Of a DNA stretch of 64,000 nucleotides, positions 1-64,000 are shown in pieces. Position numbers and translations under genes: made by a program. This DNA comes from Chrysaora quinquecirrha (taxonomy: Eukaryota; Cnidaria; Scyphozoa; Semaeostomeae; Pelagiidae), in assembly GCA_014526335.1 (NCBI GenBank), contig JACTAT010000044.1, positions 1 to 64,000 on the forward strand, in the 5' to 3' direction. Numbering within the stretch: position 1 is the first letter of the stretch; every line of letters begins with the position of its first letter. Under the pieces are notes generated by a model. That model was not told the DNA's origin. It saw nothing but the letters and a program-made list of their open reading frames with translations, and did no database searches.

Positions 1-19
1 CTCAGAATTCCAAAAGTAT

Positions 20-1060
20 TAAGAAAAGGGTCAAATTGAAGAAGGTTGCTTCCTTCATGTAACAAAAGTTTGTTTTTTGTTCCCATTTTCGGTCAGTGCT
101 TCCTGAAGCTATATCTTTAAGAATCTTTATTGTACTTGCGAATTCTTTGTGTTGAATCCACTTGATAGCTTCTCTTCAGCTTCTTGCAAATCTTCAACTT
201 TCATTACTTTCTGACGAACTTCTTTTTTTATGATTCCCATGACTATTGCTAGAATTCTCTTCATACAATACCAGCACCAGATATTCTTCTCGAAGGAGGC
301 TAGAACATAATTCTCTTCTTTTAAGGTTGTAACTTCTGTTACAAAGATCTTCTTACCTCCATGTCGTCTTCATTTATTTCAGTAGACACACTCTCTAATG
401 GAAAATTTCTTTCCAAATTCCATAAAAATTTTGGTCCCATTAGCCAGTCTTTGGCTGTTTTCCTGTTGTACCACGTGATGCATGATCAGCAGGATTATAT
501 CTCCATTGCCTTATATCAGTATGATCACAGATTATCTTCACTCTATTGGCTAAAAATCCATTAAATCTCTTCCTTTCGTTATTCAAATAACTTAAAACGA
601 TCTGAGAGTCAGTCCAGTAGAATTTTTTTACATCCATAATTTGGAGCTCTTTGTAAAGTAGATATCCAACTTTTGTAACCACAGTGGCAGCAGTTAGCTC
701 CATCCTTGGAATCGATGGTGCATCTTTAGGGACTACTCTTGACTTTCCCATTACAAGGGCACAATTTATTTTTTTCTCAGTGTCTTGAAAACGAAGATAG
801 CTTGCAACTCCATAACCAATAGTGCTTGCATCTGAGAAATGATGTAGTTGTGCTGATTTTACCTCACCAAACGATTGTGGTGTAAAGCTTCTATCAATCT
901 TTATATGATGCAAGACATCAAGATCTGCTCTCCATTTTTCCCATGCTGCTCGTTGTTCTTCTGACAATGGTTCATCCAATCCTCGCTTGTCAGCTGATAT
1001 CTCCTGCAAAATCCTCCTACCAGGAAGAAGGGGTTCAGTTTGTTCGAAAAAATCTGGCAA
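20..1060 (-). pseudogene. BEL/Pao retrotransposon pol fragment, RNase H region
   Basis: The open part (1060 to 440) carries the RNase H signature of BEL/Pao pol: HHFSDAS near residue 72, PRMELTAA near 118 and WTDSQIVLSYL near 150. Downstream, about 439 to 20 continues on the same strand as pol-like peptide (for example WLMGPKFLW, then ENYVLASFEKNIW) broken by stops and frameshifts. No protease, RT or integrase catalytic core is visible, so this is a truncated copy running off the window edge. The family call is from remembered motifs and is firm at superfamily level only. Confidence 0.8.
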
Positions 1061-1076
1061 ATCAAGGTTATCTTAA

Positions 1077-1484
1077 GCACCTAGCAGTACTCTGGATGAC
1101 GTCATAAGAAACAGAGCAAAGATTGCAGAGCTGAAAGCAAATACAGAATATATTGAAAAGGAGAAAAAGGCAGAAGCAGGGCTAGATGGAACAAAGCTAG
1201 AAAAAGAATTAGCTATAGCAGAAGCAGCTGAAAGGGTTCATAGAGCATTTTTAGAGGACAGTTATCGCTTAAACTCTCCTAAAAATTTAGAAGACAAAGT
1301 CTTTAGTGATAACCAGTTACAAATGAAATCAGAAGCACATATGGATTCTGCGAAAAAAGAAGACAAGCTATTTGATGGAGAAGAAAAATTCTTAGATGCC
1401 AAAGCTCCAAGCTCCAACATTTGTTCCAAAACTGATGCCATCCACAAGGCCACTCTCTTTGTGGCCTTGAGTCTAAACAAGTAA
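1077..1484 (+). pseudogene. Open gag-like coiled-coil frame without a start codon
   Basis: A frame of 135 codons is open between stops at 1074 and 1482, with no ATG near its start. The peptide is strongly charged and heptad-like (for example IAELKANTEYIEKEKKAEAG), as in the coiled-coil part of BEL/Pao gag proteins. It lies directly beside the pol relic but on the other strand, so the two cannot be one transcription unit as they stand. Either a local inversion or two separate insertions would explain this. Assignment to gag is an inference from composition. Confidence 0.4.
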
Positions 1485-1720
1485 AACCAGTAAGCTCTGG
1501 CAAGGATCCATTTTGGCAAGATCATCACGATTATCCTTGCTTATATCCCAGGTTAATGATCGTGATACGTTCCCCTAGAGAGTTCCTCTAGAGGGTTAAC
1601 TTGTAACTCATCATACTTTGAATGCTCCATAGCACAGCAACAAATAAAATTGTTTGAGAATAATAGAAAAATATATTTGAACTATCAAAACGTGGTCTCA
1701 AAAAGGAGCAATTTTATAAC

Positions 1721-1896
1721 TGTGGCGTTGTGGTGTAATCCAGCTGACTCGTGGTGTCAGAAGCTCAGTGTGGTCAGGGTTCGAGCCCAGCCACGGTAGC
1801 GTCACGGCCAGGGTCGAGGTCTCGATTAGTTAACCTACTACTGAGATCCTAGCGACTGGCGCTAAAACACCATTTCACCTTCACCTTTCACCTTAT
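1721..1896 (+). repeat. tRNA-derived SINE
   Basis: Positions 1731-1744 match a pol III A box (TGGTGTAATCC) and 1778-1788 a B box (GGTTCGAGCCC). The stretch GTGGC near 1722 can pair with GCCAC near 1791, as in a tRNA acceptor stem. A non-tRNA body follows and ends in short CACCTTT-type repeats at 1868-1894. There is no good anticodon arm, so it is a SINE and not a tRNA gene. Confidence 0.75.
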
Positions 1897-2433
1897 AACT
1901 AGCGCTTCAAAGGTATACAAAATGAATTATGTCATAGTCATAGACCTATAGATTTCAAGCGGAGTGGCATCTTGAAAATCAAATTATAACCGCGCAATTA
2001 ATTTTTAAACACAGATAAATATTGGAAAAATTTGCAACATCAAGTGAAGCTAAAATATTTCGAAAACGATGAGGGGGCACGTTCCTCAGTATCGTAAAAC
2101 CAAATAAGGCGTAAGGACAATTCGAAAAAACTCATCAATTTCATGCACAGTCATCTATCATCAATTCATAGATCAATGAAGCAACGGTTTTCGCTAGAAG
2201 AAATACAGTAAATGCAATAAGCTAACAGAATTAAGCACTAAAACGAAAACAACGGAAAAACGAAAGAATAAAGCAAATTGTGAACTACTTGCAAATATTT
2301 GTCCGTTCATGTCTTTCCTCGTATTATCAATTTATAGCGCTACAAAGTCAGTCTTAGCAAGGTAAATAACAACAGTTTCTGATTCATGCAACAAAAGCCT
2401 TCGAATAATGAATATTAAGTCAAGCATTTATTT
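1897..2433. other. No feature seen
   Basis: AT-rich sequence with no open frame of note, no long repeat and no recognisable TE motif. It lies between the SINE and the HECT relic and could be intronic. Confidence 0.4.
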
Positions 2434-2722
2434 GTGTTAGCACTCAATGAAGGCAAGAAAGGAGTTCTCTTTGAAAGGCACAGTGAAGAAAGCAAGAAAA
2501 TCACATGCTTCAGTGCAAACCTAGGCAATGGTGATTACAAATTGATACGACAAATAATTGCAATGTCCATAGTGCATGGTGGCCCAGCACCAGAGGTTTT
2601 TTCACCTGTGTTGAAGACAAGTTCAGAGTGGCTGGAGATATTGCTAAATGGTATGTTTTGAAAGGACAAGACCTGCTATTGAGGGCCTGAAAAAAGGACT
2701 GTCTACCTTGGGGGTATTGGAT
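2434..2722 (+). pseudogene. HECT-domain relic, part 1 (upstream of foldback insertion)
   Basis: The peptide includes KLIRQIIAMSIVHGGPAPE, which matches the conserved R-I-S-x-S-I-V-x-G-G-P segment of HECT-like domains of the G2E3 type. After frame changes near 2615 and 2660 it continues as VEDKFRVAGDIAKW and then PAIEGLKKGLSTLGVLD, ending exactly where the foldback element begins. HECT domains transfer ubiquitin to substrates. Here several frame changes and the insertion make function unlikely. Part 2 follows the insertion. Confidence 0.65.
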
Positions 2723-3700
2723 CGTAATTTATAAAAGTTAAAACAACCTGAAACGACCTGAAACCAGCTAAAACGAGCTGAAACAGCCTGAAATGAGCTG
2801 TCAAAGTCGGAATCGAGGCTGAAACGACCTGCTATTCTAGCAACAAAGTATAAAGGTCAAGGGAATCGTATGGTTCTTCATGCATTGTCACATTTGTTTC
2901 TTATAACAAAAGGAACATTTGTTAGTATCAAAGCAGCATCTTTCTGGGACGCTATTATGATTGATCACCAATCAGGTTAGCCATTGAAAAAATAACGAAT
3001 TGTAAGTGTGTTGAACTGAAATCAATTGATTTGATTTGCCGATCCAAAGATGATGACGAAATTAAATTTTCCAACTTCCTTTTCTTTCGTATTTGTAATT
3101 TAACAGCAGCAACCAAATTGCTATTAACAAGTCAAGGGGCGTTATTGTTTTTAAAATAGCGTCATATGATTTTTTGCTGGCTTTTTAAATTGGTAAAGTA
3201 AATTAGAATTTGCATAGATTTATTTCAGAATAGTGATAAAAGGAGGAAACATTTTCAGGCATATTTAAAAGATTTTTTCGTCTGAAACTCTTCAGAATGT
3301 AAAAGTCAGGAACAGACTGAGACAAATGACTGAATACAAATGAATTAGATGCGAATCAAACTCTTAGAAATTCTTTTCTGTAACGGAAATATCTCCTCAT
3401 CTTCAAAATGCTGCTTGGCTGCTTAGATAACAAAAACGAAAGAAAATTTAAAAGTTCGGAAATTTTATCTTGTCTGTGTTCTATCTGTGTTCCTTTGTTA
3501 TTAGAAAAGAATGCAACAATGCAAGAAGAACAATGTGATTCCCTTGACTTTTTTACTTCGTTGCTAGGATAGCAGGTCACTTTAGCCTCGACTCCAATTT
3601 TGATAGCTCATTTCAAGTCGTTTCAGGTTGTTTCACGTTGTTTCACGTTGTTTCAGCTGGTTTTAAGTCGTTTCAGCTAGTTTTAACTTGTATAAATTAT
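2723..3700. mobile_element. 978-bp foldback element with about 200-bp inverted ends and 10-bp target duplication (Mutator-like MITE)
   Basis: The left end (2723 to about 2920) is the inverted complement of the right end (about 3500 to 3700), with repeated GAAACGACCTGAAAC-type motifs and shared blocks such as CCTGCTAT(T/C)CTAGCAAC. The flanks are GGTATTGGAT (2713-2722) and GGTAATGGAT (3701-3710), a 10-bp target duplication with one mismatch. Removing the insertion and one flank rejoins the HECT frame. Long inverted ends plus a 9-11 bp duplication are typical of Mutator-like elements. No transposase is inside. Positions 3265-3330 hold a stretch related to the MITE end at 47938. Confidence 0.8.
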
Positions 3701-4189
3701 GGTAATGGATGCCATCAAAGAATATCTAGATGCCTTTAGGAAGATTTTTTGCCACCAAGGAAAAGCTTGTACTGTTGATTTTTTATGTGCAATGTTGGAA
3801 ATGAAAAGGAGTGAAGAAGGCTCCAACCATTTTGTTAGTGAAAACAAGGTCATTATGTACTGGAGGGACTCTCTACAAGACATTGAAGAAAATGAGTTTG
3901 AGAGTACTTTCAAAGAGCTACTGGCTTTCTGCACAGGCTTTGAGAAAGTACCCCTCTTGGCTTTCTTCCCAAGCCTATTCATAACTCAAATTTTCCAACA
4001 GCAAACACTTGTAGTAATGTTTTGAGGCTGCCTACATCATACAGTGACTACCCATCATTCAAACAAGGCATGGAATTTGCAATTAGAATCTGCAAAGGCT
4101 ATGATGTTTCCATAACGTCATTTTCAACTTTTCATGTACTTTGCTGCTCCTCTTACTTGAGAGTTGTCAGCAGAAAACCATCAAACTGA
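3701..4189 (+). pseudogene. HECT-domain relic, part 2 (C-lobe)
   Basis: The frame after the insertion gives AIKEYLDAFRKIFCHQGKA, then YWRDSLQDIEENE and LLAFCTGFEKVP. A one-base shift near 3950 moves the match to the next frame, which carries FPTANTCSNVLRLPTSYSDY. This is the HECT C-lobe with its catalytic-cysteine motif (LPTANTCxNxLxLP). The frame ends at TGA 4187-4189. The cysteine codon is preserved but the chain cannot be read through without correcting the shift, so this is a relic, or part of a gene whose introns I have not resolved. Confidence 0.7.
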
Positions 4190-4640
4190 ATAATATTTGC
4201 ATGCAAACATGGTATTATTTGAAAATTCAAAATTTGTTCTGTTGCTGTTACAGCTTGTTACGTTTCACTATAAGGATGTTTTATACTAAAACAGTGTGTT
4301 TTCCCTTCAGTACAGCACAATGTTAGAACAAACACGAATAAAAATAAATATTGTACCAGTTGAAATTTTAATATGAAATAACAATGACGTTTTGAACATG
4401 AACTCGTTATCAAGTTGTGAAATAACGGAATATATTACGTTATATAAAAATAATAGGGGTTCGAAAAATAGAAAAAAAGAAAAATAAAAAGAACGCAAGA
4501 TACAATGCCACATGATCTAAGTTAGAGTACATAAATTAAAGATAAGAACAATGCTTACTTAGTCCACCAGGATTCAGAGTTTTTTAATTATGAATAATTT
4601 TATTTTCTAAAGTTTTTCTTTTAATGGTGTCGTGAGATGC
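4190..4640. other. No feature seen
   Basis: AT-rich sequence after the HECT relic. Short open frames on both strands are low-complexity and match nothing I recognise. Confidence 0.4.
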
Positions 4641-4934
4641 TTATAAAATTCCAAGAAAGGACATGTTGGCAGTCGAATGATTGGGCAGGTTGAAGTGCTG
4701 TGAAATGTTGCTGTCGGGGTCGTTTTGATGTTCTTCTTCAAGGTGGACTTTGCTTCTTACATTCCTAAGGTGTTCTCCAAATCCGTTGTTGAGAAGATGT
4801 TTCACCAATACACGAGATGTTTCACCAATACACAAAACATTGCAGGAAGAGCAGACAGTACAATAAATCAAGCCTGACGAAGAGCAAGTGAAAGCGGATT
4901 TTACCTGGAATGACCAGTCTTTGTTAGTAATCAT
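4641..4934 (-). pseudogene. Penelope-like element endonuclease (GIY-YIG) fragment
   Basis: The 97-residue frame shows the Cys-rich lead-in and endonuclease core typical of Penelope-like and related retroelements: GLIYCTVCSSCNVLCIGETS, the FGEHLRNVRS helix, and the tail SQHFNLPNHSTANMSFLGIL. A reverse transcriptase is not found upstream. An 18-bp direct duplication (GAGATGTTTCACCAATAC type, about 4797-4836) disturbs the middle of the domain. Confidence 0.6.
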
Positions 4935-5807
4935 TGTCGACTGATTGATGTGATGGCATGTATTACTATGTATTTTATACTACTTTAATATTTATATTGA
5001 ACTACTTTAATGTTTTATTTAGTTCTGAGTGCAGAAAAAGATCTAGATGGTTAGGTCCTCTGAATAGGATTAAGATCAGTTAAAGGCAGTTGATCAGCAA
5101 CAATAAACCATATCCAGGCCATCTGCCAACAGTTATAATTGGTGGAAATGAAAATGTCTAGCAATAACCCTCCATTATTGAGTATTACAATTTGTTTGCA
5201 TAATCTGTTTCATTTTGTAACCAACTGACCTTACCAACTGATCTTGGCCATTTTGGTTTTCATTCTATTTTTGCTGCAGAAGTAGCTGTTTGTTAATATA
5301 TGATTTTGCAAGTCTACAAAATTTTCTTTATTTTCTTTATACTGGCCATTATACCTGCACAGATGAAACATGGGTGTGGTTACAAGAACCTCACCCTTTT
5401 GTATGACATTGCACCTGGAGCTGCCCTTGTTAAATTATTTTCAAATAACCACTGACTTACCATGTCTTTCAAATTTGAATTTGTGGTCTACTCCAGTTCA
5501 TCTTTAAGCTAGTAGTTAGAAAAAAACATTGGATCATTCACTCAAAAAAACAATGCGCAATCTGACTTTCTTTTCTCCATAAGAAACATGTTTAAGTCCC
5601 CAATTTTAATTTCATTGGTCTTTGCTGTCATAAACTCAGCATTCCACCATGATGATAGAAGTGTTTCAAGTCGTCTCTACACCTTGCTTGAACATAGGGG
5701 CCATATGGGCATGTTCAAAGAACAACTCTGGTTGAATACAGCTATTTCAGTCAAATGATGAAAGATGTTTGTCACTATGCACAACAATGACAATAGCGAT
5801 TATGACG
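4935..5807. other. No gene seen
   Basis: AT-rich spacer. I see no coding frame with recognisable motifs and no strong repeat. Confidence 0.35.
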
Positions 5808-6192
5808 GTGGTGGTTGAATGATGATGATGATGACCAATGTGATCATGACGCTGGTTGTGGTGGTGGTGGTACGGGAGTTTCTGGTGGTTGTAGTGATAT
5901 TGGTAGGCCTGGTTGTGGTGTTGGTGGTAGGTGTGGTGGTGGTGGTGGTGGTGGTCCTGATGATCCCATTTTTTTCAAACCTCTTCACACCTTCGATGAT
6001 GAAGATGGTGATGACGACAAGGATGATGATGATGATTATTATTATTATGATGGTGATGATGGCCATGAAGATGACTGATCATCATCATCATGACTCTGGT
6101 TGTGGCGGTGGTGATAGTGATGATGATGATGATGTTGGTCCTGATGGTGATAATGATGATGATGAAGATGATGATGATGATGATGATGACCA
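5808..6192. repeat. Mixed GAT/GGT simple-sequence tract
   Basis: Interrupted (GAT)n and (GGT)n arrays. Long open frames here encode only poly-Asp, poly-Val, poly-Met or poly-His and are by-products of the repeat. The 6049-6130 part matches 11036-11120 almost base for base, including non-repeat positions, so part of the tract was copied as a block. Confidence 0.85.
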
Positions 6193-6290
6193 TTAGCGTG
6201 AATGTATGTTCCTATGTTCCCATTCCCATGAAATTACAGACCTATATGAATACGCGCTCCTTGCTACATAACATTAGTCAATCAAGATGG

Positions 6291-7302
6291 CTCAGAATGG
6301 AAGCTACACGAGAGGTCCAAAGGCCAAACGCTGGACATTCAAATACAGGAACTATCCTGAGAATATCGAGGAAATGTTAAAGGCGAAAAAAATGAGTCAA
6401 GTTACCTTGTGGCGAAACCAAAGAGCCACAATGCAAATGGCTTGACGGGTATATGGTCTTCAAATGCCAGAAGCGGATGCATAAAGTGGAGCAAATATTG
6501 AATGTGGAGCATAGAAATGAATAGATACAAGTAGCACAGAAATCATTCCATCAAAGCAGAATATATTGCATAAGAACCCACAACTACTTTGAAATTGGAA
6601 CAGACGCTAGATTGGCCACACTGAACGACTCAATGCAAAAATATATCCATACCACCGGCAATAGAAATGCTCAATCGCCGCAAGCAAGGTGCAACCGAAG
6701 AGTCAATGGTGAAAGAGTTCGGAGAAGCCTGGCTTGTTCACCACCACAAAATAGACGCTAGCATAAAACATGATTGCATGGAACTTGTCGAAATGAAGTT
6801 GCAAGAAAAATTCAAAAAACTTGATCTAAGACTGTGGCAAAACAAAGTAATGAACCTTATACGTGGTCAAGGGCCAAGAATAATTACGTTTGTTGTGGAC
6901 GAGGACAGAAATTCTGGTAAAAGGTATCTGGGGAAATATATCATGGCGACAAAGCAAGCACTGTATCAAACATCTTCAGCGATCAAAGATGTGGCATATG
7001 CGTGGCAGGGAGAGAGATACATTGTATTCGATTTCACAAGAGAGACTGGTGAGAGAATCAATTACTGAACAATAGAGGCATTGAAGAATGGTGTTATTTT
7101 CAGCAATAAATACTCCAGCAAGACAAAGATGTACTCAATACCAATTATAGTATGCTTTATGAACAGAAGACCACTGGCAAAGAAATTCTCAAACAACCAA
7201 TATCAGCTCATTGTTCTACACCATAGCAAAGACGTGACTGAAAAAGAAATCTCGTATACCGTTGAAGACTGGAGGTCAGCTGACTTTGAAGAACCAGCTT
7301 AG
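6291..7302 (+). pseudogene. CRESS-DNA-virus Rep-like relic (endonuclease plus SF3 helicase)
   Basis: Rep proteins of circular single-stranded DNA viruses nick the replication origin and unwind DNA. Here the start (RWTFKYRNYPENIEE, 6330-6375) resembles the first rolling-circle motif region. After a frame change near 6400 there are degraded motif 2 (WLDGY where HLQG is usual) and motif 3 (YCIR where YCxK is usual). The helicase half is open from 6667, with a Walker A-like segment DEDRNSGKRYLGKY, a Walker B-like segment YIVFDF and a motif C region ending in VCFMNR. A TGA at 7066-7068 interrupts the helicase, and at least two frame changes and a TAG break the endonuclease half. No capsid gene, stem-loop origin or second copy was seen. 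It is best read as an old integrated copy or a TE-borne Rep. Confidence 0.75.
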
Positions 7303-7450
7303 TGGACAAGTTTATTCAGGTATCGTATGAATGTGCATTGTGTGTCAAAAATGTCATGTTTTCTAAAAAAGGTTGCTGTTGTTGTTATTGTTGTTGTTTG
7401 TAATCTATTTTTTGTTTCATCATAGTCATGTATCCTATATATTCTTATGC

Positions 7451-7784
7451 AGAATTTGGGCTTATTCTGGGCTTCTAACCTCACTTTGATGCACGTTTAA
7501 AAAGTATAGGTGGGCTTCTTGCCTCGTTATCATATCATCAATTTTATATAGAAATGTATAGGAAATTTGGGGAATTTGGAAATTTCTGGCCTCGTTCTCA
7601 AATATTACATTTGGGCTTATTTCACCTGGAAACAGGAAAACTTTATAGAGAATAAGCCCAAGCCCAAATTTCCTATACATTTGTATACAAAATTCACGAT
7701 ATCATAACGAGGCAATAAGCCCACCTATACTTTTTATACATGTATCAAAATGAGGTCAGATGCCCAGAAAAAGCCCAAAATTCA
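7451..7784. mobile_element. Hairpin MITE, about 334 bp
   Basis: The two halves are inverted complements. The left arm starts AGAATTTGGGCTTATTCTGG and the right arm, read in reverse, starts TGAATTTTGGGCTTTTTCTG. Both arms share AAAAAGTATAGGTGGGCTT and ATGTATAGGAAATTTGGG. No coding capacity. A target duplication is not clear by eye. Confidence 0.75.
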
Positions 7785-8040
7785 GTGAGTATGTATATCA
7801 AGTTGAATTTAAGACAAGAACCTAAGTATTCAGATTATATAAATTCAAGATCAGATAATTGATAATTGACAATAAAATCTATGACATTATTGAAGTAAAA
7901 CAAAGTCTGTCCACATGTTCTTTTGTATAGTTGTTGGAACTTGCTTGTTCTTGCTCTTCTTAACAATGCATTTGTTGTTCTACCGGAAGCAAATTTCAAA
8001 TTTTTATCTTTTACCATTGATGACTGTTTACCATATCAAT

Positions 8041-8938
8041 GTTTCTTTATTCCCTAGACCAACTGCACATCTTCTAAAGCACTAAATACCAAGAGACGCT
8101 TGTCGTTAACAACATTATCATTATCTATTGTATTACAAGAAGATATAGGCTGAATCTTTACTGTTTCATTGCAAGAAACTTTATTGGACGATTCAGGTGC
8201 TGCCTTTGTTATGAAATCGTGCAAAGAATTGTCCATTTGAATGCCATTATCTCCTCTGAGCTTTTTAATACATTCGTTCCCTTTCTCAGCCACCAATCTT
8301 GATCTTTTCTTTTGATAATGTATTCTTGCAACATTGGACGTATGCTTCTGATCCTGTGAAATCATGTCCCTTTCCTCTGTTGTTAAATTATCTGCACTTT
8401 CTGTCTCTATGATCTGTCTGTATCTTGTGGGATGAATGTACTTGCCAATAGCTTCATAAACCATCATGCCAATTGTGTTGTGAATTCTTGTGCATTGTGA
8501 TCCATTACAGTTAATCAACAGAAAATTACATTTCGGATTCAACAATGGCCTTACGTGTTTTGAATATGCATCAATGAACTCGTGCATGCATCGTCTATAA
8601 TCAGCAAATCAAATCCATACTTTTCAGCAGTTTTGAATTCTCTTTGATCTACGAATCCACTGTTTTTTTTAGCGTGCTGCAGCATCTCCATTGTTAAAAA
8701 TTGATACGTCTTTGGTCGTGTACGAAGGAAAAGAAAGGTTGCAATGAATCACGTCACAAACGTTAAATCTGCTGCTGTAACAGTTGAGCCATTGTCACTC
8801 TTGCATAAATCCAGAATCTTCTTGTAACGTTCCATGTGAAATGGTATGACTTTCTGCAAATCCTGCATAGATGCCCAATGTCCTTTACTTTCTAACGTGT
8901 CCATGTCTAATTGTTCACTCCACTGTACATGCATTTTA
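8041..8938 (-). pseudogene. Crypton-like tyrosine recombinase relic, C-terminal part
   Basis: The frame 8587-8054 contains YIHPTRYRQIIETESADNL followed by QDQKHTSNVARIHYQKKRSR, which fits the His-x-x-Arg and His...Tyr active-site pattern of eukaryotic tyrosine recombinases of the Crypton type. Upstream on the same strand are SEQLDMDTLESKGHWASMQD and, after frame changes near 8750 and 8590, EKYGFDLLIIDD. Several frameshifts make it inactive. It is separated from its N-terminal part by a LINE tail at 8939-9385. Family name is tentative. Confidence 0.6.
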
Positions 8939-9385
8939 GGTTAGGTTAGGTTCCGTCTCCGGTCCGGAGGTTGGATACAACACGCCACCACGCTGCTCTA
9001 CTTTCACATATTCTACTACATTCACTAAGATGTTTTCCAGTCCAAGTCTTAATGTTCTCCTCCCAGCTGATCCTCGGTCTTCCTCTTGGCCGCCTGCCTT
9101 CCACACTGCCCTCCATTACTTCTTTCAGGATTCCACTGTGTCTCTTAGTGTGACCAAAATAGCGTGCCTTCCTCTCTTTTACCATTCCCAGCACTGCAGT
9201 TCCTTGGATTCCCATCATGTGCAGCACTTGTTTATTGGTTATCTTTTTTGTCCACGGGATTCTTAGCATTCTTCTGTATGTCCACATTTCAAATGATGTT
9301 AACTTCTTCTCCATTGTCTTCGTCAGTGTCCACGTTTCTACACCATATAGAAGTGTAGACCATATATAGCAATTAAGTGCTATGA
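8939..9385 (-). mobile_element. 5'-truncated RTE-type LINE, 3' end, inserted in the Crypton-like gene
   Basis: The frame gives STLLYGVETWTLTKTMEKKL, SFEMWTYRRMLRIPW, YFGHTKRHSGIL and RRPRGRPRISWEE. This is the usual C-terminal tail of RTE and related endonuclease-RT proteins. The element ends in a short CCTAA-type tandem at 8939-8951, as expected of a 3' LINE tail. Both sides are flanked by pieces of the same recombinase gene, so the insertion is younger than that gene. Only about 450 bp were inserted, which fits incomplete reverse transcription. Confidence 0.8.
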
Positions 9386-10131
9386 ATTTCTTCGCTCTTT
9401 TCAGAAATATCTCGGCCACGCTGAAGTTGTTCAAAACACCAATAGACACCCCTTTGAATTTTCTGTACTCGATTAATTCCATCATTGCACTGATATAGCT
9501 TACGTTACCAGCATAGCCAATTGACTTCTCCTGGTCTAAGTTTTGTATGAAGTTGCTTATATGTTTGATAGATCCAAGGTAGTAATCAACACAATCATCA
9601 GTTGATATGTCAACTGATGTGTCTTCAATTGAAAAGTATACAAATTTTATTGCCCTTGAACAGATCTGATTTGCGTGTTATATCGTGCGTCCCCCACCAG
9701 TTGCACTACACATCCATTCTTTGAACTTCTCTGCAAATATAACTTCCCGCGCATTACAAGATAAGTAGTTACCTTTCAATGTCTTTTCTGGGTCTTCTTG
9801 CGCGGATTTTCTTTCCATGCAATATATCTTCAGGATAGTTGTCAAAGTAATAGTACCAAGTATGCGAATTAGTGATGTGTTTTCTGCATCCTCTTTGACT
9901 GCGAAATCCTTCATGTCTGCATTCTGCAACAGGATATTTGTATATGCCATCATGGTTTGGTGTCAGATGTAGCCTTCTCCGTATGCTAGCAGCTCCAGGA
10001 AAATTCTTCCACCGTTCCATTTGGACATAAAGTCCAAACTGATTGATACACTCAATAAGCCAGAATATATATATCTCAAAAATGCTCATTGGAAATCTAA
10101 GGTGAATTCGTGCAGGTCTTGGTTCGTGCAA
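9386..10131 (-). pseudogene. Crypton-like tyrosine recombinase relic, N-terminal part
   Basis: The first frame contains HEGFRSQRGCRKHITNSHTW, a C2H2-like segment that I associate with the N-terminus of cnidarian recombinase-like proteins. Further along, in changing frames, are FAEKFKEWMCSATGGGR, NQICSRAIKFVYFSIED and MELIEYRKFKGVS...NFSVAEIFLKRAKK, which reach the LINE junction at about 9385. The joining of these blocks with the C-terminal part is an inference from order, strand and abutting flanks. Confidence 0.5.
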
Positions 10132-10320
10132 ATATTCTATTGAAAAAACTTTGAAAAAGTGTTTTTACCTAAATATGGTTAATGAATTTCATATCCTTTC
10201 GTCTCGTCGTTCATGTTCCATAGTGTGCCATATAAGGTCATCAATGATCACATGTATCTAAAATCAACAACAACATCAACAAGGACTAGAATAATTAAAA
10301 TACTGATGATTGAAAGGATA

Positions 10321-10605
10321 TGATGTAACAATAGCTGTTGTTGTTACATCTATAATCTACATTGTTATCTTTTTATTTGAAAAAATACTGTTGATGTAAA
10401 GGCAATGATGTAACAATAGCTGCTGTTGTTATCTCTATTATCTACATTGTTATCTTTTTATTAAAGAAAATACTGTTGATGTAAAGGCAATGATGTAACA
10501 ATAGCTGCTGTTATTATCTCTATTATCTACATTGTTATCTTTTTATTTAAAAAAATACTGTTGATGTAAGAGAAGTTATGTAACAATAGCTGTTGCCGTC
10601 ACAGT
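10321..10605. repeat. 85-bp minisatellite, about 3.3 copies
   Basis: The motif TGATGTAACAATAGCTG recurs at 10321, 10406, 10491 and 10576 (last copy partial, starting TATGTAAC). The spacing is exactly 85 bp and the copies differ at a few positions only. Confidence 0.9.
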
Positions 10606-10639
10606 AAAGCATCTATCACATCATTTACTTAATCTGGGA

Positions 10640-10850
10640 ATTCTGGAACATAGGAACTAAAGAACAGGGGCACTACAGAATTTTGGAATAAAAGAATAAA
10701 GGAACGTTCCTCTTTGAATTCCATGGTCCTTTATTCCTAAAGAGGAGAACACTTATCAACAATGACAAGTTCCAAAGTTCACCAAACAAAATGAACAAAA
10801 TAATGCGTTCCCCTGTTCCTTGTGGTATTCCTTTATTCTGGAACAAATAG
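10640..10850. repeat. Imperfect inverted repeat
   Basis: GGAATAAAAGAATAAAGGAAC (about 10680) faces GGTCCTTTATTCC (about 10724), and outer stretches around CTGGAACATAGGAAC and TTCCTTTATTCTGGAAC are also complementary. It may be a decayed hairpin element. No coding capacity. Confidence 0.4.
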
Positions 10851-11035
10851 GCCAGAATGGTTTTTACTAAATATGCATTGTTCTATCTCTACCAGCATTA
10901 TATCAGTGGAATTTATGTTATATGTCAGGAACATAGTTTCATGGCAAGCATCACAAAAAGAAATCGTGACATTCAGTTCGATTTTATGAGTGTAAGCATT
11001 GTTACAAATTGCTTACACTGTCATTTTTTTTCGAA

Positions 11036-11150
11036 TGCTGATGATGATGGTGATGATGGCTATGAAGATGACTGATCATCATGATCATGAATCTGGTTGT
11101 GGCAGTGGTGATAGTTATGATGATGATTATGATGGGGTGCTGATGATGAT
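11036..11150. repeat. Second copy of the GAT-rich block
   Basis: Runs parallel to 6049-6135, including the non-repeat stretch around GAAGATGACTGATCATCAT and GGTTGTGGC. A shared block of this length outside pure GAT arrays indicates copying, not independent slippage. Confidence 0.7.
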
Positions 11151-11222
11151 GAAGATTTGCTTTGAAGATTGTTTTGAAATTGCCACTCTTGCCCAAACTC
11201 TTTTATCGACAATGAGAATGTT

Positions 11223-12770
11223 TTAAATGTCATTAATTGAAGCAATGTGGCAATTTTCTATCGAATTTTGCGTAAACAAATAGTAATAGAAGAACAATTG
11301 TCGCTTGACCCTAGAGTCTATTGCATCTCCATAATGATCTGTCTGTTTTTGACTAATCCCTGAACGTCTTGGAGCAATGATGTTTTCCTGATTGTCTGTT
11401 TCATTACTCGACGCAAATTGTAAATCATCATCTGATTCTTCAGCAATGTCTCTTTTTGGTACTTTCTTGAAAAACAACACATTCCGAGTTATATATCTAC
11501 TCTTATTTTTTGCAGTTATTCTTGTGCCTTTAATCTTTGTTACTGTGTAAGGAATAGGATCAAATCTCGTAGAAAATTTATTTTCTTTCTTCTGTTGACA
11601 GATGACTGTATCTCCAACTTTTATTTCACTGGATTTTGTTCCTCGTTTAAGATCTGCATAAATCTTTGAAGATTGTATTCTTTCTTTATCGTTGTGTACT
11701 GCTTCTCCATGTCGATTGACAACTTTTGATCTTCTTTCCAACATAGGTAGTTTGCCTTTAACTACTCTGTTAAACAATAATTGAGCAGGAGGAATCTTTG
11801 TGGTTGTATGCGGTGTTATTCTATAGTTCAACAAAAATCTTTGTAATTCTTGTTTCCATTTTCGGTGTTCTACATGAGTGGTCTTCAGTGCTTTTCCTAA
11901 TGGTTTGTTGAAAGCTTCGATTTCTGTACTGCCTTGCGGCCAAAGCAGTGTGCTTCACACATGATTAATTCCTAGCAAAGACATGTAATTTTCAAATAAT
12001 TTTCCTTGAAAAGGTGGGCCATTGTGTGTTGTTACTTTATCTGGTATTCCGTATCTTGCTAATATGATATCCAATTTGGGTAATACCACTATAGCTGCCG
12101 TTGAAGAAACAATTTCCACTTCTGGATACCTTGAATAACAATCAATCACATTCAATAAATACTCTCCACTAGGAAAAGGTCCTAGAAAGTCTATTTTAAC
12201 TTCTTTCCAAGGTCCTGAAGGCATTTGAGATGTTTGAAGTGGTGCTGAAGGTTTCGGATTTCCAGTAGCTTGGCATGCTATGCAGCTATCAATTTCTTCT
12301 TTTACCATCTTTTCTAAGTAAGGAAACCAGACATATTCACGCAAGAAAGCTTTTGTCTTAGCGAGTCCTTCATGGCCTTCATGAGCTATTTGAATTGCTC
12401 TTCGTTGCAATGAGGATGGAAGGATAATTCTTGTACCACGTAGTAGTATCTTGAGTTGGTGGTCAATCGATATTTTATCTCGAATATTGTTGAAGGAATT
12501 TATCAGATCACAGTTCCAAAAATAGCCTGTTTGTATTACGGCTCGTAGTCCACGTAAAACTTTGTCTTCCTCTGTAGCAGATTTAATTTCTTCAAGAGTC
12601 AATGTTGGTAATATAGCAGCTTCTGTAATCAAATTAATAAAGTCTTCAGCATCATTTGGTCGGAAATGCTTTGTTTGGGTTGGATGTCTCAAAAAAAAAT
12701 CAGCAGGGTTTGAAATACCAGCTTTATAAACAACTGTAAAGTTGTACTGTTGGAGTCTTAACATCCATCG
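11223..12770 (-). pseudogene. Gypsy RNase H tail and integrase
   Basis: From 12764 the frame shows LQQYNFTVVYKAG (end of RNase H), an HHCC zinc-binding region (HEGHEGLAKTKAFL ... CIACQ) and the core WKEVKIDFLGPFP with the first catalytic Asp. The second Asp is lost: the usual S/T-D-N-G-P-P-F reads VTTHNGPPF. A TGA near 11952 then interrupts the frame, which reopens as ELQRFLLNYRITPHTTTKIP and a basic C-terminal domain to 11223. The stops keep the frame, so they are point changes. Confidence 0.8.
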
Positions 12771-13857
12771 TTAAATTCGTGTAGGAGGGTTTGAACTGGG
12801 ATTAGCATTTATCAACTCTAAAGACTTATGATCAGTATACAGAGTAAATGATGCTACATACAAATATAGATGATAATGTTCAATTCCCCATACTATCGCC
12901 AGCGCCTCCTTTTCTGTCTTAGAGTATCTTTTTTCTACTGGTGACAGGGCTCTACTAGCATAAGCAATTATATTTGAACAATCTTTGCCAGGTTCTTTCT
13001 GAGCTAGAATGGCAGAAAGTCCAACAGGGCTTGCATCCACGACAACAAGTGTTTCTTTATTTACATCAAAATAACTAACCACAGGGTCTTTCATTATCAC
13101 ATCTTTGAGTTTCTGGAAAGAATTTTCACCACCTGGTGTCCAGTTGAAAGGTGTGTTCTTTTTAGTCAGTTCTCGAAGAGGCTCAGTTATAGTTACATAA
13201 TCTGGAATAAATTGAGATGAGTAATTTGACAAACCCAACAAACTTCTGACTTCACTTGCACTAGTAGGTGTTGCAGCATTGTCAAATGCATCAATTTTCT
13301 TTGCATCAGGTTTCTTTCCTTCTTTGCTGAATGTAAAACCAAAGAAATCAAGACTTTCTGTGAAAAACTTGCACTTCTCAAGGTTGAATGTCAAATTAAG
13401 GTCTGAAAGTCGTTTCAAACATGATTCTTAAGCTTCATTGTGCTCTTTTATGTTACAACCATACACTATCACATCATCAGCTATGTTGCGTACACCTTTT
13501 AAACCATTGAGGGCTTGCTGTAATGTGTGTGTATGATTCACTGTTGGTATCGGGTGTCTAATTTGCTTAATTGCACAGTTTGCTGCTCTCATGTCTACAC
13601 AGATGCGAATTTCGTTGTTTTTCTTTGGAATACAAACAATAGGAGATTATCAATCAGTTACCCATCTTCGGGTACACGTTCAATGATATCCTGCTGTTGT
13701 AACTGTTGTAATTCCTTTTCAACTTTGTCACGCAGGTGAAAGGGAATTCTTGGCTGTTGTTGTGCAACTGGTTGAACATCAGAGTCAATAACCAAGTCAA
13801 TTTGCTTGTTTTTAAGTTTTCCAATTCCTTGAAAAACCTTTGAAATTTATTTACCAT
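12771..13857 (-). pseudogene. Gypsy reverse transcriptase and RNase H, RT with internal deletion
   Basis: RT starts with ELQQLQQQDIIERVPEDG and, after a shift near 13665, ICVDMRAANCAIKQIRHPIP. The text then jumps straight to LQQALNGLKGVRNIADDVIV, so the palm part with motif A (LDL) and motif B is missing, a loss of roughly 60 residues. The catalytic IADD remains. Stops occur near 13430 and 12770. RNase H follows with DASPVGLSAILAQ, SKTEKEALAIVWGIEHY and YTDHKSLEL. The enzyme cannot work as encoded. Confidence 0.8.
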
Positions 13858-15089
13858 TTTGGAGATGTTATGGCTTTACTTGAAGAGGTCTGTTGAACAT
13901 GATTAACATGAAGAGTTATTCGACCAAGATCTTGAGCTGTGTTTCCACTCAATAAACAACCTCCATTGTCTTCAGTAACATAAAATTTTGCGGTTAATAA
14001 TTGTGCGGTTGATAATCTTTTCATGACTGCCTCAAATTTCCCTTGCATATTGACAGGTTCTTTTGAATTATAAGCATATGCTTTCACACTGATTGGTTTC
14101 AGTTGAATAGTTTGCATTTTAGCAAATGTTGATTTATCTATAATGTTTAGTGTAGATCCAGTGTCTGTCATAAAAGGAAATTTATGCTCTTGAACTGTGA
14201 CATACGCTGTTGGGTGTTTTCCTTTCTGAGATTTCACAGCATAGAAATATTCTGAACCATCTGAATCACAACTCAGGTCATCTACACTGACAAGACGGAT
14301 GGTTTGCCTAGCAGCTTGTCCTTTGTTTTTGCTCACTGACGTCTTTGTGAAACAAAATTTAGCAAAATGGTTTTGCTTATTGCATTTATGACAGGTAACA
14401 CCTTTTGCAGGACATGGCTTTTCTCTTCGAGGAAAGTCACCACCAGAGCTACGACATTTTGATTTTGCACCTTGACTTTGCCTTGTAGTTGGCTTCTTTG
14501 ATTTAATTGCCTGAATCTGATTATTTTGTTGAGATTTTTCTTTCTCTATTTTTGAAGCTTGATACTGACTCATTTCAGCATGACGTCCTTCAAGCAACAA
14601 ATCCTTCAAAGTCAGCTTTGGGTCTCGTAAGGCTTGTTTTCTTAGACGACTCGAATTACCTCCTGTAACTATTTGCAGCATGGTTTCAAAATCAAGCGAG
14701 TCTGCAGAAAATTCACAGGTTTGGGACAATGTGCGAAGACGTGTATGAAACTGATCTAAGGTCTCACCTTGTTGCTGATTTGCTTGATGAAATTTATAAA
14801 CTTTGTAAAATTTGTTCTTTTGAGGCTCGAAGTATTCATTTAATTTCTCCACTGCCTTTGCATAATCTTTGTCGTCTCCTGTGTCTTGAAGTTGACGAAA
14901 GATCTCACGAACCCTCAAACCAGCCTGATATAGTAGAAGAGCTCTTTTTCTTTCGTCATCAGTGATTGCATTAGCGATCATAAAGGTTTCAAAATCAGCC
15001 AGCCATGTTCTCCATCTTGGGGCTACGGACGTCCCAACATCAACGTCTGGGTCGAACTGTGGCAACCCCTGAGTTAGAGGTGTAGCCAT
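13851..15089 (-). CDS. Gypsy Gag-protease, 412-residue open frame
   Basis: The frame opens with ATG at 15089 and is uninterrupted. Residues 25-190 are capsid-like (KLNEYFEPQKNKFYKVYKF near 82-100). Residues 233-246 form one zinc knuckle (CHKCNKQNHFAKFC). Residues 306-315 hold the aspartic protease active site (FMTDTGSTLN). Gag packages the element RNA and the protease matures the polyprotein. It ends just before the RT frame at 13857, so Gag-Pro looks separate from Pol in this copy. It is the only intact frame of the element. Confidence 0.8.
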   Translation of the reverse strand: MATPLTQGLPQFDPDVDVGTSVAPRWRTWLADFETFMIANAITDDERKRALLLYQAGLRVREIFRQLQDTGDDKDYAKAVEKLNEYFEPQKNKFYKVYKFHQANQQQGETLDQFHTRLRTLSQTCEFSADSLDFETMLQIVTGGNSSRLRKQALRDPKLTLKDLLLEGRHAEMSQYQASKIEKEKSQQNNQIQAIKSKKPTTRQSQGAKSKCRSSGGDFPRREKPCPAKGVTCHKCNKQNHFAKFCFTKTSVSKNKGQAARQTIRLVSVDDLSCDSDGSEYFYAVKSQKGKHPTAYVTVQEHKFPFMTDTGSTLNIIDKSTFAKMQTIQLKPISVKAYAYNSKEPVNMQGKFEAVMKRLSTAQLLTAKFYVTEDNGGCLLSGNTAQDLGRITLHVNHVQQTSSSKAITSPKW

Positions 15090-15419
15090 TTTACAAGAAT
15101 CTAAAGCTAGCCAGGAACAATTTTATTTATTTTGTTAAACCTTTTTTACTCATCGCCAATGTTGTATTCTATGGTTTATAGAATAAATTTAAGAAAACAC
15201 TGATTGCCATATCGCATGATGAACTAAAACTCATGAAAGGTAATAAGTCTACATAAACACGTGATGATTAGGAGTCTGGATTCTAGTAGCGTCTTTTCGC
15301 AACATAACAATACAAGACACCCCACTCCAATATGTTCAAATTCTTCGAACATAAATATGCATCCCTTGCATAGCAGAACAAATGGCCTGCCATTATTGCC
15401 ATCATTTTGATATGTTCAG

Positions 15420-15900
15420 GGTTGATATGTTCAAGGTCTTGCCTATGAAATGGGGTGCGGGCACAACAACATTGTTCTCAGTTTCAAAGTCCAAAACTGG
15501 ACCATTGATATAAACACCATATGTTGCTATTTTGTCATTAGCTAGCTCATACAGGCAGGTGTTGTACAGAAGTGAGGCAAAATATACCTCATTAAAAGAA
15601 ACTCATTGTGATTCCATTGGTTTTTAAAATTCATCAAGTGACACGTTTATCCTCAGCATAGACACATGATGCAATGCACAAAGGTGTACCTAAATGTTCT
15701 CATCTAGTTAATATTTGTCTTACATAAATTCAAACAAGTCTTTGTAGTACGCTGAAACAACCTGATTGACATCTGACGACAATCTTTAGATTCCTTTGTT
15801 ATGGACACTCCGACCACAAATAATGCTTCGCTATGGAGGCCACTTTCTTGAAAAATAAATCTTGCCATATTCTCTACACCTCAGTCACGAAGAGCATGGC
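15420..15900 (-). pseudogene. Unrecognised coding relic
   Basis: Minus-strand peptide blocks of normal composition appear without start codons: MARFIFQESGLHSEALFVVG near 15870-15800, VVSAYYKDLFEFM near 15750, and YFASLLYNTCLYELANDKIA followed by TYGVYINGPVLDFETENNVV at about 15590-15470. They change frame between blocks. I do not recognise the family. It lies just beyond the Gypsy 5' end and may be an older element or gene in which Gypsy landed. Confidence 0.35.
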
Positions 15901-16499
15901 TAGGAAAACCGAAATCGTTAACACCATGCACAAATAGACCAAGGACAGTTGCTGCTAGGTTATTTGGAGTGCAACATTTTTTTAGGTAATAAAGGTACGA
16001 TATATAAGATAAAAGGTCAGACGCAAATATTGAAAAAAAGAATTCTGAACTAATTAAACTTCAGATTTCCTTAAAATATCTTAAAATATCTTAAGGCCTT
16101 TCAGACCAGTGTCATCATCAGAGTGTGTCTAAAAAAACTGAGCTGAATACAAAAATAAAAAAAAATACAATGAAACAAATTAAAGCAACAAGGAAGTGAG
16201 AAATGATTTAATCGTTTCTTTTTTCAGTATGGAGTACGTCATAGTTAATTGAGAACAGCATGACCAGCCCTAAATAGTTTTTCTTCGTATTACATAAGAA
16301 GCTTTGGGTCTTTTAACTCCATAAAAACATTTATTTTGAAAAAGGACACTTGTAAATTTTTATTAAGGGTACCACATTTATGAACATGTTTGGTGAATAT
16401 GTATGAGGAAACTCCATTTCTTGATTCGGAAATATGGTTACTCATTCTTTGTCTGGTCAGGCAATCGTTGTCTTCTACTAGTAACATGTAAACTGGTAC
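15901..16499. other. No feature seen
   Basis: AT-rich. A short TTAAAATATC direct duplication lies near 16070-16092. Minus-strand open frames near 16290-16610 overlap the LINE leader and are not convincing. Confidence 0.35.
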
Positions 16500-17385
16500 T
16501 ACCTGTCTCATGGTTGGGCCGTTGGCAACTAAACAGGCACCTCCATTTGGTAACCTTGGTGACCTTGTGAGGAGGGTGTGTGGACACCCCGCAGGACTAA
16601 AAAACAACACCTGTCAAAGGACCGATGAGCCCCTCAAGAGCCAATGGCCATCCATATCCTGTGAGGGCATGGGGACCACCGGATTTTTCCCAGAGATGAT
16701 TGAATCGGATTTAGAATCCATACTGGATCGGTCGAGGCCCGGGTTAACAACGGCCACATCTGCCGCTATCACCCACCAGGGCTGATCAGGTGGAAAGTTA
16801 GTTACTGGAGGGGAACAAGAACTCATAGGAAGGAACAATCGGAATCTACGTAATGCTATCAATTATACAAGTTTATGCTTTGATCTCAGATCACAGCAAA
16901 GAAGAAATAGCAATGTTCTACGACCAGCTAGAGACAACACAGAAATACATCCCAAGAAAGGATATTATTGTCATATTAGGAGATTGGAATGCCCTAATAG
17001 GACCAGATGCACATGCCGAGTGGTCAGGAACTGTTGGGAAATTCGGACTTGGATGAACTAATGAGAGGGGTTTAAGATTACTTGCGTTTGCAAAATTACA
17101 TAACATGGTTATTCTCAACACAATGTACAATCATAACAAGTCGAGAAAATTGACATGGATATCTCCAGATGGTATCATCAGAAACCAGATTGACTATATT
17201 CTAGTTGAAAAGAAATGTGTCAGCAGTGTGAATGGCCATGAAACAAGATCTTTTCCAGGTGTTGATATACGTAGCAACCACAACCTGGTTATGACAACTA
17301 TAAAACTAAGATAGAAGAAGATACGAAAAATCCCTTCAACAAGAATAGGATCCAATATTACCCCACTCAAGAACACAGAGGTCAT
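16500..17385 (+). mobile_element. RTE-type LINE, 5' part with endonuclease
   Basis: A GC-richer leader (16510-16800) precedes an APE-type endonuclease frame with IIQVYALISDHSKEEI, KDIIVILGDWNALIG (residues of the G-D-W-N-A motif) and IDYILVEKK. A TGA at 17054 and a TAG near 17312 interrupt it. The frame stops abruptly at about 17385, where a minus-strand LINE tail begins. Matching downstream sequence (start of the RT part) appears at 24098, so I read the two as one element split by about 6.7 kb of later insertions. Confidence 0.7.
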
Positions 17386-18478
17386 TTCATTTCATTTCAA
17401 TTATTTATTGACGGTAGCCCCCGTTAATCCATCAGGACTGCTTTTGAAGGGGCAGTGCTACATGCCAATTACAATTTATTATCTTAAGAAATACGTGCTA
17501 TTAACATCAATAAAACGTTAACTTTAAATACCAAGTTTACTTTTTAGGATTTTCTTAAAAGTGGCAAAGGATGGGGCTTGCTTTACTTGAATGTCAAGGT
17601 TATTCCATAGCTTAGATCCCCTAAAAGATACAGCTTTTTGCCCATTAAAGGTTTTACGTAAGGGCAGCGAAAGATCCGTTATCGTGTTTCTTAGATTTCT
17701 CCTATCTAGAGTTGAATTTTTGACAAACAAACTGGAGAGGTATTCAGGTGCAAGACCATTAAGTAACTTGTACATGATTGTTGCAGTTTCACTTCTAATA
17801 ATATCAGTAACAGTTAATATTCAGTTCATGTTTTAGAGTTTAATTTATGTCTGTAAGAATTGCAGAGGAGTAAGAGATGCTAGTATCGTCAGCGTACCTG
17901 GTCACTTTACTCTCTTTCAGAGAGAGTGGAAGGTTATTGATATAGATAAGAAACAAAAGACAAGAACCCTGGGGAACACCACACCAAACATCTTCAGTTT
18001 TAGAACAGACCCCGTTAACTCTGCATAGCAGCTTTCTATTAGTTGGGTAAGACGTAAACCATTAAAGTTCTAAATTTTGGACACTGTACAACTTCAACTT
18101 TGCAAGTGGAATGTCATGATCTACAGTATCAAACGCCTTCTTAAGATGAATAAATATGTTTGTAAATATTAATTGTCCATTATCCTTGTTTACATACCAG
18201 TCATCAGTGCTGGTAAGAAGACAGGTGACTACAGAATGAAGAGCTCGAAAGCCAGATTGATTAGAGAACAGATGTTTTTATCCAAGTAATCATAAAGTTG
18301 GTTCTAGGTGAGTTTTTCAAAGACCCTAGCTAGAATAGGGAGAACTGATATAGTCTGGTAGTTAGATCGATCATCAGGTTTGCCACTTGAAAAAAAACCA
18401 GGGCTACTCTGGCAATTTTCCAGGTATCTTGGAAGCAACCAGTGGCAATGGAAAGATTGAAGACGTCACAGATTTGCT
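17386..18478 (-). mobile_element. 5'-truncated L2/CR1-type LINE inserted in a hAT gene
   Basis: Read from 18478 down: NLSIATGCFQDTWKIARV, AFDTVDHD (motif A), VWCGVPQGSCL, TRYADDTSISYS (catalytic ADD) and the C-terminal tail MYKLLNGLAPEYLSSLF ... LWNNLDIQ. The 3' end is a short ATGAAATGAA-type repeat at 17386-17400. Stops and frameshifts are present. At 18478 the peptide joins directly to the hAT transposase, marking the 5' truncation point. Confidence 0.75.
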
Positions 18479-19325
18479 CCGCTGTCTTTGACAGGGTTGT
18501 GCAGGCGTGGCTAGCAACCAAATGGAAAGAGTGGCAGTAGCATTTCAGGATGTAAAGGTTGGGAACTTTTGCTTTCATCCTTGTAAGGAAAGAGTTGTTT
18601 TCGCCTTGCATTAGGTTTTCTCCATCTGATGCGTACCCAGCAATCTTTTCCCAACCAATCTGATATGTCTGTAAAGCATCCTTCAGCAGCTTAAATAAAC
18701 CACTGGCTCCTCCATCTGCGTCAACAGAAAGTAAACTATACAACTGTGTCTTCGGTTCAGCTGTATCATTCTCAAAAAAACTAACATTCACACAAAAGTT
18801 TTTGTTCATTGTAATGTCTGTAGCTTTGTCACACAGTATGGATATTCCTTTTGCCTCGTTTATGCTTTGCACTAGCTTCTCGTGTGCAGAAACGGAAAGG
18901 CATTCAGTTAACAGGTACGTTCCTTTAGTTCTGCTGCATTTCATATCATTTATAGCCTTCGAGTCATTTGCTATAAAATGCAAAGTTTTTGATAAATGAC
19001 CCAGAAAGTTTAGAGGAACGTTCCTTCTTGCCATCAAACCAACAACGTTCAATTCAGCTTTTATTTTGCTGAAATTCTTAGATTCAAAAAAGGTACCTAT
19101 CGATAGATTAGATTTCACTTGCTTTGCCAGGTTAGCATTTGATGCAGTCCTGGAATGTGCAATCAGCTCAGACTTCCCGACTACCAATTCTCTCTCACAG
19201 ATGCTGCAATAAGCTTTTGAAGAACCTTTCTTGGAAATCGACAACCAACCATGAGCCCAACTCTCCTTTTCCCACTCTTTTCGATATTTCTGAGCACGAT
19301 ACATTTTTTCTAGATCTTTTGGCAT
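18479..19325 (-). pseudogene. hAT-type transposase relic (N-terminal two thirds)
   Basis: The frame from ATG 19325 starts MPKDLEKMYRAQKYRKEWEK, has a BED/TTF-like zinc segment (CSICERELVVGKSELIAHS near 42-60) and the hAT catalytic-domain text ISILCDKATDITMNKNF, GYASDGENLM and CYCHSFHLVASHACTTL. In the family the C-terminal dimerisation region follows, but here the frame runs into a LINE at about 18478. The remaining part of 281 codons has no stop, so the LINE insertion may be fairly recent. No intact C-terminus was found. Confidence 0.75.
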
Positions 19326-19799
19326 TGTAATGACGAATCAAGTAGTTAATAAGAATATTATAATCGAATAAATGATCACTGACTCTTGAAGCAGAGCTGA
19401 GCTTAATAATGAAATGAAATAAGACTGACGAAGTGCGAGTGTGTATCTCAAAATACACCTTAGCTAAAGGTGTTCATGTCATGTGTATCAAAACACATGT
19501 TTAGGTGTTAGGCTATCCTTTCTTCTATGACAATATAGTGACACTTGACAGAAAGGAAACTCTTAAACATTAAAAAGTTTACAAAAATATGTCATAATAG
19601 GAAAAATGAACATTACTCGTGATAATTCCGTTCAATTCAATCTATTTTGTGAAATTTTTCTCTCCAAAAATTTTGTTTCATGAATATACCCACATTTTAA
19701 TGAAATCTACCTACATTTTGAAATTTCTCCCGTAGGTTATCCCTGCAACCTACAAACAGCCAAAAATCCCTACTGTAGGTAGAAATCCCTATGAGTGGC
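19326..19799. other. No gene seen
   Basis: Upstream side of the hAT relic. It contains an inverted pair around AACACATG/CATGTGT near 19470-19500, which may be part of a terminal region, but the limits are unclear. Confidence 0.35.
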
Positions 19800-20190
19800 A
19801 GCCTTGCACGTAAGCAAGGGTCATTAATACCACAAATCAAGATATCCTTGATAAAAAAAGTGAGTCTGAAATTTCACCAAATTCACAGTCACTGGCTCTT
19901 TACCTGAGTTCAGTCACATAGTCATCAAATCTCTGAGATTCAGTTTGTTTACACGTGAAAAATCTATGACACAGAAATGTTAAATTTTTTCGAGGCTGAC
20001 AGTAAGCATCAAATTTTTCAAGCACTTTTTGTAGATTGGTTTTATCAGCTTCTGAGTCAAAAGAAAATGTGCCATAAATATATCTGCCTTTAGAGTCTTT
20101 ACAGGTGAGTAAAATACTGGTCTGAATGTTTCCTGATTTAGCATCAGCTTCAGTAGCTTGGAGAAAAAGTGTCAATTCAATCTTTTCCAT
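19800..20190 (-). pseudogene. Gypsy-type gag fragment
   Basis: The peptide has YIYGTFSFDSEADKTNLQKV, KFDAYCQPRKNLTFLCHRFF and RFDDYVTELR, which is the capsid region of cnidarian Gypsy elements. After a shift near 19900, CEFGEI and LICGINDPCLRARL follow, as expected of the same domain. The Gag at 52179 has the parallel text DELIRDRIVCGI. Nothing downstream continues the element. Confidence 0.65.
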
Positions 20191-20649
20191 CCCTCTGAGA
20201 GGTTTTCTTGATTAAAATTGAGTGCTTTCAGAGATGGGAGTTTATCAATAACTGTTAAAATTTACTTCTTGAGTCTTTCTGAGTAGGGTTCAAGTCAAAC
20301 CTGACACCATATAATAAAGATGCTAAATATATTTAGAGATAGATTCATCTTGTGACAGACATTTTGTCATGATCTAAATTCTGAGTACCATCTAAGAGTC
20401 TAAGTCTATGATTATGAATACACAGAAGTGAGGCTAATATGGAAGTGAGGCTATAACAAGAGAAGAAGGTTAGGAAGGAAATACAGAAACAGAACTAAGA
20501 ACAGAACATCAGAAGATTGTAAATAGAATGTTTAAATCTCAATCAGCTAATAGAATGTTTGAATCTCAATCAGCTGATGGAAGACGAAAAGATTATAAAT
20601 TTCAAGTAGGCGGAGAGAGTGAGCTGAAAGGCAGTTTGAGCTCTCTTCA
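20191..20649. other. Spacer with a short tandem duplication
   Basis: A 29-bp unit (GAATGTTTRAATCTCAATCA type) is repeated twice at about 20527-20577. No coding feature seen. Confidence 0.4.
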
Positions 20650-21047
20650 CCCCCTTTGGAATATTTAGGTAGGAAATCACAGTTAGTATCTACCAGCAAA
20701 ATAATTTCTTTGTCCTCCCTATCAAGAATTTGTAAACACTTTTCAAGCTGATCAAAAGTATCAACAGTTGCATTAGGAGGCCTGTACAGGTCATTAAGAA
20801 GAAAAACGCAGTGCTAGGAGGTCTAATCTCAAGACATACAGCTTCCAAAAAAGATTTGGGAAGGTCTTCTCTAACAGTACATTTGTCTAACAAAGTATCC
20901 TTTACACAGACAGCCATACAACCCCATTGCGGTCTCGATTGCACCTTTAGAAAGTGTAACCCTCGATATCAACTAAGCAATCAATTGTTTTGCCTAGCTT
21001 TGTCTCGTTTATTGCCAGAAAGTGAAGCCCTAATTCGTTTACAAGCA
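20650..21047 (-). pseudogene. CR1/L2-type LINE endonuclease segment (downstream of Penelope insertion)
   Basis: The minus strand reads LVNELGLHFLAINETKLGKT, then VAVCVKDTLLDKCTVRE and FLEAVCLEIRPPS with frame changes. This is the N-terminal half of an APE endonuclease of a non-LTR element. Its first codons lie at 23730-23780 on the other side of the Penelope-like element. Confidence 0.6.
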
Positions 21048-21060
21048 TTCGTATTTCATT

Positions 21061-21400
21061 TATATACTAAGAAGACAAGACTCAAAAGACTAGACTCTTC
21101 ATCTCGACAAGCCTGTTTCGTGGTTTCCCACTCATCAGGAGATGTGCAAATAAATATATTCCTATTTCCATCATTTATATGCTAGGGGTAATTAAGAAAA
21201 TTTATAAAAGATAATTTACAATTTTCGTTCAATTCTTCCTAAAATCAAAAGAGTTCCGTTCTATTCTTCAAGTTGCGATGTGATTCTGATTGCTTAATTC
21301 CCGGGGGTTAAGTAGTTAGCGGCTATGTGTTGACTATGAGTGCTTTGTTTCGGTGGCGGCAGGCAGACACGAGTTCATTTCTCTTGTTTAGGGTGGCCAA
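21061..21400 (+). repeat. Left inverted copy of the Penelope-like element
   Basis: Matches 23319-23655 in reverse complement, starting with ATATACTAAGAAGACAAG and ending with the codons around GGGTGGCCA. A few single-base differences and short indels are visible. Confidence 0.85.
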
Positions 21401-23276
21401 GTGGGGTCGGCATATAATAAAAAATTTTTCTTTGATACATAAGTTACATCTTTTACTGGATTTGTCATAGGCTCGGCTCGTTGAAAGGATTTTCCATGAA
21501 ATGGTGTAGTCGATGTTTTCGTCCTTGAGTTTCCAAATGTATTTACTAAGTTCCGTTGAGTGTCTATGTTTGTTGTGTCGAAAAGATGATGTGTGACTTC
21601 TGTACCTGGTCTTGAACTCGTTTTCTGTTAGTCCGACGTATGTTTCTGTGTTGTTGTTGTCTTGTCGTGTAACAGTGGCTTGGTAGATTACTGATTTTTG
21701 AAGGCAGTTCTCGTTGAGTGGGCATGTGTTCTTGCGTCGGCAGTTGCATGTCTTATTCTCCTTAGCGTTGGTAGTAGTATTATTGTTGTTGCTGCTGTTG
21801 CTGTTGGTGGTGTTATTGTTGCTGTTGTTGTTGATGATGGTGGCGTTGCTGTTACTGTTGCTATCTGGCTGCCGTAAATTGATGATGTTCTTATTGTGAA
21901 TGTTGATAATTTGTTTGGTGTTGTTCATGCAGCTGTAACTGATTTTGACGGTGTTTCGATTGAAAATTTTGCGTAGTGGGTGGTTGACAGGAAAGTGCTT
22001 GTTTATTAGGGTGAGGAATCTGTGGCGATGTTGGTGCTGACATTTTGCTGTAGGGTGGATTGTACCAGAGTATATTGTTCCGTTGCCTGTTCCTTCGTTG
22101 TGTGGCAGTAGTTGGTTTGTATTCCAGTGTGTATTGGTATCCGCTGTTGTCGAGTGCTTTCTGGTAAGGGGGGGCTGCTTGGTCGAAAGATGCTTTGTCG
22201 GATGAAAGGGATGAAAGTCGCTTGTTAATGCCGTCCGGTATGTTTTTGGTGGTTACTGGTGGGTGGTTGCTTTCACGGTGGACATATTGGAGAGTAGTGT
22301 CAGGCTTGGTGAAGGGCTGGTAAGTGCTGTTCCGTAGGTTTAGGGTGACGTCGAGGAAGTTGATGATGTGTTTGTTTGCTTCGATTGTGATGCGTAGTCC
22401 GTTCTTCTGAAAAATACTGCAAATTTGTTTCTTAATGTTTTCAGTTTGCCTTGGTGTTGCGTTGGTAGATGCGAGTCCGTCGTCCCGGTAAAGTCCTACG
22501 TTGATGTTGAGGTGTTGTAGTTGTGAAAGGAGGAAACTTCCAACTAATTCGCATGTTTCAGCTCCGTCGAAGCTCCCCATTGTAACGTCGAATGTAGTGT
22601 TCCTTTCTTTTGCCATGGTTGCTGTTCGTGTATGAGGATGGAGTTTTTGGCGTGTATGATGATGTCTCGTTCGTCTGCGGTAATGTTGTCGTAAGATGAG
22701 GCGAAGTTGAGTGCTTTGTTGAGGAGGTCTTGGCTGATGGATGGATAAAATTCTCTGACGTCGAAACTGATGAAGCTGTGATCTTTCTTATTTTGATGTT
22801 TTCAAACCATTTGATGACTGATGACGTGTTTTCCATTGGTTGAACTTGGTTGCTTTAATGATGTTAGTGTTGACTCGATCGAGGATTTCTTTGCTGATTT
22901 TGCCAATTTCGGATTTGGTGGGGTTGATTAGTCGGCAGGTGGGTTTGTTGTGGAAGTTTGGTTTGTGGTCCTTTAATGTGATGAAGGCTTCTCTGTTGGC
23001 TGTGGGGTCTACCCTATCTTCTATGCCTAGTTTTGTTGTGATGTTCTTATTTTTCCTGTGGATGGCTTGTACTGTATCCGGTGTTGTTTTCTTATACGTT
23101 TTGGTGATGTTCTGTTTCAATAGAGTGCTGTATGTTGGTGGCTCGAGTTTGTAGAAGTTCGTTGTTTTGTCGGCAGGGATGAGAAGCTTGGTTTCGTCAT
23201 TAATTTGTTTGATGTCGTTCTGTAGTTTGTTGAGGAATGGGTTGTTCACGTGCTTGAATTTTATTGCTTGTATCAT
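21323..23276 (-). pseudogene. Penelope-like reverse transcriptase and GIY-YIG-like endonuclease
   Basis: From 23276: LLIPADKTTNFYKL and FITLKDHKPNFHNKPTCRLI (RT fingers), then in another frame [14 protein letters not shown] (motif A). From 22616: [20 protein letters not shown] and [10 protein letters not shown] (motif C, catalytic YxDD). The C-terminal frame 21928-21323 has an Asn-rich linker, a Cys-rich segment (CNCRRKNTCPLNENC) and ETYVGLTENEFKTRYRSH, a GIY-YIG-like core. Two frame changes (near 22800 and 22610) and one at the linker near 21900 break the polyprotein. Catalytic residues are kept, so the loss is not ancient. Confidence 0.8.
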
Positions 23277-23318
23277 GCTTGTATCATGAATTTTATTGCT
23301 TGTATCATGCTTGTATCA

Positions 23319-23655
23319 TGGCCACCCTAAACAAGAGAAATGAACTCGTGTCTGCCTGCCGCCACCGAAACAAAGCACTCATAGTCAACACATAGCCGCT
23401 TACTACTTAACCCCGGGAATTAAGCAATCAGAATCACATCGCAACATGAAGAATAGAACGGAACTCTTTTGATTTTAGGAACAATTGAACGAAAATTGTA
23501 AATTATCTTTTTTAAATTTTCTTAATTACCCCTAGCATATAAATGATGGAAATAGGAATATATTTATTTGCACATCTCCTGATGAGTGGGAAACCACGAA
23601 ACAGGCTTGTCGAGATGAAGAGTCTAGTCTTTTGAGTCTTGTCTTCTTAGTATAT
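23319..23655 (-). repeat. Right inverted copy of the Penelope-like element
   Basis: It repeats the 3' end of the frame on the plus strand (MATLNKRNELVSACRHRNK and stop), followed by the same untranslated tail as on the left. About 56 bp of unshared sequence separate it from the target duplication. Confidence 0.85.
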
Positions 23656-23729
23656 ATATACCGCTCTACTTAAATGTATCGAGCACTTTTTCGGTAAACC
23701 GAAACACAGACTTCGTATTTCATTTATAT

Positions 23730-24075
23730 GCAGTAGAAGGCTATTTACATTTAGAGAAGCAATCGCCATGCCTTTTCTGTGTCCAAGTGCTGTATCTCTT
23801 TCTATGTGTTGTTCGGGTCGAGGAGTGGTAGAGTGAGCAGCCTCTCCTTTGCCACTGCTATTTGTATTTACATTAAATTGTTCTTTGGCAGAAACTGGAA
23901 TAGATTTTAACGATGATTTGTTAGCTTTTACATTGTTTAATCAAATATTATGCAAAAAATCAATTTGGTTACCTATAAGAACATTAGCCCCAGCTGTATT
24001 GAGATGAAGACCCCCATAATCTAAATGCTCCAAATGGTCCAAGAGAATCACAGTTGGTGGAAAATTCATAGTGTT
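23730..24075 (-). pseudogene. CR1/L2-type LINE 5' part (SGNH-like end and endonuclease start)
   Basis: The minus strand reads HLDYGGLHLNTAGANVLIGN, a C-terminal SGNH-esterase-like motif seen in ORF1 regions of cnidarian LINEs, then (after a TAA) GHRKGMAIASLNVNSLLLHI at the endonuclease start. The text stops at INEIR, exactly at the Penelope target site, and resumes at 21047. Confidence 0.6.
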
Positions 24076-24097
24076 GTTGGAGATGTCTGGTATGCAA

Positions 24098-25243
24098 GGC
24101 ATGGCAGATTTATTCACTGAAGGAATGAATGAAGTTGCCTTGGAAGTACTTGCCAAGGAAAGGAAAAAGAAACAAACATGGATGACAAATTGAATCTTGG
24201 ACAAATGCGATGAGGCAACAAAATTCAATTCAAAGACCAAGAACATAATGAGAGATACCTTGTTGCCAACAATTCAGTAAGAAAAGAAAATAAAAAGGCT
24301 TGTGAAGATTTGTTACAAGAGAGATGTGCACAAATCACAAGTGCTTTTGAGAGGAATGACTCGAGAATAGCATAGAACGTAATCAAGGAGATAACTAAGG
24401 AAAAATCAACGAAAGTCTCAGTCATTGAAGATAAGGACAGGAAGTTGCTAACTGAAGCCACAAAATTCAAAAGCGGTGGACTGAATACATTAGAGATCTA
24501 TACAGTTATCCCACCTCAACAAATGCCGAAATTATAACTGAATTGGAGGAAGGAGGACGGGGTCTGGATATTGACAAGTGAACGAACCAGAGATTTTGAT
24601 AAGTGAAGTAGAGGATGCTATAAGGTCATTAAAGAACAGAAAAGCGGTGGGACACGACAAAATACCATCAGAGCTGTTGAAATTTGCTGGAGACAATACC
24701 GTCAATGTTTTACACAAAATATGCAACTGTGTGTGGAAGAGTGGACATTGGCTAACACAATGGACAAATACTCTAATCATACCACTTCCGAAAAAAGGGG
24801 ATTTGAAAAAATGTACCAATTATAGAACAATTAGCCTAATAAGTCACCCAAGCAAAGTTTTACTGAAAGTGATCGCTAACAGACTAAAGAAAAGAGCAAA
24901 AGAAATATTAGCAGAAGAACAAGCTGGCTTTAGAAGCGGAAGAAGCACCGTAGAACAGATTACGAATGTTAGAATACTAGGAGAAAAATACCGTGATCAT
25001 CAGCACAAAATCCATCACAATTTTATTGACTTTAAGGAAGCATTGGAAGAAGTGTGGAGAAAAGCTCTCAGGTTGGTGATGAGAAAGCAGAACATGGGTA
25101 CAGGGTTGGTTAAAGTGGTTGAGTCCTTATACGAAGGAAACAGCAATGCAGTATTGACTAATAGTGGTGTATTGGAATGGTTTCAAACCACAGTTGATGT
25201 GGGTCAAGGATGCATCCTTTCTCCCTGCCTCTTTAATATTGTA
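24098..25243 (+). pseudogene. RTE-type LINE, linker and first half of RT
   Basis: Starts with MADLFTEGMNEVALEVLAKE and KKKQTWMTN, the linker between endonuclease and RT. From 24578 the RT frame is open: AIRSLKNRKAVGHDKIPSEL, LIIPLPKKGDLKKCTNYRTI, AEEQAGFRSGRSTVEQI, FIDFKEALE (motif A; the usual F/Y after KEA is missing) and QGCILSPCLFNI. The text breaks at about 25243 and resumes at 25875. Confidence 0.75.
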
Positions 25244-25874
25244 GTACTGCTAAATTGAGGGTTATGTATAGGCTAGCGTCGGACAACTAGGATGGTTAGC
25301 AAGTAACTTGAAAAAGTACTTTAATCAGTATTATTCCGATACCTAAGTTTAGACACTCATCGCTTGAGAAAGGATGAGGTGTACTCGTTTTTTTGTTGCA
25401 TGCTCTTTAGGACTTTCAGTGCTTGAGAAGGACTGGGGAGTTCCTGTTTATTTTTTAGCTGAATTTCCATGAGAGTATCGAGGGATGTTCTTGGGTATGA
25501 GCCAACAGAATCACGTTTTAGCCTCAGGGAAATCCTTAGGATCGAAGTTAACATAAGGTTTATGAAGCATCAAATATTGTTTATTATTTATTTGTATTTC
25601 ATTGCGTAACAATTAACGTAAGTCTTATATGTAATTACTGTGTAATTTAACACAAACAGCCTCAGTTATTGACCATATAAGGTAAATAAGTAGACATTGT
25701 GTTTGTGAAGCAAAATGTATAAATGATCTTGTAAGGTTTAGATAAGGGAATTCTTGGCTCAATGGCAATGATCTCAGATCACCTTGCAGAGTTGATAAAT
25801 GAAATGAACCTCGACGTTTAAGAAGTTGTGCTTTCTGTGTTTCATCTATCCAGCCGGGCATAACCTGTTTAAAA
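25244..25874. mobile_element. Unidentified insertion of about 630 bp inside the RTE RT
   Basis: The RT text breaks after LFNI and resumes as FLEQIMLDALENY. Flanks resemble a short duplication (TTAATAT on the left, TTAAAATAT on the right). The insert has minus-strand open frames (for example MPGWIDETQKAQLLKRRGSF) that I do not recognise, and no obvious inverted ends. Confidence 0.5.
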
Positions 25875-26322
25875 TATCTTTTTAGAACAGATTATGTTAG
25901 ACGCTCTTGAAAACTACTCAGTTACAATAAAATTATGTGGCAGACGGATTTCTAACCTGCGATTCACAGGTGACATTGACCTCATTGCTGGGTCTAGAGA
26001 AGAACTAACAGACCTCACTAATAGATTGCACTCAAGGGCAAGGCAGTATGGGATGGAAATCATTGCCAAGAAAAGCATAACCATGGTTACTTCAAGATTC
26101 GGCAGACACGACATTGATACAACACCTATCAAAATCGGTGACACAGAGTTAGAAGAGGTTGAAACATTCAAGTACTTAGGATTGATGCTCAAAAGGGAGG
26201 TCACTTCAGAACAAGAAATAAAGAAGAGACTTGCTATTGCCACAAACCAATTGTCGAAGTTAACAAAACTATGGAAGTTAGGATCAATATCCATTCATAC
26301 TAAAACTAAACTCCTAATTTGA
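25875..26322 (+). pseudogene. RTE-type LINE, second half of RT
   Basis: Reads FLEQIMLDALENYSVTIKLC, then NLRFTGDIDLIAGSREEL, where the catalytic F-A-D-D has become F-T-G-D, so the first Asp is lost. ETFKYLGLMLKREV and RLAIATNQLSKL follow. It ends at about 26322, before the usual YGxETWTL tail. Confidence 0.75.
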
Positions 26323-26389
26323 TTAACATCTGATAACATTAACATCTAAATTGATTGAATCATCAAAGTGACATTTTTTTCTTCAACAG

Positions 26390-28990
26390 TCAGTTTGGTG
26401 GACTTCTTTCTGTTGCAAGAGAGATCGGACTTGGTGAAGAATTGGACATTCGAATTGGACGATTGGATATTCATTACAACAGATATTCAATGAACACTGA
26501 TGCACAGGTTGAGCTTAAAATGCCACTTATAAGAGGAGGGACTGACAAGCTCCAAGGTATCAAAAGTTCCATTTTTGAGAAAAAATTAAATATGTTCAAA
26601 CCATTGACCGTAGCTTGCCAGTATCCTTCTTTGATAATTTTATTTTACCCAACAGTACTTGTCTATCCTGTCGAAATAATCTTCTCACAAAAAAAAGCAC
26701 ACATTGTCATCGAAGTCAGTGGAGAATCCAGTATGTATCAAATAAAACAAACAAAATAGGCATCGTCTACAGCAAAGCAGTTGAAATGTCTCACAGAAAA
26801 AGAAAAACATGATTTTGAAGAAAATAGACCTCATAGAGGCCCCTAGAGTAACTTAATTTTAAATTCATCGTCAAGGGGCATTTCATCCTTCAATAAGACA
26901 TACAAGATTTCTCTTTCTAAGAGACTCTTTCCAGGATCTGTAATCAAGGGTCAAATTCACGTTTCTTTCGGATTTAAACTTGATATAGTCTTTGATTTGA
27001 TTGGTATAGGGTTTGTAGCTTCACTTTCACTAGCGTCGGATGTTTTAATCTTATTATTAAATTAATTCAAGGATGACAAGCAAGACAAGCAAAAACATTT
27101 TTTTTCTTCCTGATGATATGCTTGCCTATCTAACTAATTAAGTTGTTTTGCACGGAAACATTTGCCCTTCCTTTTTGTTATAACAATACATAGTCAAGGG
27201 ATGATTGCTTCTTTTGAGCTGAACTCAACTGAACCAAAATGCTCATTTGGAATAATTTTCAACTACGCTGTTTAATTCATTAACAGAACTGCCATATATA
27301 CTGCTTTTCTCCATGATATGTTTTAGAACTGAAGAAAATGAAAGAAAGTAAGCTGATTGAAGACCATTCAGTGATGGCTGTAACAAGAACTGGGGCTTGT
27401 GTACATTGGCCTTGGCACATAGAATTAGGTCACTGCCATATTCGACTTCTTCTAAGATACGAGGCAAATACTAATGGACAAATAAAGCGATTTCGGAAAG
27501 GTATTGGTTTGAAATCCTACCCTAATTCTGTTCATTTCTTTTTGTAAAAGGACGTTTTATAATTGGTCTTAATATCTTTCCGTTACAGGCCATTATGAAA
27601 TTTGCATCAAATCATCTAAAACACCTTCGATTTCCATCCTAGACTGTCTTTCAGGAGCAAAATTGCAAAAAAGACCAGCCAATGCTTCTTTCACCAGTGA
27701 CATTTCAACAGTGCAAATAGACAGTGACATTGAGCGTTTAGGCGAAGAAGACGTACGCCTAAATCTGCAATGGATTTTCTTGTACTTGAATTTACTTCAT
27801 GTTCTTAAGTATTGTTTACCGATTTGTTTATCAGGAGTTCACATACTCAACAACGTCCTGATTCAGATATTGAATTAGAGGAACGAGAGGATTGTGATTG
27901 CGAGATGTTGGATTGTCAGACTCAGACAGTGATGATGAAGAGTGCCTACAACATCATTCAGACGGAAATTCTGATGATTAAGATGAAGATGATGGATTGA
28001 TAGTGTACAAGATTGAAAAGGCAGACCGGTTGTGCTACAGATTTGATTGCCTTCTACGATGTGGTTTAATCCCTAAAACAGGAATACTCTACAAATTCCT
28101 CACTGATGTTGTTGAAATTTCATTTGACCCTAGACATCAATACGATAAGGATGTGGTGGAATTTTTTAATAGCATCAGACATCTTGGAGGAAGAAGAACC
28201 GTTAGCTTCATTAGAGGTCCTATAAACATCGGACAAGGCAAGAAAAGGTCCATACAGCCCAAAGGAAGATGTTGACTGGACTTTGGTGGACCAATGGAAA
28301 ATGTATGCAATAAACATCAAGCTGGGTATACTATAAAATCTGGAGTCCTAAAGCCATTTAGCCTTGCTCACTTAAAGCTTTGCGATAGGAGTCATTTGCC
28401 AATCAGAGTTTTGTTCAGTAAGATGTAGTCTATGTTTATCCTTGTGTCTTTAGCAATGATGGGAATGCTTTAAAGCCAAGCCTTGAATATGATCCACTAG
28501 TGAACCAGAATGTTGGTCTCACTTTTGAACTAAATTCTGCATTTGTCAAGAAAAACAAAGATGTGATGCCAAAGTTTATAAGAGAAAACATCGTAACAGA
28601 AGTGGTTATATCAGCTGTCACAACAATCACCAATGGGGTCAGTCTGCCTTGCATTGTTGAATACACCAGTAATTCAGGGAAGACAGGAGATGCAATTGTC
28701 AAGTCATGGTCAGAAACAAAAAAGGTGTTGCAAATATGTGAATCATCTCAGAAGAGCATATCTTAAAGGACGTCAACAATTGCAAAAGTATGTGTGACAA
28801 ATGCTTATCTTTGAAGTCTGTTTGCAAAAAATGAGCTTTTGCTGGCCAAGAAAGTTATTTGCCATGAATCTTTGGCTCCTTTAAAGCTTAATGGGACAGA
28901 AATAAAACAAGTGAAAAATCTAAATCTCTAGGGGTTATAATTGGACACGAGAGGAAGCACAAATTACTATACTTATTTTTAGTCAACTCT
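26390..28990 (+). pseudogene. Uncharacterised multi-exon relic
   Basis: Exon-like blocks with AG/GT borders follow each other: SQFGGLLSVAREIGLGEELD (26390-26560), EDHSVMAVTRTGACVHWPWH (27336-27499), GHYEICIKSSKTPSISILDC (27591-27750), an acidic block near 27900, then DRLCYRFDCLLRCGLIPKTG and SFDPRHQYDKDVVEFFNSIR (28010-28240), GGPMENVCNKHQAGYTIKSG, and NVGLTFELNSAFVKKNKDVM with VEYTSNSGKTGDAIVKSWSE (28500-28760). A possible 36-bp intron lies at 28420-28455. The last blocks resemble a repeated family of uncharacterised cnidarian proteins that I know only by appearance. Frame changes near 28270 and a TGA near 28273 suggest decay. No function is claimed. Confidence 0.45.
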
Positions 28991-29022
28991 GCGGTAAAGT
29001 GAGCAATTGGAAATCATTAAAA

Positions 29023-30163
29023 ATATGTCTAGCTGCGAATCAACAAATTCTTTTTCCTCCGAAATATCATCAAATAATAGTGAGGAAGTATTTGAAGACT
29101 TCGGTGGCAAGTATTTGCCTTATCAAAACGAACCTGTTGCGAATGAAAATGAGGATGACGAGGATGGGCCTAGAGCAGAAGATCAACCTGAAGATGAGGA
29201 TGGAAGTCTTCCTGTGGTATTCTGTGAAAGATTTGAGGGAAATCGTCCAGTTAGGCAATGGTAAGATATATTTCTGTTTTTTTTTAAAAGAATATTTGTG
29301 TTTGGTTTGCTAAGTTTGTCGAACGAGCCGCTCGGGCCAGAGTAGTTCATGAATTTTATTCTTGCCTTGCTCTTTTTGTTTTTTGTGGTTTCAATTATAT
29401 AACTGGCATGTTGCTCATTGTGATATGCATGCTGCGTGCAGCAGCAGAAGCAATGTTCTTGGTGAAGCTCCATTGCATGCTACATAGATCCTATTTATCA
29501 ACCAAGATAAGCCTATTTATCACAGCAATGTTACATTGCAGGTGTGAGTGTGGAAATTGTTTTGAAGAACACCTTGAAACTGCAAGAGAATTTCGTTGCT
29601 GTCATTAGGTTGCTCCTACTTTTGACAAAATTGTGAATGATGGTCTTTCCGACACAGTCCAATGCATTACAGAACATGAGGACTATAGAGCTTTCACCAG
29701 CCGAAATATTTTTTTAAACGTTGGACCTTTGTTTTGCACCAGGAATGGGAGACAATATACACAAAGAGCCAATGTCACAGAAAATGAGTAAGTATCAATG
29801 CAAAGTAAATTGCAAAGAAAAGTTTAAAATATAGTTGTATCAGTTTTTATCAGAAAATATTGTTAGACAGTATTTTTAATAACGTTCCTGGTTACTCTAT
29901 ATTTGTAATATATAATTTATTATTCTAACATATATTGTACATAATAAGACATTTTCATTATCCAATGAATCTATATACTTTTCTGTATTAGGTATCTTCG
30001 CGCAGTTGCTTATCGCTGGTTAGCACGCTGGTTCTTTGGGTATTTAGGCTGGGATAATACTCGCCCTCCTCCTGCATGTTTCTATGGAGACATTCGTTGA
30101 AGATATGCCATTGGTGAAAGAACTGGTTGCAGGGAGACAGAAGGAAGAGCATTGATGAACTAA
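29023..30163 (+). pseudogene. P2X7-intracellular-domain-like gene, three exons, two stops
   Basis: Exon 1 (29023-29260) encodes an acidic start and ends in GNRPVRQ plus two bases. Exon 2 (29542-29787) restores W-CECGNC and carries FRCCH, the Cys-rich signature of the P2X7 cytoplasmic (ballast) domain. Exon 3 (29992-30163) encodes YLRAVAYRWLARWFFGYLGW and ends at TAA 30161. All four splice sites are GT/AG and both junctions are in frame. TAG at 29606-29608 and TGA at 30098-30100 interrupt it. In P2X7 this domain binds guanine nucleotide; free-standing versions in cnidarians have no known role. No channel segment is present. Confidence 0.7.
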
Positions 30164-30659
30164 TATTTCAGTAAGCTCTTTTTGAAATCATCATTTGTAC
30201 GATTTCAACTCAAAATTTTCATCTGTTACTTCAAATTCTCTTGCTCTTTGCTATTGATTTGTCATTTTTTTGCTCTACATTTTCTGTATGAAATGAATCA
30301 AAGTTTTTCTGATCAAAATTTTTATGAGGAAATCATACGATCTACAATCCTATTTAATTTATGTACAATAACAATTATAATTGTTCCCAGCGACCACCCC
30401 TTGGATGGTCCTTTATTGGTTGCTCACACTTTTTACACGATGGAGCCTTTCGTTTTCGGTTCCCTCCTGGTGCTGTTGTTCTGTTGTCTGTTACATTATC
30501 TCTCTGAAGGTTATTTTGTTCTTCTTCTAAAAAATCAAAAGCAAGATGTTTCATTTATAAATATGTAAAATTTGCATTGAAATTTGTACATTGGATGCAA
30601 TGCAAAAAAGCATCATGACTATAAAACTCAGATCATGTACCTGATGGTTATAAAATTTG
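30164..30659. other. No feature seen
   Basis: AT-rich sequence between two relics on opposite strands. Plus-strand open frames here are hydrophobic by base composition and match nothing. Confidence 0.35.
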
Positions 30660-32705
30660 GACCATCAACTTCCTCTTTTTATATAAATCCACAGCTTCTT
30701 CCTTCCTTTTGGTCTTTTTAATTTACTAACGGAAGGTTTTGGGACTTTCTCAGAATACCTGGTATATATTTGTTCAAGCTCCTCTTCAGTGGTTGAAAAA
30801 AGATGTTCTTTGATTCTTTTAACATAGTCTGAAAATATTTCATGGTTTTCATAAGTCTGTAAGCACATTAGAAAACAACTGGCACTTTAATTTAATTGGG
30901 ACTGGAATGGGTTTAACTGCCTCTTCTCCAAATTTGTACTTGGGAAACGAAACTCTATAGTACTCTTTTCCATCCTTTGATTTTTTTGATTCCGTTTGCA
31001 GATTTTTATTAAAATGGTATACTGCCAGTATATGCCTGTTGGATTGGATTAAAGAGTTATTTCAATTCAGATTAAGGATGGTTGGGAATATGTTATCAGA
31101 ACATGAGCTTGGGACTAGCCTTTGATTACACACCTGCATATACTTCCAATCCAGGAGAAATGAATCATCTTAGGATGCCAGTAGTTGAGAGTTGAATGGT
31201 GTCCCTCAAGACAGCTTGTTTGAGCATTCGAGGATTGCCTCTTCACATCATGCAGAAGAAGCTTGTTCATTAAATTTGATGTATTTTGTCATATGCAACA
31301 GTCCCTGTTTGTCAAAAAAGACTATTTTCAGAGTTTTTCAAAACATACTGTAAATAAAAATTGCATCGAATTTCATACAAACATGAACGTATGCATTTTG
31401 CTATTTGCTTACCATTTAAAATCCATTTTCGTGGAGGATTTAATTGTCCATGCGCACAATTTTCAAATGACTTGTCCGAACGATTATGCTTATTCTGAAT
31501 AGGATTAGCAAAGGACTTCCATTTAGCCAAAATTAAACCACTGAAACCATCTTTTGTTGATGTTGCACACCTGTAGAGATGGTTGCAGAGGGATGATAAC
31601 CAATCACCAAGAGTTTTGCAATTTTTTCTTTGCTTGCTTTGGAAATTTTCTTGGTAACTGAGCGAGCCACATGCCATATATCAAAGAAATGCCGTACATG
31701 GGGGAAAGACTCCTGCAGCCACTTGGCAACTCTTTTGTGTCTATCGGATATGAATGAGGCAATCCCTATACCAGCATCTTTCAGGTACTTGAAGCACCTC
31801 TGGACACCTACAAGTACAATACCTGAACTACTTTTGCATTCATTTGCCTAAATGAAGAAAAAAGAAAATGGTAATTAGAACTATTTTGAATTTCTCATGG
31901 AAGCAAAGGAACTTTGGAAGATGAAACGATTCTCTGTAATGTAATGATGCTTACCTGTACTAATTCAAAATGGATGATCTTTTTAATGTTTTCACGGTAA
32001 ATTGTGCAGACACCATATTTTGCTGAATGTCCTTTGAATCAAATCTTCCATCACCACAAAGAATAACTCTATGTTCACGATGAAGCTCTGTCAGTAATAG
32101 CTCTCTGTACTTTTCCCAATGGTGTATGATTGCAGGGAAGAGGAATTTTTTCTGATGCCGAAAGAAGGTGCGTGCAGTGTAAGTTGGAAGGTTGAAGTGT
32201 CTGCACACAAGTAACACTTTGCTTATTCAAGCACCAGCTGAAAGTTTTGCCAAGCTAAAAAGGATATTACCAGCAGGATAAAGACCAAGGATATAAGGCT
32301 GGGATCTCCATTTCCAACAGTCCTTACCACATGTAATGCAACTCTGATAGATGGTCACCATTGTTCCATTTTGCTCCATTCTAATGGTTGGCTTTGTCCT
32401 TAAAGCAAAACAGTGTGAAGATCTGTAGCAATATTGTATAAAACATGATAATCTTGGGTTCTTCTGGGGGAGTGACATGTGAATCTACCCTGTAAGAAAA
32501 TGTTAAAACTTACGTTTTTTTTTATAAGAACCCATGACATATGAAACCCACTTGTAAGATTTATGGCAAATAACTTGACTCCAATGGAAGCAAATTCCTG
32601 GATGACTCAGATATGTTTTCTCTGCTGATTTTGGAATTTCCACATAAGGCAATGGATATCCCAGAACACCATTGACTCTAGCAAATGTCCAGTTTGCCTC
32701 ACGGT
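30660..32705 (-). pseudogene. Kolobok/THAP-like DDE transposase relic with introns
   Basis: From 32705 down: FARVNGVLGYPLPYVEIPKS, SQPYILGLYPAGNILFSLAK, TYTARTFFRHQKKFLFPAII, VILCGDGRFDSK (first Asp), HSAKYGVCTIYRENIKKIIH ending at a GT donor near 31955, DAGIGIASFISDRHKRVAKW (second Asp), CNHLYRCATSTKDGFSGLIL, QTSCLEGHHSTLNYWHPKMI and HILAVYHFNKNLQTE. An intron with GTGTGT and CCAACAG borders (about 31135 to 31035) separates the last two. A TGA at 32227-32229 and shifts near 32030 and 31625 disable it. The family name is from memory of cnidarian THAP-associated transposases and is tentative. Confidence 0.6.
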
Positions 32706-33329
32706 GTTTTGGCTTTCGAGCTGTTCAAGATATTAAGGTTTTTCTACACTAGGATTGTACCCTTTAATAAACCACGACATAGGTGTGTACATTTTTTTTA
32801 CCGCACATGCACTTTCTGCTTCAGTCTGCTGTTTTGTTTACATATGTTGTCCATTTTTCTTGTTGTCAACAGGCATTTTGTGCATATCATTGAAACCTGT
32901 GTTAATGAATGACTGCTTTTTGGCTCAACGTCGAAAACATGGAATACATTAATCCCCCAAAGTTTTGGCAGATAAAGATTCGGCAAAAAAACTTCAGCGA
33001 AAAAACTTTTGGACACATTTCTCGTAATTTGGGACAAATATACAATTTTATTTCAAAAATATTTTTCGCGTATAAGACAACTGTCATTCGAAGATATATA
33101 ATACAGTTCCCAGAGCAGAACAGAGAAGAATGGCAAAATAGAATAAAGGACAGAACAAAAACAGCTGTGTTTGAATTGAATTTCCTCACAATATTTTATG
33201 TGAATAAAAATAATATAAAAAGTCAAAACTCAAAAGTATATAACCGAAGACTGCTTCTTAATAGTTTTGCATTCGTGTAAGTAATTTTTTGTAATAAGTA
33301 ATGTTTTGACTTTGTGTCCACAGTTCAAG

Positions 33330-34790
33330 CAAGATCTGCGAATGGGTCTTCTGATGTTAGTTCCATGGTCAAGGCCTCTTTTATTCCCGCCATTTCGAAT
33401 GCTTTTATGATTGTATAGGAGCTATTTCTAAGGTGATCATAAAGACCTAGCAGCCACCTGGCATGAATCGGTTTGATAATCTAAAACTTCAACAGCACAT
33501 TCACATCATAGACACTACTCCCACTATCGATTTGGTGGGTGACTTGTTGCATACCAGCATTCAAATTTACTCTTGAGAAACTCTTTGGCGTTACCATTGA
33601 CGTTTAGATCCAGAGGCTGAAAATAATCTGTCATATAATTAGGAACATGCAGGATCAAGCAATCATTTTCCTCGATTAACTTATGACTTGTTCCGTGACT
33701 TGGCCTTTAAAGACATCAAAATCAGCATGGCCTTTTGCTCTTCCAGTAACTCTAACTGAGCCTTTCTTTTCTTGAAGTAGAGGAAAACCACTCTTTCCAA
33801 ATGCTCGATTGTCTTTTCTTCGTTGCTCCAATGGTTTGCAGTACATGTGACATTCCAATCATCTGGAAACTCTACCCCTTTTGGAAGACAATGATCGGTG
33901 GTTCCTTGGTAAATCAGTTGCATTGGTAGAAACTGGCCTGACATGGTGATAGTGAAATTACCAGTTATTTGCTTTTTCTTTCCCTTGCCAACAATTGGAA
34001 CATTAGATGTGCCTTGTGTGTGATAGATTCACTTTCCTGTGCAAACATAGGGGAGAGGTGTTTGGTCAAAACTCACTATGAGATCTTCTGGAATTTCATG
34101 CCACGCTTGAAGTCCCTTTATTTTTCTTTGAAAATCTAACTTAGTTTCGTTAAGTAAAGCTGGAGCAATTGGAATCTTTGCAGTAGTGGCCATACGACTT
34201 GTCATTTTTTTACCAAGTTTTTCGAAACGATACAAAACTCGCCGTACCAATCAGTACTGAGGTCGATGTAACCACCATTTTCCAACAGCAATGAGCGATC
34301 GTTTGCGATAATGACACCTCTTGCAACAGCACAAATGACAGTTGCAGAAACAGGAGCCCCTCTCAATAAAAAATTTGCAACAGTTTCGATCACAGTTTCA
34401 TCAAATTTTCAGGTAACAATGTGGGTCGGTTTTTTTCTTTACAATTTCAGTCATATCACAATCCTCTGCTCTTTTAGATATTTTCAGTTTTGTGTAGGCC
34501 AATTTGAAGTCACTAACAGTTTGCCTTTTCAAGCCAGGATATTTCAAGCCAAGGACTCTAATAGCATATGCGTTTCCATGGTCAGCAGCATGTTTACCGA
34601 TCTTGGCTCTCTGAGTTGGTGTCTATACGCGATATTTGGATCGCGTTCCTTTATTTTCTTCAACCTTACATAATTTGTCGACTACACTATCTTTTTCTCT
34701 TTCGCTCAAAGTCTTTTTTTCTTCAGTAGATACAGTCTCACTTGGTTTGGTTGGTTAAAAGTACTTGAACAAAGCCATCGTTGCTTTTGA
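33330..34790 (-). pseudogene. pogo-like (DDE_1/CENP-B-type) transposase relic
   Basis: N-terminal text KTLSEREKDSVVDKLCKVEE, PTQRAKIGKHAADHGNAYAI (helix-turn-helix region), then VIANDRSLLLENGGYIDLST, PEDLIVSFDQTPLPYV (first catalytic Asp), FLPMQLIYQGTTDHCLPKGV, VTCTANHWSNEEKTIEHLER, DFDVFKGQV (second Asp) and MTDYFQPLDLNVN (third). At least four frame changes occur (near 34400, 34230, 34025 and 33720). Transposases of this family cut TA-flanked inverted ends, which agrees with the repeats at 32950 and 43004. Confidence 0.7.
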
Positions 34791-35660
34791 CCACACTTTA
34801 TGCTTTCATCTACCCTTCTCTTTCAATCTAAATTTCTCGTCTTCCATCCACGTGTCACACTAATGTTTTCAGGGGGTTATATTATAATTTATCAGCAGAT
34901 ATTCATTCGTACAATTTCAACAACATTTAATATCTTTATACATCTGTAGATAGATAGAAAAATTTAAGCTCAACCCCCGTTTTTTCATGTTTGAAAAAAT
35001 GAAGGCATAGATGAAAAAAGAAAATTGTCTAGATCTGGGTTGCCACTCTGTGCTGACTAGTTTCCCTTCCCCTACAATGTACAACGCTTGCGGAAACACC
35101 CTACTTTCTGCTAAGGAGAATTTCCATATTTCCCCTACGTTCCTGTACAATAATCCCTACAAAATTCCTCCTACGAGATCCCGGTTACCCGCTACAATTT
35201 TTTTTATAAATTCTTAAGTTGTTTAAAATTTACTTCAATAAAAGGCGTCTAATTAAAAGGGTGTGGTAACCGAAATGCTGGAATCTTTGTGATAATTACC
35301 CACAAGATCTGGAACAAATGACGAGTGAAACCATCATAGTTTTTTGTGAGTCTCAGCCCTGAAGCAGCCCTGTATGCCAGGGCAAAATATTGGCAATTTT
35401 AGGTTATAGTTTTGTTTTTTTTGTCTTTTTCTGCTTGTGCCATTTTGTGTCATTTCTGTTCCCATTTTTTTGCTTGATGCCCTGTTTCCCCGACCCCTAC
35501 GAGTTTCAGCCCTGAGACAGATTTATATGAAAAGTCAAACAAAACAAAAGGAAACAAAAAATAACTTCAGAGAGGTCATCCAAAGGTCAGCAAATTTTTG
35601 CTTTTAATTTCTCTTATTCTCTCGCACGCTAAAAGAACATTACAATTTCTAAACTTAGTT
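34791..35660. other. Spacer, CTACAA-rich in part
   Basis: Positions 35050-35200 are rich in CCTAC and CTACAA motifs, vaguely like 19720-19800 in reverse. I see no coding feature. A possible start of the HIRAN-like frame follows at about 35670. Confidence 0.35.
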
Positions 35661-35669
35661 ACGGATAAC

Positions 35670-35861
35670 ATGGAGTCTGTGTTTAAGACAAACATTGCAA
35701 GCAGAGGGTGGCATTTTTACGGAAAAACTACGTGGAAAAGTCCAAAAAAGGAACAACGATTGCATGCAGAGCAAGAAAAAAGACAAGGTGGCATTGATGC
35801 ACGACCCTTTTGCAGGGGCATGGAAAATGAAAAGCACAGATAAGCTGACTGCTGAGACTGT
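35670..35861 (+). pseudogene. HIRAN-like frame, left part
   Basis: Begins MESVFKTNIASRGWHFYGKT, then, after frame changes near 35750, DKVALMHDPFAGAWKMKSTD and KLTAETV. It stops exactly at the TGT target site (35859-35861). In abundant cnidarian proteins, a similar W-x-x-x...E-x-D-x-x-A-V-A-V block is followed by G-H-I-P-x-x-I-S-R, as is the case here across the insertion. HIRAN domains bind 3' DNA ends in other proteins. The role here is unknown. Confidence 0.45.
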
Positions 35862-36157
35862 TAGACAGGGAATTTCTCTGAGCAATCTAGCAAGCTGGGT
35901 AACCGAAATTTTTGAAGTGGTTCCTATCTCTATGATGTCTGAGGGTCAATTTAAGCATTTGGCACATTCTGAAAAATCAATGGTTGTCACGTGACCGACC
36001 ACGTGGTCACATCACGGTCATAAATATTTTTTTTCTTTATTTTCCAAAGATTAATACATCATTCGAAAGAGCGTGAAGAGCTGAGTAAATAATTATAAAG
36101 CACTTGAGCTCTCAGACTTACCTATTAGCAGTTAGAGCCATTTTAATGTCGCAGAGT
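35862..36157 (+). repeat. Left terminal inverted repeat of the Academ-like element
   Basis: Includes a 12-bp perfect palindrome GACCACGTGGTC at 35997-36008, a possible protein-binding site, and ends at CGCAGAGT (36157). An open frame through its outer half also exists in the other copy but has no gene support. Confidence 0.9.
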
Positions 36158-36526
36158 AGGTCACGCAAAAAATTTTCAGAAAGAAGTTTGTAGTTTCTTA
36201 ATGTCTTAAAATTGCGCATTCTGTGAATTCAGCGCGTTTACTTTCAAGAAAGGCTTTCAAGAGGCCCGGAAGTGTTATTAATCCAGATTATTGAAAAAGG
36301 ATAATAGGTGCAAACACCAATTTCCTGTGCTCTATCATATGTTTCAAAGAACGAGGTGCGAGTTTATTTCAGTTAAAACAATACCACACAAGACGCTTTG
36401 TGTGAAGTCGTGAATGTGAAATATTGAAGATAGGCCGACTCTCTCTCACAGCAAACACGTACGAGGTTTTACCTGATTAAAGAAAAGACAGCCAGATGTT
36501 CAAAGTTTACGGGTAACCTGCGTGAC
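36158..36526 (+). promoter_or_regulatory. 5' leader of the Academ-like transposase gene
   Basis: 369 bp between the left inverted repeat and the ATG. The terminal repeat and this leader must hold any promoter. No clear TATA box at a convincing distance was found. No competing open frame. Confidence 0.35.
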
Positions 36527-39500
36527 ATGGCTCAGTCTAAAGCATTTTTAAGTCCTTACACTGCTGAAAAGGACAAGCACTGTTTTATTTGTTGCAACGA
36601 GATTAAAGGAAGCGAAAAGCCCCAACGAATCGGAGAGAAAGGATATGAAGGGTTTAAGATATCTGCTGAAGAATGGTCACAGATTGACATTCCTGTTCAT
36701 GATGTAAAGCATCGTTTCACAGAGGTTTATGGAAGACTTGAATGTCGTGAAAGTGACAACAGAGAAATAAACGTGCATGCTAATTGTAGAGTGCATTTTC
36801 GAAACAACGTGGAAAGATATAAGAAAAACTACGGCCTCAAGGACAAAACAGTTGATGAGAGTCATGAACATGAAACTGAAGCTACAGTAGAATCTCCGAA
36901 AAAGAAAGCATTGAGGTCTCAAACTGACTCGCTCTCTTCAAAGTATATTTGTTTTATCTGTAATTTAAAGCGTGACATTGACAATAACTCGTATAATGAA
37001 GGGGGGCTGACAAGATGCGCCACACAGCTTACAGCTGACAAACTGATGAATAGGATGGAATTGTTTTTAAAAACGAAGTCTTCTCGTTTTTATTCTGCAG
37101 CCAAACGTCTTAACATTTTGCTTAGTGGGCAGTCTCATGATATCTTCGCAGTGGATATTTACTACCACCAGTCTTGCTATATCAAATATGCATTAAAGCC
37201 GGCAACACAAGAGGAGGTTACTCAGGACAACAAGAAAATCGAAGAAGAAGTATTAGAAGCATTTCTATATAAGGTGAAGACACAAATAATCCGAGACAAA
37301 AACGCATTTCTCTTGAATGAGCTTTTGTTGGATGTTAAAATATTTAGTGAAGAACATGGCCTTGAAACTCCTGCACTTAGTGATACACGATCACTAAAAC
37401 GTTTTTTGGTCGCAAAATTAAAAGATGATGTCGTTTTTTACCCTTCTGGGAAGTTTGTCATTGTACACTCACCAGAGATAAACCCCTGTGAATATTCATT
37501 GGCTACACTACGAGGTAGTGGGTTACGTGATGAAGACATATCGAAATCGTTTGGGAGAATGATTAGAAGGAAACTTAATGCAAAAAAGAAGGCAGAAATG
37601 GAGTTGCCTCTTTCACCAGAGGAGTTTCTCTCGATGCTCGACGAAGGACCACTCCCAGAAATCTATAACGCGATATACTATTCGCTGCACGACAATGGAA
37701 AAAAGAATGAGTATGGGTATGTTATTACATCACGAGTAAAAGCTACTAAAATTTGGTCATTGGCGAGCGACTGGGAGACATTGATGACAGGCTCTCCGTC
37801 TCCAAAACAAGCAATAATGGGTCTAGTACTCCATCGGATAACAGGTAAGAATACGTGATATTTTACATATTATTACGTGGCATCCTATAACATTACAACA
37901 GATTTGTCATCAGCCTAGAAATCCTGCCTTTTCTCTGAACCATTAGTCAAATAGAAATCGATCCACTGAAATTTAGTATCGCAGTTGGCTGGTCTTACTT
38001 TAGACTCCAATAGGAGGGTGCTGACGTCACTGCTAATGGGAAAACCTGCTGTTACAGAATTCCCGCCAAGTGAAACAAGAGGTGTAGTTTGAGACGGACC
38101 ATGAAAAACGAATTTATTTGGCCCAAAGATTGAGAGTCCATTGTATGCTAAACGTTATTAAAGCTTGGTTGTTTAAACAATACTACCATGATATACTAAA
38201 CATGCATTTTCCTCTTTAAACAGGAAATAAGGAAGCTGTAAACGCCCTTCATAAATGCAACCATGTGATGTCCTATCACAACATCAGAATGCAAAACCAA
38301 GCATGGGCACGCATGATATCAGCTCAGAAAACATCTACGCCAACACTCCGAAAAGGTATCGTTACCCACAGTACAATAGATAATAATGACGGGAGACAAG
38401 AGACCTGGACAGGGTTGGGAACAACACATGATACCAACAAGACTATATTTCAACTTGCGACCCCAGAAGAGCAGAAATACATACCTGTAATCGGTACGTT
38501 GGAGCGTCCACTTGATCTAGCAGAGCCACAAAGCCAGCCCCTTGAGCCTTCAAACTACCACCCTGGAAAGCGTGTAGAACCGCCCTTGTTTCCTTCCCAT
38601 GTCGATCAGAAGAGAAGAGACATTCTAGATTCGTGCCTTGATAGAGATATAGCTTGGTCAATGGCTGGGGCCATCAAGAGTGACGACGAAGAGCTTCCAC
38701 TTCTTGGTTCGTGGACTCCGTTCAATAAGATGATTACGGATCACGTGACAACTGCTTGCATTCAAGAATTTCTTCCAGTAACCCCGCACCCACCAGAGTA
38801 TCCAGTGTGCAAAGATTATTTAGATTTTCTTCTCGAAGTTGTGCAAGAGCTGGAAATTCCTCATATCTTTGTGCATTCAGACGAAATGGTTTACTCGAAG
38901 CTATGCGACATCCTATGGAAAAATCCTCAGATCTACAAAGCCGTAATTTTGCTAATGGGAGGTTTTCACCAACTCCGGGTGATGCAACGTCTATTGTACA
39001 AGCGATACAGCTGTAGAGGATTGAAAGATTGGTTTATAGACGCAGGAATCATTGCATCTGGATCAATTGACCAGGCGTTGGAGGGAAGACATTACTATCG
39101 TTCCATGCGCCTTCACAAAGAATGCTTCGATGCACTTGTACAGTTCAGATTCGAATCTCTGACAGGTAGTGTAAAGTCTCTGTTCATGTCTATTAAATTG
39201 TTTTAAAGTCCCACTAAGCTGGGAAAATCGAATCTAACTTTATCGCTTAGGTTGAAAGTATTCCAAAAGTAACTTATTTTGTGTTTGTTCTTCAAAAAAC
39301 AGCTTAGTCTTTTTCACTAAAACACGGACCTGGAACAAGTTTAACATTCGAGTTTTTCTCTTCAATGCCTGTTTATTTTTTCTGTTTAGTGGGACCTGGA
39401 ACAATTGGTACTCTTGTTAACGCTTTAGCATATCACTCTATGCCTGATCTGAATATGGTAAGTTAATACGTCTGAATTAAGCATATCGATTCATTTGTTT

Positions 39501-42012
39501 TTTTATTTCTTCAGTTGACCATTCTGGTACTGACTTGGATCTGTGTTTGTCAGCATTAAAAGACCTAAGAAAGAGCCCGTCTGCAGAATCTCTAAACAAG
39601 CTTATGATTTTGCCACAGTTCTGCACACTCAAGCAACATATTCTGGAGCACGAGAAGGGGAGCGACGGAGAATTGACGGTTTCGTATTTAAGAGATGTTT
39701 CAGCAATGTTGGCATTGGTATCTGCAGTTCGGGAATGCGATATCGATAGGCATCTTGAAGCGGAGCGTGAAATGGTTTCACTCGCATTTGCATTCGACCA
39801 TCAAAACTATGCCCGTTATTGCAGTTATCAACATGTGTATCTTCAAGACCTGAAGGGGAAGCTTGATCCAGCCTATCACGATCTGAAAAGTCGAGGTCAT
39901 GGTGGAAGTATCAGTGGTGGCTCATTTTCCACAATACACGGGGATCTTATAACTGAGCTTTTCAATAAAGAAACCAAAGGAACTGCCGGTCCGTTTCGGG
40001 CTGGCTTCAGTACTGATATTGAGGCTAAAAATACTTGGGTGCAAACAATCCATATACACAGTATGCTTAGAATTGCTTTAAGAAATCAGCTAAGCATCAA
40101 AACATCCGGAAAACATAAAGAAGCTACAAAAAGTGGAAAAAAACTACACGAAGAACATGTCTCAAACTTGAAGAAGACCTTAAAAGGCTATGGTGTAGAT
40201 CCATTCTCGTGTGACCCACCAAAGTGCTTTTCCACGGGTATAGAAATTGATCGTTTGGTCGTGACGGATATGCTCAAGGCATCAGAAACTGGCAACGAGG
40301 CCTTTCTCACATTTGTTTCAGAGAGGCTGATTGCTGGCTCAAAGAGTTTCTTTGAACCAATAAAGAGATTAAAATTGAACACGGGAATCGTCGCAAAGAA
40401 GAAAACTATCAAGGCAATATCTGTTCTGAAAGAAGACTGCCAAGCATTCGGACTCATTGTATCGAAGTCTTTGAGCTTGGAAGAAGCTTTCCGTTTCCCG
40501 ATCACAACCTTCCCGTTGTCCATTGCAACTCCAGAAGGAAATCTACGTCAATCAGATAAGGCTTCATTCAGGAATTTCCTGATAGTGCAGTCAAAGTGCT
40601 CTACGAACAACGTTCCACTGCATGCAGCTTGGTTCATTGATGGTATGGCCGCAGTTAGGTCCTTAAAATCAAAGGCAACATATAGAGAATGGATCAAAAA
40701 CCTTTTGAAATTTTTGCAGCCACCAGATGAATTGAAGCCGTGTTTGGTTGGGATGATTAACGATACATATCAGCAGAAAAGTGTAAAAGCTGGCACGAGA
40801 AGATATCGCGGGGAAGCCGGCCTTGCATCTAAGCTCGAAGGCTTTGAGCAACATATGCCGAAAGGATTAAAGTGGAACGAATTTTTAAAGAACCAAGGCA
40901 ACAAGACAGAACTTATTAAGTTAATCACAGAATACATCATCACAGAGGAGGCAAGATCGAAACTAACGCAACCATTCATCGTTACGAATGGCTGCGAAAC
41001 TCTCAAAGTGCAGCACGATGGATTTGAGCTCATGTACAGGTGTAACCACGAAGAAGCCGACACTCGGTTGGCTTTGCATGCATCTCTTGAAGAAAGTGAT
41101 GTAATAATTGTCTCCAAAGATACGGATGTCTTAGTTCTGCTTGTATGGACTTACTCAATGTGCTCTCCAGGAAAGAAATGGCTTTTTAAATACGACCAAG
41201 ATAAATACGCAGACATAGGTGTAATTTGCGAATTCTTAGGGCCTGATATTTGTCAAGCGCTACCTGCAATGCACGCAATGACTGGATGCGACACCACATC
41301 TTACTTTTTCAAGACTGGGAAGGTAAAAGTCTTTAAAAAACTTTTAAACGATCCAGCAAAATGCAAACTTTTGCAAAACTTGGGACGGGATTCAGATCTA
41401 AAGTCAGATGACATCGAAGACTTGAAAGAATTTATCAGGACTGTTATATATAATGGTAAAGATAGTGAAACATACGTAGAAACAAGAATTCGCCTTTATA
41501 AGGAAATGAAGTCAAAGTCTTCCCTGTCCGTCTCACCTGACCCTGATTCCGCTGAACAGGCGATCAGGCGTGCCAACTATCAAGTTTTTCACTGGGTGAG
41601 ATGTCATGAAATCAACATTGAACATATAATTTTCGAAAACAACGGATGGAAATGGGATGATGAATTGTGCTGTGTAACACCTGTGTGGTTTACTGGAGAC
41701 CAGTTGCCACCATCACTGAATAAGGCAAAAAAACGCAAAAAGAAGACAGTCGAAGAGGATGATGAAGATGGTGATGTGGAGATGACTAGTGACACTGACG
41801 ACGATATGCCTATGCTTAAACGAAAATCGAAGACCAAATTGCAAAGTAAGAACCGTTTGCCCGAGCCAGAGACCATATACGATGGAGATACAGAAATGAG
41901 CACGAGAGAAGCAATAGATACTACCGATGTTTCAGATCTTGATGCAAATAGTGAGTGGGAAGTATCCGATTTTTCTTCGAGCGAGGAATCGATGGATGAA
42001 TGGCTGCCTTAA
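36527..42012 (+). CDS. Academ-like transposase, three exons, 1,585 residues
   Basis: Exons are 36527-37844, 38224-39165 and 39515-42012 (stop included). Both introns have GT-AG ends, both junctions are phase 1, and the 4,758 nt give 1,586 codons without a stop. N-terminus: two Cys/His clusters (C19, C22 with H84, C87; C142, C145 with H214, C217), likely zinc-binding. Residues about 750-1060 are helical and Lys-rich. C-terminal third: a PIN/XPG-like nuclease pattern, with FIDG (D1129), INDTY (D1170), HEEADTR (E1267, D1269), KDTDVLVLL (D1289, D1291) and TGCDTT (D1346), the acidic residues that bind metal in that fold. The tail has a basic KKRKKK stretch (possible nuclear signal) and acidic runs. 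The gene likely cuts the element's ends. Start: first ATG of the open frame. Alternative: a domesticated gene, but the terminal repeats and target duplication argue for a TE. Confidence 0.85.
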
Positions 42013-42188
42013 TCATTGATGAAACTATCGTGACTATAGACTTTAGATTATTTTTCTTGTTAAATAGATGAATTTAATGTATTGACTTTCAAAAGTGCTT
42101 GTGGCAGCAGCTTACAGAGCAACTTTAGACATGTAATAATTTCGAGAGAAACAACTGCGACCTTTTTCCTGACAACAATTTTTGGTCA

Positions 42189-42484
42189 ACTCTGCGACAT
42201 TAAAATGGCTCTAACTGCTAATAGGTAAGTCTGAGAGCTCAAGTGCTTTATAATTATTTACTCAGCTCTTCACGCTCTTTCGAATGATGTATTAATCTTT
42301 GGAAAATAACGAAAAAAAATATTTATGACCGTGATGTGACCACGTGGTCGGTCACATGACAACCATTGTTTTTTCAGAATGTGCCAAATGCTTAAAATGA
42401 TCCTCAGACATCATAGAGATAGGAACCACTTCAAAAAATTCGGTTACCCAGTTTGCTAGATTGCTCAGAGAAATTCCCTGTCTA
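42189..42484 (-). repeat. Right terminal inverted repeat of the Academ-like element
   Basis: Reverse complement of 35862-36157 at about 97-98 percent by eye count. The same palindrome lies at 42338-42349. Confidence 0.9.
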
Positions 42485-42487
42485 TGT

Positions 42488-42871
42488 TGGAAACATCCCA
42501 AAAGAATTGTCAAGGGCTGCCTTTTTTTTCCTAAAGAGACGAGGGAAGATCTCCCTAGGATTGTATTTGAAGAAAAATGTTGACCTTCCCCGATACCAAA
42601 AGGAGGATTAGAAATTATGCTTGAAGTCAAATTGAAGATTGAAGATGACAAGAGAAAGATTCTCGAACGCTTTCAGAACATAATTGAAAGTAATTACGAG
42701 AACAATACCACAAGCAAGCGCCCAATTTATGACCAGGCACAGGCAGTTTTGAACCTGCAAGCAGAGAATTTTGGAGCAGCTCCGGAAGCTTTTAAGTCAG
42801 GTGAAGAGGGTGAAGAAGAAGAGGATCATCTAATTGATGACGGAGACGATGAATTTATGTGTCTTGATTAA
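42488..42871 (+). pseudogene. HIRAN-like frame, right part
   Basis: Picks up directly after the target duplication with GNIPKELSRAAFFFLKRRGK, then in a second frame PIPKGGLEIMLEVKLKIEDD and an acidic C-terminus ending at TAA 42869-42871. A shift near 42590 is present. In the family, P-R-x-I-S-R...F-x-x-R-G-G...G-G-L-E-I-P is conserved, and this copy keeps most of it. Confidence 0.5.
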
Positions 42872-43099
42872 AACAATTAATTTCGTGATATTTAAAGCTT
42901 GTAAACGAAATTAGAAAAAAAAACTTTCCCAAGATTTTTGGCGTTACAAACTTTCGGACACTTCTTTGTCCGAAAGTTTGTCGTGCCAAAACTTTTTGGG
43001 ATTAATGTAATTTTGTGTTGGCAATACTGCTAGGTTTGGGATTGTCGCATGTAGGACACTCAAAAACAGGAAAACCTCAAAGATGAACTGGACATCCTG

Positions 43100-44035
43100 A
43101 ACTGTGTGCTTGTGTCTCTGGCTGAGCCTCTGCTCTGATTTCGTCTGCATCTGTTTCAGTGCTTTCTGGCAACTGGATATCCTCTTCGTGTTCTCGATTG
43201 CTTACTTGTATGGTTCTTAGCAGCTACAAATGGAAAGATTTCATTTAGGTTTAGAAAGTAAAGTATTACGAGTATGTATTACGAGTTATGTATTACGAGT
43301 TATGTATTACGAGTTTCATTTGTAATGGTGTTATTCATTTACTTCTAATAATTACCATAGAATATCACAGTATTTTTTGTAGCCTATTATCGTGAAATTA
43401 GAACCTTCCCAGATAAGGACATGACCCTCAAACCAAGATGTGAAAACGGAAAGGTTAGCATTTCTCTGTCTTATCAACATGGGTTTTGATAAAAGCAATG
43501 ATATTTTGATAAAGAAAATCATTCTCACTGCTCTTCTTTCTCTCGTTGAGGTTGCCGTTCCAGCTGAAGTGCTCTCCGATTCTTGATTTCTTGTTTGTGG
43601 ATTGAAAACAGTCAGTAATGCATCTTTTTTTAAAAAGTGCCTCATGTTTGAACTGTCGAAGCCAGGAAGGTCTAGAGCGAACAGTTTCTCGTACGATTCA
43701 GGTGTTAAATGGTCAGAACACAAATAAGAACCAACTGAGTATGTTTCGGGATTGAAATTCACGTGATACCTCCAAACAAAGCGGGTCAATTGCCTCCGTA
43801 AATTCTTGCCTTTTCTGGGAAACATGTGCATGCTTATGCCTGGTGTCATACTACTATTTGTACAGCTGATACCTTTACGTAATCCTGCCACACAGAATTG
43901 ACCTCCTCGTTTCGCCTTTTTACTTTTCGGTACACATGATTCTTGGTCTGGACTGCCATTAGGACTTCCATAGGATTGTGATGAATTTTGAGGGTCCATT
44001 TCGCTACTCAGTTTAGTGTGTGATTCTGTTTTCAT
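43100..44035 (-). pseudogene. THAP-domain gene fragment, two exons
   Basis: Exon 1 runs from ATG 44035 to about 43548 and encodes a THAP zinc finger: FCVAGLRKGISCTNSS (C2 pair), GISMHMFPRKGK, RFVWRYHVNF, YLCSDHLTPESY (C and H) and FLKKDALLTVF. It ends at a GTGAGA donor. Exon 2 starts after TTTGTAG near 43227 with LRTIQVSNREHEEDIQLPES and an acidic stretch. It is lost near 43010 at the inverted repeat. The Kolobok/THAP-like relic at 30660-32705 lies on the same strand beyond the composite element and lacks exactly this N-terminus, so both may be one gene split by the insertion. Confidence 0.65.
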
Positions 44036-44599
44036 GAAAAACTGATCTGTCCTCTTCTGTGGACTATGAAAACTGATATTTAATTAGCGTCATTTATTAC
44101 CCATGGAACATTTGGAATTTCCTTTCAAGTTTTCAATATTGAAAAGCCCCCAAAATCTTTTAAAATGACACATTAACAAACAGGTCAAAGAAACTGGTCT
44201 TTATCTTCATGTATTCCAACTTATTATGACATGTTTCTGTATTACGAAATTTCCTGACAAATTTCCTATGAAATTTCCTTCACACATTGAAACTTTTTGA
44301 TACAAATCAACCATAGAGTCGTTTACGATAGTGTAATTACTAACTCAAAACGTGCAAACTGTATTGAAACTAAACAAAGCTAACTCATTGTGTCCAATTT
44401 CTGACGTCACAGACTTTTGGTGCCAGCAATCTGACCACATTCAAATTTTGCCTCTGACGGTCACAGAAAATGGCATTTAAAATCAACATAACTCAAAAAC
44501 TAAAGAAGCTATTAAAAAACGGTAAAAAAGTTTTGAATTCAGCCAAAAAAAGTCAATTATATGAGAAAATATCATTTTTTATGTCATTTCCTCTTTAAA
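44036..44599. other. No feature seen
   Basis: AT-rich sequence upstream of the THAP exon, likely its 5' flank. Confidence 0.35.
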
Positions 44600-45130
44600 G
44601 GTAAAATAGCAAGTGATCTGTCGGCTTTGAAAAAACTTAAAAAGATACTTCCTTAATCTAAACTGTGTGAGGTCTATCATGTGCTAGTTGAAAGTCACCT
44701 CCGATATGGGAATGTTGTCTGGGGTAGCTTATCCAATACGAATCTTCCAACGCTTTAGCAGCTATAAAACATGGCCTTCTTGATCATTGAAAATGCTGAG
44801 CGAAAAGAGTCCTGGACTAATAATGGGCTAATATTTGAACCAATAATTTATCTTGATAGATCTATTATGACTAAATGATAGTAAATAGGCAGTGCCCCAA
44901 GATCCTCTGGAAAAAATTTGAGCAGAGGAATGAGATTTCTAGGTATAACACTAGAAAAAACAAAATCTTGACATCCCTAAGCTAAATCTTGAATGTACAA
45001 AAAGGGTTTCCACTTTTCTTGGCTTAAAGCCTGGAATGAAATACCCAAGGATATGAGGGAAACTTCCTCCCTCTATCAGTTTAAAAGATAATTAAAAACG
45101 CATTTAAAAGCTCAGCAAACATTTAACTGA
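44600..45130 (+). mobile_element. LINE RT C-terminal remnant
   Basis: Reads SKLCEVYHVLVESHLRYGNV and VWGSLSNTNLP, then KESWTNN and LAWLKAWNEIPKDMR-like text with many stops and shifts. This is the C-terminal domain after the RT core in CR1/L2-type non-LTR elements. It is strongly decayed. Confidence 0.6.
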
Positions 45131-45475
45131 AACATGACTCCCAGGAAGATCAGATATTGATAAGGACCTGTCTAGGGCAACAAATTATTTCTAAGATTTG
45201 ATATTTTTACTTCAGCCAAAATTATGTATAATTATTACTTTACTTTTTCCGACGGGATATTGTGTATAAATACGAATTAATATAATATAATATTGAATTA
45301 AAGTATTCAGAAAAGAGTTAAATCTCAAATGTAGTATGTGAGAATAGTATATAAATAATGATGTGATTACATGCACATTTTAAGCAACAACAGGTGAAGC
45401 AGAATGGCTAATTTAATATGAACTTGCTGTCTTCAACAGATATCACAGTGGGATTTACAAATATCTGACATAGGG

Positions 45476-45970
45476 TTAATTAATTCTTTTGGAATTATTA
45501 ATATGGCATTTTATGTATGCACAAAATTTGTACATGCCAATATATTTTGAATCTGAAGTCAAAATTATTTCAGGTACAAAATCCAATAAAAGATAATTAT
45601 TCACTGTTTCTGTTGGTGTGCTTGTTTCTCTGCTGTACTGGTGTAATATATTCGTCAATGTCACATTATTTAAGAATTTCAAACAGTCTATGTGCTTGGA
45701 TATAATACGAGATATTAGTTTTGAATAGTCACTCCTTTGCAACTCAAGATCTTGCATACAAGGAAGAAACTTGGTGTTGTTGATATTCCCTACAACTTCC
45801 TCCTTATTCTTTGCTTCGCCAGACAGATGACTTGCATATATTGGTTCTTTGTTGATATAACTGATACCCAGTGTAGATCTTAGTTTTGGCAAACCTCAGA
45901 CATTTCATAACATTGAATATAAAGATCAAGATTGTCAAAAGTTATTCTCCTTCTTTCGTCAACACCTAGA
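45476..45970 (-). pseudogene. Relic of an uncharacterised cnidarian protein family (possibly DUF6589-type)
   Basis: From about 45970: ERRRITFDNLDLYIQCYEMS, then after a shift near 45895 the frame MPKLRSTLGISYINKEPIYA to ILHQYSRETSTPTETVNNYL. The block D-N-L-D-x-x-x-x...M-S/T-x-x-x-Q-N and Y-S-x-E-x-x-x-x-T-x-x-V is one I associate with a repeated, TE-like cnidarian family. The domain name is tentative and function unknown. Confidence 0.35.
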
Positions 45971-47529
45971 AAAATAACAAGAAACATACATGAACTTCAA
46001 AATTATGTCAACACCATCTTGTTTTACACCAGCCAGAATCACCTAGAATCAGTCCGGACTGGACAGAAATGGGATTAGGATTGTGAATCTTGGAATGGGA
46101 ATCAAATTCAGTAGGTCACGTTTAATGCCTTTTGATTTCTCTTAAAAACATTTTAAAGCTGGGTTTTCACAAAAGTCGATTTCATCAAACTAGCAGCACA
46201 TGATAAAATATTATCATATGTGTCGTGGCCAGCAACAGCTTTTTACTTAAAAATTTTGGAATCCAAATCGAAACAAAAATTGTACAGGAAACTAAAGCCT
46301 GCCGCACACTGTGAGCAAAATGCTGAGCAAAATGCCATTCCTGTCACTTTGCTCCGCAAAATTCTTAACATGTGCATGGAATTTTTGCTGAGAAATTTGT
46401 GATTTGTACCTGTGAGGAAAATATCTGAAAAGTATGAATTAAATTGAAATGAAGCCATTGCAGTGCAACTGTGTTTACTGAAAGACTGTGTTTACCTAAA
46501 ATGCTTACTGCCCTGTAATGTTGACAGATCCAACTGTGTACTTGCATAAGCACACCATGTACAAACAGGAAGCGCCCCATGATTCTTTCTTGTATATAAT
46601 TGTAAATATCATTGATTAACGTTTGTTCAGTATGTAGCATAAAGCATGTAGTCTGTATCTGTGCCATCTCTCTCTAACAATGTGACTTCGGTCACAAGCA
46701 AGCATACAACAACATTACAGAATCAACATGACATGGTTGTAATACACGTTTTTTTATCGGAAGTATTCTGTTTCTGTTGAGACTGGAGTTTAGAGTTTTT
46801 GAATTAATGCTTTATCAAAATGAGGCTTAGCCTTATATACACTGCTCCTTGTCTGCAAATGCCTTTAAAGTTACTTCATTTTCCAGGAGGTCTTAGGCCG
46901 AGTTCCTTAGAAAATGTTCCTTTTATGACAAAAGTAATGTTATTGACATATAAAAAACGTGTACTTATTGACACATGAAAATGTGTTGTTATTGACATAT
47001 AAGCAGTACGTCTTTATTAAATCAGTTGTTCAGTTTAAAGTAGAATGCAAAGAGAACACAAAAACTGCTTCTTGTGGCCATGTTATAGCTTCACTGTGTC
47101 ATTAAGAACTTGGATGTTCTGATAATGGAATTCTTCAAAATAACTGTGCAAGCAATCTTATACAAAATAAACATAAACAGGCCCTTCAGGTGCTTGAATT
47201 TTTCTTTACTTGTCTGTGTATCGTATGGCAGCATGTGACTTCAATTTCATTTAGCTACGATCCTCTTCAGATCTTTCAGGTGAATGGAGGATTGCATTCA
47301 ATTTTCATCCGCAGCGGAGACAATAAATAAGTGTCAGGAGTGTCATACATTGAAGTTTTTGTGAAACTCGAATTCTAAAATAACCTTGAAACCATCTTGT
47401 GCTACATCTTTAAATGTAAAAACATGGGTTTGATGCTTGCTCTCTTGGAATCAATTCTTGATTTGCCCCAAGTCTTAGTTTCTGGGAAATTTCTGGGCAA
47501 AGGGTAGCAAGTAACCCCTCTGGAGGTGA
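45971..47529. other. No gene seen; a few short repeats
   Basis: AT-rich. TTATTGACATATAA-type units occur three times at about 46930-47005. No frame with a recognisable motif. Confidence 0.35.
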
Positions 47530-47909
47530 GTGCAGCGAGCGAGTGGAGTGAAAACTTACACTTGTAACTTTTGTCACACGTTAATTATTCATAGCCAATT
47601 ATTCATAGCCATTGATCACATGCAAACCCTGGATCAAAGAGCAAGGCGGGTTTTCAAGTCCAGAATCCAAGAAAAAAGAATCAACTCAGTTTCACCAAAT
47701 TTGCGGACAAACAAGAAACTCCGGAGAGTTCTCCAGTGAAGCCGATAGAGTACATTTCATCAAGTGGGAACAATTTTTGGGCACTTTCTAAAATCGATAA
47801 ATACAAGAATCAAGTTCAGTTTTGTGTGAAGATTTTTACAGAGAATGGAGACACTCGGCAGTTGTTTGAAGATTATCTGAGCACCAATTCAATCCCCACA
47901 CAGATCTAA
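47530..47909 (+). pseudogene. Unrecognised coding scrap
   Basis: Two frames carry normal-looking peptide: QKRINSVSPNLRTNKKLRRV (47680-47737) and, after a one-base shift, YISSSGNNFWALSKIDKYKN and FTENGDTRQLFEDYLSTNSI ending at TAA 47907-47909. It looks like the last exon of a gene or element. No family recognised. Confidence 0.3.
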
Positions 47910-47937
47910 CATAAATCTGAAGAGGCTACTGTTCTAT

Positions 47938-48345
47938 AAAAGCTTTTTTTTCGTCTTACACTCCTCAGGGTATAAATGTCAGAAACAGACTGAAAAAATG
48001 AACTAAGGCAGATTTTCTACCAAGATATGGCTTGAAATGCACCGATCAGAAAGAGAAGCTGAATTGGCATTGTGTTTTAAACACCAATCAGCTGGCCAGA
48101 TACAGTGGGAAGACGAGTACAACTTGTTTTCATTTTCATACTTGGACTATTCAATTAATTCTATTGGTCTTCCAGCTGTACCCGGCTAGCTGATTGTTGT
48201 TTAAAACACAATGCCAATTCAACTTCTCTTTCCGATTGGTGCATTTTGGGCCATATCTTGGTATTAAATGTGCCCTTGTTCATTGTTTCTGTCTGTTTCT
48301 GACTAATATAGTCTGAGGAGTTTCAGATGAAAAAAAGCTTTTAAG
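47938..48345. mobile_element. Hairpin MITE, about 408 bp
   Basis: Ends are TAAAAGCTTTTTTTTCGTCT on the left and, in reverse, TTAAAAGCTTTTTTTCATCT on the right. The arms of about 170 bp share CTCCTCAG, GTCAGAAACAGAC, CCAAGATATGG and GGCATTGTGTTTTAAACA. No coding capacity. The outer 70 bp resemble 3265-3330 inside the foldback element. Confidence 0.8.
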
Positions 48346-48545
48346 TATGCCCAAAAATGTTTCCACTGTTGATCGCAATTTCAAAGTTTTGTACAACTCA
48401 AAAACTATGTACATATCATATGTTTCTTAATATGTATGCTTTAGAAAATTGTTTTAAAAACCTTTCAATAAAATCTTAGAAAATTATGTATTGGTGGACC
48501 ATTTAAATGTTTTGCTCCCTATGGATAATTTAATTAAACAACTAT

Positions 48546-49285
48546 TAAGTTGAATCACTTTGTGACATTTTCCTGTTTACCGTGTATTTATTAATTTGTT
48601 CTTCAAAGTCCAGTGAGTCATCTGTTGATGGACAAGACGAGTCTGTGCTCTCAGGCTCCAAATTAATCTTATTACTGAAGAATGTGCTATCCCATTCATC
48701 ATCAACAGTAGCTTCTTGTGACTGTACATCATCTTCAAAGCTGATGTTTTTAAAACTCTTTCTATGATTTCCATGATACCAGTTGCCAAGTCATACCATC
48801 AAGAAGGACAACATTTTTTTAAATGTCTTCAACAGATCTAATCTTTTGAAAATTTGCTACCAATCTTGAGATGGTGAGAGCAGGCAGGCCTGTAACCATG
48901 TCCATTCCAGATAAAAGATTATCCTTGTATACTTGTAGCTTTTGCTTCAAAACTTCTCTTCACGCCTCAATTTCTCTTCACAATTCAGTTTTTTGTAAGA
49001 ACTTGCAGCAGTCTGCAAATGTCACAGGAATTGTGACTTAGATTAACTGCAGAATAATTGCCAGGGAAAAGTCTTAATGCAATCCTCAGTTAAATCATGA
49101 AACATTTCATATGGCCATTCATCTGCTTTGTAAAACATGCCAAGTTCTTCATCAAAATAAGCAAACAAGGCACGAACAAGACTGCGTTCACGACAGAGTA
49201 CTATGTATCTTGAACAGGCTCTACTTTCTGCTTTCACTTGCGCCGGGTGCCAGGTTAAGCTGAACGTATTGTTTGCAATGCCCAC
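48546..49285 (-). pseudogene. Unrecognised coding relic
   Basis: The minus strand has LFAYFDEELGMFYKADEWPY and CIKTFPWQLF (49180-49050), LLSGMDMVTGLPALTISRLV (about 48920), and GNWYHGNHRKSFKNISFEDD with an acidic Ser-rich tail ending at a stop near 48550. These are in different frames. The order and composition suggest one decayed gene. I do not recognise it. Confidence 0.35.
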
Positions 49286-49406
49286 ATATCATTCCCCATT
49301 CTCGGTCTCTGATTGGTTAAAAACGAACGATACGCTACCGATTGCGTGATTTGATTGGCTGAGGGAATAGTATGCTGGTGGCATTAAGTAGTCCGTCTTT
49401 TAGCCT

Positions 49407-49965
49407 ATGGGTCATTCGTCAGTCAAAAGATTTTGTGACTATTGCAAAAACAATCTCAGACCCATTGACAACGAAAGTCATTTCTTATTCGACTGCGCTA
49501 TGAATAGTAGCCAAAGAGAAAAATTCCTCTCTAAGATAAATTTAAAAAAAGGTAACTTAGAATCTTTATCTGAGACAGAAAAGATAGACATATTTAAAAC
49601 AATTTTGAATTCCGAAAATAAACAAAAGATAGCATACTTAGCTGAGTTTGTATATTTATCACAGTTAGAAAGAGAAAGAGAACAGTATTTTCAAGTTAAT
49701 GCTTAGTTATAGAGATATGATTGCTTTTAAAATATAATATTGATATATTAATAATAACCTAGATGTATTAGACATAAAGTAGTATGTAAGCTTGAATTCA
49801 ATGCGAGTATGTTGTCTTATATTATTTATGATAGTAATTTCTACTTTGTATTTTGCAATTTTGTACTTCGTATCTTAAGTAACTTTATTTGTTAGTTAAG
49901 TACGTTTAAATTGTAAAATACCAGACCCCCAGAGGGTGATGTATTAATGAAATTGAAATTGAAAA
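49407..49965 (+). mobile_element. LINE 3' end with C-terminal zinc-like motif
   Basis: The 99-residue frame has FCDYCKNNLRPIDNESHFLF and DC, the C-x2-C...H-x4-C motif at the end of many CR1/L2/Jockey-type RT proteins, then AYLAEFVYLSQLEREREQ. The 3' untranslated part ends in (TGAAAT)n-like sequence at about 49950-49965, a usual LINE tail. 5' truncated. The upstream half is missing. Confidence 0.7.
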
Positions 49966-50029
49966 ATTCGTTACATTTGCATGTTTGTGAACAAATGGCG
50001 GAAATTTGCTCACAGCTCACTTCGTGAAG

Positions 50030-52090
50030 TCAGAGTATTTTTCTGTGTCTGGTGTTTTGAAGATCTCAAGGTTTTCATTTCTGGATAATCAAGCAAGACT
50101 TGCTCTTCATCTGAGGTAAGTTTTATTTATATATTTTAGCCATAGGAGCAGATAAATCTTTTTGTTGGATAGGGCCTAACGCTAATTACATATTTTTACC
50201 ATTGTATATTGTACCTTTCACTTAACTTCTAGTTAAGTTTGTAAGCTGACTTGTACAATATTTACAACTGACTTTGCTTAGCTCCTCCATCATATCCTTT
50301 GCTTGTGTACAAATCTTATAGCAACTTCATGTAATTGCACTGAATTGATTCACTTCAATCTTACGTTTGCAGTGTCCCCCAGTGTCGGGGTTATGTACTA
50401 AATAATCCCCATACCCAAAAATCCTTCTGGAAACTATGGAGTTTTCTCAAAAATAGTATTTCCTTTTTTTTTCAGTTTCATAATCCATTGATTTTTATCT
50501 TGGATTTTTATTCTACTGCATCACAGCACTTCTTTGGTTCCCTTTATCTGGGAGGTAGGTAGAAAGTAATTTATACAATTTATATTAATTTATTTTTGAA
50601 AGTAATATATACCTTTATCTTCTGTGTCTATATGCTTACTCTCTAAAAAGTGTTTTGTTTAAAAAATTGCATGTATTGCTTTTTAAAAATTGGTGTCTTT
50701 TTCGTTATTTAGGTTCGCTATCCATGTTATCCGTGGTTTTTATTGATATTCACTCATATGTTATAGATGGAAGGTAGGTGGAAAATCTAGATAATTGTGC
50801 AGTATATTCTTACTCCCTCAAAAGAGTTATCTTCTATAAAAGTGTTTGTAAAGCTGTATCTTTATAGCTGTAGCTGTAAAGCTGTATCTAAGTGTCTTTT
50901 TCATCATTTAGGCTCGCATTCCATGTTATTCACTGTGTTGTTATAGTCACATCTTTGGTTCATTTTCGTGGGAAGGTACGTTGAAAATACTTCAGAACTA
51001 CTATATTCTCTCAAATAATCCTACAGCCTCTCGAAACAGTTATCTTCGGAGACTATTTGATTTTTGTAGGGTTTAAACTTATAAGTTTCTTTTTTACTAT
51101 TTAGATTTGTATTTCCCGGTTGTAAATAGTTTTCCTTTGTTCGATTTGATTTCTTGGTTCATTATCACTGCAAGGTATGTATGGCATAGTGCAGGTACAT
51201 CTTATTCCTTCCATTTGTTTTTGCTGTGTGAAAGAAGGATTCTTTGTTTCTGTTTGTAAAATCTTCCATAAAAATGCAAGTCCATAGAGCTTTAGCCTTA
51301 CAAGTGTCTTTTAGATTTTTAGGCTCGAATTCCATGTTATTCACAGAACTATTAGTCTGTAGTCATGTTATTGGTTCATTGTAGCGGGAAGGTAGGTGGA
51401 AAGTATTGTTTATCTTTGTTTTGCTCCCTGTACTATCAGATAATAGTGTTCTATTCCACAGCTTTAGATAGCAAGCTTAGGCCTAAAATTTTCTGTTCTT
51501 TTATTAAGGTTTGCCGTTCTGTGTTGTTAATCGTCATTGAACTCAAGCTTCCATTATCACCGGAAGGTATGTATAGCACAGTAAAGATTCCACTTATTGC
51601 CTCCATTATTTCTGCTTTGTGAAAGGAGGGCTCTTTCCAAAAGTACGATTTTGCAAAAATATATCCTTAATACTGTCTTTCTTGTTATTTAGGTTCACAT
51701 TTCCGGCTTGTATATAGTTGTATTCCTCATTGGTTTTGTTACAGTTTCACGTGTCTTATAAGGTATGTGTTTTATAATAGATGTCTCTCTAATGTATCAC
51801 ATCTCAATATTTACGGTATTCTTTAAAACATTTTCCAGCGCTCAAAAGGTTATCTTAATTCCTTTGGAAAGCTGTACTATTGTAAATAATACCTTTTCTT
51901 TTTTCAGCTCGTGTTTATGGTATTAACCAGTTTCAATGTATTCACCGTATTCATTGGCTTCTTTGGTTCTAACAGTTTAAAGGTAGTTATATTTTCTTGA
52001 ACATTTGACAGTTGTTGTTCCATTAATGCACTCTTGTTTTCTCATGTAACATTATAATGTTGTTGCTAGTTGCTGTTCTGTGATTGATTA
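50030..52090 (+). other. Series of eight small exon-like units with splice-site borders, non-coding
   Basis: A first exon-like segment ends at 50115 (GAG/GTAAG). Eight units follow, each with an AG border upstream and a GT border downstream: 50476-50554, 50713-50773, 50912-50975, 51105-51174, 51323-51391, 51509-51566, 51693-51762 and 51908-51982. They are 58-79 bp long and diverged copies of one pattern (GCTCGCATTCCATGTTATTC ... GGTTCATT ... GGGAAG). Spacers of 117-158 bp share stretches such as CTCAAAAGAGTTATCTT. No frame stays open. This resembles a multi-exon non-coding gene made by tandem exon duplication, possibly a host for intronic small RNAs, but I saw no C box (RTGATGA) in the spacers. 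Confidence 0.55.
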
Positions 52091-52178
52091 GCATAATGGC
52101 GGATATTTAGGCCACACGCGTTGGCTCTCTATCTTGACTTTACATGGTGTCAGGTGTCTTCCGAACCAGCATTCGTCC

Positions 52179-53390
52179 ATGACAACAGAAGCAGCAGCCG
52201 CTGGAGCTGCAATGCAAGCCTCAGCATTTATATCCAACGTTCCACTACCTCCAAGACTAGAATTGACTGGCAACTTAGCAGAAAACTGGAGAAAATGGCG
52301 ACAAATCTGGACGGCCTATGAAACTGTAACAAATTTAGCCTCACAACTGAGCCCTTTTCGCGTCGCAGCATTCATAACCTGCATTGGACCCGATGCACTT
52401 GAAATCCACAATGGCTTACCCTTTGAAAATGAAACAGATAAACAAAGCATTGACACATTTCTTGACTTATGGCAAGCTTATTGCATTGGAGAGACTAACA
52501 TCATTTATGAAAGATTCAAATTCAACAATCGAAACCAAACACCAGATGAATCAGTTGATACATATGCTACTTCTCTTCGATCCTTAGCCAGCAAATGTAA
52601 CTATGGTAATCTCAAAGATGAGCTCATTCGAGATCGCATTGTCTGTGGAATCAACAATATCAAAATCCAGCAAAAGCTTTTGCAAGAGCCCAAACTCACC
52701 CTCTCTAGATGCATTGATATTGCAAGATCAACAGAAACAACCACAGCTCAACTCAAACTGATCACTGGACAAACAGACCAAACCGATACCAATCTCCATG
52801 CTGTGAGCTACTTGAGAAGAAATAACACCACTTCTAGAACAAACAAGACCTCAATATCTTACTGCAAGTACTGTGGAGGTGAACATGGATGGACAAAAGA
52901 GTCCTGCCCTGCCTTTGGCAAGCTTTGTGATTACTGTGGCAAGAGAAATCATTTTGCTAATACTTGTCTTCAAAGGAGCCGTGTTGGTAAGAGAGATTAC
53001 ATTAATAAAACTAATGTAAATGCCCTCTCTAATACCTCTGATGAAATCTTATCTGTTGATTATGATTCCAGTGGGCATATACACATACATACTGTTTGCA
53101 GTTCTCAGTACAAGTCTAAGATTTTTGCACAAATTCTTTTGGGGAGCCAGAAAATACTAATGCAGCTAGATTCTGGAGCATCCTGCACTGTTTTGCCAGA
53201 AAAATATGTCCCTCCTGGAACAAAAATTAAGCATTCTCACCAGCCACTGACCCTGTACAGTAAAGCCAGCTTACCTGTACTTGACACATGCACACTAAAA
53301 ATTAGTAATCCCAAAAATGGTCAGTGCTATGAAATCCCTTTTGTCATCATCAAAGGTGATTATGTACCACTGTTAGGATCTCAAGCCTAA
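52179..53390 (+). CDS. Gypsy Gag-protease
   Basis: Open from an upstream ATG at 52134, but MTTEAAAAGAAMQASAFISN at 52179 is the likelier start because 52134 overlaps the proposed primer site. Capsid text NWRKWRQIWTAYETVTNLAS and YGNLKDELIRDRIVCGI is followed by two zinc knuckle-like motifs (CKYCGGEHGWTKESC and CDYCGKRNHFANTC) and the protease site LMQLDSGASCTVLP. It ends in TAA TAA. In related elements Gag-Pro runs into Pol, so these stops may be recent changes. Confidence 0.8.
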   Translation: MTTEAAAAGAAMQASAFISNVPLPPRLELTGNLAENWRKWRQIWTAYETVTNLASQLSPFRVAAFITCIGPDALEIHNGLPFENETDKQSIDTFLDLWQAYCIGETNIIYERFKFNNRNQTPDESVDTYATSLRSLASKCNYGNLKDELIRDRIVCGINNIKIQQKLLQEPKLTLSRCIDIARSTETTTAQLKLITGQTDQTDTNLHAVSYLRRNNTTSRTNKTSISYCKYCGGEHGWTKESCPAFGKLCDYCGKRNHFANTCLQRSRVGKRDYINKTNVNALSNTSDEILSVDYDSSGHIHIHTVCSSQYKSKIFAQILLGSQKILMQLDSGASCTVLPEKYVPPGTKIKHSHQPLTLYSKASLPVLDTCTLKISNPKNGQCYEIPFVIIKGDYVPLLGSQA

Positions 53391-53396
53391 TAACAC

Positions 53397-55284
53397 ATGC
53401 ACCTTCTCACTGTAGAATATGATAATATTGATGAACCAATCAACAGTGATTCTTTTAATTGCAGCAGTGATTTTCCTCCACACTCAGCTACAAAGCAGCC
53501 ATCTCTATCTCCCAAAGCAGCACCAAATACTGCCATAAACCCATCAACTGGCCTCACCAAGGACCAGATTTTGACAGATTTTGGAGATGTTTTCCAGGGT
53601 CTGGGACAGATGCCAGGAACACTACACTTAGAAGTTGATGATATGGTTCAACCAGTTGTCATGCCTCCTCGACGTGTGCAACTTGCACTGAAGGATAGAC
53701 TGAAAGATGAACTTGACCGACTTGAAAGCCTGGGAGTAATCATCCATGTAATAAAGCCTACTGACTGGGTTTCTAACCTTGTTGTTGCCGAGAAACCCAA
53801 TGGCAAACTAAGGGTTTGCATAGACCTACAACATCTAAATAAAGCTTTAAAAGGCAGCCATTACCCTCTCCCAATCATTGAAGCCATTTTACCTGACCTG
53901 GTTGATGTAAAAGTGTTCAGTAAAGTTGACCTCAAGGAAGGTTACTTACAAATTGTCTTGGATGATGAGTCAACAGATCTCACTACCTTTCACACACCTT
54001 GGGGACAATGGAAATTCCTCCGAATGCCATTTCGAATCAAACCCGCCAGTGGGCATTTCCAACACCGCTTTGACCAAGCCCTTGATGGTCTTGCTGGGGT
54101 TTATGCTGTTGTTGATGACGTGCTCGTGACAGGAAAAGGACGCACCGATGCAGAAGCTATGAAAAACCATGATGCAAACATGATTGCCCTTCTGAAGAGA
54201 TGCCAAGAAAGAAAAATCAAGCTAAATGCTGACAAACTTTGCTTCAAATTTGATAATATCTCCTTCATTGGTCACCTACTCACCCAAAAAGGAGTAAAAG
54301 CTGATCCTGCCAAAATCAAAGCAATCCTAGACATGGAAAAACTGACTGATGTCTCTGGAGTACAACGACTCATCAGCATGGTCAAATATCTGGGAAAATT
54401 TCTGAGCAGTCTTTCTGACATCTGCGAGCCCCTCCGGCGATTGACACACAAAGATACTGCTTGGAAATGGACCAGTGAACATGATACTGCTTTCAACAAC
54501 ATCAAAACTGCAGTCACCAAAAGCCCCTGTACTCAAGTTCTTCGACTCAAACATGCCTGTTGAAGGACAGGGGGATGCATCTTCCAAAGGCCTTGGGTTT
54601 GTATTGCTCCAAGATGGCAAACCAGTCACATATAGCAGCAGAGCATTAACAAAAACTGAGCAAAACTATAGCCAAATTGAGAAGGAACTTTTGGCCCTAG
54701 TTTTTGGAATGGAGCAGAACCACCAGTATGTTTACGGGCGACCAATAATGCTATGGTCTGACCATCAACCATTAGTCTCCATTTCAACAAAACCACTTGC
54801 ATCTACACCAAAGAGATTACAACGTCTTTTATTGCGGCTGCAAAGCTATGACGTCACAATACGCTACAAGCCTGGATCAGAAATGGTCCTTGCTGACACT
54901 CTATCAAGGGCCTACATCCAGTCAATAGCAGATAATCGCTCAGCCACTGAAAAAGACACTGAAATTGTTCACATGGAACACAATCTATCTATATCAGAAC
55001 CTCAGCTTAAAGAAATCCAGCAAGCCACATCCAATGATGAAACACTAAAGGAAGTCATGGTGATAATCATTAAAGGTTGGCCTGCAAGAAAAGATGGCCT
55101 ACATCACAATTTACTACCATATTTCCACATCAGAGATGAGCTTGCAACCCAAGATGGTATTGTTTTTAAAGGGCCAAGAGCCATTATCCCGGAATCTCTG
55201 CACAAAAAGATTCGTGACAAGCTTCATGCAGCCCACACTGGTATCCAAGGCTGTCTAAGGCGAGCTCGTGAGGTTGTATATTGA
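53397..55284 (+). pseudogene. Gypsy reverse transcriptase and RNase H
   Basis: RT: VAEKPNGKLRVCIDLQHLNK, KVFSKVDLKEGYLQIVLDDE (motif A), FLRMPFRIKPASGHFQ and VYAVVDDVLVTG (VVDD at the YxDD site). A one-base shift near 54530 leads to RNase H: EGQGDASSKGLGFVLLQDG, YSQIEKELLALVFGMEQ and WSDHQPLV, then the chromo-like linker and the HHCC zinc region. TGA at 55282-55284 replaces the usual Trp of V-Y-W-P-G. In the same frame as Gag-Pro up to the shift. Confidence 0.8.
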
Positions 55285-55290
55285 CCAGGC

Positions 55291-56327
55291 ATGAACAAGG
55301 ATCCCACTGACTTCATAGCAAAATGTGAAACCTGCAACACCTTCCAATCCAAGCAGCAGAAGGAACCACTCATCAGCCGTGAGACGCCAGAGCGTCCTTG
55401 GCAATTCATTGCCTCAGACATTTTTACTATCGACAACAAAGACTATCTATGCACTGTAGATTGTTACTCTAATTACTTTGAAGTGGATCGACTCTTTCAT
55501 AAGACAGCAGCAGAAGTCATTCTCAAACTCAAAGACACTTCTCAACTCATGGCATACCTGAAAAACTGATCAGCGATAACATGCCTTTCTCATCCCATGA
55601 GTTTATTGCATTTGCAAGATTATACGAATTTGAAAGAGCCCCAAGCTCTCTGGAATACGCTCAGAGCAATGGGAAAGCAGAAAACGCTATCAAGACCATC
55701 AAATTGTTGATCAAAAAGGCAAACAACTCCCACAATGACTTCTACCTTGCACTCGTAGAATGGCGGAACACTCCATCCGAAGGAATGGACTCATCACCGG
55801 CACAACGGATGTTTGGTCGTCGGATGAAAACTTTGCTCCCAACATCAAGTCAGCTGCTGCAGCCAGAGACACAGAAAGGAGTCAGCAACAAGCTTCGAGC
55901 GCGAAAAAGTATACAATCGAAATATTTCAACAGGGGTAGCAAGGAGCTCCCAGAGCTGCAGAAAGATGATATTGTCCGCATAAAACCGAGTGCACAAGAC
56001 CGCTCTGGACGCTGGAAGATAGGAAAAATATTAAGAAAAGCTGACATTCGATCCTACATTGTACAGACAAATGAAGGGCAAATCCTGCGCCGTAACAGAA
56101 AATTTCTGAGAACGTCCAAAGAAACATCAGTCGAAGACTACAATGATCTGCCTGATCCTGCACCCCCGGTAAATGACAATCTGCAAGACGACGACAGGGT
56201 GAAGCACCTCAGACCAATACCGCTGGCAAACAAAGCGGAGAGAGCGAAGAAACGAGATATGACTTCCGACTATAAAGATTTTGCAAGTATGAACACTATG
56301 GTTTATAATAGATATCTTATTTCGTAG
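55291..56327 (+). pseudogene. Gypsy integrase
   Basis: Starts with CETCNTFQSKQQKEPLISRE (end of the zinc region) and the core WQFIASDIFTIDNKDYLCTV with the first Asp, then FEVDRLFHKTAAEVILKLK. A shift near 55545 leads to LISDNMPFSSHEFIAFARLY (second Asp) and SLEYAQSNGKAENAIKTIK (Glu). The C-terminal domain ends with DIVRIKPSAQDRSGRWKIGK. All three catalytic acids are present, in contrast to the other Gypsy copy. Confidence 0.8.
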
Positions 56328-56330
56328 ATA

Positions 56331-57417
56331 TGCTTTCATTTTGTGCCCTAAATTAGCATTGAAATGCTTTTGAATCTCTTAGACGTATTTGAAGTAGTCA
56401 CAGAGTTAGTGCTTTTATAAAGTTGCTTAAGTTATTACTTCTATTTTGTTTTGTTTAGCTATAATATTTACTTCGTCCATTGGCATTCAGTTTGATTTCT
56501 TTCATTTCCTCCTCATTTGTATCTGCAATGGTCCGGTCTTTCAAGGACAAACTCTGTATACAATAAGCTTCTGTTGCCTATTGAAATTATATCAATGAGA
56601 TACATCATCACGAAAGTGATACTCTAGATGAGCAATCTCAAGAAATCAATAGCACTTCACTTCAATTACAAGTAACACAACCTCCCGTGGATAAATTGAA
56701 TAGGGTCAGACACCAATGACATGCTGCTTTGAATGTCAATTAAATGCTTTGTCCCGCCCACTGTTTTATCTCTCCTTGACCTTGGTGTGGGAAAGCTTTG
56801 AGCTAGGAAAGAGCGCGTAACAGGAATCCTCCATTTCTCCGTATCAAGTTGTTACTATTCAACTGCATCAGCTGATCACGCTCAACAACTGGTATGAATC
56901 CACTGTTTTCTGAGAACAACTGGTCGCATCATATGGTTTTGACATCAACCACTTGATTTACATCAACCAATCCATTGATATTGGGCATCCGCATTTGTCG
57001 AATATCCATCCTTGGATGCACCAGATGATTTCTATCATTCACCGATTCATGGACCACATGGAAGCATCCACCGATTGAGAGACAGCTTGGATGCATCCAC
57101 TTCTGTGGAGGGGTAGGCGTTGCAAACGCCTATATGCAGCGTATCTTCAAGAATTTGAATTCAAATGTTGTCTAAGAAAGTTTTGCTGGAAAAGAAAAGT
57201 TTCTAGCAAGCCCTGTCTTTGCTCAAAAGATTAGGGTTGTTCGTTCAACACCCAACAGAGTTAGTTTCCTCAACAATGACCTATTTTCAAAGTTATTTGA
57301 TTTGAACTCCCTTTGAAAGTTTCGAACAATTGACTCTGGTGAAGCATAAATAAAAGAAACATTTGTCTGCCCCATTCATGATATCGATTGCTGAAGTTTC
57401 ATCAAATAAACTTAAAG
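56331..57417. other. No gene seen
   Basis: Downstream of Gypsy, probably holding an unrecognised 3' LTR. At 57114-57132 TAGGCGT and ACGCCTA form a short stem. GGATGCA/TGCATCC motifs recur between 56985 and 57100. Confidence 0.35.
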
Positions 57418-57500
57418 CTAATATGTTTTTTCTCTTGAAATGTGTACTTGATCTTTCATCAGAGATACAAGAGGAGAAATAACTAGCACAAAATATGTGC
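57418..57500 (-). pseudogene. RecQ-like helicase scrap
   Basis: The minus strand reads FVLVISPLVSLMKDQVHISR, the conserved motif Ia block of RecQ-type DNA helicases (V-I-S-P-L-x-S-L-M-x-D-Q-V). Nothing around it continues the domain in any frame, except possibly weak text upstream. It may be one exon of a repeated RecQ-like cnidarian family. Confidence 0.5.
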
Positions 57501-57783
57501 CTGGTGTGCTTGCTTGGTACTGTTTAGCAATTGGCATACCCTGGGTGCCAGACTCTGTAAATAAAAAACAAGAGTCTGGTTTAGTGTGCCCTGACCTCGT
57601 TCTGATGAGCCTGTTTTGACCAATAAGGAGACAGTATCTGTGTAACTCAAAAAGGTAATGGTAAAACAATGTCTAGCACTTAAAATAATGCTGAACAGAA
57701 AAGAATATCAATTGATAATGGAAGTCGCAAACATCAAGTTCGAAGATGCTGTTGAACCTGTTATTTAAACATTAATGGTTATC

Positions 57784-60093
57784 TATGACAACCAGCCAAT
57801 CAGCAAGCCTTTATAGTTCCGATATTCAACTAACCATTTGCAGACTCGCATTTAATTTAAATTTTTTGACAAATGTAAGTTGCGAGGGGAGAGTTATTGG
57901 TGACTCGTTTGAATTCTACGAAACGCAAATTATTCTCCGTTAGTCAAAACAAATATCTAACCGAAGTGGCCTTTTCCAGAGAAAACAACATGCTACGACA
58001 GCAAGTTTACAAACTCGAAAAACAAAACTCAGAACAAAGGCGGCATCAAAACAGCAACAATATGAGGTTTGAAAAGTTTCAATGGTAAGTAGAGAGTAGC
58101 TTAGTAGGCATAACACCGTAATATTCTATCTAATATTCTGTATTTTGCTCCCGATCAAGTTTTCAAGTAAACATTATAACGATGATATATTTTTAGTGCT
58201 GAATATTTTGAAGACAACTTTTAGTAGAAATGAAGAAATTGCAAGAAATATTGGAATCCAAAGAAAAGCTTATAAGCACAATAAAGGAGTTGATGGTGCG
58301 AAAACCGAATATTACCAACATTTGAGGAACTGATTACTTCCATCAGAACATATTTTCATAATAGATGTAGCGTTCTGGCTGTTAAAAATAGTCAAAGAAC
58401 GAGGCATCACAAGAGAAACATGACAATGTTAAATATTGTGAATTTCGTAAGTTAACTATAACTGGCTCCTTTTCTGTTAATAATATTTTTGGCACTGTTA
58501 TTGTGGAAAGTTTGAATGGCAAGCTCGAATTTTGAATCAAGTGTCATGAGGTCAAAGGTAAATTTAAAAAAAGATGTCCTTGGAAATTTTTCAATTGAAA
58601 GTCAGAAATGACATCATTCATTCTCACTTTTTGTAGTCTATATTGCTTGGAATTACAACTTGCAGAATCAGAGGAACTGGAAGAAAGGCATTTAGGGCAA
58701 TACAATAGGACAATCAGAGAATTCCACAATTTTTGCCCCATGCTTCCAGCACCCCTGCTTACAATTGTTCATTGAAAGTTGTGAAACGATTTCCTATGAA
58801 GCAGTAAAAGTAGCAATACAGCAGGAGAAAGTCAATCAAAGTAACCCTGAAGAAATAGCCAATTTTAAGAAACAGGTCTGTATCAAGACTATAGATGACA
58901 TAAAAACACTAACAAGCTCTGATGATGAAGAAGGAAGAACCCAACAAGAAGAAAGAAAGTTGGAAGGTCTTCAAAGAGGGTTAAAAGAGAGGGTTCTGCA
59001 GTATGAAAAACTCAGAGACAGTTTCAACAGGATCATGCCAGAAGAATACAGTCAGTGTGATGAAATTCAACTTTCTTGACGACTAATAAGATTAAACAAT
59101 GTTCATTATTCTTATCGTCTAATTAACACCACCCCTCTCAGACTCCAAAGACTATCGACAAACGCTCTGGTCAATGTCATGAGAAACTGTGTAGAACCCT
59201 CATACAGTGCAGGAAGAGTAGACCGTTCGTTGCAACAGCTAATTAGTGAGCTTCAGAACAGGTGGCTTAAGACTTTTCAACATATGAGACATTCTTGCAC
59301 AGGGGAGACCCTTTGTAGACAGGTAATGCTGCTCATCAAGGCCCCGTTAAGTTCGTGTTTTATTATTCGATCTTTTTGATGAACTAGGAAAGTAAACACA
59401 CCATTAACGAAATTTAAACCACTTGAACAATTTTGTCGAACACTTTCAACCTAATTGTATAATTCTAATAAATGAGGTTCAGCAGTGTTTTCAGTTTCTT
59501 CAAGCACTAGTGCAGTAAAAATTAAAAAGAAGGGAAATGAACAACAATGAATGGGAAATGAGCTTGTTTTTCTGCTAGGTTTTTCAACTTTGTATGCTAC
59601 TACGAAAAAAAGCACAAGCTTTTGTTAGTACCATTTTGTTTGAATTCTTTTGGTTCTGTTCCTGATATATACACATCATTTTCCATTTCCATATCAAATT
59701 CTCCAAATACATTGTCCAAATCCATATCTATTGAGTCATTAAATTCTTCAGACTGATGTTGATTGCCTCATATTTTCCATAAACTTCAATATGTTGATTT
59801 ACGCAACGTCTCGTATAGTATTCTTCCCCTTTACAACAATAACACATGCATGGAAGTTCCCTGCTTCAGTTAAAGATGAATTTCACGAATTTTCTGATCT
59901 CCAGACTCTCTGTCATGAATCACCAATGCAATCAATGTTCATGAAAAAAGTAGAGAAGAGCAGTAAGGTTTTCCTTGCCACGCCACACTGAACCAAGAAT
60001 TGACATGCTTTCCCCTTGTTCTTAATCGTTTCTTATTGGATATTTGATATGTGATTTCACAGCATGTTTTTGTCACAGGAACAGAGAGTCGTC
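57784..60093 (+). repeat. Tandem 2.3-kb unit, copy 1
   Basis: Starts at GCCAATCAGCAAGCCTTTAT and matches copy 2 across its full length with a shift of 2,309-2,316 bp. The first 1 kb is noticeably diverged from copies 2 and 3; the last 1.2 kb (58850-60090) is about 99 percent identical to 61165-62405 by eye. Confidence 0.9.
57897..59322 (+). pseudogene. Coiled-coil gene of unknown family, copy 1
   Basis: Exon-like blocks: NSTKRKLFSVSQNKYLTEVA with RENNMLRQQVYKLEKQNSEQ (leucine-zipper-like, 57897-58085), a second block near 58230-58450 with RCHKRN-type basic end, ELQLAESEELEERHLGQYNR (about 58650-58720) and the frame 58765-59079 (NPEEIANFKKQVCIKTIDDI, EERKLEGLQRGLKERVLQYE). Another block at 59160-59322 encodes NCVEPSYSAGRVDRSLQQLI and ends at a GT donor. 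Block borders fit AG/GT. TGA at 58331 and frame changes between blocks suggest decay. I do not know the family. Confidence 0.4.
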
Positions 60094-62408
60094 AGGTGAC
60101 AGTCAATCAGCAAGCATCTTATAGTTCCGATATTCAACTAACCATTAGCAGACTCGCATTTAATTTCAATTTATTGACAAATGTAAGTTGCGAGGGGGAG
60201 AATTAGTGGTAACTTGTTTGAATTCCACAAAACGCAAAGTATTCTCCATTTTTCAAAACAAATATCTAACTGAAGTGGACATTTCCAGAGAAAACGACAT
60301 GCTACGACAGCTTGTTAATAATCTCCAGAAAGAAAACAGCGAACTCAGAAGAAAGGCGGCTTCAAAACAACACCAATATCAGGTTTGAAAAGTTTCAAGG
60401 GTAAGTAGAGAGTTGCTTGGTAGGCCTAGCACCGTAATATTCTTTCTGATATTCTGTATTGCTCTCTTGATTAAGTTTTCGAGTAAACATTATAATGATG
60501 ATATATTTCCAGTGCAGATTATTTTGAAGACAACTTTTAGTAGAAATGAAGAAATCGCAAGAAATATTGGAATCCAAAGAACAGCTTAAGAGCACAATGA
60601 AGAACGAGTTGATAGCGCAAAACCAAATATTACCAACGTCTGAGGAACTGATTACTTCCATCAGTACATATTTTCATAATAGAAGTAGAGTTCTGGCTGT
60701 TAAAAATAGTCCAAGCAAGAGGCGTCACAAGAGAAACATGACAAAGTTAAATGTTGTGAATTTCGTAAGTCAACTATATCTGGCTCCTTTTCTGTTTATA
60801 ATATTTTTTGCACCGTTTTTTCGGAAAATTTGAATGGCAAGCTCGAATTTCTAATCAAGTGTCATGAAGTCAAAGGTAAATTTAAAAAACGATGTCCTTG
60901 GAATTTCTCAATTGAAAGTCAGAAATGACATCATTCATTTTCACTTTTTGTTGTCTATTTTGCTTGGAATTACAACTTGAGAATCAGAGGAACTGGAAGA
61001 AAGGCATCTAGGGCAAAACAATATGACAATCAGAGAATTCCACAATTTTTGCACCTTGCTTTCAGCACCCCTGCTTACAATTTTTCATTGAAAATTGTGA
61101 AACGATTTCTCAAGGAGCAGTAAAAGTAGCAATATGCCAGGGGAAAGTCAATCAAAGTGACCCTGAAGAAATAGCCAATTTTAAGAAACAGGTCTGTATC
61201 AAGACTATAGATGACATAAAAACACTAACAAGCTCTGATGATGAAGAAGGAAGAACCCAACAAGAAGAAAGAAAGTTGGAAGGTCTTCAAAGAGGGTTAA
61301 AAGAGAGGGTTCTGCAGTATGACAAACTCAGAGACAGTTTCAACAGGATCATGCCAGAAGAATACAGTCAGTGTGATGAAATTCAACTTTCTTGACGACT
61401 AATAAGATTAAACAATGTTCATTATTCTTATCGTCTAATTAACACCACCCCTCTCAGACTCCAAAGACTATCGACAAACGCTCTGGTCAATGTCATGAGA
61501 AACTGTGTAGAACCCTCATACTGTGCAGGAAGAGTAGACCGTTCGTTGCAACAGCTAATTAGTGAGCTTCAGAACAGGTGGCTTAAGACTTTTCAACATA
61601 TGAGACATTCTTGCACAGGGGAGACCCTTGGTAGACAGGTAATGCTGCTCATCAAGGCCCCGTTAAGTTCGTGTTTTATTATTCCATCTTTTTGATGAAC
61701 TAGGAAAGTAAACACACCATTAACGAAATTTAAACCACTTGAACAATTTTGTCGAACACTCTCAACCTAATTGTATAATTCTAATAAATGAGGTTCAGCA
61801 GTGTTTTCAGTTTCTTCAAGCACTAGTGCAGTAAAAATTAAAAAGAAAGGAAATGAACAACAATGAATGGGAAATGAGCTTGTTTTTCTGCTAGGTTTTT
61901 CAACTTTGTATGCTACTACGAAAAAAAGCACAACCTTTTGTTAGTACCATTTTGTTTGAATTCTTTTGGTTCTGTTCCTGATATATACACATCATTTTCC
62001 ATTTTCATATCAAATTCTCCAAATACATTGTCCAAATCCATATCTATTGAGTCATTAAATTCTTCAGACTGATGTTGATTGCCTCATATTTTCCATAAAC
62101 TTCAATATCTTGATTTACGTAACGTCTCGTATAGTATTCTTCCCCTTTACAACAATAACACATGCATGGAAGTTCCCTGCTTCAGTTAAAGATGAATTTC
62201 ACAAATTTTCTGATCTCCAGACTCTCTGTCATGAATCACCGATGCAATCAATGTTCATGAAAAAAGTAGAGAAGAGCAGTAAGGTTTTCCTTGCCACGCC
62301 ACACTGAACCAAGAATTGACATGCTTTCCCCTTGTTCTTAATCGTTTCTTATTGGATGTTTGATATGTGATTTCACAGCATGTTTTTGTCACAGGAACAG
62401 AGAGTCGT
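60094..62408 (+). repeat. Tandem 2.3-kb unit, copy 2
   Basis: Full-length copy. Its first part is closest to copy 3 and its last part closest to copy 1. Confidence 0.9.
60188..61638 (+). CDS. Coiled-coil gene of unknown family, copy 2
   Basis: Better preserved than copy 1. The first block (60188-60388) gives VVTCLNSTKRKVFSIFQNKY and RENDMLRQLVNNLQKENSEL. The second (60546-60765) gives MKKSQEILESKEQLKSTMKN, ITSISTYFHNRSRVLAVKNS and KRRHKRNMTKLNVVNF before a GTAAGT donor. The third block (61083-61395) gives NPEE-type SDPEEIANFKKQVCIKTIDD and ends in a stop; the block at 61477-61638 parallels copy 1. Predicted product is helical and rich in Lys and Glu. Joining of exons is not proven. Confidence 0.4.
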
Positions 62409-62955
62409 CAGGTGACAGTCAATCAGCAAGCATCTTATAGTTCCGATATTCAACTAACCATTAGCAGACTCGCATTTAATTTCAATTTATTGACAAATGT
62501 AAGTTGCGAGGGGGAGAATTAGTGGTAACTTGTTTGAATTCCACAAAACGCAAAGTATTCTCCATTTTTCAAAACAAATATCTAACTGAAGTGGACATTT
62601 CCAGAGAAAACGACATGCTACGACAGCTTGTTAATAATCTCCAGAAAGAAAACAGCGAACTCAGAACAAAGGCGGCATCAAAACAGCACCAACATCAGGT
62701 TTGAAAAGTTTCAATGGTAAGTAGAGAGTTGCTTGGTAGGCCTAACACCGTAATGTTCTATCTGATATTCTGTATTTTGCTCTCGATCAAGTTTTCGAGT
62801 AAACACTATAACAATGATATATTTTTAGTGCAGATTATTTTCAAGAAAACTTTTAGTAAAAATGAAGAAATCGCAAGAAATATTGAAATCCAAAGAAAAG
62901 CTTAAGAGCACAATGAAGAACGAGTTGATGGCGCAAAACCGAATATTATGAACTG
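62409..62955 (+). repeat. Tandem 2.3-kb unit, partial copy 3
   Basis: Covers the first 547 bp of the unit and stops at about 62955 (CGAATATTATG), where unrelated minus-strand coding sequence begins. Confidence 0.9.
62504..62952 (+). pseudogene. Coiled-coil gene of unknown family, truncated copy 3
   Basis: The first block (62504-62704) is nearly identical to copy 2. The second block starts MKKSQEILKSKEKLKSTMKN but ends in the truncated unit at TGA near 62950. Confidence 0.5.
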
Positions 62956-62985
62956 AATAATATGTACAAATTATGAATAAAAATG

Positions 62986-63950
62986 TTAGGGCATCTGTTC
63001 AGAACTCAAAAACGTGCACTCAATTAGCATAGTTGAGGAATTGGTGATGAATCCCAAATTCTTTGATATGATAGAAAATCTTGACTGAAGACCTGCTTCG
63101 CCAAATCTACAGCTGATCCCCCAGCCTGACAACAAATTTCTTGATATACTCCTCCATCGAACCTGTTGTATTTTTGCATATACAGCTTCATCAAAGACAA
63201 ACACAGAACACTGAATATCCAACTTCGCCATTATGTCAAAGCTTCTGGTCAGTATTGCTTTGATAGTCGATATCTCTGTGACCAGGGCATCAATAACAGG
63301 CAGATATGCAATATGGGACACCCTAGTTGGCTTTTCTGAAATTACAGATTTGTAACCAGTCCAACCTGGAAGTAACCCATTCTCTGTATTTCCTATTTTT
63401 TTGCATGCTACATATGGAAAATCTATGATTTGACTTTGAGAAAGGACACCTTGATGCTTGGAGAGTTCTATGTCAATCGTATTGGCAACTGCATGGAAAT
63501 TTGGTGACTCTTTCTTACCTAGGTAGTATGGCTCAATTGCATGTGGTACTTACTTCATACTTCGAATTGACTTTTTGATTGGGAAAATGCTTTCTGAACT
63601 TGAATGCAGCTGACTGAGATCTCTCTGTTGTTGAATTATTATTCCATTTATCATGTGTGTTGTTCCAGAACCAGTCTGTGTTTCTTCTCGGAAATCAATG
63701 TTGTGCCTAACCATTGTTGTAAATGTATTTTTCACAATACCATTTGGCATGATAACATCAGTATTTAGTTGCTGATATGCTAGAGCAGTATCCAATGACA
63801 AAATTGCTGAATGGGAAGCAGCATTCTCAAACCCATTGAGTGTCATTTTTCATTTGTCTGACAGCCATTCCAAAGCATAGTGCTTGAAGCTATATGATGT
63901 CGTGTGCAATTGATAAGACTTTTATCTGGTCTTTTTCTGGGAGTTATATT
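62986..63950 (-). pseudogene. Degenerate relative of the Academ-like transposase (exon 2 region)
   Basis: From 63846: DTALAYQQLNTDVIMPNGIV, MVRHNIDFREETQTGSGTTH and MINGIIIQ parallel the exon 2 start of the gene at 36527-42012 (MSYHNIRMQNQAWARM, IVTHSTIDNNDGRQETWTGL, GTTHDTNKTIFQ). After a TAA at 63547-63549 the same frame continues: NGLLPGWTGYKSVISEKPTR, IAYLPVIDALVTEIST and CSVFVFDEAVYAKIQQVRW, parallel to LPLLGSWTPFNKMI and FVHSDEMVYSKLCDILW. A frame change at about 63150 follows. It is a different subfamily. The C-terminal nuclease part would lie below 62986 but is cut off by the tandem unit. Confidence 0.65.
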
Positions 63951-64000
63951 TGCACATGGGATCTCTATTTGCCAGCTGCCGAAGAATTTTGGGCATTCTG

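Follow-up and report, generated by a model that had tools for sequence, protein, structure and literature searches.

A structurally complete, AcademX-like transposon with its own spliced gene in Chrysaora quinquecirrha, and a matching empty site on a second contig

The 64,000-nucleotide stretch of Chrysaora quinquecirrha DNA analyzed here (the window) carries an element of 6,623 bp (6.6 kb), at positions 35862-42484, which is bounded by terminal inverted repeats and flanked by a short direct repeat (Table 1). The arms are 296 nt each, differ at 7 of 296 positions (98% complementary) and are separated by 6,031 nt; the first 32 bp are identical between both ends. The direct repeat is TGT on either side, and the match stops at 3 bp. 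Between the arms lies a gene of three exons, joined across two in-phase introns to give 1,585 codons with no stop. The first-pass annotation had described a structurally complete element with 296-bp inverted ends having about seven mismatches, TGT on both sides, and a stop-free gene with in-phase GT-AG introns. The arms, the repeat and the exons were borne out as described, and completeness is supported by the ends, the 3-bp duplication and the whole three-exon gene.

Table 1. Features of the element, in window coordinates
Feature	Position	Strand	Basis or remark
3-bp target duplication (TGT), left copy	35859-35861	.	empty site has single copy, CGT
Left terminal inverted repeat, starts TAGACAGGGAATTTC	35862-36157	+	arm comparison
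Exon 1 of transposase gene; predicted N-terminal Cys/His-containing segments and winged-helix-like domain	36527-37844	+	homology, P0034 model
Intron 1, GT-AG	37845-38223	+	same position in copies L055, L056, L057
Exon 2, with D492 (38379-38381) and D659 (38880-38882) as candidate catalytic residues	38224-39165	+	homology, model
Intron 2, GT-AG	39166-39514	+	donor position shared with copies L056, L057
Exon 3, ending at the stop; stretch resembling DUF6589, followed by E901 (39955-39957) as candidate catalytic residue and by the predicted XPG/FEN1-type nuclease domain	39515-42012	+	
Predicted XPG/FEN1-type nuclease domain	about 40555-41640	+	inside exon 3, after E901
Right terminal inverted repeat	42189-42484	-	arm comparison
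3-bp target duplication (TGT), right copy	42485-42487	.	single copy at empty site

The gene structure follows from homology at the sequence level. Seven homologues (P0002, P0034, P0036, P0037, P0038, P0040 and P0042) align across both junctions, the window protein having one residue more than these at junction 2, and P0039 aligns over junction 1 only. Copies elsewhere in the genome, with 53-69% protein likeness by segment, have splice-type borders in matching places. By enumeration, many other in-frame combinations of three or four exons can be built mechanically; an enumerated four-exon gene was rejected because homologues cross junction 2 without extra residues there. Within intron 2, positions 39390-39461 are exon-like, with a good AG border and a weak in-frame donor, and a stronger GTAAGT just before this donor breaks the frame. 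This exon-like segment is absent from the homologues that cross junction 2.

Both structure models used here were built for homologues and not for the window protein. The N-terminal part of the 1,585-residue protein is predicted to consist of DNA-binding-type segments, and the winged-helix-like domain of exon 1 was placed via the model of P0034, residues 227-310. This homologue (LOC130657893 of Hydractinia symbiolongicarpus, DUF6589 annotated) is 45.6% identical over 933 aligned positions, but is a protein of 913 aa without the nuclease part. The core of the window protein is a probable Hermes-like DDE domain with the candidate triad D492, D659 and E901, all three of which are present. Hermes, a hAT transposase, is the best structural match of the modeled core, at the edge of the range reached by unrelated helical models. 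Other acidic positions, for example D483, D883 and E813 of P0034, are equally conserved, so the triad was chosen by where its residues fall in the model. For the C-terminal domain, the models of homologues show an XPG/FEN1-type nuclease fold, with conserved acidic residues at D1129, D1170, E1267, D1269, D1289, D1291 and D1346. Unlike the XPG, FEN1 and Exo1 nucleases, this domain is fused to a transposase; its identity to them is about 10% and the Pfam search of the exons matched no XPG family. The sole Pfam match below E 0.001 was DUF6589 (E 1.2e-4; 21.4 of 27 bits, which is under the cut-off for the window copy), and no helicase family was matched by the three exons, with filters that drop most matches above E 0.1. 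Foldseek returned no match at E ≤ 0.001 for either homologue model, and a sequence-only search for a relative of solved structure gave nothing credible.

One other place in the 328-Mb assembly matches a 301-bp stretch of the left flank; it lies on contig C286, and the empty site found there is real DNA (L060, G000:C286:226860-230160). At this site both flanks adjoin (window 34063-35865 at 98.06% and 42486-43984 at 98.07%) and a single CGT takes the place of the window's two TGT copies, which fixes both the element boundaries and the 3-bp duplication. As the empty site shows, the element was inserted via a 3-base staggered cut, and the divergence of the window from its C286 counterpart, about 1.9% (~2%), sets an upper limit on the age of the insertion. 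The search for empty sites proposed in the first-pass annotation thus located one, and the suggestion that the insertion is young holds as fairly young, with this divergence as the maximum age.

The arms themselves were compared with the ends on C429 and C171, plus C290 where readable, which gave one common state per site. All seven mismatches are private to the window copy, five changes being in the left arm and two in the right, and 7/296 is not different from the divergence of the flanks (p 0.52). If all seven changes post-date it and none was carried in, the insertion may approach the cap in age. The opposite idea, that the mismatches are older than the insertion, was dropped because all seven are private and their number is not distinguishable from the divergence of the flanks. 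The arm mismatches give neither proof of carried-in changes nor a tighter date.

The reading frame outside the element does rejoin when the element is removed, as had been pointed out earlier, but the protein-like sequence there is itself spread over more than one frame, in the window and at the empty site alike, so that the element probably landed in sequence already broken as a gene. The interrupted flank (35659-35861 and 42488-42870) matched no Pfam family; we take it to read like a HIRAN-type protein. About 0.9 kb past the right end of the element, an open frame on the minus strand (43352-44083) has a THAP domain (E 3.7e-6).

Further copies with the same ends, which the first-pass annotation had proposed to look for, were found. 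Among the best 40 of 215 candidates, the left-end search placed at least 6 places in the window subfamily (both arms of the window element, two on C171, one on C429 and one on C290) and at least 34 places that are 70-78% alike. The copy on C171, flanked by the duplication TAG, is a 2.5-kb internal deletion; that on C290 is truncated and contains stops, and C429 has a single end only. Five loci (L012-L016), 2.3-3.0 kb long, form a related non-autonomous family with a minisatellite core and, in 4 of the 5, arms of about 580-590 bp; the outer 143-159 bp of this family resemble the ends of the element (about 74-76%). A perfect 3-bp duplication is present in 8 of the 10 elements with both ends read (the window copy, L009, L012-L016, L055, L056 and L058), half of which, L012-L016, represent one non-autonomous family. 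L015 and L055 have no matching 3-bp duplication, and the chance of a 3-bp match is 1.9% per pair. L057, having no inverted ends, and the one-end loci L010, L011/L024 and L017-L023 stood outside this tally. Inverted ends without the gene, named earlier as possible evidence against the element, do occur, but most of the two-ended ones share the 3-bp duplication and look like the internally deleted or non-autonomous relatives expected of such a family.

A search with the exon-3 protein gave at least 59 matches (best 54 of 1,601 candidates scored), or about 53 loci after hand merging of adjacent rows. Only the window copy is an intact member of its subfamily among the matches listed, and the relics of the subfamily are about 2-9% different from it in blastn segments; no burst is therefore seen. 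Third codon positions hold no clear excess of the differences from relics (positions 1, 2 and 3: 13/635, 9/636 and 17/637 for L024; 19/508, 13/508 and 10/508 for L009). The closest stop-free exon 3 elsewhere, again among the matches listed, is 62% identical (L055); this locus was rejected as an intact copy, its exon-2 part being split between two frames. L056 carries the duplication TGT, and its two arms agree at 99.7% over 308 bp; the group thus includes a copy that looks fresher than the one in the window. A degenerate, distant relative of the transposase lies at 63118-63744 (minus strand), at the window's right edge, and in tblastn shares 24-33% identity with members of the family.

Outside the host, searches of genome contigs and viral contigs gave no confirmed relative. 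One protein, P0001, is 96% identical over 801 positions and is filed under a Flavobacteriaceae metagenome bin of 14 contigs. An exon-3 tree of 25 of 28 rows (L026, L039 and L041 being left out for short overlap) places it beside the window copy. Because the window's gene has introns, the simplest reading is that P0001 is eukaryotic, probably animal, DNA contaminating a bacterial bin.

We read the locus as a structurally complete cut-and-paste transposon of the Academ superfamily, AcademX-like, with its own spliced gene, a probable DDE core and a nuclease, and most likely heterozygous; we put the probability of this reading at roughly 0.85. In such an element, the N-terminal part of the protein would bind the 296-bp ends, the DDE core would cut the ends and, with a stagger of 3 bp, join them to a target, and gap repair would produce the target duplication. 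The fused flap-type nuclease may trim strands or flaps that arise from excision or integration.

The inserted copy may already be immobile, its frame intact by youth alone while the protein is non-working or its expression silenced. This agrees with the reading above as to the kind of element, and we give it somewhat less than an even chance. It would suit a copy that is the single intact one of its subfamily among the matches listed and whose arms have diverged from the other copies by the private changes described; the presence of the candidate catalytic residues, the identity of the outermost 32 bp and a frame still open after at most about 2% divergence all argue against immobility. The more ambitious proposal is that the element is heterozygous and mobile now, with a Hermes-like DDE core fused to a flap-type nuclease and with DUF6589 in the catalytic core. 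As a whole it is tentative, and we consider it rather doubtful. If true, DUF6589, which Pfam lists as a 'family of unknown function', would belong to the catalytic core in this group of transposases and so gain a likely identity, and the intact gene together with the empty allele would permit direct testing of the role of the fused nuclease, making the reason for a flap-type nuclease on a transposase a testable question.

Heterozygosity depends on what C286 represents. Since the assembly has C286 and C368, the contig of the window, as two separate contigs, the empty site could belong to a segmental duplicate elsewhere and not to the other allele, in which case the age cap would hold and polymorphism would not be required. 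We consider this unlikely. At sampled points, collinearity of C286 with the window extends over about 52 kb, starting near 8.1 kb, where identity is 98.9%, and reaching some 60 kb, where it is 94-96% within a tandem repeat; together with several insertion and deletion differences along the way, this is the pattern of two haplotypes. Moreover, a 2.9-kb piece of the window (46513-49419) has a full-length match only on C286 among the best 40 of 5,071 candidates. C286 thus looks like the other haplotype at the sequence level, and the sequenced individual is most likely heterozygous for the insertion. Within the collinear region, 44181-45987 and about 49420-49965 are present in the window and missing from C286, and represent further presence/absence differences; the latter stretch is repeated elsewhere, up to 98% alike. 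At 57793-62948, a unit of ~2.3 kb is tandemly duplicated (94.5% alike), and C286 carries matching sequence.

The nuclease of AcademX, a lineage reportedly described by Kojima in 2020, is of XPG type, and target duplications in hAT elements are 8 bp. That a different DDE superfamily, for example a hAT-like one, had acquired an XPG-type nuclease is very unlikely: Hermes is the best structural match of the core, but the window element has a C-terminal XPG-type nuclease and, with its empty site, a duplication of 3 bp, as do most of the ten elements. In the part of the description available (PMC10045372), AcademX pairs a nuclease with target duplications of 3 or 4 bp, and AcademH, another lineage of the Academ superfamily, has 9 or 10 bp duplications and encodes a helicase. 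The same part supports the first-pass label of Academ, by way of AcademX, and the window element shares with AcademX the 3-bp duplication, a nuclease in place of a helicase, one large transposase gene and terminal inverted repeats enclosing it, whereas it differs from AcademH in having 3 bp and no Pfam helicase match. On this account the element is filed as AcademX-like; it fits by description (3-bp duplication, nuclease, no helicase match) and not by comparison with named Academ sequences. Academ is counted within the DDD/E superfamilies in the available part of PMC9587614.

Academ transposons are a large, little-studied kind, and the element is a well-preserved new example of them. A single genome supplies an intact gene with its ends and an empty site, together with one internally deleted relative and numerous divergent siblings. 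Elsewhere in the window, inverted arms of 342 bp, 98% alike, at 21058-21399 and 23319-23659 enclose open frames, one of which presumably encodes a GIY-YIG/Penelope-type protein.
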